Positions 1 through 50,589 of a stretch of DNA of 50,589 nucleotides are shown one piece after another. The notes under the pieces were generated by a model. That model was not told where the DNA came from and did no database searches. It was given only the letters and a program-made list of their open reading frames with translations. The translations under genes and the position numbers were made by a program. Location of the stretch: contig JAJDDD010000015.1 in the NCBI GenBank assembly GCA_029260495.1, positions 1-50,589 on the forward strand. Reading direction: 5' to 3'. Each line of letters starts with the position of its first letter. Positions within the stretch are counted from its first letter, which is position 1. The DNA comes from Phycisphaerales bacterium. Its GTDB lineage: Bacteria > Planctomycetota > Phycisphaerae > Phycisphaerales > UBA1924.

Positions 1-135
1 GATGACGTTTCGATGTTTGTAGATGACCGGGCAGGTGTACTCGTACAGTTGATTTGATCGCGGCGGGATCACGGCTTCAATGCGACGTGTGTGAAGCCAC
101 GCTCGAATGCGTTGACAGCTGTACCCTTTGTCTCC

Positions 136-415
136 GGCGACGTGGTCATCAAGGACAACCTGTCGAGCCACATGCGGGTGCGGACGAGAGTGCTGATCAA
201 GTCCGCCGGTACAGAACTGGTGTTCCTCCCGCCTTGTAGCCCCGACTTGAACCCAATCGAGATGGTCTTCAGCAAGATCAAGCAGAGGCTGCGTTCGATG
301 GCACCGAACGAAGGAGGCCCTGTGGAAAGCAATGCAATCGGTGCTCGATGCCGTCACACCCACCGACGCCGCCAACTGCTACCGCCACTGCGGATACACG
401 CTACGAAATGGATGA
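136..415 (+). pseudogene. IS630-type transposase, C-terminal fragment
   Basis: This is the C-terminal half of the DDE domain of an IS630-type transposase. The GDVVIKDNLSSH motif (catalytic Asp), the PCSPDLNPIEMVFSKIK motif (catalytic Glu) and the C-terminal ANCYRHCGYTL are readable. Near position 300 the frame shifts: the reading frame reaches LRSMAPNE, then the homologous text resumes in another frame as RTKEALWKAMQSVLDAV and ends at a TGA at 413-415. The same protein region is present in the better preserved copy at 11999-12813, which is the basis for the frameshift call. The N-terminal half is absent, so this copy is inactive. Confidence 0.85.
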
Positions 416-453
416 GTGAGCACGAGCAATCGCCAATTACCGGACAATGAGAA

Positions 454-473
454 ACGCCACCGTGAGGTGGCGT
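454..473. other. short perfect hairpin
   Basis: An 8-bp inverted repeat (ACGCCACC / GGTGGCGT) surrounds a 4-nt GTGA loop just after the IS630 remnant. There is no T-run after it on either strand, so a rho-independent terminator is not supported. It may be an IS end or a structural remnant. Confidence 0.4.
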
Positions 474-526
474 GAGAGACTGCTTACCATATCTTGGTTC
501 GCCCTCCGCTCTACCATCGGAGAGCA

Positions 527-557
527 GCTTGAAGCGCAGCCTAAGTATTTGGACGGT
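527..557. repeat. 31-bp exact repeat, right-end scar of IS481-type element
   Basis: These 31 bp are identical to 6348-6378, which hold the last codon, stop and right end of the IS481-type element at 5.2-6.4 kb. The copy here lacks the transposase and so looks like a scar left after deletion. The core TATTTGGACGGT also occurs in reverse at 40970-40983 and in variant form at 11421-11432. Confidence 0.75.
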
Positions 558-632
558 ACGACATAAAGTGACAGTAATTGCACCGGCCGTCACATTGTTT
601 GATCGCATTGTTTTGAGGCCTGATCACGAGAG

Positions 633-2285
633 CTAGGGACAGTCAGCGCAGAGTTGCCTGGCAATAATCCCAAGATCTACGCTGTCAACTCGGCCATCGC
701 GATTGAAATCAGCAGTGTCGTTGTCGGTTCCGAAAGCGCCGAGCGCCATCACCAGGTCGCTTGAGTCAACAAGGCTGTCGCCATTCAGATCATGAGGATT
801 TTCTCCTTCGCGCTCTTCGACAACAGCTTGTGGTGTAATGTCAGGTCCACAAAGAACTGAATCAGAATCAAGGGCTGTCGCCAAGGCGCCGGTTGGAGCT
901 ACAGCTCCCAACGTGGACACGGTCGCAACGTTTACTGATGCCACAGAGAGCGGTGAGGGATCCCCGACGAATGGCGATGTGGGGCTCGAGAGATCGCAGC
1001 CTGGGCCAGCAGAGCCATCGAGGCGTAGAAAGATTGCAACGCCATCAACGGGGGCGGGCGCTGGCGCCACTTGCATAAAGCCTGCGATGAGAATGCTCCA
1101 TCGACCAGCCATCGTCATGGCGAGCCCGTTGTCAAAGCCGACGTCTCCATAGGTTTGGTCCCACTCGTGTTCGCCGTTGCTGTTGACCTTTACGAGCCAC
1201 AGATCTTCGCTTCCCGCGCCAGCCGTTCCAGTGGAGCCGAGCGCTAAAAATCCGCCATCCGGGGTCTGGACAACCTCCGCGCCGGAATCAACCCACGTGA
1301 CACCGAAGTTATTACCTAACGTGCGATTCCACAGAACGTTTCCATCTTCATCGAGGCGCACAAGCCACAAATCACCACGGAAGAAGCCATTTGCTATAAG
1401 CTCGCCGGTTGCAATGAAGCCGCCCTCTTTGACGCGAGCAATATCTGCCCAAGCGTCTGAGCCGCTAAAGTTGTAGGTCTTTGACCAGAGCACATCGCCT
1501 TTGGCATCAAGGCGTATCGCCCAAGGTCTGAAGAACGGTATGTCGTCAGTTCGCGCCAAGCCGGAAAACTGCGAACGTGAGTTGACCGTGACGATCAAGC
1601 CGTCCGGCGTTGCAGTGATCGCTGAGAGCAGATCGTTGAATTGTCCCGGAATCGTTTTTTGCCAGAGAACATCGCCAGAGGAGTTGATCTCTAGGATCCA
1701 GATATCGTGTTCGCCCGATCCATCGAGAATGTTCCCGCCGACGTAGAATCCATTCGGAGATTGTTCGATTGCAACAAAGGAAGATCGGTCGCTGAGGGCG
1801 TACGATCTCTGCCACTCAACAGCGCCTTCTTTGTTCAGTTTGACGATCCAACCGGCCTGGCCTCCAGTCAGAGCGGTTCCAGCGAATCCTGCGACAATGC
1901 AGCCGCTATCCTGGGTTCCCAGCACCGCTGACGCTTGCTCTCCCAATGGTCCGCCAATCGCAGTTTCCCATTTCGCTGCGCCGGATCCATCGAGCGCGAC
2001 GACCCATGCGTCCTGGCCTCCTTGTCCGAACGACAGTGTGTTGCCGCACAGGAAGAAACCGCGCCCGCCTCTTGCTTGAGCACTATCAACAAAGATATCT
2101 GCGCTAGCTCCTCCAAAGGTCTTCGCCCCGGGGCGCGGCGCTAGAAAATCCGCTGAAATCTGCGGGTGGGCGAACGTCTCGGCTTCAAGGGGCGACGCCA
2201 GAGCTTTCAATTCGTGTTGTGCCTGCGATGTAGCAAGGGGAAGAAGAGCGAATACGGCGCCGAGCGCTATGGATGTCCATTTCAT
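633..2285 (-). CDS. secreted WD/delta-60-like repeat protein with C-terminal dockerin-like domain
   Basis: The 550-residue product starts with a signal peptide (MKWTSIALGAVFALLPLATSQA, cleavage expected after residue 22). Residues ~55-400 hold six or so repeats of about 55 residues of the form DxWVxxLDxxGxxxWxxxxGG...DGGFxxxG, the pattern of delta-60-like or bacterial beta-propeller repeats. Residues ~490-550 are two EF-hand-like loops (DLNGDSLVDSSDL and DFNRDGRVDSVDL), a dockerin-type tail common on secreted planctomycete proteins. The role is probably extracellular or surface display; no catalytic motif is seen. It lies in the same orientation as the protease gene upstream, which ends in the same kind of tail; the 100-bp gap suggests separate or loosely coupled transcription. 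Confidence 0.85.
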   Translation of the reverse strand: MKWTSIALGAVFALLPLATSQAQHELKALASPLEAETFAHPQISADFLAPRPGAKTFGGASADIFVDSAQARGGRGFFLCGNTLSFGQGGQDAWVVALDGSGAAKWETAIGGPLGEQASAVLGTQDSGCIVAGFAGTALTGGQAGWIVKLNKEGAVEWQRSYALSDRSSFVAIEQSPNGFYVGGNILDGSGEHDIWILEINSSGDVLWQKTIPGQFNDLLSAITATPDGLIVTVNSRSQFSGLARTDDIPFFRPWAIRLDAKGDVLWSKTYNFSGSDAWADIARVKEGGFIATGELIANGFFRGDLWLVRLDEDGNVLWNRTLGNNFGVTWVDSGAEVVQTPDGGFLALGSTGTAGAGSEDLWLVKVNSNGEHEWDQTYGDVGFDNGLAMTMAGRWSILIAGFMQVAPAPAPVDGVAIFLRLDGSAGPGCDLSSPTSPFVGDPSPLSVASVNVATVSTLGAVAPTGALATALDSDSVLCGPDITPQAVVEEREGENPHDLNGDSLVDSSDLVMALGAFGTDNDTADFNRDGRVDSVDLGIIARQLCADCP

Positions 2286-2387
2286 AACTGTGTCCTTCTC
2301 CAGTGTTGAATTTTAGTTGGATCTACGGACAATACGTGGAATTTACCGGGATTCATGTGACGCGGACTCACTTGCCAACTCCAGGCG

Positions 2388-4250
2388 CTATGGCTGTTCT
2401 TCAAGCAACTCTTGCAGCGCCAGGGCGAGGTCAGCGGAGTCCACCCGGCCGTCATTCGTCAGATCAGCTGACACCGACTCATTGACGCCGAACAGTTGCA
2501 CAATGGAAGCAATGTCCTTCGCATCAACGGCGCCGTCCGAGTTGACATCTGCAGCGGCGCTGCTCAGGAGCGCGGGCAGCAACTCCGGTGTTCCTGATGT
2601 GCTCAGCCCGTTGACCACTGTGACCTGAATAGAATGCGTATCTCTCAAACCCGATGAATCGGTGACACGAAGTGTTACGTTTACTTCTCCTGCTGACTGA
2701 TATCGCACGACAGGACGAGGGGTGTTCTTCGTCTCAAAAGCGCCATCGCCGTCAAGATCCCAGTCGTAGCGAACGATTGTGGCGCCTGGCTCCTGCGCGG
2801 TCGACAAAATATCTCCTATAAAGAAGCAGTTCCGCTTGGCCCGGATGCGCTTGTCAATTCCAGCGAACGCGCGTGGCGGCGCAACGCTGCCATCGAGACG
2901 CAGCGCGAGGTCGTAAAGTTGCAGGCGTGCAGAGACGTGTGTAAGCGGCTCACTATCAAATACACGCAGATGGTACGCGCCTGGTTCAAGTTCAACTGTG
3001 AGAGCTTCCGGCATGCCGCGGTCGGCGCTGCTTTGCAGCGTCACAGTTCCATCGGGCGCGATGAGCTCAAAAGCCAAGTCGCCGGCTGTTTCAGCAAAGA
3101 TAAAGCAATCCCCAACCTGAGCACCGGAGGGTGCGTCGCCACACGGCACAATCGAACATCCAAATTGCTGGGCGCCGGCGGTGTATATGCCTCCAGTTGG
3201 AGTCACACTGATCTCCACGACTCTGCGCTGCTTCACCTCAAAGCGAAACCAGTCAGAAGCTGCGCCAGTGAGTCCTTCCGGCCCATTCGTTGACAGGTGT
3301 CGCTCCACTACCGCAGGTGTCACGAGTTGTTGGCTCAGAATATTCCGATCCAGAGCATCAAGCTGCACAGCCGCTTCTATCGAAGAGTTTCCGGAGAAAC
3401 GATCGCCGTAATTGCTCCCGGCGCCTCGCTGCTCATCAACACGCAGCGGTTCAATCCCCCCCGGCGGGATGATGGGCTCCATCGTCTTGTTCCCGGTGCA
3501 TGGCACCGTATGGAAAAACCCCAGACCATGACCATGCTCGTGCGCGACGGTATGCCTAAGCGTTCTGAAGGAGCCGGTGTCATCGAGAAAGGCGACGCCC
3601 GAGATGCTCTCATCAAAATGCAACGTGTTGATCGCCATATCACCGCCGTAGAGCGGGAATGAGTTGGTCGCGAGGACTTCAAATGACGCCTCCGTGCCGC
3701 CGATTCGAATGTCACCGCGTTTGGGCGTCGAAACAGGATCCTGATCAAGTTGTGAGTTATTGTCGGCGACTTCACGCAGTTCAACACCACCGTAGAACGC
3801 CCACACCGAAATCCCCTGCCGGATGAACTCTCGCCCGAGATCGAGGTTGCGCTGCCCGAATACTTCTTGCAGCGTCGCGTTGAGATCATTGGGGCCGCTG
3901 AACGGAAAACCGGGCGACTCCCAGATCGCGGTGTCGTCAGGGAAGCTATACGTCAGCCGAACGCGCTCCCCGTTGCGACTCGGGCCAAGATCCGCATCGC
4001 CAACCCATACAGTTTCTGATGAGATAAAATCGTTGAACGGGTCGGGTTGCGTGGGCGGTCGTAGGCCAGTCCTATTGATAATCTCCACGATTTCTTGCGC
4101 CGTCAGACCCTCTGTGTAGTAGCAGGCATCCACCGCAGCGCGGGTAGGGCTATGTTGACACTCTCCCTCAGTGTTGCAAACGGCGGGCACGCCGCCGCTT
4201 CCATAAACAAATGCTAAGGGCAGAACGACGCCGAAAGAGAATGCTGGCAT
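2388..4250 (-). CDS. secreted metzincin-like metalloprotease with PKD and dockerin-like domains
   Basis: The predicted 620-residue protein starts at the ATG at 4250, which follows GGAGGA at about 10 nt and gives a proper signal peptide (MPAFSFGVVLPLAFVYG); an ATG 33 nt upstream is less likely. About residue 240 there is HEHGHGLGFFH, the HExxHxxGxxH zinc site of metzincins. A PKD-like fold follows at ~480-565 (VRYDWDLDGDGAFETKN), then two EF-hand-like loops (DVNSDGAVDAKDI, DLTNDGRVDSADL) as a dockerin-type tail. The expected role is an extracellular protease or a calcium-stabilised surface enzyme. The Met-turn residue was not identified with confidence, so the subfamily is open. Confidence 0.85.
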   Translation of the reverse strand: MPAFSFGVVLPLAFVYGSGGVPAVCNTEGECQHSPTRAAVDACYYTEGLTAQEIVEIINRTGLRPPTQPDPFNDFISSETVWVGDADLGPSRNGERVRLTYSFPDDTAIWESPGFPFSGPNDLNATLQEVFGQRNLDLGREFIRQGISVWAFYGGVELREVADNNSQLDQDPVSTPKRGDIRIGGTEASFEVLATNSFPLYGGDMAINTLHFDESISGVAFLDDTGSFRTLRHTVAHEHGHGLGFFHTVPCTGNKTMEPIIPPGGIEPLRVDEQRGAGSNYGDRFSGNSSIEAAVQLDALDRNILSQQLVTPAVVERHLSTNGPEGLTGAASDWFRFEVKQRRVVEISVTPTGGIYTAGAQQFGCSIVPCGDAPSGAQVGDCFIFAETAGDLAFELIAPDGTVTLQSSADRGMPEALTVELEPGAYHLRVFDSEPLTHVSARLQLYDLALRLDGSVAPPRAFAGIDKRIRAKRNCFFIGDILSTAQEPGATIVRYDWDLDGDGAFETKNTPRPVVRYQSAGEVNVTLRVTDSSGLRDTHSIQVTVVNGLSTSGTPELLPALLSSAAADVNSDGAVDAKDIASIVQLFGVNESVSADLTNDGRVDSADLALALQELLEEQP

Positions 4251-4283
4251 GGTTTGATATCCTCCAGAAGCGATAGTGCTCAT

Positions 4284-4959
4284 TCACATACAATTTCACA
4301 GACAAGCGGATTACTCAAATACTTCATACTCACGAACGACCAACATTGATACCCAAAACCTCCTGAAGAAAACCTGAAAGTTCTCCTGAGTCGCATCTGG
4401 ACAATTGGAATTCGCGAAAATAACCACATCATATGTACAAGGCAGGTTATGAATCGTGAAAAGGCGTGAGCGCAAATGGGCACGACCAAGAGAACACCGC
4501 AGGAATTGGCGAATCGGAGAGACTGACGTTAGCCCAGTCGATGGCACGATTGTGGAGAGCGATGTCCGCACCTCCCTTCCTGCTTTCCAGACATCGCTGC
4601 TAAATGCATTGGTTTAGGCTCAGGGTGAAGTTGTGAGTAGAGTAGCGGGCGAGCCAGATGTGCAGCAAGAAGATCAGCTAGCGGCTCGCTCTCACCGTTG
4701 CCGGCAGGTTTCAATCGGATGTCGCCGCATTCGGGAACCTTCATGCGCTCTCAGCACCGCCATCCAGGAGGGCCAAGAGTTTGTGCGAGGTCTTACGCGG
4801 CTTCAGGACGGCATTTTGAAACCTGGATAACCGGATAAGCCAGCCGTGAATCACCTCGAACACACCGCCGATGCAGCTAGATCTTGGGTTCAACACCTCC
4901 TTTCTCTCCGTACTTAACAGTCTCCAAAGCTGGAACACCGCGTTCCGTTTCAGATGGTG
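4284..4959. other. intergenic, no supported gene
   Basis: No open frame here has a recognisable domain, a convincing ribosome site or a signal peptide. The segment probably contains the promoter of the metalloprotease gene (AT-rich stretch 4290-4450 upstream of its start) and degenerate mobile DNA beyond. Confidence 0.5.
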
Positions 4960-5215
4960 TCAATGTACCTGGGCCGAATGCGGACGGAAGCGGCTATGCC
5001 ACTTCCGGTAGGCGTTCAGCCGATGCTGGATACCATCGATTCCAAGCTGGAGCCACGCTCGCTTTTCCCATGCTTTATCATCCCTGAAAAGCCGCTCGAC
5101 ATTCGCGTTGAGTAGCCATGTTCTGACCTGGCGCCGGATATGTATGACGCGCATAGGCTCGATGCCGTACCGTCCAAAGATATAGCCCACTGTCAATTTC
5201 CTTGAAGGCAAGGAG
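4960..5215 (-). pseudogene. possible transposase/integrase C-terminal remnant
   Basis: In one minus-strand frame a run of about 80 residues (VERLFRDDKAWEKRAW...IQHRLNAYRKWH...FRPHSA) resembles the end of an rve-type transposase, where the catalytic Glu (VERLF) is followed by an AYxxWxxxxRPHSA tail. No start or upstream catalytic domain is visible in the same frame, and the IS481-type element begins right next to it. Assignment is by motif shape only. Confidence 0.35.
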
Positions 5216-6378
5216 TTGCGTGATGGGTATCGTGTTGTCATTGGCCGAAATTGTTCATGGTGAGAGATAGAATCGGCGAATGAAATCAGCTCCTTGGCCA
5301 CTCCTGGCGGTGATCGTGGCAGGCTGGATGTCTCGGCGGCAACAAGAGGGCATTGATCATCTGCGCGAAGCGAATCGGGTGCTCCGTGAGAAGCTCGGCG
5401 TCGAACGGGCCCGCCTGAATGACGACCAGCGCCGCAGACTTGCGGCGAGGGGAAAGGCGCTGGGCAGAAGTCGGTTGGCGGAGGTCTGCTCGATCGCAAC
5501 ACCTGACACAATCTTGAGGTGGCATCGGCGTTTGATCGCGAACAAGTACGACGGGAGCGCGAAGCGCGGACCGGGCCGTCCTCGTGTGATGCTCGAGATC
5601 GCTCAACTAGCGCTGAGTATGGCGAAGGAGAATCCTCTATGGGGGTATGGCCGGATTCGAGGCGAGCTGTAGCATCTGGGTCACTGGGTTGCGCGTTCAA
5701 CGGTGGCGAACATTCTCAAGGAACATGGCGTTGAACCCGCGACAGAGCTAGGAAGACGGACGCCGTGGTCGACGTTCCCCAAAGCCTATAGAGAATCAAT
5801 TGCTGCAGCCGACTTCTTCATCGTCGAGGTCTGGACAGTGCGCGGGCTCATTCGATACTCCGTGTTCTTTGTCTTCGACATATCGAGTCGTCGCGTTGAG
5901 GTTGTGAGGATGTCACGAGCGCCCAATGGGCAGTGGAACGAACAGATCGCACGAAGCCTGACTGATCCTTTCGATGGATTACTCTGGGTTCACGGATACT
6001 TCATCCATGACCGAGACCCGCTCTTTGCTGCATCGTTCGACGCGATCCTACGGTCGGCAGGCGTCGACCCTATCAAGCCTCCATCGCGGAGTCCGAACCT
6101 GAACGCGTACGCGGAGCGGTTCGTCCGATCGATGAAGTCAGAGTGTCTTGATCGGATGATCTTCCTCGGGAAACAGCATCTCAGGCACGCGATTGATGAG
6201 TACATGGCGCACTATCACGAAGAACGGTCGCATCAAGGGCTCGGAGACGAGCGGCCGGTCCGATCAAGCAGTCTTGTTCGCGCCAAGGCATCAGTACAGC
6301 GTTCGACAAGACTCGGCGGGATGCTGAATCACTACCACAGAACAGTCGCTTGAAGCGCAGCCTAAGTATTTGGACGGT
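5169..6378 (+). mobile_element. IS481-type insertion sequence, nearly complete but inactive
   Basis: The element holds one transposase frame and is bounded by partly inverted ends: ACCGTCCAAAGATA at 5169-5182 and AGTATTTGGACGGT at 6365-6378, sharing the ACCGTCCAAA core in inverted orientation. No clear target duplication was identified, so the left boundary is tentative. Related end motifs and protein fragments occur at 527-557, ~11290-11432 and 40970-41180, showing this family was once active here several times. Confidence 0.65.
5280..6353 (+). pseudogene. IS481-type transposase interrupted by an amber codon
   Basis: The frame begins [22 protein letters not shown], has a helix-turn-helix region near [14 protein letters not shown], then the rve catalytic core: ADFFIVEVW (first Asp), FIHDRDPLF (second Asp) and AERFVRSMKSECLDRM (Glu), followed by HYHEERSHQGLG. 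A TAG at 5670-5672 stops the frame after GYGRIRGEL; beyond it the same frame continues with LGHWVARSTVANILKEHG and the rest of the catalytic domain. No shift is needed to rejoin the halves, so this is a single nonsense mutation. A short product starting at 5703 would lack the DNA-binding part. Transposition is not expected without readthrough. Confidence 0.85.
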
Positions 6379-6486
6379 GCGGCCTTGAAGAAGTGGGCAC
6401 TTGACCCAGACACTTCACTAACGGCATAAAGAGACATTTTCTCCTATTCGCTGGGAATATTGTAAAATGCCTATCAGTTTGAATCT

Positions 6487-7401
6487 ATGCTCGAACACAA
6501 CTGGGTGCTCGGGCGCCGCTCGCCTTGTCGAGCATGTTGTTTGCGCGGTCCCGAGGTGCACTTTAGCAGTTGCGTGATGCCTGAATACTTTGAAGCGGAA
6601 GTTCCCGAGCACCTCTCGTCGTGCGTAACCAAGCTTTGGACGTACTCCGGTGATCTATCTGAATTGATTCTGCCGACCGGAAGCTTAGACATCGTATTGC
6701 ACCTCGGCGGCGCCCCAAGGTCTCAGGGCCAATCCGCTGTAATCCGAAGCGAACCCCGCGCACTAATTGCCGGCCAGCTCACTAGGCCAGTGCGACTCTG
6801 GACAGCGGGGCCGGCCGAAATTATCTCGGCTCGGCTCACGCCGAGCGGGCTCACTCGTTTTTTTGATTTCAGTGTTCCAGAGCTAACGAATTCTTCAATC
6901 GGGCTAATCGATACCGAGATAGTGTCAGCTTCCACACTGGACCGTCTGTTTAATCAAATTGAAAGTGAGAAACAACTGAAGCGACGGCTTGCGCGCTTCG
7001 TAGTGTTTCTAAGCGACTATCTCAGACCGCCGCCTGTTGATCAGCGTGTCAACGAGGCATTGTGTCGGATCATACGATCGTCCGGGACACTATCAGTTCA
7101 ACAGTTAGCAAACCAGATTGGGATCTCTGAGCGAACTCTACAGCGGCGTTTTCTACGCGAGATTGGTGTCCGACCCAAGATGTATAGCCGCATTGTCCGC
7201 CTACGTCACGCCGTAGAAATGGCTTCAAAACGGCCAGATCTCTCGTGGGCAGCTATTGCAATGTGGTTCGGGTACTTTGATCAACCGCATTTCATTCGCG
7301 AATGCACCGAATTATACGGGGCGTCACCAGGATCGCTACAAGCCCTAGGATCAGCGATCACCGATGAACTCTCGACGACTTTGCAATCAGCGGCAGACTG
7401 A
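6487..7401 (+). CDS. AraC-family transcriptional regulator
   Basis: The 304-residue product has an N-terminal ligand/dimerisation-like region (residues ~31-150, with a VTKLWTYSG segment typical of the DUF6597-like sensor domain) and a C-terminal AraC DNA-binding domain at ~195-290: first helix-turn-helix LSVQQLANQIGISERTLQRRF and second WAAIAMWFGYFDQPHFIRECTELYG. The effector is unknown. The start is uncertain: the family domain begins close to Met31 (ATG at 6577), so the upstream 30 residues, which are Cys-rich and atypical, may not be translated. Its downstream neighbour in the same direction is a tiny secreted Cys-rich peptide gene, a possible target. It lies immediately after the IS481-type element. 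Confidence 0.85.
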   Translation: MLEHNWVLGRRSPCRACCLRGPEVHFSSCVMPEYFEAEVPEHLSSCVTKLWTYSGDLSELILPTGSLDIVLHLGGAPRSQGQSAVIRSEPRALIAGQLTRPVRLWTAGPAEIISARLTPSGLTRFFDFSVPELTNSSIGLIDTEIVSASTLDRLFNQIESEKQLKRRLARFVVFLSDYLRPPPVDQRVNEALCRIIRSSGTLSVQQLANQIGISERTLQRRFLREIGVRPKMYSRIVRLRHAVEMASKRPDLSWAAIAMWFGYFDQPHFIRECTELYGASPGSLQALGSAITDELSTTLQSAAD

Positions 7402-7617
7402 GCACGCGTCAATCCTAAATCACATTGTCGCTTTTGTACAAGACAAACAGCTGATACACAAAGATGATGTGTTTTCATTAAAGCGATACGCTGACAACAC
7501 AGCTTGGGCTCAACAATACAATATTTGTGATCTCCAGTGTGGTCCAGCAATTCCCCCGAATACTGCGTTGCGCAGGCGTTCTGCGTGGCAAGAGCCTTAA
7601 CCCACGGAGTATTATCG

Positions 7618-7842
7618 ATGACGAACATAATGAAATTAGCCGTTGCTATCGCTGCCGGTGCTGCAATTGCTGTTGGAGTTGGATCGGCGTGGCAAACCAC
7701 CCCCGTCCCGGTTGCCCCCGATAGTGAATCGGTCATTGTATGCGGAATATGCTCAGGACCATTTTTCCAGAACGGGCAGATTTGTTTCCTCTATAGCTGC
7801 AACAACGGGCCATGCGACACGGTTCTCTGTTTGAAATTTTAA
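7618..7842 (+). CDS. small secreted Cys-rich peptide
   Basis: A 74-residue product. After MTNIM there is a clean signal sequence (MKLAVAIAAGAAIAVGVGSAWQ) and then a mature part of about 45 residues with six cysteines (CGIC, C, C, C, C), enough for three disulfides. No family was recognised. The ATG at 7618 was chosen because the longer frame from 7537 adds a hydrophilic stretch ahead of the signal peptide. A strong terminator-like hairpin follows directly, so the gene ends a transcript. An AraC regulator precedes it by 216 bp. It could be a secreted bacteriocin-like peptide, a cell-envelope peptide or a signal; the sequence does not decide. Confidence 0.6.
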   Translation: MTNIMKLAVAIAAGAAIAVGVGSAWQTTPVPVAPDSESVIVCGICSGPFFQNGQICFLYSCNNGPCDTVLCLKF

Positions 7843-7854
7843 ATAATAAAACGT

Positions 7855-7889
7855 GCCTTACGATCAGCGATACCTGATCGCAAGGCTTT
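7855..7889 (+). terminator. probable rho-independent terminator
   Basis: A 13-position stem (GCCTT then CGATCAG against CTGATCG then AAGGC, one A/C mismatch between the blocks) with a 6-nt loop is followed by TTTGATTAT. It lies 13 nt after the stop of the Cys-rich peptide gene. Confidence 0.7.
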
Positions 7890-7954
7890 GATTATCACGA
7901 CAAAACGAGTCGTAGTTCGTAGTTCTTTGTTTTAAAATAGGACATTTTCATTCG

Positions 7955-10900
7955 ATGTTAGATGTGAAATCTACAATACTGCTTCTCACTTTGATGACCG
8001 GCGTGACATTAGCCAGCAGTTCAGAACCAGCGCGCGGCGCACCAATCGTAGAGCAGCGTGACTACTTTTCAAGCGTCACGACAATCGATGGCGAACCTCT
8101 GATTTTGAAGGCAGAGCTGAATTACGACAACGATCCGAATCTGGATCCGGCTCCAATCGCAGTAGTGATGCACGGATTCACCCCATCAGCTGGAAACTTC
8201 GGCAAAGTCAGAGACAATGCAGAACGGCTACGAGACTCAGGCTTCTTTGTCATTTCCGTCGCGATGCGAGGCCGCGATGGCAGCCAAGGTGTCCGAGATT
8301 CCGGTGGTGTTGAGATCCATGATATTTACGACGCTGTTGAACATTTCAAACTGAGCCATGCAGCCTTCGCCGATGGCTCCAACGTTCATATCACGGGCTA
8401 TTCAGGTGGCGGTGGTAATGTCATGTCCGCGCTCACCAAGTTTCCTGATTATTTTCGTCTGGGCTCGTCATTCTTCGGCATGTCCGATTATGGTCTCGAC
8501 ACGCAAAACGGGTGGTTTCAACATGGAGCAAACGGCGGCCCCAATCCAGACCCCGATACGCACAAGGGAATACTGATCGACGACGTTGGAGATCCCCGGC
8601 TGAATGACCCGGTGGTCACCGACCGATACCGCGCACGCGCCTCCAATCTCGCCTCAAAGAATAATCCGTACAGTGAAATTCACCTCTTCGTCAACTCCAG
8701 CGAAACAACGAGCCCGCCGAGCAATCATATTTCATACCTCGAATGCGCACAAGAAAATGAAAGTTTTCCGGGAGAGTTTGACAATATCCACCATCATCTC
8801 GGCGACATGAGTTGCGTAGATTTTAACGGAAATCTTGAGTGCGAACTCGAAGAGGTTCAGTACTGGGATCATGGTTTTCTAGACGAGTTTTCGCAGCCCG
8901 CCGCCGAGTCGTGGTACATAGAAAAATTGCGAAACGGCCTGATTCCACAACCAGTACTGAATAGTGAAGACGAGTTGTATGTCGCAGGGTTCGTCAAGAC
9001 GAAACCCTTCACGCTTTGGCTGGGAGATGGCCAGAGCTCGGCTGGCACGCTGCGATACAGCCTGAGTTCTCATATGAAGACATTCTCGCTCAGCCTACCC
9101 TTTAATAATGACGACCTAAGCAGCCAGGTTTGCCTGCCGAACCCGCCGCCGGCTGCTCCATCAGTTAATGTCGGAGTTCTCACGGTCGATACCTCTGACA
9201 TGGCCGGCCGTATTGTCCAGGTGCGAATCAACAACGAGATCACCGAGGAGTTCTTTGCGAGCAGCGAATATGAGTGCGAGTTGAAAGTGGGCGAAACCCT
9301 TCGGATTCACCCCAAAGACACACCTATTGGCCATTGGAAGTTTGACGAACCAGATGGTGACATGGCGAACGACTCCGGGGGCTTCCAGAACCATGGCACT
9401 CTTGTAGGGCTTTCGGGTTCGCCGTTCGATTTCACGATCGGGAGCGTCATTGGCAAAATTGGTCGTGCCCTTGAGTTTGACGGGATCGATGACGTCATCG
9501 AGCTCCATACTATAGACGACACAAACCCGCTGATGCTGGCGAAATCTGACTTTACCATCTCAGTCTGGATATACCAATCAAATGGTGATGGCGATCCTGC
9601 GCAGCGCATCATCGAAAAATCCGATGGCCCCAGCAGCGCGAACGGTTACAGCCTCTGGATCGACCGCGGCAGCATCGGCGTTTCTGTCAACGGTGACAAC
9701 GCTCTGAAGATCCTGAATCCTGGGATCTACGGACGGTGGTACCATCTAGCAGCCACGATGACCCAAAACCAAGGTCACATCTACATTAACGGCGAGCCTC
9801 AGGAGTTGATTCTGCACAACCCCACCCTGCCTCCCCCCGGAGCCATTACAACGATGCGCATCGGCAGCCGCACCAAACAGTCTCAGCCGAATAGAGCATT
9901 CAAGGGCCGAATGGATGACCTTCGAATCTACGACTTTGCTCTAGGAGCAGAGGAAATCGCGAGTCTGGGTGCTCCTCCCATTGCTCACTGGAAGCTTGAT
10001 GAAACGCACGGCACTATGGCCAGCGACTCCGGCGATTTTCAAAATTTCGGTGTACTAGATGGCCCGTCAGGAGCGCCATTTGATTTCGATACCGCCGGAG
10101 TAACCGGCAACATCGGTCGGGCCTTGGAATTCGACGGCAATGATGACATAATCGTGCTCGACGAAATCAACAGCACCAATCCGTTGATGTTGGCGAACTC
10201 AGACTTCTCCATCTCGGTCTGGGTATACCAGGAAATGGTTGGAACTGAGCTTGCGCAGCGGATCGTCGAGAAGTCCGATGGACCCAACAGCACGAACGGC
10301 TACAGTCTTTGGATCGATTTGGTCAGCATTGGCGTGTCCGTCAACGGGAGTACTGCGCTCAAGATTCGGAATCCAGGGATATATGGAAGGTGGTTTCATC
10401 TTGCCGCATCAATGACCGCCGACAAGGGATACATCTACGTCAATGGCGCTCCTAGAACTTTGATCTGGAATCACCCCGCATTGCCTCCCGCAAATGCGCC
10501 GGCGTCAATGGTGATCGGCGGTCGAGCTGATTCGGAAACGAGGCATTTTCAGGGACGCCTGGATGACCTTCGGATCTATAGTTGCGCTTTGACAAGAGAA
10601 CAGGTTAATCGCATTCTTGAGGAACCGCCCGTAGCTCATTGGACATTCGACGAAACGAGCGGGAATACTGCTGGCGATGTGAGCGGGCAATCCAGCCACG
10701 GAACTCTTCAAGGACTCACGGGAGCGCCATTCGATTTCACGATCGGAAGCGTGACCGGTAAGATCGGTCGGGCCCTTGAGTTCGACGGGGATGACGATGT
10801 CGTGGAGTTGGGCTTTATCGATGATGCTAACCCCCTGATGCTGGCGGACTCGGCGTTCACCATCTCTGTATGGGTATACCAGCAAGATAACGGTGGTGAT

Positions 10901-11293
10901 CCAGCTCAGCGTATTGTCGAGAAATCTGATGGGCCGTCCAGCGCCCATGGTTATAGTTTGTGGATTCACCAGGGCAGCATCGGCGTTTCTGTCAATGGCG
11001 AAAACGCGCTCAAAATTAAGAACCCACAAATTTATGAACAATGGAATCACATCGCCGTGACCATGACCGCAGACGAAGGATTCATCTACTTCAACGGCGA
11101 ACCTAAGAACTTAATTCTTCATCGCCCCGCACTTCCTCCCGCCGATGCCTCGGCGCCCATGCGATTCGGCAGCCGGACCGAAGAAACTCCGACGACAAGG
11201 GAGTTTCGAGGCGCCATGGATGATTTAAGAATTTATAATCGATCATTATCACCGTTGGAAATCGATGCTTTGTATAGAGCAGGATCGCAATAA
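7955..11293 (+). CDS. secreted alpha/beta-hydrolase (esterase-like) with three tandem LamG domains
   Basis: The 1112-residue protein has an N-terminal signal peptide, then an alpha/beta-hydrolase domain (residues ~30-330): AVVMHGF forms the oxyanion strand and HITGYSGGGGN at ~145-155 the nucleophile elbow (GxSxG). A short Cys-containing beta domain follows. Three concanavalin-like LamG repeats of about 217 residues begin near residues 457, 674 and 891; each opens with HWKFDE/HWKLDE/HWTFDE and contains GRALEFDG, FTISVW and MDDLRIY. DNA identity between repeats is visible, so they arose by tandem duplication. LamG domains usually bind sugars or matrix polymers, so an esterase anchored on polysaccharide is a reasonable inference. 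It is monocistronic as far as visible. Confidence 0.9.
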   Translation: MLDVKSTILLLTLMTGVTLASSSEPARGAPIVEQRDYFSSVTTIDGEPLILKAELNYDNDPNLDPAPIAVVMHGFTPSAGNFGKVRDNAERLRDSGFFVISVAMRGRDGSQGVRDSGGVEIHDIYDAVEHFKLSHAAFADGSNVHITGYSGGGGNVMSALTKFPDYFRLGSSFFGMSDYGLDTQNGWFQHGANGGPNPDPDTHKGILIDDVGDPRLNDPVVTDRYRARASNLASKNNPYSEIHLFVNSSETTSPPSNHISYLECAQENESFPGEFDNIHHHLGDMSCVDFNGNLECELEEVQYWDHGFLDEFSQPAAESWYIEKLRNGLIPQPVLNSEDELYVAGFVKTKPFTLWLGDGQSSAGTLRYSLSSHMKTFSLSLPFNNDDLSSQVCLPNPPPAAPSVNVGVLTVDTSDMAGRIVQVRINNEITEEFFASSEYECELKVGETLRIHPKDTPIGHWKFDEPDGDMANDSGGFQNHGTLVGLSGSPFDFTIGSVIGKIGRALEFDGIDDVIELHTIDDTNPLMLAKSDFTISVWIYQSNGDGDPAQRIIEKSDGPSSANGYSLWIDRGSIGVSVNGDNALKILNPGIYGRWYHLAATMTQNQGHIYINGEPQELILHNPTLPPPGAITTMRIGSRTKQSQPNRAFKGRMDDLRIYDFALGAEEIASLGAPPIAHWKLDETHGTMASDSGDFQNFGVLDGPSGAPFDFDTAGVTGNIGRALEFDGNDDIIVLDEINSTNPLMLANSDFSISVWVYQEMVGTELAQRIVEKSDGPNSTNGYSLWIDLVSIGVSVNGSTALKIRNPGIYGRWFHLAASMTADKGYIYVNGAPRTLIWNHPALPPANAPASMVIGGRADSETRHFQGRLDDLRIYSCALTREQVNRILEEPPVAHWTFDETSGNTAGDVSGQSSHGTLQGLTGAPFDFTIGSVTGKIGRALEFDGDDDVVELGFIDDANPLMLADSAFTISVWVYQQDNGGDPAQRIVEKSDGPSSAHGYSLWIHQGSIGVSVNGENALKIKNPQIYEQWNHIAVTMTADEGFIYFNGEPKNLILHRPALPPADASAPMRFGSRTEETPTTREFRGAMDDLRIYNRSLSPLEIDALYRAGSQ

Positions 11294-11432
11294 GGCATGC
11301 TGCTGGCGGGACATCCAGCCAGCAACGATAACCGCGAACAGTTGCCAGAGAGATGAGTCCGTGCGCTGTCTACTTCGCTCGACGGACCCGTTCTCGGCCA
11401 ACGGCGGCATGCCCACCCGTACCGTCCAAGTA
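11290..11432 (-). pseudogene. IS481-type transposase, N-terminal remnant
   Basis: On the minus strand [20 protein letters not shown] matches the N-terminus of the element at 5280 ([18 protein letters not shown]). Reading stops being similar after the QQH. The variant end motif TACTTGGACGGT lies at 11421-11432 (reverse). Only about 25 codons remain. Confidence 0.65.
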
Positions 11433-11998
11433 TTTAGTTCACTGTGAACATCCTTGACGACAAGGTGTAGTGAAACCGGCGGGCTGCTGTCATTGGTCGA
11501 GCCCGGACCTGTCAGGAGTGTAGACTCATCGTATGAACTCATCTCGGCCTGTTTCAATACTCAGCAAATGTGAGTGCGACCGGACACATCGGACATCGAA
11601 AAGGGGCGCACAAACTCTTGGTCCGCCCCAGTCGGGGAAGAATTTGGAGCGCCAAAGTCGATCCGCTAGCAGACACCTCTACCGGACGATGGGCAACGCC
11701 GCCAAGCGGTGGAACGAGAGACTCTTTGCCATTTGTGGATTTGCCCCCGCTGGGGAACACGAAGCCCACTTTATAAGTACTTCGGTCTTGAAAGAATGCA
11801 CTCCCCTTGCCCTCACCTTGCGTACGGCGCTTTGCTTGCGAGGTGACATTGATCGTTGATGAGTAGGGGGGGCGCCGTTGCTCTAGCCTCGGTAGACGTA
11901 CATCATCTCTTCATCCTGCAGAATGGGGACCAGGTGGCCAGGCGCACCAACCGCGAGGTCCTCATCGTCGTCGTAACGTCCAAATACCTAGAGCGTAC
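11433..11998. other. intergenic mobile-DNA debris
   Basis: No gene is supported. It carries one copy of the CCTGTTTCAATACTCAG motif (11548-11564) and, at 11979-11990, another partial copy of the ACGTCCAAATAC end motif next to the IS630 remnant. The remainder shows no recognisable reading frame. Confidence 0.5.
11548..11564. repeat. dispersed CCTGTTTCAATACTCAG motif, copy 1
   Basis: Copies at 11548-11564, 21664-21680 (one mismatch), 21924-21937 (reverse) and 32738-32752 (reverse) share CCTGTT(T/C)CAATACT. The first two stay similar for about 12 more bases. Such a motif is probably the end of an IS or MITE. Confidence 0.6.
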
Positions 11999-12813
11999 TT
12001 TATCATTGTGTAGCGTGTTTCCGCAGTGGCGGTAGCAGTTTCTTGCGTCAGGCCCAGAGACCGCGTCGAGCACCGATTGCATTGCTTGCCACAGCGCGTC
12101 TTTCGTTCGGCAACCCAGCGAACGCAGCAACTGCTTGATCTTGCTAAACACCATCTCGATCGGGTTCAGGTCCGGGCTGAAGGGCGGGGGGAACACCAGT
12201 TCTGCGCCAGCGGACTCGATCAGCACTCTCGTCCGCACTCGCTTGTGGCTCGACAGGTTATCCATGATGACCACGTCGCCGGGCCGAAGCTTGGGCGCGA
12301 GCACCTGTTCGACGAAGGCTTCGAAGATGTCGCCGTTGACCGCGCCGTCCACTACTGTCGCACAGCGCACGGCCGCGCAACCTGGTCATGTTGGTCTTGG
12401 CCCACCTCCGAAACGTCTCGGTGATGAAAATCAGCCACCCGGCGTCGAGGTTGAGCTGGACGATCTTCCACGCTAAGCGGCGCGCGGCGATATCAGATCG
12501 GTCTTGCTCGGCCGCATGGATTGTCTTTTTTAAGGGTGTAGCCCATCTTCTTGAGTGCTTTACAGATCGCCGAATCGATGCATTGGACGTTCAGCCTCGC
12601 AATGAGCTCCGCCGCGGTGGCGTCGGGTTGTTCGCCTACAAGATGGGCCAGACGATCACGATTGATCTTGCGGTCGCTGCCTGGACTACCAACTCGGCGA
12701 GGCGTCGTCTCGCAAACTCGCCTCGTCGCTGCAAGACACGTCTCGCCCAGATGCGTTTGTATCCCAAAGACGACACGAATCTGCACCGGTGGGGATCGTT
12801 CTGTACTGGGCAA
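11999..12813 (-). pseudogene. IS630-type transposase, degenerate
   Basis: Three reading-frame blocks on the minus strand make up one IS630 transposase: an N-terminal helix-turn-helix part (LAHLVGEQPDATAAELIARL...ICKALKKMGYTLKKD, about 12493-12690), a middle block (IAARRLAWKIVQLNLDAGWLIFITETF, about 12410-12490) and the catalytic half (GDVVIMDNLSSHKRVRT, FSPDLNPIEMVFSKIKQLLRS, NCYRHCGNTL). Frame changes separate the first and second blocks, and roughly 30 residues expected between MTRLRGRA and ATVVDGAVNGDIFEAF are missing. In the middle block the usual FIDETF reads FITETF, so a catalytic Asp is lost. It is not functional. Confidence 0.85.
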
Positions 12814-12830
12814 TACGATAAACTCCGCCT

Positions 12831-13802
12831 ATGTCAGACCAGAAGCCATGTTTGCATGCGTTCCGTTTGGATGGTTCTCAAGCCCGCTCCGTCGCATGGG
12901 AAGAGATCTTGTTGTGGTCACCGGATCGCGGTCCGGTGTGGGTGCATCTTGACAGGACGTCGGCCGAGAGTCAGGCCTGGCTGCGCAATGGCGCCGATCT
13001 TGATCCGCATGTCGCCGAGGGGCTCCTCGCGAGCACGACGAGGCCACGCGTCGAGTCAATCGGGGGCGGGCTGTTCATCACGCTGCGAGGCGTAAACCTC
13101 AACTCCGGCGCCGACCCGTCAGACATGATCTCGATCCGGCTGTGGGTGGAGCCGCACCGCCTCATCACCCTCCAACGCGAGCCTCTCCGCTCCGTTGCCG
13201 CGGTCGCTGAACGGCTTGAGCGAGGCGAGGGGTTCGCGTCGGTTGGCGCCGTCCTCGTTGCGATCATCAACGGCATCACTGAGCGCATGGGCCCCGTCGT
13301 TGATCGTGTCGACGAGATGCTCGATGAGCTTGAGGATCGTGCGGTCGATCCCAGCAGTGTGGTGAACCATGCGGACCTGGTCGCGCTCCGGCAGGAAGCC
13401 ATCATGCTGCACCGGCACATCAAGCCTCAAGCGCAGGCGCTGATTGACCTGCATGCAGCAAAGTTTGACGCGATCGATGCGAAGCAACGGCGGGCGATCA
13501 AGGAGGCGATCAGTCGTGTGACGCGCTTCGTCGAGGATCTCGACGCGGACAAGGGGCGCGCGGCCGTCATTCAGGATGAGTTGGCCAACCAGCTCGCCCA
13601 GGGCATCAATCAGCGGATATACGCGGTGACGATCATCGCTGCGATATTTCTCCCGCTCACGTTTATCGCGGGCCTGCTCGGCGCCAATGTAGGCGGTATT
13701 CCGTGGGCGACGAATCCTTATGGCTTTGTCTATCTGTGCATTATTTTGGGGTTGATCGGCTTCGGCGCCTTCGCTGTGGTTCGATGGTGCAAGTGGCTCT
13801 AA
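12831..13802 (+). CDS. zntB: zinc transporter ZntB-like (CorA family)
   Basis: The 323-residue product has the CorA-family layout: an N-terminal alpha/beta cytoplasmic domain, a long helix (~140-250) and two C-terminal membrane helices (YAVTIIAAIFLPLTFIAGLLGANVGGIPW and FVYLCIILGLIGFGAFAVV). The loop motif after TM1 is GANVGGIP, resembling the G(V/M)NxGGIP of ZntB rather than the GMN of magnesium-specific CorA. The family forms pentameric inner-membrane metal transporters; ZntB moves zinc. It converges with mgtE on the other strand (55-bp gap), putting two divalent-metal transporters side by side. The base composition is richer in G+C than the IS-laden DNA upstream. Confidence 0.88.
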   Translation: MSDQKPCLHAFRLDGSQARSVAWEEILLWSPDRGPVWVHLDRTSAESQAWLRNGADLDPHVAEGLLASTTRPRVESIGGGLFITLRGVNLNSGADPSDMISIRLWVEPHRLITLQREPLRSVAAVAERLERGEGFASVGAVLVAIINGITERMGPVVDRVDEMLDELEDRAVDPSSVVNHADLVALRQEAIMLHRHIKPQAQALIDLHAAKFDAIDAKQRRAIKEAISRVTRFVEDLDADKGRAAVIQDELANQLAQGINQRIYAVTIIAAIFLPLTFIAGLLGANVGGIPWATNPYGFVYLCIILGLIGFGAFAVVRWCKWL

Positions 13803-13857
13803 GCCAGCGATGTCATAGGAGCTATGGGCGCAGAGTGTGCGAAATATTGACTCGTGT

Positions 13858-15240
13858 TCACCCAGTCAGATAGCCGATCGCCGCTGCCGCGAATGACAGC
13901 ACGAGCAGGAAGCCGCACAGGTCGGTGATCGTCGTAAGAATCGGACCCGAAGCGAGGGCGGGATCCACCTTCATGCTTTTGAGAATGAGCGGCACAGCCC
14001 CACCGATGCAAACAGCAATGATTGTGTTCAGCATGAGGGCAAGGCCCAGAACGGCGCCCAGATAGATGTTGCCCTTCCAGGCGTATGCCACAGCGCCAAT
14101 CAGCAGCCCGAGGGCAATTCCGTTCAAGACGCCGACGGCGCTTTCTTTGAACAGCACGCGAACGATGTCCCGAGGCCGCGTGATGCCAAGCGTAAGTTCG
14201 CGGATGCTCACGGCGACCGCCTGACTGCCCGAGCAGCCGCTCATATCGGAGATGATTGGTAGAAAAACAGCGAGTGCGATGACCGCTTCGAGCGTTTCCT
14301 GATGGAGTGCGATGACGCTGGCCGCGAGAATGTTGAGCACGATATTTGTACTCAGCCAAGCCAGCCGGCGGCGCGATCGAACGAGCAGCGGCATGCTCCG
14401 CAACTCTTCGCCGCCGACAATACCCTGAGATTGCCGGTAGACCGAGTCTGCTCCGTCTGCAACCGCTTGTTCAACATCGGCGTGTTCGACCACGCCGAGC
14501 AATCCACCAGTCGATTCGATGACGGGAAGACCAACAAACGGATGCTCACGGAAGACGCCGGCGAGTTCATCGAGTGGCATCGTGTCCGAAATGGAGATGG
14601 GATCCGCAATCATTACGTCACAAAGCTTTAGACTTCGATTCGACAGCAAGAGCTGGCGAATCGGCAGGACGCCTGCAAGTTTGCCGTAATCATCAATGAT
14701 GTACATATACTGGATGTCGTATTTGGCGTATTTTTCAGCGTTTTTGTCCAAGTCGGCCAATACATCGCCGATCGTGTGCGACTGCTGGAATACAAAATAC
14801 TCCGTGTGCATCAAGCCGCCGGCGGATTCATCGTGATATTCGACAAGGCGACGCACATTCGCCGCCGTATCCGTGTCGAGTTTGTCAAGAATTGCCCGGG
14901 CCTCATCGTCGTCGATTGCTTTGATGAGGTCAGCCTGGTCGTCGCTTGACAGTTCCCCAATGATGTTTGCCGCCGTAGCCGCATCGAGATCTTCCAGTGA
15001 ATCGACTGCCTGCGCCTCGGGCAACTGCTCAATAACGTCGGCGGCATCCTCGGGTGAGAGCAGCGTCAAGAGCCGGGTGCGCTGGTCATCGGACAGCCCC
15101 GCTAGCACATAAATCGCGTCACGGCTTGGCGCCTGGTCGAGCCGGGAGTCGCAAAGCTCTGCGTTCCCCTCTTCGATGGCCCGGACCAGATCTTCCCTGA
15201 ATGATGAAAGATCCGACTCTTGATGTGCCGGCTGAGTCAC
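13858..15240 (-). CDS. mgtE: magnesium transporter MgtE
   Basis: The 460-residue product shows MgtE architecture: an acidic helical N-domain (residues ~10-130, with LSPEDAADVIEQLPE repeats), a pair of CBS domains (~135-260, GVLPIRQLLLSNRSLKLCDVMI and GVVEHADVEQAV) and a five-helix membrane domain (~285-460) with the SDMSGCSGSQAVAV and GLALMLNTIIAVCIGGAVPL segments. MgtE is an Mg2+-gated homodimeric Mg2+ channel in the inner membrane. It is the last gene of a five-gene operon: its start overlaps the stop of the aspartoacylase-like gene by 4 nt. No M-box-like leader could precede it here, so control must come from the operon promoter. Confidence 0.93.
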   Translation of the reverse strand: MTQPAHQESDLSSFREDLVRAIEEGNAELCDSRLDQAPSRDAIYVLAGLSDDQRTRLLTLLSPEDAADVIEQLPEAQAVDSLEDLDAATAANIIGELSSDDQADLIKAIDDDEARAILDKLDTDTAANVRRLVEYHDESAGGLMHTEYFVFQQSHTIGDVLADLDKNAEKYAKYDIQYMYIIDDYGKLAGVLPIRQLLLSNRSLKLCDVMIADPISISDTMPLDELAGVFREHPFVGLPVIESTGGLLGVVEHADVEQAVADGADSVYRQSQGIVGGEELRSMPLLVRSRRRLAWLSTNIVLNILAASVIALHQETLEAVIALAVFLPIISDMSGCSGSQAVAVSIRELTLGITRPRDIVRVLFKESAVGVLNGIALGLLIGAVAYAWKGNIYLGAVLGLALMLNTIIAVCIGGAVPLILKSMKVDPALASGPILTTITDLCGFLLVLSFAAAAIGYLTG

Positions 15241-16313
15241 GCGTCTGATTCCGGGATCGTAATGAGAACACTGCTCGCGAGACCCTCACGCATCCGTTCG
15301 TGCAGCGAATCGTTATCAAGACCCCCAACAATGCGCTCCATCTTCCGTAGTGCGCTCTTGCGAGGAAAAGCGAGGTGGAACACCGGATCACCGGGCGCAA
15401 CCGATGGAATGGTTGTCATGCCGAGGATAATCCCGTTGTGCGGCGCCTTGATGATGTTGAGCTCGGCGCCGGTCAAGTCGGTATTGGTGGCGAGGGGATC
15501 GTCCTTTTCCACGGTGTCTCCCGGCGCCACATGAAACTCAAGAAACCCTCCGCGTGTCGCCCGAATCCACTTTGTTGCGTCAACTTCGATGCGATAAGGA
15601 GGTTCCTCCGGCTTGCCTTCGACCATTTCCAGGTGTTTGAGACAGTTGACGATCCCTCGAACGGCGTACTCCACCACGCCCGGCTCCACTTTCCATACTT
15701 CACCTGCCTCAAGAATCAACGTGGCGCAGCCGGCGTCACATGCCGCATTTCGCAGGGAGCCCTTGGGCCCCTTGGCCGAAACGATCAACCCGGCGCCAAA
15801 TGCTCTGGCAAATGACGCCACCCGCTCGTCAGTCATATCTGCACGAACATTCGGAAAGTTTGTGCGCCTGACTGCGGCAGTGTGCAGATCGATGCCAAAG
15901 TCGCATCGCTTTGTAATCTGCGTGAAGAACGATGCAGCGATGCGGCTGGCAAGACTGCCTGTCTTTGACCCTGGGAATGAGCGATTGAGATCCCGTCGAT
16001 CAGGTAAATACCTGGTGTGTCGCTCAAACCCAAGAATATTGACGACTGGCACAAGTACCAGCGTGCCAGCGACTATTTCAAAGGGTGGCTCTTTGATAAT
16101 CTGCCGAATGGCGCCGGCGCCATTGATTTCATCGCCATGCACTGCCGCCGTGACGCAGACAGTGGGGCCTTCACGGCGCCCGCGCCAGACATGAACAGGG
16201 ATTGTCACGTCAGCGCCCAGGTAACTCTCAGAAAGCGAGGCCGCGAAGGACGCCCGCGACTGCGGCTGCACGGTGGAACCGAACCATTGAGATGGATCGT
16301 CATCTTTGGGCAT
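15237..16313 (-). CDS. succinylglutamate desuccinylase/aspartoacylase family protein
   Basis: The 358-residue protein belongs to the AstE/AspA zinc-carboxypeptidase-like family. Zinc ligands are visible as AAVHGDEINGAG (His and Glu) near residue 58 and GIDLHTAA near residue 140; LNRSFPG is the family substrate-binding Arg segment. A biotin-lipoyl-like C-terminal beta domain (~260-330, FLEFHVAPGDTVEKDDPLA) follows, as in many stand-alone family members. Such enzymes cleave amide bonds to glutamate or aspartate. It lies between rimK and mgtE with 1-nt and 4-nt overlaps. RimK/retropepsin/AstE-like trios are a recurrent neighbourhood, read as a ligase with trimming enzymes; the actual substrate is unknown. 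Confidence 0.85.
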   Translation of the reverse strand: MPKDDDPSQWFGSTVQPQSRASFAASLSESYLGADVTIPVHVWRGRREGPTVCVTAAVHGDEINGAGAIRQIIKEPPFEIVAGTLVLVPVVNILGFERHTRYLPDRRDLNRSFPGSKTGSLASRIAASFFTQITKRCDFGIDLHTAAVRRTNFPNVRADMTDERVASFARAFGAGLIVSAKGPKGSLRNAACDAGCATLILEAGEVWKVEPGVVEYAVRGIVNCLKHLEMVEGKPEEPPYRIEVDATKWIRATRGGFLEFHVAPGDTVEKDDPLATNTDLTGAELNIIKAPHNGIILGMTTIPSVAPGDPVFHLAFPRKSALRKMERIVGGLDNDSLHERMREGLASSVLITIPESDA

Positions 16314-17518
16314 CAGGCGGTCTCCAGATCCTCAAGAAGCTGCGGGTCAAGCTTCTTTGCCTTGACCCTGCGTTTCCGACGTTGTTTTTCCGGAATTAAA
16401 TCGCGCATGCCATCAAACTTACCATAACACAGCAACTTGTCGCCTGCCTCCAGCTCCCTGCTTCCCTTCGGATTTGAAATGACAGACGTGCCGCGATGCA
16501 AATTAAGAACAACAAGATCACGTTCCCGCAAACCGGAATCACTGATTGCTTTGCCGACGAACTCTGAGCCCTCCGGTATCAACAGGTCAACAACGCCATA
16601 GCCCTTCGAAACAGTAAGTCGCTGTCGAAGGTCAAGTTCGGGAAAGTTCACCTGACCGGCCATGTATTCGACGATGGCGCCGGCGATATCCAGCCCTGTC
16701 GCCCCTTCTATGCCCTCAAGTCCCGGCGAAGAGTTGACCTCCATGATCTGTGGCCCATCATTGCTTTCAAGCATATCCACGCCAGCGACGCGAAGACCCA
16801 TGATCTGCGCTGCGCGCACCGCAGCCTCTTCGAACTTCGGCTCAAGCTGCACACGCTCTGTCGTTCCCCCGCGATGGACGTTGCTTCGAAACTCATCCCC
16901 TTGCGCAGTGCGCCGCATTGCTGCAACTACTGCATCGCCCACAACAAAGGCGCGAACATCGCGCCCTTTGCTTTCCTTGACGAATTTTTGAACAAGGACG
17001 TTCTGCTTGGCGGTCTGGAGCGTCTCGATGATCGCTTCTGCTGTCTTCGTTGTTTCGGCGAGGATAACGCCGACACCCTGCGTTCCTTCCAGAATCTTGA
17101 TGATGATGGGGGCGCCACCCAACCGCGTGATCGCAGGAAGCACATCCTGGCGATCTCGCACGAATGTTGTGTGCGGGATGCCAATGTCGTGGCGGCTCAG
17201 AATCTGCAGTGATCTGAGCTTGTCGCGCGAGTTCATGATGCCGTTTGAGGTGTTTGGTGTATAGACGTCCATCTGCTCAAACTGACGCACAACAGCGACA
17301 CCGTAATATGTAATCGAAGCGCCAATTCGCGGAAGAATCGCGTCATAGTCGCTCAGTTCACGAGAGCGGAAATAAAGGCTCGGCTCACCCTCTTCGAGAT
17401 CCATGCCGAACCGGAGTGTGTTGAGCACCTTCACGCGGTGCCCGCGCGCTTCAGCCGCTTGACGAAGACGCCGAGTGCTGTAGCAGTTTGGCGCAGTGGA
17501 AAGGACGGCGAGCTTCAT
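16313..17518 (-). CDS. rimK: RimK-family ATP-grasp ligase fused to a C-terminal RCK_C (TrkA_C) domain
   Basis: The 401-residue protein starts at the ATG at 17518 (overlapping the rimB stop by 4 nt); a longer frame runs back into rimB. Residues 1-290 are a RimK-type ATP-grasp ligase: pre-ATP-grasp Rossmann part (LSTAPNCYSTRRL), SRDKLRSLQIL, the GTQGVGVI phosphate loop, QKFVKESKGRDVRAFVVG and the metal site IMEVNSSPGLEGIE. Classical RimK is about 300 residues and adds glutamates to ribosomal protein S6. The extra ~100 residues (VVDLLIPEGSEFVGK...LEAGDKLLCYG) match the RCK_C fold found in K+ channels and transporters, followed by a basic tail. The peptide substrate here is unknown. A near-identical paralogue lies at 45303-46508. 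Confidence 0.9.
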   Translation of the reverse strand: MKLAVLSTAPNCYSTRRLRQAAEARGHRVKVLNTLRFGMDLEEGEPSLYFRSRELSDYDAILPRIGASITYYGVAVVRQFEQMDVYTPNTSNGIMNSRDKLRSLQILSRHDIGIPHTTFVRDRQDVLPAITRLGGAPIIIKILEGTQGVGVILAETTKTAEAIIETLQTAKQNVLVQKFVKESKGRDVRAFVVGDAVVAAMRRTAQGDEFRSNVHRGGTTERVQLEPKFEEAAVRAAQIMGLRVAGVDMLESNDGPQIMEVNSSPGLEGIEGATGLDIAGAIVEYMAGQVNFPELDLRQRLTVSKGYGVVDLLIPEGSEFVGKAISDSGLRERDLVVLNLHRGTSVISNPKGSRELEAGDKLLCYGKFDGMRDLIPEKQRRKRRVKAKKLDPQLLEDLETA

Positions 17519-18015
17519 GGCGTCTCCTTGTTCGGGGTTCGGCGTTTTATACTGGAGTTGCTGACGACATACAGTCTCGATGGATCCACAATGAAGTCGC
17601 CGTCGAGCGCGGTCCGGCCGACAAGCATTCGGCACAGCATCCCCTTGCGACAGACCAGACTCAGTTCAATCCGACGCTGGACAGGGCCGAGCTGCATGAC
17701 GGTTTCGACCACCTGTCGGCGCTGACACACTCCGCTGCTCGGTTTGACCTCTGACTCGCGCATGAGCTCGGCTTCGATCCACACGCTCTTGCGTTTGGGA
17801 CGTTCTCTGACAACCACTTCAAACCGCAGCCGACCGTCTTCCAGCTCCTGAATCTCGTGAACATGGATGGCGCTGGTTCTGGCGCCAGTGTCGATCTTTG
17901 CGCGCACGCGCATGATGCCCCATTCCGGAAGCGCAATGACCTCGCGCCAGCCAATAGTCAGTTGAGGCGTCGCGGGTGCGTCTTGAGTTTGGAGTCGGCT
18001 CGCCATGGTTGTCAT
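17515..18015 (-). CDS. RimB-like retropepsin-type protease (ATP-dependent zinc protease family)
   Basis: A 166-residue protein of the COG4067 type. The single active-site motif AKIDTGARTSAIHV (residues ~38-52) is the DTGA signature of retropepsin-like aspartic proteases, which work as dimers; the C-terminal MLVGRTALDGDFIVDPS is the family's second conserved block. In Pseudomonas, RimB acts with RimK and RimA. Here it overlaps mscK upstream and rimK downstream by 4 nt each, so all three are probably translated together. It probably trims or reverses what the RimK ligase adds. The start could also be Met4. Confidence 0.82.
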   Translation of the reverse strand: MTTMASRLQTQDAPATPQLTIGWREVIALPEWGIMRVRAKIDTGARTSAIHVHEIQELEDGRLRFEVVVRERPKRKSVWIEAELMRESEVKPSSGVCQRRQVVETVMQLGPVQRRIELSLVCRKGMLCRMLVGRTALDGDFIVDPSRLYVVSNSSIKRRTPNKETP

Positions 18016-21000
18016 CCTGATCCTGCTTCGCCGTCTTGATCCCCAGACTTTGCCGACGACTGTGTTTCTCGCTTCTCTACAAGCTTGACCAGGTCGCCTG
18101 CAGAGCGGATGTGCAAATCGCGCTGCGGGAAGGCAATCTCAACGCCGGCCTCGCGGAACGCTTTGATAATAGCCATGTGCATCTCATGGCGAATCTGAAA
18201 TAGATAATCAATATGAGGGATAAAGACGCGAAGCTGAAAATCCAGCGTGCTATCGCCGAAACTGTTAAATAAAATTGTTGGCTCAGGATCATCCAGAACC
18301 AGTGTGTGTGCTTGAGCAACATTCTTGAGAATCGATTCGACTTTTACGACGTCGGATTCGTAACTCACGCCAACCGGAATGATGACGCGCAGCACCGGAT
18401 CGGAAAGCGTCCAATTGATGACCTCCCCTGTAATAAAAGTCTTGTTTGGGATTACCAATTCTTTCCGATCCCAGTCCGAGATCATGGTTGCCCGCATGCG
18501 TATTCTGGTCACCTTTCCTGAGACGCTGCCAACCGTCACCGTGTCTCCCAGTCGGAATGGACGCTCCGCAAGGATAATCAGACCTGAAATAAAATTCGCG
18601 AAGATTTCCTGCAATCCGAAGGCGAGACCGAATGTGAGCGCCGCAGCGAGCCACTGCACCTTCGCCCATGAAAGACCAAGAATGTTGAATGCAATCAGAA
18701 CGCCAATAATCGCGATGATGTAGCGCAGCACCGTGCTCAGCGCATAGCGGCTGCCGGCATCGAGCGGCAATCGCTGCAAAACGATGATTTCAATGAGACC
18801 CGGCACATTCCGGAATGCGATCGATGTCGCAACCAACACGATCAGCGAGAGGCCCAGATTGGCAAGCGTGATGGATAGCGGCTGCTCCAAGATCTGGGCG
18901 CCACTCGCAGCGGAACTCTCGGCCGAATCAATCAGCATCGGACTGAGTGCAGGCACGCTGCTCGCACCGTTTTGTGCGCTCTGTCCGTTCGGCGGCGCCG
19001 TGTTGGCGTGTGGCTCCACGGAATCGGGTGTGGTGGCGCCAACGTCGATTAGTTGCACCTTCGGCCACACCTGTACGCGATCAAGCATTCGCAGCGCGGG
19101 AAGCGATTCAGACCAGATGGAAAGAAGACCCACGACGACGGTCACAGCGATGGCAGCACGGAACAACTGACGGGTCTGCTCGCTCATCGCCGGCAGATTA
19201 ACTTTGTCTTCGTCGACGGCCTGGACTGCAGTCTGGGTAGCCGATGTGGCGCCTCGCTCCGCTTCTGACTTGGCGGCGGCCAGTTCGCGCCGGCGATTCA
19301 TGTCGTCGATTGCGACTTGTCTTCTTGCGACGAATAGCCACCGAAGCATGACGCCGTTGATGACAACGAGCGCAAGCGCCAATGTTAATGATTCTTCAAG
19401 CCGTGCTTCCAGTCGCAGAGCCGTGTAGTGAAATCCGAGCCAACTCATTGTGACAAGCGCAAGAGGCGCCAAGAGAAACAGTGGATACCACACATATCGA
19501 AGCCCGTGGACCCATCTGCCCTTGCTTTCTTCCACAAATCGCCGCAGAACGGGCCCCTTCGGGCGCAGAACGCGGTGCAGGAAGATCGACAAAGCGACAA
19601 GTTCAACTGTAAACAGGATTCGCCCCAATGATGCGTTGGCGGCTTCACTGCCACCCTGATCCAGAGCCACGACCAGAATCGCCGCGGGGATAACCACCGG
19701 AATAAACCAGCGCAGGTTTCGGCGAATCGGTTGCGTCGTTGTCGGCCATTGAAAATGCGCCTGCGCAAGCCCGTTCTTGCGCATCAAGTGTCGGAGAAAT
19801 GCAAGTGGAAAAAACAGCAGCGCCGCCGAACGCATCCCGCTGCCCAATGCCCGCGCAACGTCGACTTGATCGTCCGGACGTGAAAGAAGCCAACCCAAAG
19901 CAAAGAGCGTCAATGCTGGCGCCGCAGCGACCAACATCGTTAAAATCAATGCAAAAAGTGTATGGGCGAACGAATCGGTGCGATAGCGCGCGACTAGGTC
20001 GCCTAATTGCTTCAGTCGCTTACGGCAGTGGTGACCAACAAACCACAAAGCAATAAGCGGCACGATGCCGCCAGCAATGAAGAGCCAATTCTTGGTAAAG
20101 TACGCCGACATCGAAACAGCGGCCTGACGCCAACTCGCCGGATCAGTCAGCCAGGCGACCGCCTCATGCAAATCATCCAATCGCGGTGCACGGTCTCCAG
20201 CGATGCTCCGAACCCAAAGAATGCGCTCTTCAATAAATGCGCTGTGCGAGGTTGAAACGGCGAGCAGTTCATGTTGAGCTGTGTTGAGATCAGCTAGCTT
20301 TTCAAAATATGTTGTCGCATCAGCGATAAGCTGGTCAAGCAGATTTCGACGCGCTGTTGCAAGATCACGGGCAACCTGCTCAAGATCCGAAGGGCCATTG
20401 ACGGCCTCCTCCGATGGGATCTGCCCAAGCAGACGCTGAACGATGCCGTCGATATCCCCTGCTTCTGCCCGCTGATCCTGAAGCTCGACGAACTCATACT
20501 CAGCAATGTCCAGCTCAGCTTGGGTGGAGCGAACTCTGCGGCGCAGTTCAGACTGGTCCTCAAGGGCTTCGTATTGACGTCGGAGTAGAAGCCCTGTTGC
20601 GCGGTTGAGCCCGGATGCGCGCAGCCGACGCTGAATCGACGCAAACTGCGTTTCAAGCGCCGTAAGCTGCGTTCGCACCTCCGCAGATTCTCGTGATGCA
20701 ATATCGATGCGCTCAGCGACACTGGTGGCGCCGGTGCGAGCTTTGGCGCGAGCCGCTGTCTCATCCGCAAAGAGTTTGAGAACCGGATGCTGTCTCGCAG
20801 CCTCGCGGCGCAGCCTCTGGGCCTCACGGGATGCCTGCTGCGCGTCCGTTTGTCTCTGTGCAGTGACCAACCCCTGCCAGGCTGACACGAGCTTCTCATA
20901 CTGAGCAACGCGGCGCTGAGCCCGATCACGACGCGCCGGTAAGAGATCGCGGCGAGCGTCATAACTGGCGGCCTCCATCTCGAGCGCCTCAACTTCACGG

Positions 21001-21641
21001 CGAAGACTCTCCAATTGTGCTCGCTGCAATACACCGCGGGCGTCCGCAAGAATCGCAGGCTCACCCTCGCGGGGTTGGCCCGTGGGCGCTGCGTCCGCCG
21101 CGGCCAACCGTTGTCGGGTGTTGGCAATCTGCTCGGGCAGTGCGGTGCGACGCTCATTGCGCTTCGTCGTCTCCGCCTGAAGTTCGGCTGTTGTTTGCCT
21201 CGCCGTTTGCAGATCTGCCGTCGCCTGCGAAAGCGCCTGTTCCAGCTGCTGGAGCGTTGCGCCAGCCGGTGGTTCAGGAGCCGGCTCGGACGGCGGCTTG
21301 GCCAGCTCGGCCCGAATAGACTCAAGCAACTGCGGCGCCTCATCAGCTAGACGCCTCATCTCGATCGATTGCTTGGCGAGCTCATTCGCCCGCCGAAGTT
21401 CCTCAACAGCGTCCTTATAGAGAGCGACCGCCGATGCCTTGGTCGCCTCGTCAACGCCCGGCCTCGCTTCCAGGTCGGCCAGCCGCGCTTCCACTGCAGT
21501 AGCGGTCAACTCATCGGCAGGGGTCTCTGTAGCAGTTGGTGATTGCGCGACTGCTAACGCGCAGAACACCAAAGCCAGGAAGCACTCGAAAAATCTGTAG
21601 TAGGGTTTCACGCAGGGTGATTCTACACTATTCCATGCCAA
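18012..21641 (-). CDS. MscK/KefA-like mechanosensitive channel
   Basis: A 1209-residue envelope protein. A signal peptide (residues ~1-33) is followed by a long coiled-coil-rich periplasmic domain (~40-500), a group of membrane helices (~525-820) interrupted by a charged loop, and a C-terminal MscS core (~970-1180). The core has the pore-lining helix (LAAALTFGLAFGLQEIFANFISGLIIL), the beta domain (GDTVTVGSVSGKVTRIRMRAT...IPNKTF) and the alpha/beta cage. Length and layout match MscK/MscM rather than small MscS. It is a stretch-activated channel releasing solutes on osmotic downshift; E. coli MscK is also K+-sensitive. It heads the mscK-rimB-rimK-AstE-like-mgtE operon. Confidence 0.9.
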   Translation of the reverse strand: MAWNSVESPCVKPYYRFFECFLALVFCALAVAQSPTATETPADELTATAVEARLADLEARPGVDEATKASAVALYKDAVEELRRANELAKQSIEMRRLADEAPQLLESIRAELAKPPSEPAPEPPAGATLQQLEQALSQATADLQTARQTTAELQAETTKRNERRTALPEQIANTRQRLAAADAAPTGQPREGEPAILADARGVLQRAQLESLRREVEALEMEAASYDARRDLLPARRDRAQRRVAQYEKLVSAWQGLVTAQRQTDAQQASREAQRLRREAARQHPVLKLFADETAARAKARTGATSVAERIDIASRESAEVRTQLTALETQFASIQRRLRASGLNRATGLLLRRQYEALEDQSELRRRVRSTQAELDIAEYEFVELQDQRAEAGDIDGIVQRLLGQIPSEEAVNGPSDLEQVARDLATARRNLLDQLIADATTYFEKLADLNTAQHELLAVSTSHSAFIEERILWVRSIAGDRAPRLDDLHEAVAWLTDPASWRQAAVSMSAYFTKNWLFIAGGIVPLIALWFVGHHCRKRLKQLGDLVARYRTDSFAHTLFALILTMLVAAAPALTLFALGWLLSRPDDQVDVARALGSGMRSAALLFFPLAFLRHLMRKNGLAQAHFQWPTTTQPIRRNLRWFIPVVIPAAILVVALDQGGSEAANASLGRILFTVELVALSIFLHRVLRPKGPVLRRFVEESKGRWVHGLRYVWYPLFLLAPLALVTMSWLGFHYTALRLEARLEESLTLALALVVINGVMLRWLFVARRQVAIDDMNRRRELAAAKSEAERGATSATQTAVQAVDEDKVNLPAMSEQTRQLFRAAIAVTVVVGLLSIWSESLPALRMLDRVQVWPKVQLIDVGATTPDSVEPHANTAPPNGQSAQNGASSVPALSPMLIDSAESSAASGAQILEQPLSITLANLGLSLIVLVATSIAFRNVPGLIEIIVLQRLPLDAGSRYALSTVLRYIIAIIGVLIAFNILGLSWAKVQWLAAALTFGLAFGLQEIFANFISGLIILAERPFRLGDTVTVGSVSGKVTRIRMRATMISDWDRKELVIPNKTFITGEVINWTLSDPVLRVIIPVGVSYESDVVKVESILKNVAQAHTLVLDDPEPTILFNSFGDSTLDFQLRVFIPHIDYLFQIRHEMHMAIIKAFREAGVEIAFPQRDLHIRSAGDLVKLVEKRETQSSAKSGDQDGEAGSG

Positions 21642-21663
21642 GTCGATCTACATGTGACCCCCT

Positions 21664-21937
21664 CCTGTTCCAATACTCAGACGATGTGACGTCGGCATGA
21701 AATCAGCGAATACCGTTGCAGCTGGCGGTTGGAGTTGAACAGGTGTGAGACCCCACCCTAACTGGCAGTCATGTTGACGACGCTGGTGCGGATACAGACG
21801 ATCGAGGTTGTGAAAAGGCCGAATGACGAGCCGCGGCGCCGGTTGGTGGTCAAACGCAGACGGCTCGGAGGGAGCTCGCTTCGTGAACCTCGGCCACAGG
21901 GTGTCTGCACGGTGCTCCGCTTAAGTATTGAAACAGG
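21664..21937. repeat. segment bounded by inverted copies of the CCTGTTTCAATACT motif
   Basis: The left end (21664-21680) reads CCTGTTCCAATACTCAG, and the right end (21924-21937) reads AGTATTGAAACAGG, its inverted partner. About 275 bp lie between, without a complete gene. The layout resembles a small non-autonomous element or an IS internal deletion. Single related ends occur at 11548 and 32738. Confidence 0.45.
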
Positions 21938-22013
21938 ATGCCGAGGGCAATCGGCGCCAAAGTATGCGTCACACACTCGCGATTGCCCACAGTCAGACCA
22001 CAATTTACATGTT

Positions 22014-22778
22014 CTACGCCGAGCATGTCTTCCGACGGAGGCGGAGTAGCAGGTCATTCAGTCCTTCGCGCGCCGAAGGTTGATTGGGCAATGTTGACAT
22101 CCGGCCGGCCTCTTTGAGTTCGCACTGCAAACGCGAGTACTCAGTCTCATGGAAGGACACATCTGCGTCCGAGAGAGGTTCATGCTCGCATCCCTCAATC
22201 TTTTTCGCGATGAGATCAGGCAGGTGCGGCAGGTGATATGTTTTATTCAAACTGACCAGGTTTGCCTCTACTCTTCCAGTCCGCATGAGGTAAATGCCTG
22301 TCAGCAATACCCGATAGACGTACAGCAGAGGTTTGATCATCGGCCGCTCCTCCTTCATGAATAGATCCCATTGGTTTCGAGCAAATCCGACGTAGTGATG
22401 AATGTGATGCCGAGTGATGCATGCTTTGCCAAGATCAATGAGTTCTTCATGCTCCACCGACGTATGAATCACTAACGGCGACAATAGTTGCTCTAACACA
22501 TAGCCGTTTCGTTTTAGCATGAGTTGAAAAAACTTCTTCGCGTCATGGGTCACCATATCGATTTCCCGGCCATCACGAACCTCGCAATGCGTCACCGTTT
22601 GCGAAGGCGCAGCAAGCCCGAACAGCTCATCCCGGCGCATTAAGTGAACACCCCGGATGTCAAAATCAGAATCCCTGGAAGGGAACCCGTACAGGTGCGC
22701 TCCGCTCACTGTAGCGAACACCAACTGCCGTGGATGGTCCGACACAACCGAATTGAGAAGATCTTCGGGTTCAATCAT
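22014..22778 (-). CDS. RlaP-family nucleotidyltransferase, second of a tandem pair
   Basis: A 254-residue protein of the RlaP family (RNA-repair-pathway DNA polymerase beta-type nucleotidyltransferase, PF10127). The signature is SGAHLYGFPSRDSDFDIRGVHL (residues ~26-46), with the paired catalytic Asp residues in SDFD, and a candidate third Asp in EIDMVTHDAKKFF. Helical segments typical of the family follow (LEQLLSPLVIHTS, HHYVGFARNQWDLF). Its ATG shares one base with the stop of the preceding paralogue (TAATG), so translation is coupled. The family is named for its neighbourhood with rtcB/rtcA; probable role is adding or replacing nucleotides on damaged RNA ends before ligation. It is the last gene of the RtcR-linked operon. 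Confidence 0.88.
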   Translation of the reverse strand: MIEPEDLLNSVVSDHPRQLVFATVSGAHLYGFPSRDSDFDIRGVHLMRRDELFGLAAPSQTVTHCEVRDGREIDMVTHDAKKFFQLMLKRNGYVLEQLLSPLVIHTSVEHEELIDLGKACITRHHIHHYVGFARNQWDLFMKEERPMIKPLLYVYRVLLTGIYLMRTGRVEANLVSLNKTYHLPHLPDLIAKKIEGCEHEPLSDADVSFHETEYSRLQCELKEAGRMSTLPNQPSAREGLNDLLLRLRRKTCSA

Positions 22779-23698
22779 TATTCAAGCGCCTGAACTGCAG
22801 CGACACGAAGATTGAACAAAAATTTACTAACGGCAGCGATATTTGGCTCGGCTGGAAGCGGAGATTGATCCACCGCGGCGTCAATGACTTGAACCAGCTC
22901 TGATCGCAGTTGTATCACGTCATTCCAGTCGCAATCCCCTCGTTTGATCGCGAGAAGCTCCTCGCGTTCCTTCGTCGGAACGACAACATCGAGTTCACCA
23001 CTCCTAATCAGGCTAACTCCAATACGGAGGATCCGAATAAGATGCATCGCATGTTTCCATTTGAAGACGCCACCGTGCTCTCTCGCCCTGCTCATTTTTT
23101 CAAACTGTGAATTAGCATAGCCGACAAAGGTCTGGTGCGCCCGTCGAGATAGAAAGGCGCCACTTCGCCTCAGCCTGTCCAGGTCCGTACAAACTTTCGG
23201 CGCACACAACTCAACACACGGGCTATACAAAGTCTCGAGCACCGTCGGATTCGCCTTGAGCGCCAGTTTGAGGAATTTCTCAACTTCCCACAAACACAGC
23301 TGGTCCTGATCGTGCACGAGCTGTGCCGGCGCTCCGACAAGGGAGAAGTGGACACCTGGACCAGACAGATAAAACCCACGGCGATCAAAGTCTGAATCTT
23401 CATCAGCAAGGTCTTGTGCGCGAGAGCCAACAACCGCAGAAAACATGACAGAGAGTTCATCAGCCAGAGGCAGCGCCCCTTCCATACGAACGACCGCGCA
23501 CGCCTTCCTTGGCATATTCAGCTCTGTGCCATGGCATTGATTGATTACAACGTCAATAGTCTCACCATGCGGATCGCTCGCCAATGTGCCGAGAGTTCCC
23601 GCAGGCAGTATGCAATCATCACTCACCTTCAACGCCTGCAAAAGTGCGACCCTATTCGACAGCACCGAAGACAGCTTGCAAGCGGCGTCGTTACCCAT
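22778..23698 (-). CDS. RlaP-family nucleotidyltransferase, first of a tandem pair
   Basis: The product is 306 residues from the ATG at 23698, which has AGGAG six bases upstream; a TTG two codons earlier is less likely. An N-terminal extension of ~80 residues precedes the nucleotidyltransferase core: SAVVGSRAQDLADEDSDFDRRGFYLSG holds the two catalytic Asp residues. The expected third acidic residue is in LCLWEVEKFLKLALKANPTVLETLYSP, where Glu is present rather than Asp. It is clearly a paralogue of the downstream gene but divergent and longer. A 186-bp gap separates it from rtcA, the largest in the operon, so a second promoter or processing site there is possible; none was recognised. Confidence 0.87.
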   Translation of the reverse strand: MGNDAACKLSSVLSNRVALLQALKVSDDCILPAGTLGTLASDPHGETIDVVINQCHGTELNMPRKACAVVRMEGALPLADELSVMFSAVVGSRAQDLADEDSDFDRRGFYLSGPGVHFSLVGAPAQLVHDQDQLCLWEVEKFLKLALKANPTVLETLYSPCVELCAPKVCTDLDRLRRSGAFLSRRAHQTFVGYANSQFEKMSRAREHGGVFKWKHAMHLIRILRIGVSLIRSGELDVVVPTKEREELLAIKRGDCDWNDVIQLRSELVQVIDAAVDQSPLPAEPNIAAVSKFLFNLRVAAVQALE

Positions 23699-23884
23699 GC
23701 CCAACTCCTATTCGGTGACTGACCTGCACACATAATGCTGGCACGCAGCAGTTCTGCAGCCGAATCCAGCGTTCGGTCGTCCTTGTGTAAGAAGGAAGAA
23801 CCGCGCCGATCATAAACCAGTCACCAGCAATTCGCATGTCATCGGATTTCATCGGCATCGTATCACTGCATCCTGATTAGCTAC

Positions 23885-24904
23885 TTACGAATGCACACGC
23901 ACGGTCACCGTGCGATCGTCAGCCGGCGCCATATGAACTTTCACATCCAGGAACCGTTCTATGACAGCTGCGTTCGTCTCAGTATGCTGAGAGAGCGGAC
24001 CAGTCCGAAAGCTCCCCCCGCCGGCGATTGCAAGTGGAAGTATGAGCTGGTCTGCGAGATGGCGCCAGACAGGAACACCTGCTGCGAGGTATCGGCGCAC
24101 GTCACCCGCTGTGCGGGAAGCGACTCGCTCCGCACTGACGCCACGCTCGCCAAAGCCTGTAAAGACCTCATGCGCATGTTTGCAGACGATTTCGACGGTC
24201 AAAATGTTGCCCGGACCAACTTCGTCATCGAGTAGCTCGATATGTAAATTTCCTTCGGACCAACCAAGTTTTTCTCCGATGACCGCTAGTTCTCGCTTTG
24301 CAATCTCGCCGGACAGTCCCGCAACTGTTGCAACTGCATATTGTTCAACCACGTCGCCGCGTTCGAGTAGATCAATAGGCTCCAGCTGGTCCACAGGATT
24401 AACATCGACGCTAATGCGCCCGCCACCCGCCGGGTAGAACCCATGCTTCTTCAACTCAAGCACAACCGTCGGTCCCATTCGCTCAATCAAGGGGAGGAAG
24501 GCGCGGCCCAAAAAGTGAACACTAGGCGCATAGATATTGTGCGTGCCGCCTTCAATGGTGATCACCGAGGGCTCAGACGCCGTGATCAGCGCGGGCAATA
24601 CAGTTTGCAATACGAGCGTTGTGCTTCCTGCGGTGCCGATCGAGAAATGGTACTCGCCGCCGGATACGGACCCCGGCAAGAACTCGATCACATCCGAGCC
24701 CACGCTGGCGCCGAGGACATCGCCAGCGCAAACATCACGAGCTGCGTTGACCGAAGTGAGGTGTTGGCGCATAAGCCCAGGCTTGGAGCGGTTGGCGCGG
24801 ATATTCTCGATGCGAAACGGCTGGCCCGTGATCATCGACAGTGTCAGCGCACTTCGGAGGACTTGACCGCCGCCTTCGCCGATTGACCCGTCAATCTTAA
24901 TCAT
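23885..24904 (-). CDS. rtcA: RNA 3'-terminal phosphate cyclase RtcA
   Basis: The 339-residue protein is collinear with RtcA: IDGSIGEGGGQVLRSALTLS at the N-terminus, the RANRSKPGLMRQHLT segment, GTAGSTTLVLQT, the GGTHNIYAPS motif, and GGGSFRTGPLSQHTETN near the C-terminus with the His that is adenylylated in the family. RtcA uses ATP to turn RNA 3'-phosphates into 2',3'-cyclic phosphates. In Salmonella this is also needed to make the ligand sensed by RtcR. It overlaps the rtcB stop by 8 nt (ATG inside the last rtcB codons), showing tight coupling with the ligase. Confidence 0.96.
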   Translation of the reverse strand: MIKIDGSIGEGGGQVLRSALTLSMITGQPFRIENIRANRSKPGLMRQHLTSVNAARDVCAGDVLGASVGSDVIEFLPGSVSGGEYHFSIGTAGSTTLVLQTVLPALITASEPSVITIEGGTHNIYAPSVHFLGRAFLPLIERMGPTVVLELKKHGFYPAGGGRISVDVNPVDQLEPIDLLERGDVVEQYAVATVAGLSGEIAKRELAVIGEKLGWSEGNLHIELLDDEVGPGNILTVEIVCKHAHEVFTGFGERGVSAERVASRTAGDVRRYLAAGVPVWRHLADQLILPLAIAGGGSFRTGPLSQHTETNAAVIERFLDVKVHMAPADDRTVTVRVHS

Positions 24905-26396
24905 CCGCTTTGTCTCCGTCTTTGATCACAAACCGCGCTTCCAGTCGCGCAACTTCACTGGCCAATCCTGCAAGCTTTACCGAGCGCAGCACTTCTTCGA
25001 AGTCTTTATACGCTTCCGGCGCCTCGTCGATCGGGTAGTTCCGGCAGTTCGTCAGGATGTCACACTCATTAAACGATGTGTTCACTGCTGCTTGATCGAG
25101 ACTCCGCTTTGCGGCCTTTCGACCCATCGCTCTGCCTGCGCCGTGATTGACGCTGTAGCATGATTTCTCAGCGCCCGGGTCGGCGACCATAACGGCCGAT
25201 CCCGATTGTGGGTTGCCAGGCAGCAGGATCGGATGTCCCGTCTTTTCAAACGGCGTTCCGGTGAGCGCGTGGTGCCCAGCTGGAAATGCTCGCGTCGCTC
25301 CTTTCCGATGGACCCATTGAGGTATCCTGTCGACGATCTCTTTCCGCGCGATATTGTGGCTAATGAAATACACCAACCTCCCGTCGATACCCGGGAACAC
25401 TTCGCGAAACGCCTCCAGCACGAGCGCATTAATCAGTAGGTGGTTCACTGTTGCAAAGTTAGCTCCGAGAGCCATGTCATCCAGATAAGCGTTCGCTTGT
25501 TCGGTTCCAAGCGGCGCATGCACGAGTTTCAGATCATCTCCCGGCAGCGGGATTCCCCACCTTTCAAAGTGCGTCTCCATTGATTGGAACTGTCCTTGGG
25601 CCAGATCGTGGCCGAACCCTCGCGAACCACAGTGCGACAGGAAGGCAACTGCGCCATCGCGCAGCCCGAAGACCTCCGCGGCGTGGCGGGCCCGCTCTGA
25701 CTCATCAACGCGCACGACTTCGCACTCGCCGAAATGGTTTCCGCCGCCGTATGAACCGAGCTGGCGGATTTTGTTCGGAAACCGCTCAACAAAGCGTTTA
25801 TCCACTTTCAAATGTTCGAGCCGCACCAGTAGCGTGTCGGTTGATTCGTCGTGACCTGTGTGCATGCTATCTTCGCAACGCGCCGCCCATTCGACCGGGA
25901 TGCCCAGCTCTGCACAAACCTGAGGTGATGCTCCTTCTGTGACAATGCGTGATCCGAGTTCATGCGACACTGCTCGCGATTTGGGCGCGTGCCGTTGTCC
26001 ACGTCCAGCTCCCGTTGGTGTCCGCTCGCAGATTGCGTTGATGATCGCGCGCCGCGTTTTCGCATCACGAACCGCGTTCTCATCGATGTCGATTGCAAGA
26101 AGACTCATTGAGCACTTGATGTCCACGCCGATGGGACCGGGATAAATGTGACTCGGGCTTGCCATCACACACCCAACTGGCGTTCCGTAGCCAACGTGGG
26201 CGTCGGGATTGAGCACGAGATGAGAAACACCTGGCGCCATCGCAGAGTTAATCGTCTGCCTGATGCACCCATCGTCGAAGGTGTTTCGGATCGCTTCAGT
26301 GCCGATCACTGTGACCGGGCGCTGATCATCGGGAAGCGTGAGCATTGCGGTGGCTTCACCAGTTTCAATAAAATTTCTCACCGACATATTCGACAT
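24897..26396 (-). CDS. rtcB: RNA-splicing/repair ligase RtcB
   Basis: A 499-residue GTP- and Mn2+-dependent RNA ligase that joins 2',3'-cyclic-phosphate (via 3'-phosphate) ends to 5'-OH ends. Conserved pieces: GVDIKCSM (residues ~90-97, metal-binding Asp and Cys; the usual text is DIGCGM), GSYGGGNHFGE (~215-224), SHCGSRG (~254-260), SHN (~347) and NHGAGR (~417-422) with the guanylylated His. It is longer than the E. coli enzyme (~408) and closer to archaeal/eukaryal length. The ATG at 26396 is chosen because AAGGGAG precedes it by six bases; an in-frame TTG start at 26429 would begin only two bases beyond the tRNA and has no ribosome site. Confidence 0.96.
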   Translation of the reverse strand: MSNMSVRNFIETGEATAMLTLPDDQRPVTVIGTEAIRNTFDDGCIRQTINSAMAPGVSHLVLNPDAHVGYGTPVGCVMASPSHIYPGPIGVDIKCSMSLLAIDIDENAVRDAKTRRAIINAICERTPTGAGRGQRHAPKSRAVSHELGSRIVTEGASPQVCAELGIPVEWAARCEDSMHTGHDESTDTLLVRLEHLKVDKRFVERFPNKIRQLGSYGGGNHFGECEVVRVDESERARHAAEVFGLRDGAVAFLSHCGSRGFGHDLAQGQFQSMETHFERWGIPLPGDDLKLVHAPLGTEQANAYLDDMALGANFATVNHLLINALVLEAFREVFPGIDGRLVYFISHNIARKEIVDRIPQWVHRKGATRAFPAGHHALTGTPFEKTGHPILLPGNPQSGSAVMVADPGAEKSCYSVNHGAGRAMGRKAAKRSLDQAAVNTSFNECDILTNCRNYPIDEAPEAYKDFEEVLRSVKLAGLASEVARLEARFVIKDGDKADD

Positions 26397-26430
26397 TGGG
26401 AACTCCCTTCTCACACTACTGCTCAACAAG

Positions 26431-26505
26431 TAGCCCCGGCAGGATTCGAACCTGCGACTTCCGCGTTCGTAGCGCGGTGCTCTTATTCCGCTGAGCTACG
26501 GGGCT
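26431..26505 (-). tRNA. tRNA-Arg(ACG), inside the RNA-repair operon
   Basis: A complete cloverleaf: acceptor AGCCCCG/CGGGGCT, D-stem GCTC/GAGC, anticodon stem CCGCG/CGCGG with loop CTACGAA (anticodon ACG), T-arm GCAGG-TTCGAAT-CCTGC, discriminator A. All stems pair fully and U8, A14, U33 are in place, so it should be functional. CCA is not encoded. It lies between slipin (43 nt after the slipin stop) and rtcB (34 nt before its ATG), on the operon strand. In E. coli, Arg isoacceptors including ACG are the target of the anticodon nuclease colicin D. Confidence 0.96.
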
Positions 26506-26518
26506 TCGATATTCAATA

Positions 26519-26546
26519 GCCGCCGTCCGCTTTCACGGACGGAGGC
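26519..26546 (-). promoter_or_regulatory. hairpin between slipin and tRNA-Arg
   Basis: The 11-position stem (GCC, one T/C mismatch, CCGTCCG against CGGACGG, CGGC) has a TGAAAG loop and begins 2 nt after the slipin stop. There is no T-run, so termination is doubtful. It could protect the upstream mRNA end after the tRNA is cut out by RNase P, or mark a processing site. Confidence 0.55.
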
Positions 26547-26548
26547 GT

Positions 26549-27685
26549 TCAGTTGTTTGCCGACGCCGCCTCACGACGGATCAGGCTGCTGATCTGCTCG
26601 GACAGATCACCTGCGCCGAGCACGAAGGTGGCATTCGCACCCTTCATGATCTCCTGAAGGGCTTCCAGTTCCTTCATCCGGGCGAGCACAGGGTTCTCCG
26701 CGAGGAGCTTGGCCGTGTTCGCCTGGCTGCGCGCCGCCGCAGTCTCCTCGCGGCGCCGAATGAGGTTCGCCTCCGCTTGCTTCTGAGCGACGATCACCTC
26801 ATTGAGAATGACCTTCATGTCGCCCGGAAGGATGAAATCACGAAGACCAACACCAGAAATACTGACGCCAAACTCTCCAGTTCGCATTGCAAGCCGGTCG
26901 CGGATCTCTGCGCCCACCTCGTCCTTGTCAGACAAGAGCCGCTCAAGCGTGCGCCCACCGACAGCGGCGCGCAGCTCAAGCTGGGCTTCGCGGTACAGCG
27001 CCTGTGCCCAATCTGACACATCGGTTACGGCTTTAACCGGATCAGTCACGCGATGCGTTACAACGAGGTTCATACGAAGTGTGACCTTGTCGGCCGTCAT
27101 GATTTCCTGGCCCTGGATGTCGGCGACCTGCTCGCGCAGATCAACTGACTTCCACGTGACCTTGGCGCCGCCGAGCCAGTACACGAAAAGGCCTGGCTCA
27201 AGTTGATCGATCAACTCGCCTTCTCGGAAAAGCATGACCCGCTCGTGGGCCTCAATGCGGACAGCCGCGAGCAACTGGGAGGCGCCCCTGAAGTTCATTA
27301 CTGCGTCAATCTTGGAGTGCTCAAGCCGAAGGTCCGCCACGCTATAGCGCTCGACCAAGACTTCGCAATGCGTGTTCCAGAACGCATGCAGGCCGGCAGG
27401 CAGAATCGCTCTCAATCGCCCATCAATCCAGACGAGCGCACGCTCTTGTTCCGTCAGATCGACCACCGTGAGTCGAGAGTTCAACTCGCTGTCACGAACA
27501 AGAATCTTCAGAAGATCATGCTCAAACCGAGGCGACAACACGTCCACAACCTCCACCTGGTTTCGACGTCCCAGGCGCCAAAGTGCGAGCCGACGGTGCG
27601 TGCCAGGCTGCAGCACTTTATGGAGATCGCCATGCCGAAACCACAGACCGATTTCATGCTTCCGTACGCGAGTAGTTTTCAACAT
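26549..27685 (-). CDS. slipin/SPFH (band 7) protein of the RtcR-linked operon
   Basis: A 378-residue SPFH-domain protein. The ATG at 27685 (MLKTTRVRK) follows AAGGAG by 8 nt; an upstream 18-residue extension is unlikely. There is no N-terminal membrane helix, unlike typical slipins. Instead the N-terminal half holds three related units: GLWFRHGDLHKVLQPGTHRRLALW, then VWIDGRLRAILPAGLHAFW and LFREGELIDQLEPGLFVYW (the last opens the SPFH domain proper). The SPFH core (QVADIQGQEIMTADKVTLRMNLVVTHRV) and a charged coiled-coil (AQKQAEANLIRRREETAAARSQANTAKLL) follow. Slipins of this type are known companions of rtc genes, but their role in RNA repair is unclear. It is the first protein gene downstream of the leader. 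Confidence 0.9.
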   Translation of the reverse strand: MLKTTRVRKHEIGLWFRHGDLHKVLQPGTHRRLALWRLGRRNQVEVVDVLSPRFEHDLLKILVRDSELNSRLTVVDLTEQERALVWIDGRLRAILPAGLHAFWNTHCEVLVERYSVADLRLEHSKIDAVMNFRGASQLLAAVRIEAHERVMLFREGELIDQLEPGLFVYWLGGAKVTWKSVDLREQVADIQGQEIMTADKVTLRMNLVVTHRVTDPVKAVTDVSDWAQALYREAQLELRAAVGGRTLERLLSDKDEVGAEIRDRLAMRTGEFGVSISGVGLRDFILPGDMKVILNEVIVAQKQAEANLIRRREETAAARSQANTAKLLAENPVLARMKELEALQEIMKGANATFVLGAGDLSEQISSLIRREAASANN

Positions 27686-28062
27686 GAGTCCAACTCCTTT
27701 CAAAATGCAGTGAGATTTGGAAGAACAAGAAACACTCAATGTGAGCCGAGAGGTCCAACTGTGCTTTCGCCCGCTTCGACGGCGGGGCTCGGCTTAAGAT
27801 GCGTCAGTGAGCACACGGCCGGGAGCGTTCGCGCCGCATCGCCAGGGCGCATAGGCGCCCAAGGTTCAGCGGAGCGTTCGTTCGCGGGCGTCGCGCTGTG
27901 GCGCGTCGGTATCCGCCAAGCCGCAAGCCGTGTTGGCGGCGCCGGCTTGCATCCGAATCCCAGCGCAAAGCGCCGAGGAACATCAGCAAAGCCAACAGCG
28001 TCCACGCAATCGGGCGCCTCTCGACCCACTACTGCCAGTTCCTAAGACTGGTGAGACTAACC
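27686..28062 (-). other. operon leader, part proximal to slipin
   Basis: This is about 375 bp of G+C-rich sequence between the tRNA-like elements and the slipin start. No protein gene is supported; open frames on both strands have no domain or ribosome site. The only clear signal is the slipin ribosome site (AAGGAG at 27694-27699, minus strand). It would be transcribed from the sigma-54 promoter as part of the leader. Confidence 0.5.
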
Positions 28063-28106
28063 GGTCCCGGTCGGGGGGATTCGAACCCCAGGCTGTGACA
28101 CCCTTG
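28063..28106 (-). ncRNA. tRNA-like element A: isolated T-arm and 3' acceptor strand
   Basis: On the minus strand a T-arm (GGGG-TTCGAAT-CCCC) is followed by CCGACCGGGACC, resembling the 3' half of a tRNA. The 20-odd bases before it (GGCAAGGGTGTCACAGCC) do not fold into an anticodon arm with a U33 loop, and element B ends directly upstream, so no D-arm or 5' acceptor strand exists. It is a truncated tRNA or a tRNA-like 3' module. Confidence 0.5.
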
Positions 28107-28111
28107 CCAGG

Positions 28112-28184
28112 TTTGCGATGTCGGAATCGAACCGACAACCTACGAGCTAAAGCCCGTCGCTCTACCAGTTAGAGCTAATCGCGA
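28112..28184 (-). ncRNA. tRNA-like element B: tRNA-Lys(UUU)-like with a 6-nt anticodon loop
   Basis: The 73-nt minus-strand sequence folds as a cloverleaf: acceptor TCGCGAT/ATCGCAA (one C-A mismatch at 2-71), D-stem GCTC/GAGC, anticodon stem ACGGG/CTCGT, T-arm GTCGG-TTCGATT-CCGAC, discriminator A. The anticodon loop is CTTTAG, six bases. Adding one T would give C-U-UUU-A-G, the anticodon loop of tRNA-Lys(UUU). Position 14 is T instead of the near-universal A. With three departures it is unlikely to decode normally. It may be a decaying tRNA-Lys or a retained tRNA mimic. It lies in the leader of the RtcR operon. Confidence 0.7.
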
Positions 28185-28280
28185 GCGATCTTTCTGTTGT
28201 TGGAGCCCGTGGTCACGAAACACACCAACCCAATCACAGCGTGAGGGCCGCGAGTCGCCGGATGACAGAAAAGGATCGAA

Positions 28281-28355
28281 TGGATGCCGAGGGAATCGAA
28301 CCCCCTGCCGAGGCGGAGTCTTCTCCCGCCCCGGCGCCGCCTGATCGTGCGATCC
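28281..28355 (-). ncRNA. tRNA-like element C: tRNA-sized RNA with extended anticodon-like arm and no D-arm
   Basis: The 75-nt minus-strand sequence has tRNA-shaped ends: 5' GGATCGC against 3' GGCATCC plus A (5 of 7 pairs), and a T-arm GGGGG-TTCGATT-CCCTC directly before the 3' strand. The centre is a continuous 11-bp hairpin (GCCGGGGCGGG against TCCGCCTCGGC) with a 7-nt loop AGAAGAC, placed exactly where an anticodon arm would be. The loop lacks U33, and no D-arm can form in the 13 bases before the hairpin. This combination of a tRNA acceptor and T-arm with a long replacing stem recalls bacterial Y-RNA-type tRNA mimics, but no Ro60 gene is in the window. It starts about 53 nt after the predicted transcription start. 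Confidence 0.6.
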
Positions 28356-28418
28356 AAATAAGTGAGTTTGCAATCCCGAGTTGTCAAAGAGCCAGGGTGT
28401 GTTGCCCGCACTGGATAA

Positions 28419-28434
28419 TGCACGTGGCGTGCCA
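28419..28434 (-). promoter_or_regulatory. sigma-54 promoter of the RNA-repair operon
   Basis: On the minus strand TGGCACG-CCAC-GTGCA has the -24 GG and -12 GC separated by exactly 10 nt; the consensus is TGGCACG-N4-TTGCW, with only the first T of the -12 block differing. Predicted transcription start is near 28408, leftward into the tRNA-like elements and slipin. A sigma-54 promoter is what an RtcR-type activator requires, and rtcR is divergent next to it. Confidence 0.82.
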
Positions 28435-28534
28435 AGTTTTTCGCATCTGGTCGAGAAGAGCCAAAATCACCGGTGAGGCAGCAACTGAGCCGTTTATTGC
28501 CATACGGCACATTCTCAGGCAACTATTGTGACAA

Positions 28535-28546
28535 GATAAATATATC
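28535..28546. promoter_or_regulatory. candidate RtcR upstream activator site 1
   Basis: The perfect inverted repeat GATA-AATA-TATC lies about 130 bp upstream of the predicted sigma-54 start, a usual distance for a bacterial enhancer-binding protein. The arms are short, so chance is possible. Confidence 0.4.
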
Positions 28547-28561
28547 CTAATGTATCGTCTT

Positions 28562-28572
28562 TTATCCGATAA
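28562..28572. promoter_or_regulatory. candidate RtcR operator 2, abutting the rtcR -10
   Basis: The perfect palindrome TTATC-C-GATAA sits directly before the rtcR -10 box and about 155-165 bp upstream of the sigma-54 start. It shares GATA/TATC half-sites with the palindrome at 28535, so a single protein could bind both, activating the operon and repressing rtcR. Confidence 0.45.
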
Positions 28573-28578
28573 TATAAT
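28573..28578 (+). promoter_or_regulatory. rtcR promoter -10, predicted leaderless start
   Basis: A perfect TATAAT ends 6 nt before the rtcR ATG, so transcription should begin at or within a base or so of the start codon. No Shine-Dalgarno sequence precedes the ATG. A good -35 was not found (TGTATC at 16 nt is weak), which suits an activator-dependent or weak constitutive promoter. Confidence 0.6.
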
Positions 28579-28584
28579 TCAACC

Positions 28585-30216
28585 ATGTCCACGCAATACA
28601 CCCATTCCAGCGATCGGGACCGGCGACCAACCGTGGTGCTGGGCATTCTCGGAACCACCTTGGACGTCGGAAAGGGCTCCAAACGCTGGATGCGGTGGCG
28701 CCCGACCGTGTCACTGTGTCAACACGACGATTTCCTAGTGGACCGGCTCGACCTTCTTCACAGTCGACGAGCCGCCTCTCTCGCAAACACCATCGAAGAA
28801 GACATCAAGTCGGTGTCGCCAGAGACCCATGTCGTCAGGCACATTCTTGACATGGATGATCCGTGGGATTTCGAAGAGGTCTACGGCGCCCTGCATGACT
28901 TTGCCACGACGTACCCCTTCGACCCTGAGCGTGAGGACTACCTCGTTCATATCACAACGGGTAGCCATGTCACACAGATTTGCAACTTTCTGCTCACTGA
29001 AGCTCGCTACTTCCCGGCCCGCCTTATCCAAGCCAGCCCGCCGCGCCGCGCAGAGGATGGAGCGGGAAGATTCAGCATCATCGACCTTGATCTTTCTCGC
29101 TACGACCGGCTCGCTTCGCGCTTTGAACGCGAACTCACGGACGCCATCGCCTCGCTTAAGGGCGGGATCAAGACCTGTAACCTCGCTTTTAACAGCCTGA
29201 TTGAGCGCATCGAACATGTCGCGGCGCGTACAATCGATCCTATACTGATAACGGGCCCCACCGGCGCTGGAAAGTCGCATCTGACTCGCCGGATCTACGA
29301 GCTCCGCCACCATCGTCGGCTCGTTACAGGCCAGTTCGTAGAGGTGAACTGCGCAACGCTTCGAGGCGACGCAGCCATGTCCACGCTGTTCGGCCACAAG
29401 AAGGGCGCCTTCACGGGCGCGATCAATGAACGGCCTGGTCTGCTGCGAAGCGCCGATGGAGGCATGCTATTTCTCGATGAGATCGGCGAGCTTGGCCTCG
29501 ATGAGCAGGCAATGCTCCTTCGCGCCGTGGAGGAAAAGCAATTCCTGCCTCTCGGGGCCGACACTGAGGTCTCGAGCGATTTTCAGATCGTCGCCGGAAC
29601 CAACCGCAATCTGGATGACCAAGTGAGAAATGGCGCCTTTCGCGATGATCTGCTTGCGCGCATTAACCTCTGGACCTTCGAGTTGCCGGCGCTCCGCGAT
29701 CGTCCCGAAGACATTGAACCAAATATTGAATACGAGCTTGAGCGCTTTGCTCGCGATCGAAACCAACTCGTCCGGTTTAACAAGGAAGCTCGTCGTAAAT
29801 TCATCGAGTTTGCATCGTCTTCCAGCGCGATATGGCCGGGCAACTTTCGGGATCTCAGCGCCGCCCTCACTCGAATGGCTACACTCGCGCCCGGCGGCCG
29901 CATCACGCTTGATGTTGTTGATGAAGAAACAAGCCGGCTCGCGCACATCTGGAGTGACAAATTTAGCAAGCCGGATAATTTAGCGCTCGCCCGCTTTCTA
30001 TCTCCCGAACAGATTGAAGAGATCGATCTCTTTGATCGAGTCCAACTCGATGCAGTGCTCGAAATCTGTAGCCAGTCCAAATCAATGTCCGAAGCTGGCC
30101 GCAAGCTCTTCGCCGCGTCACGCACAAAGCGAAGCTCCGTTAACGATTCAGATCGGCTGCGTAAATATCTTGCTCGTTTCGGTCTGAACTGGGCGATACT
30201 CAGCTCGCATTCATAG
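28585..30216 (+). CDS. rtcR: RtcR, CARF-domain sigma-54-dependent activator of RNA repair
   Basis: A 543-residue protein. Residues 1-185 are the divergent CARF ligand domain (VVLGILGTTLDVGKG...VHITTGSHVTQICNFLLTEAR). Residues ~190-430 are the AAA+ ATPase of enhancer-binding proteins: Walker A GPTGAGKSH (~225), KKGAFTGA (~273-280), the sigma-54 contact loop, Walker B MLFLDEIGEL (~293), and the arginine-finger region DDLLARINLW. The C-terminus (~480-540) carries a DNA-binding helical domain. In Salmonella, RtcR binds 5' tRNA fragments ending in cyclic phosphate, oligomerises and switches on rtcBA. Here it is divergent from slipin-tRNA-rtcB-rtcA-rlaP-rlaP across a sigma-54 promoter. Length and motifs are intact. 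Confidence 0.96.
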   Translation: MSTQYTHSSDRDRRPTVVLGILGTTLDVGKGSKRWMRWRPTVSLCQHDDFLVDRLDLLHSRRAASLANTIEEDIKSVSPETHVVRHILDMDDPWDFEEVYGALHDFATTYPFDPEREDYLVHITTGSHVTQICNFLLTEARYFPARLIQASPPRRAEDGAGRFSIIDLDLSRYDRLASRFERELTDAIASLKGGIKTCNLAFNSLIERIEHVAARTIDPILITGPTGAGKSHLTRRIYELRHHRRLVTGQFVEVNCATLRGDAAMSTLFGHKKGAFTGAINERPGLLRSADGGMLFLDEIGELGLDEQAMLLRAVEEKQFLPLGADTEVSSDFQIVAGTNRNLDDQVRNGAFRDDLLARINLWTFELPALRDRPEDIEPNIEYELERFARDRNQLVRFNKEARRKFIEFASSSSAIWPGNFRDLSAALTRMATLAPGGRITLDVVDEETSRLAHIWSDKFSKPDNLALARFLSPEQIEEIDLFDRVQLDAVLEICSQSKSMSEAGRKLFAASRTKRSSVNDSDRLRKYLARFGLNWAILSSHS

Positions 30217-30304
30217 AGTCACGCTGTCAGCCGGGAACCAATGCGATTGTGTCCAATGCCGCGCCAACCGCAGGGTAATTTTGGCGCCATCCGCCCAGTC
30301 GATC

Positions 30305-30436
30305 CTAGCCTGAGTATTCAGCGAAGTCCCTGAGGACCAGGTCACCCCACTCCTTCTCGACACCCGGTCTCAACACTTCGATCGTGAACAGGTAATGTAG
30401 TTCGTCCACTCCAGATACACCATCGTCTCGCCGCAT
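30305..30436 (-). CDS. possible 43-residue protein or gene remnant
   Basis: A minus-strand frame encodes MRRDDGVSGVDELHYLF then TIEVLRPGVEKEWGDLVLRDFAEYSG and a stop. The residue mix looks protein-like, and it fills the otherwise empty gap between rtcR and the ABC-F gene. No family was recognised and no ribosome site is clear. It may be the tail of a lost gene. Confidence 0.3.
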   Translation of the reverse strand: MRRDDGVSGVDELHYLFTIEVLRPGVEKEWGDLVLRDFAEYSG

Positions 30437-30461
30437 CTCTTGGGAACGCCGCTCATTCCTC

Positions 30462-32279
30462 ATGCCCATGCTTCTCACAGCTCGCAACCTGATGAAGTCG
30501 TACTCTTCGAACAACCTGTTCGATGGCGTTTCAATCCATGTCGAGGATGACGAGCGCATCGGGCTCATCGGCCCGAACGGTAGTGGCAAGACGACACTGA
30601 TGAAAATCCTTGCGGGATATATAAAGGCAGATGGGGGAGAGATCGTCAGGAGGCGTGGCCTGCGCATGGCGTACGTCGAGCAGGACGATCGGTTTCCCGA
30701 TGACGCCACGCCATTGTCTGTCGTTGTAGCGGGCTTGAACGACAATAGTGAGCCCGATCTGGATGCAACGACACGCGCCTCCATCACACTCTCGAAGCTC
30801 GGTTTTTCCGACCTTCAGCGCTCGGTTGCGACGCTTTCTGGCGGGTGGCGCAAGCGGCTCTCTCTTGCGAGAGCGCTCGCGCAGGAGCCGGAGATCCTGA
30901 TGCTCGATGAGCCGACGAACCATCTCGATCTTGACGGTGTCCTGTGGCTCGAGGGATTCGTCCGGCAGGCGTCTATGGCGATGATTTTCGTGACACACGA
31001 TCGGCGATTCCTGGAGAACACGGCGACACGTATTATCGAGCTCTCAGCGGCCTACCCTGGCGGGGCTTTCGAGACGGCAGGAAACTACACAGAGTTTGTC
31101 AAGCGAAAGGATGCATTCCTTGACGCGCAAAAGGCAACCCAGTCAAGCATCGCCAACAGAGTGCGGCGCGACACCGCTTGGTTGCGGCAAGGAGTCCAGG
31201 GACGCCAGACGCGGAACAAGACACAGGTCGAAGCGGCCGCCAACCGCCGCGACGAGTTGAAGACGACCACCGATCGCAACGAGGCCCCCGCCCGCACAAC
31301 GCTCATCGCATTCCAAGCGACTGATCGAAGAACGAAGAAGCTCTTGGTCCTGCATGGTGTATCGAAGTCGATGGGAGATAAACGGCTCTTCGATTCATTG
31401 GACCTCACGCTGACGCCGCGCAAACGGATCGGGCTGCTGGGCGTGAACGGCTCGGGCAAGACGACACTGATGCGGTTAATGTCCGGCGATCTCCAGCCTG
31501 ACTCGGGAACTATCAAGCGGGCCGATGACCTGCGGGTCGTGACCTTCAGCCAGCACCGGGCGTCGCTCGTCCACAGCCAATCGCTGCGGGAAGCCCTGTG
31601 CCCGTCCGGTGACACGGTCGACTACTGCGGAGGGCGCGTTCATGTAACGGGCTGGGCCAGCCGCTTCCTGTTTGATCCGGATCAGCTGTCGATGAATGTC
31701 GGTGATCTCTCTGGGGGCGAGCAGGCCCGTGTGCTCATCGCGAACCTGATGCTCTCGCCAGCCGAAGTGCTCCTGCTCGACGAACCAACAAATGATCTCG
31801 ACATTCCGTCGCTGGAGGTTCTTGAACAGGCGCTCCTTGAGTTCCCAGGCGCGATCGTGTTGGTCACGCACGACCGCTTCCTGCTCGAGCGCATCGCGAC
31901 GGAGTATCTGGCGCTCGACGACCGAGGCGGCGCCAAGTGGTTTGCCTCGATCGAACAATGGAACTCAGCCAGGATGAACGCGGCACCCCCAGCCTCCGAG
32001 AAGCTCAAGCCGGACGCATCAGCTCAGAAGAAACAGAATCAGCCCAAGCCCGGCAAGCTGACGTACAAACTCCAACTCGAATACGACAGCATCGAAGCGG
32101 CGATCCTCGATGCGGAGGCCCAAGTCGAGCAGCTTGAGACAGAGGCCGCCAACCCGGCGCTCACCGCCAATCACGAGCAAGCCGCATTGGTCTACTCCAA
32201 GCTCTCGGATAGTCACGCGCGAGTGACGGAGTTATACGCACGGTGGGCCGTACTCGATGCAATGCAGAGCGAGGGCTGA
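30462..32279 (+). CDS. uup: ABC-F family ATPase, Uup-like
   Basis: A 605-residue soluble protein with two ABC ATPase cassettes and no membrane helices. Cassette 1: GPNGSGKTT Walker A (~residue 40), LSGGWRKRLSLARAL signature (~125), LMLDEPTNHLD Walker B (~145). Linker ~225-285 is basic (GRQTRNKTQVEAAANRRDELK). Cassette 2: GVNGSGKTT (~330), LSGGEQARVLIANL (~415), LLLDEPTNDLD (~435). A C-terminal coiled-coil (~540-600) identifies Uup rather than EttA. ABC-F proteins act on the ribosome; Uup also affects DNA structure and transposon excision. It may start at Met3. It is co-directional with rtcR after a 245-bp gap, so a functional tie to RNA repair is not shown. Confidence 0.92.
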   Translation: MPMLLTARNLMKSYSSNNLFDGVSIHVEDDERIGLIGPNGSGKTTLMKILAGYIKADGGEIVRRRGLRMAYVEQDDRFPDDATPLSVVVAGLNDNSEPDLDATTRASITLSKLGFSDLQRSVATLSGGWRKRLSLARALAQEPEILMLDEPTNHLDLDGVLWLEGFVRQASMAMIFVTHDRRFLENTATRIIELSAAYPGGAFETAGNYTEFVKRKDAFLDAQKATQSSIANRVRRDTAWLRQGVQGRQTRNKTQVEAAANRRDELKTTTDRNEAPARTTLIAFQATDRRTKKLLVLHGVSKSMGDKRLFDSLDLTLTPRKRIGLLGVNGSGKTTLMRLMSGDLQPDSGTIKRADDLRVVTFSQHRASLVHSQSLREALCPSGDTVDYCGGRVHVTGWASRFLFDPDQLSMNVGDLSGGEQARVLIANLMLSPAEVLLLDEPTNDLDIPSLEVLEQALLEFPGAIVLVTHDRFLLERIATEYLALDDRGGAKWFASIEQWNSARMNAAPPASEKLKPDASAQKKQNQPKPGKLTYKLQLEYDSIEAAILDAEAQVEQLETEAANPALTANHEQAALVYSKLSDSHARVTELYARWAVLDAMQSEG

Positions 32280-32445
32280 GTGCGCCGTCATAGGGTGCAG
32301 CTCCCATCGTCCGTCTCCCTGCGAAATGAATAGAGGTATTGGAACCGTCGCATTGATTTATGCATCGGAATCACCGCCTTCCGTAATCGCACATTATAGT
32401 TGTCGGCCGCGCGCGTTGGAGCTAACCTGCGCCGAGCGCGCACGA

Positions 32446-32700
32446 TCACAGGCGATCCAGGTCATGAGGTTCGATGATGGAGCCGTGGTCCGAGTCTCCA
32501 GTGGTGCGCACCCTTTCCGGTTCGAAGAGCAGGACACAGGCGAGCCTGTAAGCGACCGGCTTGTCCTCTACATCATGGGGTACGGTGAAGAATTTTTGTT
32601 CGCCGAGCTTGACAATGCGCACTCGGAGGTGAATGTCCACGCGTCCATTTAAGGTCAGGAACTTCTCGTCTTCGTGCTCGTGGGCGTGCCCGCTGCAACT
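32446..32700 (-). pseudogene. cupin-domain protein, 5'-truncated
   Basis: The minus-strand frame reads GHAHEHEDEKFLTLNGRVDIHLR...GEQKFFTVPHDVEDKPVAYRLACVLLFEPERVRTTGD and ends at a normal stop. This is the single cupin barrel with metal-site His residues (HAHEHEDE) and the closing VPxxVEHxPVA-EPxxxxNTGD text common in small cupins. The N-terminal ~30 residues expected before the first motif are replaced by unrelated sequence that includes the CCTGTTTCAATACTC motif at 32738-32752, so an element or deletion removed the start. Confidence 0.6.
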
Positions 32701-32737
32701 GCATCTCCTGTTCTTACACCAACATGTGTACGTCGGT

Positions 32738-32752
32738 GGAGTATTGAAACAG
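32738..32752. repeat. dispersed CCTGTTTCAATACTC motif, reverse copy
   Basis: It reads GAGTATTGAAACAGG on the plus strand and lies at the broken 5' end of the cupin remnant and 15 bp from the end of the PDZ-hydrolase gene, consistent with an insertion boundary. Confidence 0.55.
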
Positions 32753-32766
32753 GGCAAAATAGATTG

Positions 32767-34167
32767 TTAGGACTTCAGTTGATGTTCCAATTTCGACAGC
32801 CATGCAATAAAAACATGGGCCGTTTCCGATGAATACGGACCGGTATACCGCTCGTCATAACTACTCTGAAGGTCAGCATACGACTCAAAGTTATGGTCTG
32901 TGCTCGCAATGACTTTAAACGTCACATCATTGTTCTGCGACCGACGCAAGATCTCCACGAGTACTTTGTGGTCGCTCCGATTCGCAACCCAGTCGAATTC
33001 GCCGTGAAGAATCAGCACCGGCGCCGAGATGCGCTGCCATGCCCCTGCAATATTCAGTCCCACAAGTTCGCGGAAGAAGAGCAGCGAACGACCCCAAATG
33101 TGCTCATCGTCATCAAATCCTGCCATGTTTGCGTATCGAGTCAACGCAGGCTCGGCCTCAATCACCTCACGTCGGTTTAAGCCGCGTTCGAAAATCGCAT
33201 TCCAGAGTTGCAACCGGTGTCGCATCAGCGTTTCGACATCAGGCAGATCGACACCGGCAAGCTCGTCCTGGCGTCGCGTATTCTCGACCATGTACTCGAT
33301 AAAAGGCTTGCCGATAGTGCCGTATACCGCGACACCCGCAACCGCATCTTCTGCTGCGACAATCGGTGCAAAAACGCCCCCCATGCTGTGTCCAAACAAC
33401 ACGATGTTCTCGGTATCGACAAAATCATAACTCGACAGCAATCGCAGCGCAGCCTTGTACGCCTCCGATTCCTCCGCGAAGCCGATGTCTCGGCACGCCG
33501 GTCCTTCACTGTCGCCAACACCGGGCTTCTCGACGCGCATCACAGCGTATCCAGCTCGAGCGATATCCACGACAAGCGAAGTATACGAGTCGTCGCGCCC
33601 AGTCCAATTGTCCAAACTGGAGCACGTCAGCCCCTGCAGAAATAGCACAGCAGGCACGGCCGTATCAGCGCCGGCAGCCCGAGGAGCAATAGTGATGGTT
33701 CGCACTCGATACTCGCCTACGTTCGCTGCGTCATAGACTGTTTTCAAACCCTCATGAGATTCAATCGGACGTGGATCGAGTTCGACTCTGAACGCTGATT
33801 CATTGCCATCCCGCGCAAGCAGTAGCTCAACAGCGTCACCGCCGGCATGCGCGGAAATCGCGTTGGCCGCTGCCTGTGGCGCGGCGAATGTCTCTCCATC
33901 AATCGAAATAATGACGTCCCCGGCGCGTATCGAAGCCCGCTCAGCTGCTGATCCCGGTCCTACCGCCATGACGTAGAGGGCGCCATCATCATTCTGACTG
34001 ATGCTAATGCCCAGCAGACCGCGCCGAGGTAAACCGCCGTACTCGCCGATCGCGCTTTGAAACGCTGATAAGGGGCTAAAACTAAGAAGCAGGAGCGCCA
34101 GCATGCGCGACAAAGAATGATGCATTCTTGCAAAAACTTGACCTTCGATTTGATGATGAAATTGCAT
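32767..34167 (-). CDS. secreted alpha/beta-hydrolase with N-terminal PDZ domain
   Basis: A 466-residue protein if translation starts at the ATG at 34167 (GGAG 9 nt upstream); Met at 34125 would place the signal peptide (MLALLLLSFSPLSAFQ) closer to the N-terminus. A PDZ domain follows (~45-125: LLGISISQNDDGALYVMAVGPGSAAERASIRAGDVIISIDGE). Then comes an alpha/beta-hydrolase fold with the nucleophile elbow FGHSMGG, acid HGEFDWVA and His in STDHNFES. PDZ plus hydrolase suggests a periplasmic esterase or peptidase-like enzyme acting on large or displayed substrates. The gene is alone on its strand, converging with the ABC-F gene across the cupin scar. Confidence 0.87.
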   Translation of the reverse strand: MQFHHQIEGQVFARMHHSLSRMLALLLLSFSPLSAFQSAIGEYGGLPRRGLLGISISQNDDGALYVMAVGPGSAAERASIRAGDVIISIDGETFAAPQAAANAISAHAGGDAVELLLARDGNESAFRVELDPRPIESHEGLKTVYDAANVGEYRVRTITIAPRAAGADTAVPAVLFLQGLTCSSLDNWTGRDDSYTSLVVDIARAGYAVMRVEKPGVGDSEGPACRDIGFAEESEAYKAALRLLSSYDFVDTENIVLFGHSMGGVFAPIVAAEDAVAGVAVYGTIGKPFIEYMVENTRRQDELAGVDLPDVETLMRHRLQLWNAIFERGLNRREVIEAEPALTRYANMAGFDDDEHIWGRSLLFFRELVGLNIAGAWQRISAPVLILHGEFDWVANRSDHKVLVEILRRSQNNDVTFKVIASTDHNFESYADLQSSYDERYTGPYSSETAHVFIAWLSKLEHQLKS

Positions 34168-34191
34168 TGACATCTTCTCCAGTCCAAGCAT

Positions 34192-34457
34192 AGACTCTGT
34201 GCGCCCACTCTCATTCTACAGTTGGATTATGTATTCATCCACCGCGCTAGCTTGTTACGGTCGCACTCCGGAGCGATACTCGTTAACCCGAGCGATTGGC
34301 CATCAGGCTCGACGAGCTGGGTGCTTCAGCTCACCTCGAATCAAGCCCTCGTCCTTGGGATTGCGTCATCTGCAGCATCGATTTGGCGTTTACGACTTCT
34401 ACGTAGTGTCTGACGGTTCCGGAAGTTTCAGATATCTGCTGATGAAAGCGAGTATGA
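34192..34457. other. intergenic, no supported gene
   Basis: The region probably contains the promoter of the PDZ-hydrolase gene. Short open frames have no domain or ribosome site. Confidence 0.45.
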
Positions 34458-34489
34458 TCATCGCGTGTGAGCTAGTCGCCAGCTATTCG

Positions 34490-34860
34490 TAGCGTATGTC
34501 GAGCCTGCGGCTGTGCTTGAGCCAACCGATGCAACGCTCCACCACGTTGCGCTCTTTTTAGATCGATCGACTGAATCCCTTGGCCCCTCGCGTTCGAGCT
34601 GGTCTGAGCGCTGCGAGATCACGTCCCAGATGTTGCGACGCTCACACCATCGCCGCACACGCGGGTTGCTGTACCCCTTGTTGCCGAGCACCCATGTCGG
34701 TCGCCGATGCCTGGGACGCACCGCGTCCATCACCGACTCGAAGCTCCTGAACTCGAGCGCCTGTCCTGCCGTCACCACTGCCGCCAGCGGCGCGCACGAC
34801 AACGCCGCGCACAATACCTCGTTCGGTGAATGAACTGCCACAGACCGCGCAGATCCGATT
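34490..34860 (-). pseudogene. IS5-type transposase, C-terminal remnant
   Basis: The minus-strand text FESVMDAVRPRHRRPTWVLGNKGYSNPRVRRWCERRNIWDVISQRSDQ is the DDE region of IS5/IS427-type transposases (the GDKGY Asp is Asn here: GNKGY). After a frame change near 34560 the end RNVVERCIGWLKHSRRLDIRYE, with the catalytic Glu, is readable in another frame and closes at 34490. The N-terminal half is missing. A related but distinct C-terminus closes the window at 50450. Confidence 0.8.
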
Positions 34861-34961
34861 GTGCTGTCTCATGGCGATCACTTTCTCCTCAACGACTCGC
34901 GACTGACACGAGCACGATGCACAGGGTAAGATCCGTTTTCCAAGGAGGGCGATGGTTGTCG

Positions 34962-36683
<1,722 letters not shown>

Positions 36684-37085
36684 CCGGACTGCGTTTGTCC
36701 CCAAAGCTTCTATGAAGCCGGGTTCGTCAAGTGTATTCTCGAAGCTCCGCGCCCCACAAATAGGCCCCAATCGCTTGAACACAGCCCGCCAAAGCTCCCT
36801 AAGCGAAACGGATTCAATAGCCGAATCTGGCGGGTAAGCCCTGCTAATATTCCAAACTATCGTGATGCAGCAGGTCTGCCTTCTGGAGGCGCAGTGGCGC
36901 AGTTAGCATTGACAAGGTAGGTGGGGCTAATCCGGAATTCTGATGCTGTACTTTCTTTCTTCCATGGACAGTGTTCGTTTTGAAAAAGTGCGAGAGTGCC
37001 TTTTTGTCAAGCGAGTGCTTATTGATACTGGCAAAGAGGCGGCCTTGATCAAGCTTGATCCTCCCGTGATTGGGCAGCCGTGGGA
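36684..37085. other. intergenic debris
   Basis: No gene is supported between the SulP stop and the IS3 remnant. A minus-strand frame continues from the orfA remnant through this stretch, but its text no longer resembles orfA. Confidence 0.45.
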
Positions 37086-37281
37086 GATTGCGGTTCTCTT
37101 CTTCGAGCTGCTTCAGCTTCCGAACCTCAGCAATGCCCATCCCCGCGAACTTCTTCTTCCACCGGTAGAACGTCTGCTCGCTCACACCCAGCTTCCGGCA
37201 AACTTCTCATACGCTCGCGCCGCCCTCGGCCTGCCTCAAAGCGAACGCGATCTGCTGCTCCGTAAATCTTGACTTCTTCAT
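37086..37281 (-). pseudogene. IS3-family orfA, N-terminal remnant with in-frame stop
   Basis: Starting at 37281 the minus strand reads MKKSRFTEQQIAFALRQAEG and, after a TGA, EVCRKLGVSEQTFYRWKKKFAGMG then IAEVRKLKQLEEENR. This is the helix-turn-helix protein of IS3/IS911-type elements. Homology stops near 37086 and orfB is absent. A 14-codon remnant of a similar start (MKQRRFTDQQAEFA) lies at 41447-41488. Confidence 0.82.
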
Positions 37282-37504
37282 CGATACGACCTCAAAACAG
37301 AGGCCGAATGATCACAGATTCTCTCACCCATCAAATGGATCAGGAAATGGGTACGAGCGCACGCTCTGTTTAGTTCCGACTTCAGAAACGCGCGAAGGCT
37401 GGAAACGAAGTAAGCAAAGAGGCTTGCGCGGGAGTGGATCGAGATTAGGAGTCGAGGAGAACTGTCCTGCTTCAGGAGTGCAGCGAAGAGCCGTTCTGAA
37501 TCAT
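37282..37504. other. intergenic
   Basis: No gene is seen. It separates the IS3 remnant from the padR promoter. Confidence 0.4.
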
Positions 37505-37532
37505 TGACTTAGTATATGCAAATGCATATACT
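37505..37532 (+). promoter_or_regulatory. padR promoter with overlapping 22-bp palindrome
   Basis: TTGACT (37505-37510) and TATACT (37527-37532) are 16 nt apart. A perfect inverted repeat fills 37511-37532: arm AGTATATGCA, AA, then its complement, covering the spacer and the -10. The -10 ends 6 nt before the padR ATG and there is no ribosome site, so a leaderless, self-repressed transcript is predicted. Confidence 0.85.
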
Positions 37533-37538
37533 GAAAAC

Positions 37539-38198
37539 ATGGGTCTTCAAGACATCCTATTGAGCCTCCTCCGCGAGCCGATGAGCGGCACAGAACTGAT
37601 CCACTTTTTTCGAGGCACAATTCATCACTTCTGGCAGACCGACCTGAGCCAGATCTACCGTGCACTCGAGGCTCTTGACCGCGAGGGGTACGTCCGCGCC
37701 GAAAGCATGCCTTCCTCCAAGGGGCCAGCACGCAAGGAATACCGGCTCACAAAGAAGGGACGCACACGCCTCGCGGGCTGGCTCCGTCAGAAAGCTGTCG
37801 TTCCGCCGCACAAGTTCGAGTACTTGGCGAAGATTTTCTCCGTCACCGCCGATGCGCATCCGCGCAAGCGTGCTCTTGAACTGATGCGCTCGATGCGGGG
37901 AGAGGTCATCGACGCCGTTGTTCAACTCGAAGCGATCGAACATTTGATGTCCGCAACACCGGGCTTCCCCAACGATATGCCAGCCAACATGTTTTACCCC
38001 TGGCTGACCCTGCATCACGGCTTGATGCGCCGACGAGCATTACTGGAGTGGATCGACGAGAGCATTGTGCGCATTGAGCGGCGCTCGTCCGAGGCCGACA
38101 ATGCGGGTGAATCAGGATGCCCCGCTGACCTCCAACGGATGTTGGAAGACTACAGAGCCGAGACGGAGCCATTTTCTCAAGAGTCCCATCGTTCATAG
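37539..38198 (+). CDS. PadR-family transcriptional repressor
   Basis: A 219-residue protein with a winged helix at ~3-85 (LLSLLREPMSGTELIHFF, DLSQIYRALEALDREGYVRAE, KEYRLTKKGRTRLAGWL) and a helical C-terminal dimerisation domain (Vir_act_alpha_C-like). PadR proteins are ligand-responsive repressors that usually control their own gene and a neighbour. The 22-bp palindrome on its promoter is the evident operator. The downstream hydrolase gene follows by 11 nt with its own strong ribosome site, so both form one operon and derepression would raise the hydrolase. Confidence 0.92.
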   Translation: MGLQDILLSLLREPMSGTELIHFFRGTIHHFWQTDLSQIYRALEALDREGYVRAESMPSSKGPARKEYRLTKKGRTRLAGWLRQKAVVPPHKFEYLAKIFSVTADAHPRKRALELMRSMRGEVIDAVVQLEAIEHLMSATPGFPNDMPANMFYPWLTLHHGLMRRRALLEWIDESIVRIERRSSEADNAGESGCPADLQRMLEDYRAETEPFSQESHRS

Positions 38199-38209
38199 GA
38201 GGTCAATCG

Positions 38210-40834
38210 ATGAGAAAGCTATTCATAGGTATCGGTATCGTCCTGGGCCAGGCGACCCTGGTGAGCTGCACAGCCGCCACTGCCGCGTCCGTTGAGACAA
38301 TTCAGATCGCCGCACCCGATGGGGTCGAACTATCAACAGACGTCTATCTCCCCTCGGGTGGAAGCGCACCGGTCATCTTGGTTCGTACACCTTATGGCAG
38401 CAAGCAACTGAGCTTTCTCGCTGAATCCCTGGTCGCTCACGGATACGCGGTGGCGATCCAAGACGTTCGCGGACGGTACGGTTCCGGTGGAGAGCACGAG
38501 CCATTTCGACCGCACGAGCGCACCGATGGACTCGCTACGTTGGAATGGCTGGCCGATCAAGAATGGTGTGACGGAAACATCGGCATGTGGGGTTCGTCCT
38601 ACAGTGGCTTTGCGGCGCTGGTGTTAGCGGACGCGGAAGTGAAGGCATTCAAGTCAATCTTTTCCATCTCGGGTTGGATCTCACCCGAGAATGTCATCCG
38701 ACCTGGTGGCGCGATGCATCTCCAACTCAATCTTCCCTGGATGTTGACGCAGCAGGGTCGTTTACAGCGCAACTTGGCCGAGTTTGATATTAATGCGCTG
38801 TTCCGTCACACGCCGTTGCGCGACGCGATTCGCGCAGCCGGGCTTCGAAACGAGACGTGGGAGGATCCGGCTTGGCTCGATGCCCCCGTTCAAAGCCATT
38901 CAAAAGGCGAGGTGCCACGTTCTGTATTCCAGGTCACTGGATGGCATGACATGGTTTACCGTTCCACCCTTGACGCATTCCGCGATATCTCCAGCAGGTC
39001 GAAACAAGCACAGAAATTGGCGGTGGGCCCGTGGTACCACAATCAGATGCTATTTGGGACGTTTGAGGTTGGCGACGCCCACTTTGGCGATGCCTCGGCG
39101 TTTGGCGAGAATGAGATGATCGCACTGACGTTGCGCTGGTTTGATGCGACGCTGAAACATCAGAAGAACGGGATTCTCGAAGAGCCGCCCGTCACGTATT
39201 TCGTGATGGGGCAGAACGCCTGGGCGCATGACACCGATTGGCCTCCGAGAGGCTCATCGGTCAAGGATGTACGCTGGTACCTCGACAGTGCCGGCTCTGC
39301 AAATGGCTCCAGCGGCAATGGCACACTCGCCAGATCGAAACCCGCCGGCGCGGTTTCGGATCAATTCATCTTCGATCCGATGAACCCAGTGCCGACACTC
39401 GGCGGAGCGGTGTTCTTTTATTTTCCTGAACTGCTGGGCGTAAAAGATCAGCAGGACATCGAACGGCGCAACGATGTACTCATCTACACGTCAGAACCTT
39501 TTACAGAGGAAATACAGATCACGGGCGCCGTCTCGGTCCACTTGTACGCAGCAACTTCCGGCGAAGACACCGACTTCACCGCAAAGCTCGTCGTCGTGCG
39601 CCCCGATGGCTACGCTCGAATCGTCGAGGACGGGATCGTACGAGTCAGTGCCCAGTTGGAAGCGAGTTCCGCGCCGAACATCTCTTTCGAGGTGACCATC
39701 GACTTAGGGCACACGGCAATTTCAATCCCAGAGGGGCATCGTCTGCGCCTCGAAATCTCAAGCAGCAATTTCCCCAAGTACGATCGAAATCCGAACAACG
39801 GCCAAGATCCATTCCTGGCCACAGAGTTCACAACCGCTCGCCAGACGGTGTTTCACTCAGCTGAGCGGTCGTCCTATCTGACCCTGCCCGTACGACGCGA
39901 GCTACTGGTCAATACCGAGGCCGGACAACAGCCACTCAGCCTCCCGCTTGAAACGGTCAATGAATCCACCATTGCGGTAGGAGGCAATGATGCAGCGATA
40001 CTTTTAGCCGCTGGTCGTGAGTATCTCGCAACTGGCAAAGTTGACCTCGCGATCGCCTCTCTCAGCCGCGCTGTCGATCTGCTGCCGCGCGGATCAATCG
40101 AACACATGTGGCTAGGCCGGGCCTACAGAGACAAGCTTCAATCTGCGGGCATGCTCCAAAAGCTCGGTCTCTCAAAGAAAGCTCGTTCGCACTTCGCCAA
40201 GGCGGTCGAGTACGACCCGGACAACATCGACGCCCGTACAAACTTGGCACTGTTCTACTTCAATGCGCCGTCGGTGGCTGGCGGCAGCTTCGAGAGGGGG
40301 CAAAAACAGGTCCAAGAGATCGGCACACGAGATCCCATCGCGGCGCATCGCCTTATGGCCACAGTCTATACCGACAAGAAGCAACCGGACAAGGCGATTG
40401 AGGAGTACCACGCCATCATCGCGCTCGATGCAAAAGATGAAAGCGCATATCTCATGATCGGCCTTTTGCATCGGAACGAGCGAGAGTGGGAACAAGCATT
40501 TGCCTGGTTTGAAAAAGACATTGAAATGACGGACAGCGATCTGTCGCGATACTCAATCGGTCGTACCGCCGTTTTGTCGGGCGAGCAATTGGATCGTGGT
40601 AAGCAGGCGCTAGAGGAATATATTGCGAGGAAGCCCGCTGGAAGCCGGTTGCCCTCATTGGCCGCCGCGCACTGGCGGCTGGGCATGCTGCATGAACTTA
40701 CAGGGCGCACCGACCTCGCACGCCAGCACTACGAAACCGCACTCCAACTAGAGCCTGGAATGGAACAAGCGCGCGAATCGCTCAAGGGACTTGAGGACAA
40801 CGTACCAACGAAAGCGGGCGAGCGCAGAAGGTAG
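38210..40834 (+). CDS. CocE/NonD-type hydrolase lipoprotein with C-terminal TPR repeats
   Basis: An 874-residue protein. The N-terminus (MRKLFIGIGIVLGQATLVSC) ends in a lipobox-like LVSC, so a lipid anchor is likely. Residues ~30-560 are an X-Pro dipeptidyl-peptidase/cocaine-esterase-type hydrolase: nucleophile MWGSSYSGF (~126), acid region TGWHDMVY (~243), His in GPWYHNQM, and the C-terminal jelly roll (FTEEIQITGAVSVHLYAATSGEDTDF). From ~600 to 870 there are several TPR repeats (AIASLSRAVDLLP, ARSHFAKAVEYDPDNIDARTNLALFYF, ARQHYETALQLEPG). The ribosome site GGAGG lies 7 nt before the ATG. Fusion with TPRs is unusual for this family. Likely a surface or periplasmic ester/amide hydrolase induced via PadR. 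Confidence 0.9.
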   Translation: MRKLFIGIGIVLGQATLVSCTAATAASVETIQIAAPDGVELSTDVYLPSGGSAPVILVRTPYGSKQLSFLAESLVAHGYAVAIQDVRGRYGSGGEHEPFRPHERTDGLATLEWLADQEWCDGNIGMWGSSYSGFAALVLADAEVKAFKSIFSISGWISPENVIRPGGAMHLQLNLPWMLTQQGRLQRNLAEFDINALFRHTPLRDAIRAAGLRNETWEDPAWLDAPVQSHSKGEVPRSVFQVTGWHDMVYRSTLDAFRDISSRSKQAQKLAVGPWYHNQMLFGTFEVGDAHFGDASAFGENEMIALTLRWFDATLKHQKNGILEEPPVTYFVMGQNAWAHDTDWPPRGSSVKDVRWYLDSAGSANGSSGNGTLARSKPAGAVSDQFIFDPMNPVPTLGGAVFFYFPELLGVKDQQDIERRNDVLIYTSEPFTEEIQITGAVSVHLYAATSGEDTDFTAKLVVVRPDGYARIVEDGIVRVSAQLEASSAPNISFEVTIDLGHTAISIPEGHRLRLEISSSNFPKYDRNPNNGQDPFLATEFTTARQTVFHSAERSSYLTLPVRRELLVNTEAGQQPLSLPLETVNESTIAVGGNDAAILLAAGREYLATGKVDLAIASLSRAVDLLPRGSIEHMWLGRAYRDKLQSAGMLQKLGLSKKARSHFAKAVEYDPDNIDARTNLALFYFNAPSVAGGSFERGQKQVQEIGTRDPIAAHRLMATVYTDKKQPDKAIEEYHAIIALDAKDESAYLMIGLLHRNEREWEQAFAWFEKDIEMTDSDLSRYSIGRTAVLSGEQLDRGKQALEEYIARKPAGSRLPSLAAAHWRLGMLHELTGRTDLARQHYETALQLEPGMEQARESLKGLEDNVPTKAGERRR

Positions 40835-40969
40835 CGAGAAGAACAGCAGGCCGCTCACTCTCGCTGTTGCACACAGACTCCAATCGGTTGTCGCCGCGTT
40901 CGGAATCCTACTTCTACTCCAATCACCACCATCGACGCGGACCAGGAGTTTGTGTGCTAATGACGTCGT

Positions 40970-41173
40970 ACCGTCCAAATACTAAGGGCAAGCTTCAAGC
41001 GGCTCGCCTGTGGTGTTGACGCAGCATCCCGCCGAGCCTCGCTCTACGCTGAACAATCGGCTCGCCGAGAAAACCTTCGCTCGATCGGACTGGACGTTGG
41101 TCTCCGAGCCCGTGATGCGACCGTTCCTCGTGATTGTGTGCCACATATTCATCAATCGCGGCCCGTGCGTCAA
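40970..41173 (-). pseudogene. IS481-type transposase, C-terminal remnant and right end
   Basis: The minus strand reads AIDEYVAHNHEERSHHGLGDQRPVRSS...RLGGMLRQHHR, matching the C-terminus of the 5280-6353 transposase (AIDEYMAHYHEERSHQGLG...RLGGMLNHYHR). The right-end motif AGTATTTGGACGGT lies in reverse at 40970-40983. Only about 60 codons are left; the upstream boundary is exactly the end of the tRNA-like fragment. Confidence 0.8.
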
Positions 41174-41217
41174 TGCCCCCCGAAGGACTCGAACCTTTAA
41201 CCCGCTGATTATAAGAG
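41174..41217 (-). tRNA. tRNA 3'-half fragment (possible attachment-site remnant)
   Basis: Minus strand: TTATAATCAGCGGG, then a T-arm AAAGG-TTCGAGT-CCTTC and acceptor end GGGGGGC plus A. The 5' side of the anticodon stem is partly matched (CTGA/TCAG) but the loop would be 9 nt, and no D-arm or 5' acceptor strand is upstream. A tRNA cut from the anticodon loop to the 3' end is the usual core left by tRNA-targeting integrases. No integrase gene is nearby. Confidence 0.55.
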
Positions 41218-41584
41218 TCAGGAAGTCGCAATTTGATAAGTAGCTTCTGTGCAATGACTTAGATGTAGCCCAAAAACCAAACCTGCCCCAGCATTGCCCC
41301 ATATTCATCAACTTCCGAGCAGGCAGTTTACGAAAATCACTTGTTTTATAGGGTTTTTGTGATCCAGCCATACCCCTGTCAAAAACGTCCAAAAAGCAGG
41401 CCCGCTCACGAACGTGCATAAACCCGCCGCCAATCGGTGACATTGGCGCAAACTCAGCCTGTTGGTCGGTGAAACGCCTCTGTTTCATCGCGACGGGATG
41501 TTGAACAAAGGGCGAATAGCCTCAAGTTCTCTCAATCTACAAGGGAGGCCGCAATCTGGGTCTAGGCGCAATCGGGCTATAGGT
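41218..41584. other. intergenic with a short IS3 orfA scar
   Basis: The minus-strand text MKQRRFTDQQAEFA at 41447-41488 equals the first codons of an IS3 orfA. The rest is without a recognisable gene; the long minus-strand frame that spans it is a chance joining of scar, tRNA fragment and IS481 remnant. Confidence 0.5.
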
Positions 41585-41613
41585 CTTGACATATGCTAAA
41601 AATGGCATATGTT
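41585..41613 (+). promoter_or_regulatory. arsR-type promoter with overlapping palindrome
   Basis: TTGACA (41585-41590), 17 nt, then TATGTT (41608-41613). The inverted repeat ACATATGC-N8-GCATATGT (41589-41612) overlaps both boxes. The -10 ends exactly 6 nt before the ATG at 41620 and there is no ribosome site, predicting a leaderless, autoregulated transcript. Confidence 0.82.
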
Positions 41614-41619
41614 GACAGT

Positions 41620-41991
41620 ATGGTTCGCACGGCAACGACTTTGGATGTCTTCAACGCTATCGGTGATCGACGCCGGCGGGACATCCTCGACTGCCTTGCT
41701 CGGGCGCCGAGTGAGCGGGCGGTGGGTGAGTTGGTCTCCGAAGTCGGGCTCGACCAGCCGACGACATCGAAGCACCTGCGAGTGCTCAGGGAGGTGGGCC
41801 TCGTGAATGTGCGACGCGCTGGTCGGCATCGGCTTTACAGCCTCAACGCCCACGCCATCAAGGCGGTCCATGATTGGACCAGGACTTTCGAACGGTTCTG
41901 GCAACACCAACTCACGAAGATCAAGGAGCACGCCGAAACGGCGCACCGCGCGGACCAACAAGACACAGATCCCACGAAGAAAGGAACCTAA
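41620..41991 (+). CDS. ArsR-family winged-helix regulator
   Basis: A 123-residue protein with the ArsR winged helix: VFNAIGDRRRRDILDCLA, VGELVSEVGLDQPTTSKHLRVLREVGLV, VRRAGRHRLYSLNAHAI. No metal-binding Cys cluster is visible (such as the CxC of ArsR), so it belongs to the group that sits before SRPBCC and DinB stress genes. The ATG at 41620 is chosen over the one at 41593 because the latter lies inside the operator palindrome and upstream of the -10. It is first of a four-gene operon (SnoaL-like gene 2 nt after its stop). Confidence 0.9.
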   Translation: MVRTATTLDVFNAIGDRRRRDILDCLARAPSERAVGELVSEVGLDQPTTSKHLRVLREVGLVNVRRAGRHRLYSLNAHAIKAVHDWTRTFERFWQHQLTKIKEHAETAHRADQQDTDPTKKGT

Positions 41992-41993
41992 AC

Positions 41994-42380
41994 ATGGCCT
42001 CAAACGACACGATGGTGATTGGACAGAAGCTCGTCGAGCTCTGCGGCGCCGGCAAAGGGATGGACGCGATCGATCAACTCTACAGTAAAGACATTGTCTC
42101 CGTCGAGGCCTCCGCCGACGGCCCGATGGATCAGACAATGAACGGTGTCGACGCCGTCAGGGGTAAGAACCAATGGTGGTATGAGAACCACGAAGTCCAC
42201 TCGGGCCAGATTGACGGGCCCTACCCGCATGATGATCGGTTCATCACCTTTATGAAGTACGACATCACGCCCAAGGCCGGCCCTATGGCGGGCAACCGCT
42301 TCACCATGCAGGAGATGGGCCTGTACACGGTTGCGAAGGGCAAGATCATCAAGGAAGAGTTTTTCTATCACATGGGCTAG
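41994..42380 (+). CDS. SnoaL-like (NTF2-fold) protein
   Basis: A 128-residue single-domain protein with the alpha+beta cone of the SnoaL/NTF2 superfamily: VIGQKLVELCGAGKGMDAIDQLYSKDIVSVEA at the N-terminus and the strand pattern FTMQEMGLYTVAKGKIIKEEFFY at the end. These folds include small isomerases, hydrolases and binding proteins; no catalytic residue can be named. AAAGGAA precedes the ATG. It is in the arsR operon, 29 nt before the SRPBCC gene. Confidence 0.82.
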   Translation: MASNDTMVIGQKLVELCGAGKGMDAIDQLYSKDIVSVEASADGPMDQTMNGVDAVRGKNQWWYENHEVHSGQIDGPYPHDDRFITFMKYDITPKAGPMAGNRFTMQEMGLYTVAKGKIIKEEFFYHMG

Positions 42381-42409
42381 TTCGGAATACAGAACAGGAG
42401 CATCAAGTC

Positions 42410-42859
42410 ATGGTTAGCGTTGCTCAGTCTCTCGCCGAGGCCGCTCTCGACATCGAACGTGAGATCGAGATCAAGGCCCCGATCGAAAAAGCATTTCAGG
42501 CCCTCCTTGACACCATGGGCCCCAAGAACGAGACGCCCGACGGCGTCTCGATGCAGATGGTAATTGAACCCTATCCCGGCGGGCGGTGGTATCGCGACCT
42601 CGGCAACAACTCGGGCCACTTGTGGGGTCATGTGCAGGTCATCAAGCCGCCGACGCTCATCGAGATCACCGGTTCGATGTTCATGTCCTATGCCGCGATC
42701 TCACACATCCAGTACAAACTCACGGAGGACAGTCCATCACGCACTCGGCTCGCCCTTCACCATACCGCTGTCGGCTTGATCAATCCCGAGCACCGCGAGG
42801 GAGTCAAGACGGGCTGGAACTTCATGCTTGAACGCATGCGCGCCAATGCTGAAGGGTGA
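42410..42859 (+). CDS. SRPBCC/AHSA1-type protein
   Basis: A 149-residue protein of the START-like SRPBCC fold, opening with IEREIEIKAPIEKAFQALLDTMG and containing GGRWYRDLGNNSGHLWGHVQVIKPPTLIEI, the AHSA1 pattern with a hydrophobic ligand cavity. Genes of this family are typically paired with ArsR regulators, as here, and are linked to stress or small-molecule binding. It is 6 nt upstream of the DinB-family gene. Confidence 0.85.
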   Translation: MVSVAQSLAEAALDIEREIEIKAPIEKAFQALLDTMGPKNETPDGVSMQMVIEPYPGGRWYRDLGNNSGHLWGHVQVIKPPTLIEITGSMFMSYAAISHIQYKLTEDSPSRTRLALHHTAVGLINPEHREGVKTGWNFMLERMRANAEG

Positions 42860-42865
42860 TCGCAC

Positions 42866-43360
42866 ATGAACGCGATCGAAGTCATCCGCGGCTCGCTGGA
42901 AACTTCAAAGGGCTTTGCCGAGGCTCTGTTCCGCGATATGGAGAGCGACCCATTCTCGCGCGCGTCGCAGGGCGAGGGGCACCACGCCTATTGGCTGCTC
43001 GGGCACGTTATCTACGGCGAGGCGCAGGGGCTCGATCGGTACCTGCTCAACAGAAGGAATCGGTACGAGAAATGGGCTTCTCTCTTCGGTCCAGGATCAA
43101 CCCCTAGCACTGACGCTGTTGGCGGTCTGTCTTATGACGAACTTCTCGAAGAGCTAGACATCGTTCGAGCTGCAACGCTCAAGCATGTCGCGACGCTTAC
43201 GGATAGCGATCTCGATAGGCCCTGTCACCCGGTCGAAGGTGGCCCGTCCTTCGAGACAGTGGGCGATTGCCTGATCGGCATCGCCATTCACATGGGAATC
43301 CACGCCGGGCAGCTCGCAGATACGCGGCGCGCCGCAGGATGCACGCCAGTGTTCTTCTGA
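42866..43360 (+). CDS. DinB-family putative metal-dependent enzyme
   Basis: A 164-residue four-helix-bundle protein of the DinB/YfiT type. Candidate metal-ligand His residues are in GHHAYWLLGHVIYGE and in IAIHMGIHAGQLADTR near the C-terminus, matching the three-His arrangement of the fold. Family members include thiol transferases and unknown enzymes. It closes the arsR operon. A perfect AAGGAGGTGAT follows 21 nt after the stop. Confidence 0.85.
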   Translation: MNAIEVIRGSLETSKGFAEALFRDMESDPFSRASQGEGHHAYWLLGHVIYGEAQGLDRYLLNRRNRYEKWASLFGPGSTPSTDAVGGLSYDELLEELDIVRAATLKHVATLTDSDLDRPCHPVEGGPSFETVGDCLIGIAIHMGIHAGQLADTRRAAGCTPVFF

Positions 43361-43381
43361 GCATGGCGTGCATTTGATGGT

Positions 43382-43392
43382 AAGGAGGTGAT
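43382..43392 (+). promoter_or_regulatory. extended Shine-Dalgarno sequence without an obvious start codon
   Basis: AAGGAGGTGAT is fully complementary to the 16S rRNA 3' end, yet no ATG, GTG or TTG lies within 5-15 nt. The antiporter start (GTG 43459) is 66 nt away and the TTG at 43426 is 33 nt away. It may be the ribosome site of a deleted gene. Confidence 0.4.
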
Positions 43393-43458
43393 AGACAGAC
43401 GAAGTTCGCGGGTCTTACGCGCGTATTGCGTGGCCCAGATTGTGTACGGGACCGCGAT

Positions 43459-45093
43459 GTGGTCGACGTTGTGGTACTATTTTTCCCTGTGGCTGTCCTG
43501 ATCATCACCATCGCCTTCGCGCTGGGACTCTCCGCGCGACTGGCCGGACTGCCGCCGCTCGTCGGGTTCCTTATGGCCGGGTTTGCTCTGCGCGCCATGG
43601 GCGTGCAGGCCGATCCCATTGTGCAGATGGCTGCCGACCTCGGCATCACCCTGCTGATGTTTACTATCGGCCTCAAGCTCAAGATCCAAACCCTCGCGCG
43701 ACCGGTGGTCTGGGCCGGCACATCGCTGCACACCGTGCTGGTCACCGCCGGCGCCGTCATTACCCTGCTGGGACTGGGCGCCGTCGGCGTCGCATCGCTG
43801 GCTGACCTCGACGTGCGGACCGTCCTCCTTATCGCGTTCGCATTGAGCTTCTCTAGCACCGTCTTCGCCGTCAAGATCCTCGAGGAGAGCGGCGACCAGT
43901 CCGCCAACTTCGGCAAGGTCACCATCGGCGTCCTCATCATGCAGGACCTGTTCGCGGTGATTTTCCTGGCCCTGTCCGCCGGCGCGGTGCCGACCCCGCT
44001 CGCGATCGCCCTGCTGCTGCTGATCCCCGCGCGCCCGCTGCTCCATCGCATCGCCGCCGCGTCCGGTCACGGCGAGCTGCTGGTCGTCTGCGGCCTATTC
44101 CTGGCAGTCGTCGTCGGCTACGGCGCCTTCAACTTCACTGGCGTCAAGGGCGACCTCGGCGCGCTCGTAATCGGGGTCATTGTGGGCGGTCACCCCAAGT
44201 CAAAGGAGCTGACCCAAGCGCTGTTCGGATTCAAGGAGCTCCTGCTTGTTGGGTTCTTCGTAAACGTCGGCCTGTCGGGCTCGCTGACGTTCTCTGCGGC
44301 GGGAACGGCGGCGCTGCTCCTGATCGTGCTCCCGCTCAAGGTGGTCCTCTACTTCCTGATCTTCACACGGTTCGGGCTGCGGGCCCGTGGGTCAACATTG
44401 GCGAGTCTCTCCCTGGCGAACTTCAGCGAGTTCGGCCTCATTGTCACCGCCGTCGGTGTTAGTCTCGGCTGGCTGGAGCCGCACTGGCTCATCACATTCG
44501 CTCTCGCCCTGTCCGCCAGCCTGGTCATCGCGTCGCCGTTCTGTACACGCGGGTATCGGATCTACGAGCGCCTCGCTGACCGGCTGCGTCGCTTCGAACG
44601 ACCGACGGCCAGCAACGCTGCGGCCGCACTCGATCTGCGCGACGTGGATGCGCTCATCTTCGGCATGGGACGCGTGGGCACCGGCGCCTACCAGTACCTC
44701 GCCGAGCACCTAGGGCCGCGCGTCGTCGGGCTCGATCACGACCTCGACCAGGTGCGACGTCACAATGAAGCTGGCCGCGCGGTCGTGCATGGCGACGGCA
44801 TCGATCACGAACTCTGGGACGTGCTGCACCCCAAGCTTCACGCCCTCCCGCTGGTCGTCCTCGCCCTCCGCGATCACTCGTCGAACATGGACGTCATCCG
44901 CCTGCTGAACACGCACGACTACTGCGGCGTGATCGCTGCCGCCGGCACATTCGGAGACCAGGTCGCTGAACTGAAGGCAGCCGGAGCACGAGTCGTGCAC
45001 AACTTCTATGCCGAGGCGGGTGCGGGACTCGCCGAACACGCACTCAGCGCCCTGCGTGACGATCTCGATGTTCAGCCCACGCCTGCAGCGTGA
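43459..45093 (+). CDS. CPA2-family monovalent cation:proton antiporter (KefB-like) with RCK_N domain
   Basis: A ~544-residue protein. About twelve membrane helices fill ~1-370 (LIITIAFALGLSARLAGLPPLVGFLMAGF; ALSFSSTVFAVKILEESGD; GALVIGVIVGGHPKSKEL), the CPA2 exchanger fold. A cytoplasmic RCK_N/TrkA_N domain follows at ~395-540 with the nucleotide-binding motif FGMGRVGTGAYQYL and DHDLDQVRRHNEAG. Family members exchange K+ or Na+ for H+. A start at GTG 43459 (or 43471) is preferred because the open frame from TTG 43426 adds a charged stretch before TM1. It neighbours rimK2, gdhA and a K+ channel. Confidence 0.88.
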   Translation: MVDVVVLFFPVAVLIITIAFALGLSARLAGLPPLVGFLMAGFALRAMGVQADPIVQMAADLGITLLMFTIGLKLKIQTLARPVVWAGTSLHTVLVTAGAVITLLGLGAVGVASLADLDVRTVLLIAFALSFSSTVFAVKILEESGDQSANFGKVTIGVLIMQDLFAVIFLALSAGAVPTPLAIALLLLIPARPLLHRIAAASGHGELLVVCGLFLAVVVGYGAFNFTGVKGDLGALVIGVIVGGHPKSKELTQALFGFKELLLVGFFVNVGLSGSLTFSAAGTAALLLIVLPLKVVLYFLIFTRFGLRARGSTLASLSLANFSEFGLIVTAVGVSLGWLEPHWLITFALALSASLVIASPFCTRGYRIYERLADRLRRFERPTASNAAAALDLRDVDALIFGMGRVGTGAYQYLAEHLGPRVVGLDHDLDQVRRHNEAGRAVVHGDGIDHELWDVLHPKLHALPLVVLALRDHSSNMDVIRLLNTHDYCGVIAAAGTFGDQVAELKAAGARVVHNFYAEAGAGLAEHALSALRDDLDVQPTPAA

Positions 45094-45302
45094 CGACCGG
45101 CCTCGCCCCTCGCCGCTGGTACGGGTTCGAAACCGTTCCATTTTGAATGCTTTGTCATGCTTTCGCAGGGCCGTGACTATTTGCCTGTTCGACGCAACAC
45201 GGCGGTATCGCCACGTCCATGCTACTACTTCACCTGTGCGAAACAGCCGTCAGTTCGAGAAGAATGAGACGTCATTCACTCTACATTCACACCAGTCGGT
45301 TG
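45094..45302. other. convergent intergenic region
   Basis: About 210 bp separate the convergent antiporter and rimK2 genes. There is no gene. GGGTTCGAAACC at 45123 resembles a T-arm but has no tRNA around it. Confidence 0.4.
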
Positions 45303-46508
45303 TTATGGCGTCTTTAGATTCTCGAGCAGTCGCGAATCAAGCTTCTTCGCCTTCACTTTCCGCTTGCGGAGTTGCTTGTCGGGAACAAAGCTCCGCATTT
45401 CGTCGATCTTGCCGTAGCAGAGGAGTTTGTCCCCTGCGACTAGTTCCCGCGTGCCCTTTGGGTTTGAGATCACGGATGTTCCGCGATGAAGATTGAGCAC
45501 CGCAATGTCGCGATCGCGTAGGCCCGACTCTTCGATGGTCTTCCCGACAAAGTGGGATCCTTCAGGGATCATGAGGTCGGCCACGCCATACCCCTTGGTG
45601 ACGGTGAGCCGCTGCCGAAGATCGATTTCTGGAAAGTTCACTTGATTGGCGATGTGCTCAACGATCGCTCCCGCGATGTCGAGTTTGGTCGCCCCCTCGA
45701 TGCCTTCGAGCCCCGGAGACGAGTTTACCTCCATGACTTGCGGGCCATCTGCTCCCTCCAGCATGTCCACGCCGGCGATCCTGAGGCCCATGATCTGAGC
45801 GGCACGCACCGCGGTCTGCTCGTAGATCGGTTCGAGTTCGACCCGCTCGGCTAGGCCGCCGCGGTGGACGTTGCTCCTGAACTCGTCACCCTGCGCGACT
45901 CGGCGCATCGCGGCGACGACCGTGTCGCCCACGACAAGTGCTCGAATGTCCTTCCCCTTGCTCTCCTTCACAAACCTCTGGAGAAGCACGTTCTGCTTGG
46001 CACTCTGGAGCGTCTCGATGATTGCCTCTGCAACTTTCGTTGATTCGGCCAAGATGACACCGATGCCTTGCGTCCCTTCCAGGATCTTGATGACGATCGG
46101 CGCTCCTCCCAATCGCTCAATCGCGGGAAGCACGTCCGCACGGTCACGAACGAAAGCAGTGTGTGGAATACCGATGTCATGCCGGCTCAGGATCTGCATT
46201 GAGCGCAGCTTGTCCCGCGAATTCGTAATGCCGTTCGCCGTATTCGGCGTGTAGACGTCCATCTGCTCGAACTGGCGGACGACGGCGGTTCCGAAGTAGG
46301 TGATCGAGGCGCCGATCCGCGGGAGGACGGCGTCGTATTCTGTGAGGATCTTGGACCTGAAGTAGAGGTCTGGTTCGGTCTTCTCGAGGTCGATCGTGAA
46401 CCGGAGTGTATTGAGCACCTTTACAGTATGACCTCGCTCCTCCGCAGCCTGCCGGAGACGCCGCGTGCTGTATGCTTTCGGCGCGGTCGAGAGAATTCCT
46501 AGTTTCAT
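45303..46508 (-). CDS. rimK: RimK-family ATP-grasp ligase with RCK_C domain, paralogue 2
   Basis: A 401-residue protein, same length and domain order as the one at 16313-17518: ATP-grasp ligase (~1-290; SRDKLRSMQILSRHDIGIP, GTQGIGVI, VMEVNSSPGLEGIE) then RCK_C (VADLMIPEGSHFVGKTIEESGLRDRDIAVLNLHRGTSVISNPKG) and a basic tail. Most residues are identical between the two copies, so duplication or transfer within the group is recent on a family scale. The ribosome site GAAGGAG precedes the ATG by 8 nt. Unlike copy 1 it is not followed by AstE-like or mgtE genes, but it lies between a CPA2 antiporter and glutamate dehydrogenase, the enzyme that makes its likely substrate glutamate. Confidence 0.9.
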   Translation of the reverse strand: MKLGILSTAPKAYSTRRLRQAAEERGHTVKVLNTLRFTIDLEKTEPDLYFRSKILTEYDAVLPRIGASITYFGTAVVRQFEQMDVYTPNTANGITNSRDKLRSMQILSRHDIGIPHTAFVRDRADVLPAIERLGGAPIVIKILEGTQGIGVILAESTKVAEAIIETLQSAKQNVLLQRFVKESKGKDIRALVVGDTVVAAMRRVAQGDEFRSNVHRGGLAERVELEPIYEQTAVRAAQIMGLRIAGVDMLEGADGPQVMEVNSSPGLEGIEGATKLDIAGAIVEHIANQVNFPEIDLRQRLTVTKGYGVADLMIPEGSHFVGKTIEESGLRDRDIAVLNLHRGTSVISNPKGTRELVAGDKLLCYGKIDEMRSFVPDKQLRKRKVKAKKLDSRLLENLKTP

Positions 46509-46549
46509 GGTGTTCGCTCCTTCGCGGATTTCCGCGTCAATACATACTT

Positions 46550-46625
46550 CTTATGAGGGATCTACGACGAATTGATCAGCGAGCGCATACCCTTCTCGAA
46601 AGTGAGCGCCACCGACGACGGTCCG
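46550..46625 (-). pseudogene. possible rimB C-terminal remnant upstream of rimK2
   Basis: Minus-strand text HFREGYALADQFVVDPS then stop resembles the RimB ending GRTALDGDFIVDPS at the first locus, where rimB directly precedes rimK. The DTGA motif and upstream domain are not found in any frame of the 300-bp gap, so this would be a decayed remnant. Evidence is a short match plus position. Confidence 0.3.
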
Positions 46626-46814
46626 AGCCTGCCGCCGGAATTCGACGAGCGACGATGCGTGCGGCGAGAACAGATCGCGCTCGGAGAACACGATCGCCGG
46701 CATGCAGGGCGAAGATACGTTATGCGGATCGGCGGGCGCGTGTCGGCCGGATCGGGACGGTGGTGCTGAGTTACGATAAGGCGGGCCACATGCACCGGCG
46801 GAGAGTCGCGATCA

Positions 46815-48233
46815 CTACGGGAAGATCCCCCGCGACTCGTACGCCGCGATGATCTTGTCGATCGCGCTGATGAACGCCGCAGCACGGAGGTCGGGGCGGC
46901 CCCCGTGCCGTTTCTGGATCTCGCGCAGGCCCTGGAACGCCACCACCATCGTCTCCTCTAGCCCGGAGTAAACGAGATCTCGCTCGTCGGCGCCCTTGGC
47001 TAACACCTCCAGCATGTGCGACGGGAAAGCCCGTTCGGTGGCGCCCTCCACAGCGGTGAGCACGCGGCGAAAGGCATGCTCGTCGAACCGCTTCTCCAGC
47101 CGGCCGAAGCGCACATGCGAGAGGTTCTTCAGCCATTCGAAGTACGACACCGTTACGCCGCCGGCGTTGAGGTAGGTGTCGGGGATGATCAAGGTGCCTC
47201 GATCTTGCAGCAGTTCGCTGGCCTGCGACGTCACAGGGCCGTTAGCGGCTTCGGCGATGATGCGGGCCTTCACGCGATCCTGGTTCGCCTTTGTGATGAC
47301 GTTCTCGAGCGCTGCAGGTACGAGGATGTCGCAATCTAGCTCTAGTGCGCCCTCGGTCGTCGGCAGAGCTTGGGCCCCCGGGAAGCCGAGGATCGATCCG
47401 GTCTCCGCGCGGTGCGCGACGAGCTCGTCGATCGCCAGCCCGCCCTCGTCGAAGATCCCCCCGTCGTGCTCCGCGACCGCGATGATCTTCGCCCCCCCCT
47501 CGTTCGCCAGGAATCGGGCGGCGTGCGAGCCGACATTGCCCAAGCCCTGGACCACGACGCGCTTGCCGCCGACGCCGGGCTCCAGGCCGAGCGCCTGCAT
47601 CTCCTCCGCGATCTCGCACGCCTCGCGGATGCCGTAGTAAACGCCGAGTCCGGTTGCCTCCTCGCGCCCGCGGATGCCGCCGAGGGGCACCGGTTTGCCG
47701 GTGACGCACGCGATGGCGTTCAACTCGTCGTGGTGAATCTGCTGGTAGGTATCGACGATCCACGCCATCTCGCGAGCCCCGGTGCCGAAGTCGGGCGCGG
47801 GCACATCGATGCCGGGTCCGATGAACCCCTTCTTCGCCAGCTCGAAAGTGAAGCGGCGCGTGATGCGCTCGAGCTCTCCGTCGGAGTACGCCGTGCGGTC
47901 GATTCGGATGCCGCCCTTCGCCCCGCCGAACGGCACATCGACCACTGCGCACTTGTAGGTCATGAGCGCGGCAAGCGCCTCGACTTCGTCGGCGTTGACC
48001 CCCATGCTGTACCGGATACCGCCCTTGGTCGGCAGCTTGTGGTGGCTGTGCTCGGCCCGCCAGGCGTTGATCACCTCGAACGAACCGTCGTCCCGACGCA
48101 GCGGGAAGGCGACCTGGTAAATGCAGTTGCACTTCTTGATCTGCTCGAGGAGCGTCGGCGGATGCTTCGTGAAGATCGCTGCGCGGTCGAAGTTGCGATT
48201 CACCTGCTCGAAGAAGCTGATTTGGTCGTTCAT
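46815..48233 (-). CDS. gdhA: Glu/Leu/Phe/Val dehydrogenase (glutamate dehydrogenase)
   Basis: The 472-residue protein is collinear with hexameric glutamate dehydrogenases: substrate-binding KLPTKGGIRYSMGVNADEVEALAALMTYKCAVVDVPFGGAKGGI contains the catalytic Lys region, PAPDFGTGAREMAWIVDTY the conserved Asp, and GKRVVVQGLGNVGSHAARFLANEGG the Rossmann fold for NAD(P). ANGPVTSQA and NAGGVTVSYFEWLKN follow. It interconverts glutamate and 2-oxoglutarate plus ammonia. Specificity within the family cannot be fixed from text. It is on the same strand as rimK2, 306 bp upstream. High G+C sequence. Confidence 0.92.
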   Translation of the reverse strand: MNDQISFFEQVNRNFDRAAIFTKHPPTLLEQIKKCNCIYQVAFPLRRDDGSFEVINAWRAEHSHHKLPTKGGIRYSMGVNADEVEALAALMTYKCAVVDVPFGGAKGGIRIDRTAYSDGELERITRRFTFELAKKGFIGPGIDVPAPDFGTGAREMAWIVDTYQQIHHDELNAIACVTGKPVPLGGIRGREEATGLGVYYGIREACEIAEEMQALGLEPGVGGKRVVVQGLGNVGSHAARFLANEGGAKIIAVAEHDGGIFDEGGLAIDELVAHRAETGSILGFPGAQALPTTEGALELDCDILVPAALENVITKANQDRVKARIIAEAANGPVTSQASELLQDRGTLIIPDTYLNAGGVTVSYFEWLKNLSHVRFGRLEKRFDEHAFRRVLTAVEGATERAFPSHMLEVLAKGADERDLVYSGLEETMVVAFQGLREIQKRHGGRPDLRAAAFISAIDKIIAAYESRGIFP

Positions 48234-48355
48234 CGGGCGGGTTCCTGGCGATGGTTCGCGTGATCCGCCAGTCTATCAGAATACGTCATCGATGGCCGTG
48301 AGCCGGCGCCCCGGCCTGGCCGGACCCGTTATGATTTGCTCGGGACGTCTCCAAC

Positions 48356-48955
48356 ATGAAATCACTCTCGACCCTCTTCTTCTTATATGTGCGCAACCGC
48401 ACGAGCCGCCGGAATCTGATGCTGCTGGTGCGGTTCTTCACGGTGCTGCTGGCGATGGTGGCCGCATACAGCGTGGTATTCCACTTCCTCATGGCCCGGG
48501 AGGGGCAGGAGTACAGTTGGGTCACCGGCGTCTACTGGACGCTGACGGTCATGTCGACGCTGGGTTTCGGAGACATTACGTTCCACACCGATGCCGGCCG
48601 TCTCTTCTCGCTGCTCGTCTTGCTATCCGGCGTGGTGTTCCTACTCGTCCTGCTTCCCTTCACATTCATCGAGTTCTTCTACGAGCCGTGGATGAAGGCG
48701 CAGGCGGCCGCCCGCGTGCCGACCGAGGCGCCGCCCAACATGAGCGGGCACGTCGTGCTCACGCGGTACGGACCGATCGCCGCCGCGCTCATCGAGAAGC
48801 TGAACCAGTACAACTATCCTTACGTCGTGGTCCTTTCCGACTTCGACAAGGCGCTGAGTGTGCACGATGAGGGTATCAACGTGATGCTGGGCCACATCGA
48901 CGATCCGGATACCTACTGGTTGAGGTTACGAGAACTGGTCCACCTGAAGGGTTAG
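48356..48955 (+). pseudogene. RCK-containing K+ channel, truncated by IS3 insertion
   Basis: The frame starts MKSLSTLFFLYVRNRTSRR, has TM1 (LMLLVRFFTVLLAMVAAYSVVF), a pore loop with filter TLGFGD (TLTVMSTLGFGDITF, a variant of TVGYGD), TM2 (LFSLLVLLSGVVFLLVLLPFTFI) and the first half of an RCK_N domain (GHVVLTRYGPIAAALIEKLN...VMLGHIDDPDTYW). At ~48925 the IS3 element starts and the frame ends inside it. About half the RCK_N domain and any RCK_C are missing. The missing 3' part is not on the far side of the IS, so a deletion accompanied or followed insertion. Membrane pore residues are intact but regulation would be lost. Confidence 0.85.
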
Positions 48956-48979
48956 CCTGGTCCAACTGGAAAGGACCAG

Positions 48980-49252
48980 ATGATGAAAGGCAAGCGTCAT
49001 ACGACGGAGCAGAAGATCCGGATTCTTCGTGAGGCGGAGCTGAGTGACACGACGATTTTGGATGTCTGTCGATCGCACCAGATCAGCGAGCAGACGTTCC
49101 ACCGCTGGAAGCGTGAGTTCGGGATGCTGGAGGTCGATCAGGCCAAGCAGCTGAAAGAGCTCAAGCGTGAGAACGGACGGCTGAAGCGGATGCTGGCGGA
49201 CGAGATGCTTGGGAAGGAGCTGCTGAAGGAGGCGTTGGAAAAAAAGTTGTGA
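48980..49252 (+). CDS. IS3-family OrfA (DNA-binding)
   Basis: A 90-residue protein with the IS3 OrfA helix-turn-helix (TTEQKIRILREAELSDTTILDVCRSHQISEQTFHRWKREFG) and a leucine-zipper-like coiled-coil (AKQLKELKRENGRLKRMLADEML). It supplies DNA binding for transposition. GGAC precedes the ATGATG; either Met may start. At 49238-49247 there is A7G (GAA AAA AAG), a slippery run where a -1 shift would fuse OrfA and OrfB as in other IS3 elements. Confidence 0.93.
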   Translation: MMKGKRHTTEQKIRILREAELSDTTILDVCRSHQISEQTFHRWKREFGMLEVDQAKQLKELKRENGRLKRMLADEMLGKELLKEALEKKL

Positions 49253-50211
49253 GCCCCGGCCACAAGCGGCAGATCGTTCAATCGTTGGTGGATCTGGGGC
49301 GTTGCACGATCCGTTCGGCGTGCCGTCACTTTGGCTTGCATCGCAGCACGTTCCGGTACCAAGCGAAGCAGCCCGACGCCTGGCTGGCGAAGCTGAAGAC
49401 GGCGTTGCGTCGGATGTCTCGCGCTCATCCGGAGCTTGGGTACGCGAAGATCACTCGGATGTTGAAGAAAGAGGGCTGGCGTGTGGGTTGTCGGCTTGTC
49501 CAGCGTCTTCGTCGCGAGCTCGGGCTGGCGGTCCCTGCGAAGAAACCCAGACGCCGTCGTCAAGGTCCCAGCACGGGCCTGCCGACGAAGGCGACGCATC
49601 GCGGTCACGTGTGGACGTGGGACTTTGTTCACGACACGACGGTTCGTGGCGGCAAGCTTCGGATGCTCAATATTATCGACGAGCACACGCGCGAGTGCTT
49701 ATGCGTCTACGTCGCTCGGCGGATCAACGCCAACAAAGTAAGACAGGTCTTGTCGGATCTGGTCGATGTGCACGGAGCCCCCGAATACATCCGCAGTGAC
49801 AACGGCAGTGAGTTCATCGAGACCAAGCTGCGTGCGTGGCTGGCGGCGAACAAGATCAAGACGATCTATATCGATCCAGGGAGCCCTTGGCAGAATGGAT
49901 ACATCGAGAGCTTCAACGCGCGGTTGCGTGCCGAGTGTTTGAATCGTGAACAGTTGTGGACGCTGACCGAGGCGCGTGTGGTGCTGGAAGACTGGCGTTG
50001 GAAGTACAACCATGTGCGTCCGCACCGATCACTGGGTTACATCACGCCGTTGGAGTTCGCCCAGCAAGAGGGTGAACAGGCGGTCTCAGCCCCAGGCTGG
50101 GACTCCAGTCGGCCTGCGGCCTCCTTGCGACCCAGCCTGGGGTTGCTCTACCATCTTGAAGGACTCATTCACCCCGCCAGGCTAACGCAGGCAATGGGCC
50201 AGTTCGGGTAA
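49249..50211 (+). CDS. IS3-family OrfB (DDE transposase)
   Basis: A 320-residue rve-type catalytic protein. HTH_21 (VDLGRCTIRSACRHFGLHRSTFRYQ) is followed by the DDE triad: VWTWDFVHDT, YIRSDNGSEFIE and NGYIESFNARLRAECLN, then a typical YNHVRPHRSLGYITPLEF tail. It starts at GTG overlapping the OrfA stop by 4 nt, though the frameshift fusion is the usual active form. The last ~50 residues run into the right inverted repeat. The frame is open and the triad complete, so activity is plausible. Confidence 0.94.
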   Translation: MSPGHKRQIVQSLVDLGRCTIRSACRHFGLHRSTFRYQAKQPDAWLAKLKTALRRMSRAHPELGYAKITRMLKKEGWRVGCRLVQRLRRELGLAVPAKKPRRRRQGPSTGLPTKATHRGHVWTWDFVHDTTVRGGKLRMLNIIDEHTRECLCVYVARRINANKVRQVLSDLVDVHGAPEYIRSDNGSEFIETKLRAWLAANKIKTIYIDPGSPWQNGYIESFNARLRAECLNREQLWTLTEARVVLEDWRWKYNHVRPHRSLGYITPLEFAQQEGEQAVSAPGWDSSRPAASLRPSLGLLYHLEGLIHPARLTQAMGQFG

Positions 50212-50212
50212 C

Positions 50213-50440
50213 TCGACCAACCACAACCGGACCTGCCCGGAATAGCCATCTGAAGAACGCAACAAGCGTCAGAAGAAAGATGACAAACCTCGTAGATCGT
50301 TCGAGTTTTTGCAGTGCCTCATCAAGGTCTTCGAAAATCTTGGCTCTGAATACAGCGAGCGCCTCCTGTGACTTTGCAAGCATCCAGACAAATGCGAGCG
50401 TAAAAACACCCGCAACTAGAATTGTGAAGGCGCAGCTCAC
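50213..50440 (-). pseudogene. small membrane protein, C-terminus cut by IS3
   Basis: The minus-strand frame from ATG 50440 encodes a membrane helix (CAFTILVAGVFTLAFVWMLA), a charged segment (AKIFEDLDEALQKLERST) and a second helix (RFVIFLLTLVAFFRWLF), then runs into the IS3 right end. No family was recognised. The original C-terminus is lost, so the present end is IS-encoded. It is not the missing part of the K+ channel. Confidence 0.45.
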
Positions 50441-50449
50441 GGATACATG

Positions 50450-50589
50450 CTAGGCCGTGTTTGATGGATCGAGAATGCGTGAACATCGTTGAATCATGGC
50501 GAGTTTGACGAATGCCAGGTAATGGGTGGCGAGTTTGTCATACCTGGTGGCGAGACGGCGGCAGTTCTTGAGCCATCCGATGCATCGCT
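50450..50589 (-). CDS. IS5-type transposase, C-terminus (partial, continues beyond window)
   Basis: On the minus strand the frame enters from the window edge as RCIGWLKNCRRLATRYDKLATHYLAFVKLAMIQR and ends at a TAG (50450-50452). It is the catalytic-Glu end of an IS5/IS427-type transposase, related to but clearly different from the decayed copy at 34490-34860. Whether the rest is intact cannot be seen. Confidence 0.85.
   Translation of the reverse strand, partial: RCIGWLKNCRRLATRYDKLATHYLAFVKLAMIQRCSRILDPSNTA

What the first reader, a model, noticed from the sequence alone, without database searches (positions are those of the whole stretch)
22014..30216. RtcR-controlled RNA-repair locus combining slipin, a real tRNA, RtcB, RtcA and two RlaP enzymes
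Seen: rtcR (CARF plus GAFTGA AAA+) is divergent from slipin, tRNA-Arg, rtcB, rtcA, rlaP, rlaP, with a near-consensus sigma-54 promoter between. Known: RtcB ligates, RtcA makes cyclic phosphates, RlaP is named for rtc neighbourhoods, and in Salmonella RtcR responds to tRNA fragments. Inference: the locus senses cleaved tRNA, rebuilds ends (RtcA, RlaP), ligates (RtcB) and co-produces tRNA species, i.e. a self-contained tRNA repair-and-replace response.
Basis: partly seen in the sequence, partly recalled or inferred. Interest (0 to 1): 0.92.

Follow-up and report, generated by a model that had tools for sequence, protein, structure and literature searches.

The report
RNA-repair operon with spare tRNAs
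A bacterial operon that is probably switched on by broken transfer RNAs carries, besides RNA-mending enzymes, a spare transfer RNA whose anticodon loop differs from the everyday copy at one base, and similar arrays recur in related bacteria, as if the cell both repairs its transfer RNAs and restocks altered ones.

Summary
In detail: rtcR is divergent from slipin, tRNA-Arg(ACG), rtcB, rtcA, rlaP, rlaP, with a one-mismatch sigma-54 promoter between.

In a class-wide census, 17 of 36 RtcR loci have tRNA calls on the operon strand within 5 kb: 53 calls (46 array, 7 leader), 0 on the other strand, 1 in 93 kb of flank. Outside this class arrays are rare. In four genomes the arrayed tRNAs duplicate anticodons found elsewhere, with one exception. 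Of 79 arrayed tRNAs, 63 have G36 (CNN codons; 48 of 178 elsewhere), and 59 of those 63 have A37; G36 tRNAs outside the operon have G37 in 39 of 48. The window follows: operon Arg loop CTACGAA, other copy CTACGGA.

Separately, 22 of 23 slipin-first loci carry a tRNA T-loop motif in the leader; its most regular element is a covarying cloverleaf with a truncated acceptor and no fixed anticodon loop, perhaps the counterpart of YrlA in Rsr-type loci.

Best reading: a tRNA-damage response that repairs and also restocks tRNAs altered at position 37. Nuclease escape or m1G37 independence is undecided. No expression data. New variant of a known kind.

The parts
28585..30216 (+). rtcR: CARF sensor plus sigma-54 AAA+ activator
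   Evidence: NF038308 802.2 bits (cut-off 650), PF06956 274.2 bits
28419..28434 (-). sigma-54 promoter TGGCACGCCACGTGCA
   Evidence: one mismatch to the consensus; motif in 92 of 113 RtcR loci against 2.6 in shuffles
28281..28357 (-). tRNA-like element 1: T-arm, closing stem and long GC hairpin; no D-arm
   Evidence: T-loop GGTTCGATTCC at 28302; fold -36.4 kcal/mol, z -2.0; similar in L074, L075
28110..28184 (-). tRNA-like element 2: D-arm, anticodon arm with about 4-nt loop, T-arm, about 5-bp acceptor; no usable anticodon
   Evidence: Rfam tRNA 47.8 bits; fold; in the 22-sequence covarying alignment A2
28062..28107 (-). tRNA-like element 3: T-arm with small hairpin; D and anticodon arms missing
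   Evidence: T-loop at 28087; aligned in L034, L040, L074, L075. Its own fold is worse than most shuffles (z +1.6)
26549..27685 (-). slipin (SPFH/Band 7); ORF runs from TTG 27739, likely ATG 27685
   Evidence: PF01145 110.9 bits; start chosen by eye
26430..26505 (-). tRNA-Arg(ACG), second copy, loop CTACGAA (A37)
   Evidence: copy elsewhere CTACGGA at G000:C16
24897..26396 (-). rtcB RNA ligase (ORF from TTG 26429, likely ATG 26396)
   Evidence: PF01139 336.6 bits
23885..24904 (-). rtcA RNA 3'-phosphate cyclase
   Evidence: PF01137 and PF05189; NF003246 over its cut-off
22778..23704 (-). rlaP copy 1 (DSDFD motif seen by eye)
   Evidence: PF10127 106.3 bits
22014..22778 (-). rlaP copy 2 (DSDFD motif seen by eye)
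   Evidence: PF10127 164.4 bits

Best explanation
An RtcR/sigma-54 tRNA-damage operon of a slipin type. Broken tRNAs activate RtcR (inferred from Salmonella), and the 28434 promoter fires. One transcript yields a tRNA-mimicking leader RNA, slipin, a spare tRNA-Arg(ACG), the ligase RtcB, the cyclase RtcA and two RlaP nucleotidyltransferases. The enzymes mend cut RNA. The spare tRNA restores decoding, because residue 37 is changed from G to A, so whatever acts on the G36-G37 step of the everyday copy no longer acts on the spare; I think an anticodon-loop nuclease most likely. In some relatives the array is enlarged to cover most of the CNN codon quadrant (Arg, Pro, Gln, His, Leu). Shown here: gene order, second-copy status, G36 bias, prevalent A37 against G37, covarying leader RNA. 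Inferred: co-transcription, inducing signal, charging, resistance, role of leader RNA, slipin and RlaP.
For: tRNA calls in 17 of 36 class RtcR loci: 53 in 167 kb of operon strand (46 array in 16 loci, 7 leader), 0 on the opposite strand, 1 in 93 kb of control flank, both strands. In four genomes every arrayed anticodon is also present outside the operon except Arg(GCG) of G121. G36: 63 of 79 arrayed tRNAs against 48 of 178 elsewhere; of the 63, 59 A37 and 4 G37; elsewhere 9 A37 and 39 G37. Within-genome pairs: Arg(ACG) operon A37 and other copy G37 in 7 of 8 genomes where both copies were identified (G000, G054, G043, G041, G331, G413, G200; not G395); Pro(UGG) the same in 7 of 10 genomes searched (G054, G413, G105, G121, G230, G307, and G263 by sequence of a gene cut by the contig end). 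Base 73 kept in the arrays: His C73 9/9, Leu A73 20/20, Pro A73 12/12 with C1:G72 10/12 (that these are charging determinants is recalled). RtcR senses 5' tRNA halves in Salmonella (PMC7790460, passages). A published toxin, VapC-mt11, cuts Arg, Gln, Pro and Leu tRNAs in vitro in the anticodon stem-loop just after a GG (PMC6459853: passages, sections 10 and 12; that this GG is 36-37 is my reading), so a nuclease with about this target set exists. Phage tRNAs are proposed to escape host nucleases by anticodon-loop mutations (PMC10264068, passages). In Anabaena TrcR represses rtcB, a slipin gene and a 26-tRNA operon that favours survival under translational stress (PMC10272220, passages).
Against: No expression data; no nuclease identified beyond two PIN matches in the own genome. 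Exceptions to the switch: operon Pro is G37 in G331, G025 and L074, operon Arg is G37 in G395. For Pro(UGG) the switch leaves GG at 35-36, and in the VapC-mt11 test the GG-to-GA mutant of tRNA-Pro14 was still cut, one base earlier; in its own host that toxin cut only a Gln and a Leu tRNA. Gln keeps G73 in only 3 of 6 arrayed copies. A37 with G36 is not peculiar to these operons: 16 of 22 in three phage arrays and one plasmid array, and 9 of 48 outside the operon. 19 of the 36 class loci have no tRNA call, and in 66 further named loci the operon strand has 13 calls (12 loci, mostly leader elements) against 10 on the opposite strand (8 of them one run in L110) and 3 in 259 kb of flank, so arrays are a feature of this class, not of RtcR operons at large. 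Rows are not independent: four loci of family f19 give 24 of the 63 G36 tRNAs. Sets outside the operon come from only four genomes and include four odd class-I Leu genes. The window itself has one array tRNA.
Confidence: 0.5

Rival explanations
1. Modification independence: A37 lets freshly made tRNAs work without the m1G37 methylation by TrmD, so the array supplies tRNAs usable at once during stress; no nuclease need recognise residue 37.
For: The arrayed G36 tRNAs of the four genomes match anticodons that carry G37 elsewhere in the genome (Arg(GCG) of G121 has no counterpart). m1G37 is made by TrmD, prevents frameshifting and affects aminoacylation (starts of the abstracts of PMC5372744 and PMC8643618 in the listing). 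TrmD is present in the own genome. Fits Pro with A37 better than a GG-cutting nuclease does.
Against: RtcR answers to cut tRNA, not to missing methylation (PMC7790460, passages). Arrays also hold tRNAs with no G37 elsewhere to avoid (Met, Asp, Gly, Tyr, Ser), and Phe is G37 in 3 of 4 arrays although A37 in 4 of 4 copies elsewhere.
Confidence: 0.3
2. Decoys: tRNAs and tRNA-like leader RNAs soak up the nuclease, or bind RtcR, RtcB or slipin, rather than serve translation.
For: Leader elements have a truncated acceptor and no fixed anticodon loop; the YrlA tRNA-like domain was suggested as a competitive inhibitor of the nuclease (PMC7790460, passage).
Against: Most arrayed tRNAs keep anticodon and base 73, and the window's tRNA-Arg folds as a full cloverleaf; a bait should keep the attacked base, not lose it. 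Likely for the leader, unlikely for the array.
Confidence: 0.12
3. Processing marks: tRNA and tRNA-like folds are cut by RNase P and Z to split a polycistronic RNA; their sequence as tRNA is secondary.
For: Elements sit between genes: before slipin, and about 33 nt before the rtcB ATG.
Against: Does not explain seven tRNAs in a row before rtcB (L034), the G36 bias, the A37 prevalence or kept discriminator bases.
Confidence: 0.06
4. Remnants of phage or plasmid tRNA arrays captured next to rtcB.
For: Class-I Leu(UAG) with A37 and Arg(ACG) with A37 occur in all four mobile arrays checked, and 16 of their 22 G36 tRNAs are A37; the window tRNA-Arg is 82% identical to a Caulobacter phage tRNA-Arg over 95% of its length but 69% to the other copy in its genome (different aligners).
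Against: 48 of 67 arrayed tRNAs are closer to cognates of the four class genomes, 17 closer to the four mobile arrays, 2 ties (small mobile sample). Mobile arrays lack the G36 bias (6 of 30, 6 of 25, 4 of 16, 6 of 20) and have Pro G37 in 4 of 4.
Confidence: 0.05

Closest known systems
RtcR-controlled rtcBA and rsr-yrlBA-rtcBA operons of Salmonella and E. coli (PMC7790460, passages; PMC9650030, listing only)
   Same: rtcR with CARF domain, sigma-54 control, rtcB and rtcA; a tRNA-mimicking RNA in the Salmonella operon
   Different: Slipin in place of Rsr; tRNA-like leader RNA before slipin; a real second-copy tRNA; two rlaP
Anabaena trn operon and TrcR regulon (PMC10272220, passages)
   Same: A second, normally silent tRNA set, rtcB and a slipin gene under one regulator, induced by translational stress
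   Different: Repressor TrcR instead of RtcR; parts lie in separate operons and on a plasmid; 26 tRNAs
Phage tRNA arrays proposed to evade anticodon nucleases (PMC10264068, passages; PMC11555353, listing only)
   Same: Redundant tRNAs with anticodon-loop changes against the host copies; Leu and Arg with A37 also seen in the three phage arrays checked
   Different: Here in a host chromosome beside repair enzymes, biased to G36 anticodons, Pro often A37 (9 of 12)
Bacterial Y RNA YrlA (Rfam RF02553)
   Same: tRNA-like RNA in RtcR operons next to a partner protein gene
   Different: The slipin leaders scanned do not reach the YrlA model (best in a leader 26.5 bits in L100, gathering score 69; five loci)

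Membership tests
RtcR-type RNA repair operon | RtcR with CARF and sigma-54 activator domains over the curated score | tested here: met
   NF038308 802.2 bits, cut-off 650
RtcR-type RNA repair operon | Divergent sigma-54 promoter before the repair genes | tested here: met
   28434-28419, one mismatch; rpoN present
RtcR-type RNA repair operon | rtcB and rtcA in the divergent gene row | tested here: met
RtcR-type RNA repair operon | Induction by cut tRNA through RtcR | not testable with these tools
   no expression data
rsr-yrl-rtcBA subtype | Rsr (TROVE, vWA_Ro60) in the operon | tested here: not met
   slipin lies there instead; Rsr confirmed by Pfam in four relatives
rsr-yrl-rtcBA subtype | YrlA RNA at Rfam gathering score | tested here: not met
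   none in the window; present in 4 of 6 Rsr-type loci scanned (L036, L054, L088, L127; not L032, L061) and not in slipin-type L113
tRNA-Arg (26430-26505) | Cloverleaf, 7-bp acceptor, 7-nt loop with ACG | tested here: met
tRNA-Arg (26430-26505) | Aminoacylation and use in translation | not testable with these tools
   inferred only
canonical tRNA (28110-28184) | 7-bp acceptor and 7-nt anticodon loop | tested here: not met
   5 contiguous acceptor pairs and a 4-nt loop in the predicted fold; outer acceptor pairs 28.8% paired in the alignment
phage-type nuclease-resistant tRNA | Loop base changed against the copy elsewhere in the genome | tested here: met
   CTACGAA against CTACGGA
phage-type nuclease-resistant tRNA | Resistance to cleavage | not testable with these tools
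   no assay

The most novel reading that the evidence does not exclude
RtcR repair operons of this planctomycete class are a chromosomal immunity and recovery system in which the host carries its own inducible set of nuclease-refractory tRNAs, covering the CNN codon quadrant with the G36-G37 cleavage step removed, beside the enzymes that mend cleaved tRNAs; and, across several phyla, a new family of truncated tRNA-mimic RNAs is paired with slipin. The array make-up would then be a readable record of which tRNA-cutting weapon the lineage faces.
Probability: 0.4. Interest if true: 0.92.

Novelty: new variant of a known kind. Interest (0 to 1): 0.84.

Why it matters
What bacterial RtcB/RtcA protect, and against what, is still open. 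Arrays of spare tRNAs differing at one base next to these genes point to a definite target, the G36-G37 step of tRNAs reading CNN codons, and make the question directly testable. It would also show that hosts, not only phages, keep tRNAs altered in the anticodon loop. The covarying slipin-linked tRNA mimic matched no Rfam family other than tRNA at the gathering score in the loci scanned, and no listed paper described it.

Tried and rejected
Chance placement of a housekeeping tRNA: rejected for the class, because the operon strand has 53 tRNA calls in 167 kb against 0 opposite and 1 in 93 kb of flank, and the window's anticodon exists elsewhere in its genome. In the 66 further named loci the contrast is weak (13 operon strand, 10 opposite, 3 in 259 kb of flank).

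General phage origin: not supported by similarity (17 of 67 closer to phage or plasmid tRNAs), though class-I Leu and A37 are shared with mobile arrays.

Slipin leader being YrlA: not supported at Rfam thresholds (five loci). Model R1 of the leader also matches ordinary tRNAs and, weakly, RNAs of Rsr-type loci, so it does not by itself separate families.

A sigma-54 regex was off by one base and gave 0 of 113; corrected. The sigma-54 columns mixed two spacings; I count only.

Literature: the rows shown (titles and starts of abstracts; the lists of 14, 57, 74 and 103 were capped) include no paper on tRNA genes inside RtcR operons or on a slipin-linked tRNA-like RNA. Only openly licensed papers are held, so description elsewhere (for example reviews of RNA repair systems that I recall but did not read) is not excluded.

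Rows dropped: from the 40 census hits, three weak (G108, G362, G326) and one cut-off (G237), nine loci duplicating G-handle loci; from the 79, leader elements, 3 with two-letter anticodons and 4 calls in loci outside the 25 listed (L095, L133, L138, and L150 Leu(UAG), which is G37). 24 of the 25 listed loci contribute. The wider count, leaders included, is 60 A37 and 7 G37. From the leader alignment A2, five slipin-first loci were left out (L066, L070, L098, L134, L141); model R1 later matched L070 and L134, not L066 or L098, and L141 was not searched.

The self-check added the 46/7 split, the mobile-array A37 count and the Arg pair count of 7 of 8; it did not change my odds.
Full report
What is there. 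In the window rtcR (28585-30216, plus strand) faces a row of minus-strand genes: slipin, tRNA-Arg(ACG), rtcB, rtcA, rlaP, rlaP. rtcA overlaps rtcB and the second rlaP overlaps the first; there is a gap of 180 nt between rtcA and the first rlaP. The sigma-54 promoter at 28434-28419 has one mismatch to TGGCAC-N5-TTGC[AT], and the motif (at most 2 mismatches) recurs in 92 of 113 distinct RtcR loci against 2.6 in base shuffles. Terminator-like patterns in 21600-28600 are no more frequent than in shuffles (8 found, mean 6.5, sd 2.8), so nothing argues for or against one transcript. The own genome (3.2 Mb, 22 contigs, 96.8% complete) has rpoN and trmD. The nearest named loci are Phycisphaerae MAGs at 71-78% identity over the RtcR CARF domain.

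Between promoter and slipin lie three T-arm motifs, GGTTCGA(T/A)TCC. The second belongs to a tRNA-like fold with D-arm, anticodon stem and T-arm but a 5-bp acceptor and a 4-nt loop in the prediction. The first has T-arm and closing stem with a long GC hairpin. The third is a stub whose isolated fold is worse than most shuffles.

The tRNA is not an accident in this class. In a class-wide census 40 of 397 genomes have the RtcR CARF family; I read 36 of these loci (three weak and one cut-off match dropped). Of these, 17 have ARAGORN tRNA calls on the operon strand within 5 kb: 53 calls in 167 kb, none on the opposite strand of the same stretch, and 1 in 93 kb on the far side of rtcR, both strands. 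Seven of the 53 are leader elements; 46 are array tRNAs, in 16 loci. Outside the census, L034 has nine (Tyr, Cys, slipin, Pro, Arg, Leu, Phe, Met, Asp, His, then rtcB). Nineteen of the 36 loci have none. In 66 further named loci, mostly other phyla, 12 have calls, 13 in all, mostly single leader elements, with 10 on the opposite strand (8 of them one run in L110) and 3 in 259 kb of flank. Arrays are thus a feature of this class rather than of RtcR operons at large.

Second copies with a different base 37. For four genomes (G000, G054, G413, G121) I collected 178 tRNAs outside the operon. They hold the same anticodon for every arrayed tRNA except Arg(GCG) of G121, so the arrayed genes are spare copies, with 52-84% identity to the cognate. 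Of 79 arrayed tRNAs from 25 listed loci (24 contribute; leader elements excluded), 63 end in G36, i.e. read CNN codons (Arg, Pro, Gln, His, Leu), against 48 of 178 elsewhere. Of the 63, 59 carry A37 and 4 G37; elsewhere 9 A37 and 39 G37. A37 is seen in every group that has such tRNAs: families f1, f8, f11, f13, f19, f20, f22, four named Phycisphaerales MAG loci and one deltaproteobacterial MAG. Fisher values (5e-15 for A37, 2e-15 for G36) ignore kinship, and four f19 loci give 24 of the 63. Within genomes, Arg(ACG) is A37 in the operon and G37 elsewhere in 7 of 8 genomes in which both copies were identified (13 searched), the window's genome included; in G395 the operon copy is G37 too. Pro(UGG) shows the difference in 7 of 10 genomes searched (one by the sequence of a gene cut by the contig end); in G331 and G025 the operon Pro is G37, and in G043 the other copy was not matched. 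Base 73 is kept in His (C73, 9 of 9), Leu (A73, 20 of 20) and Pro (A73, 12 of 12), but Gln has G73 in only 3 of 6. That mostly argues for charging with the expected amino acid (determinants recalled), although several arrayed Leu tRNAs are class I without the long variable arm.

A slipin-linked tRNA mimic. In 23 of 113 loci slipin is the first gene found after the promoter, and 22 of them have a T-loop motif in the leader (L141 lacks it). In 48 loci where Rsr comes first there is none, but those leaders are short (median 210 against 789 nt). The D-stem-bearing element aligns over 22 loci: 18 slipin-first ones and four (L095, L105, L129, L149) whose contig is cut or where rtcB lies first. They come from Planctomycetota, Lentisphaerae, delta-, beta- and gammaproteobacteria. 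D-stem pairs are formed in 100% of cells, anticodon stem 97.1%, T-stem 100%, the inner five acceptor pairs 82.7%, and the next three outer positions 28.8%. The covariation score is 0.465 against 0.129 in shuffles and 0.04-0.10 in slid controls. Loop length and sequence in the anticodon arm vary. I read it as a tRNA mimic, not a tRNA. Five slipin-first loci are outside the alignment; the model matches two of them (L070, L134), misses two (L066, L098), and was not run on L141. Rfam finds YrlA in 4 of 6 Rsr-type loci scanned, in one of them directly next to an arrayed tRNA (L036: YrlA 9501-9636, tRNA 9637-9709). By position and build the slipin leader looks like a counterpart of YrlA; common descent is not shown.

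How it most likely works. RtcR of Salmonella binds 5' tRNA halves ending in cyclic phosphate (PMC7790460; passages). I infer the same signal here. The enzymes can mend, and the array can restock. The difference at 37 needs a cause that acts on G36-G37. A nuclease with such taste exists: VapC-mt11 cuts Arg, Gln, Pro and Leu tRNAs in vitro just after a GG in the anticodon stem-loop (PMC6459853; passages and sections 10 and 12 read). Against a simple identity, GG-to-GA in tRNA-Pro14 only moved its cut by one base, Pro(UGG) keeps GG at 35-36, and in its own host the toxin cut only two tRNAs. The rival cause is freedom from m1G37 methylation, which explains Pro better but not the RtcR link or the members of the arrays without G37 elsewhere. 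I hold nuclease escape somewhat more likely.

Known parallels. Phage tRNAs are proposed to evade host nucleases by loop mutations (PMC10264068, passages). Three phage arrays and a Nostoc plasmid array that I checked share class-I Leu(UAG) with A37 and Arg with A37, and 16 of their 22 G36 tRNAs are A37, but they lack the G36 bias and have Pro G37. In Anabaena one repressor, TrcR, controls rtcB, a slipin gene and a silent 26-tRNA operon (PMC10272220, passages). The same three parts under an unrelated regulator is independent support for a working unit of slipin, RtcB and spare tRNAs.

Limits. All is sequence comparison, mostly of MAGs; isotypes rest on anticodons; tRNA sets outside the operon come from four genomes; nothing shows expression, charging or resistance. 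The functions of slipin and RlaP here are not resolved.

Noticed in passing
L332 8339-8710 (G121:C4:863838-864209): Four class-I tRNA-Leu genes (UAG, UAA, CAA, GAG anticodons, 74-75 nt, shared unusual D-arm) in a row outside the rtc locus; tblastn with the six operon proteins found none of them in the 19.5 kb read.
   Followed up: partly
L034 8640-8718, 8818-8897: The YrlA model matches, below its gathering score, across the junction of neighbouring tRNAs in the array (E 2e-4 and 8e-4), which would fit Y RNAs being permuted relatives of tandem tRNAs.
   Followed up: no
L099, L113, L125, L129, L137, L143 leaders: Upstream of the tRNA-like elements lies a further conserved block, roughly GGCC..ACGGG..GGGG..CCCCGCCGGTGC..GTATGCCGCC, shared by beta- and gammaproteobacterial leaders.
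   Followed up: no
window 16313-18015: RimK and a Zn_protease-family protein lie on the same strand downstream of the operon, beyond an MscS channel; rimK is also in the Anabaena TrcR regulon, possibly coincidence.
   Followed up: no
L107 19657-20063, L112 18198-18619, L115 19694-20093: Paired RNAs of about 130 nt, 8-10 kb from rtcR in three Polyangium loci, match the leader model R1 at 45-52 bits.
   Followed up: no
L110 15-688: A run of eight ordinary-looking tRNA genes about 3.5 kb upstream of rtcR, on the strand opposite to the operon, in a Planctomycetota MAG.
   Followed up: no
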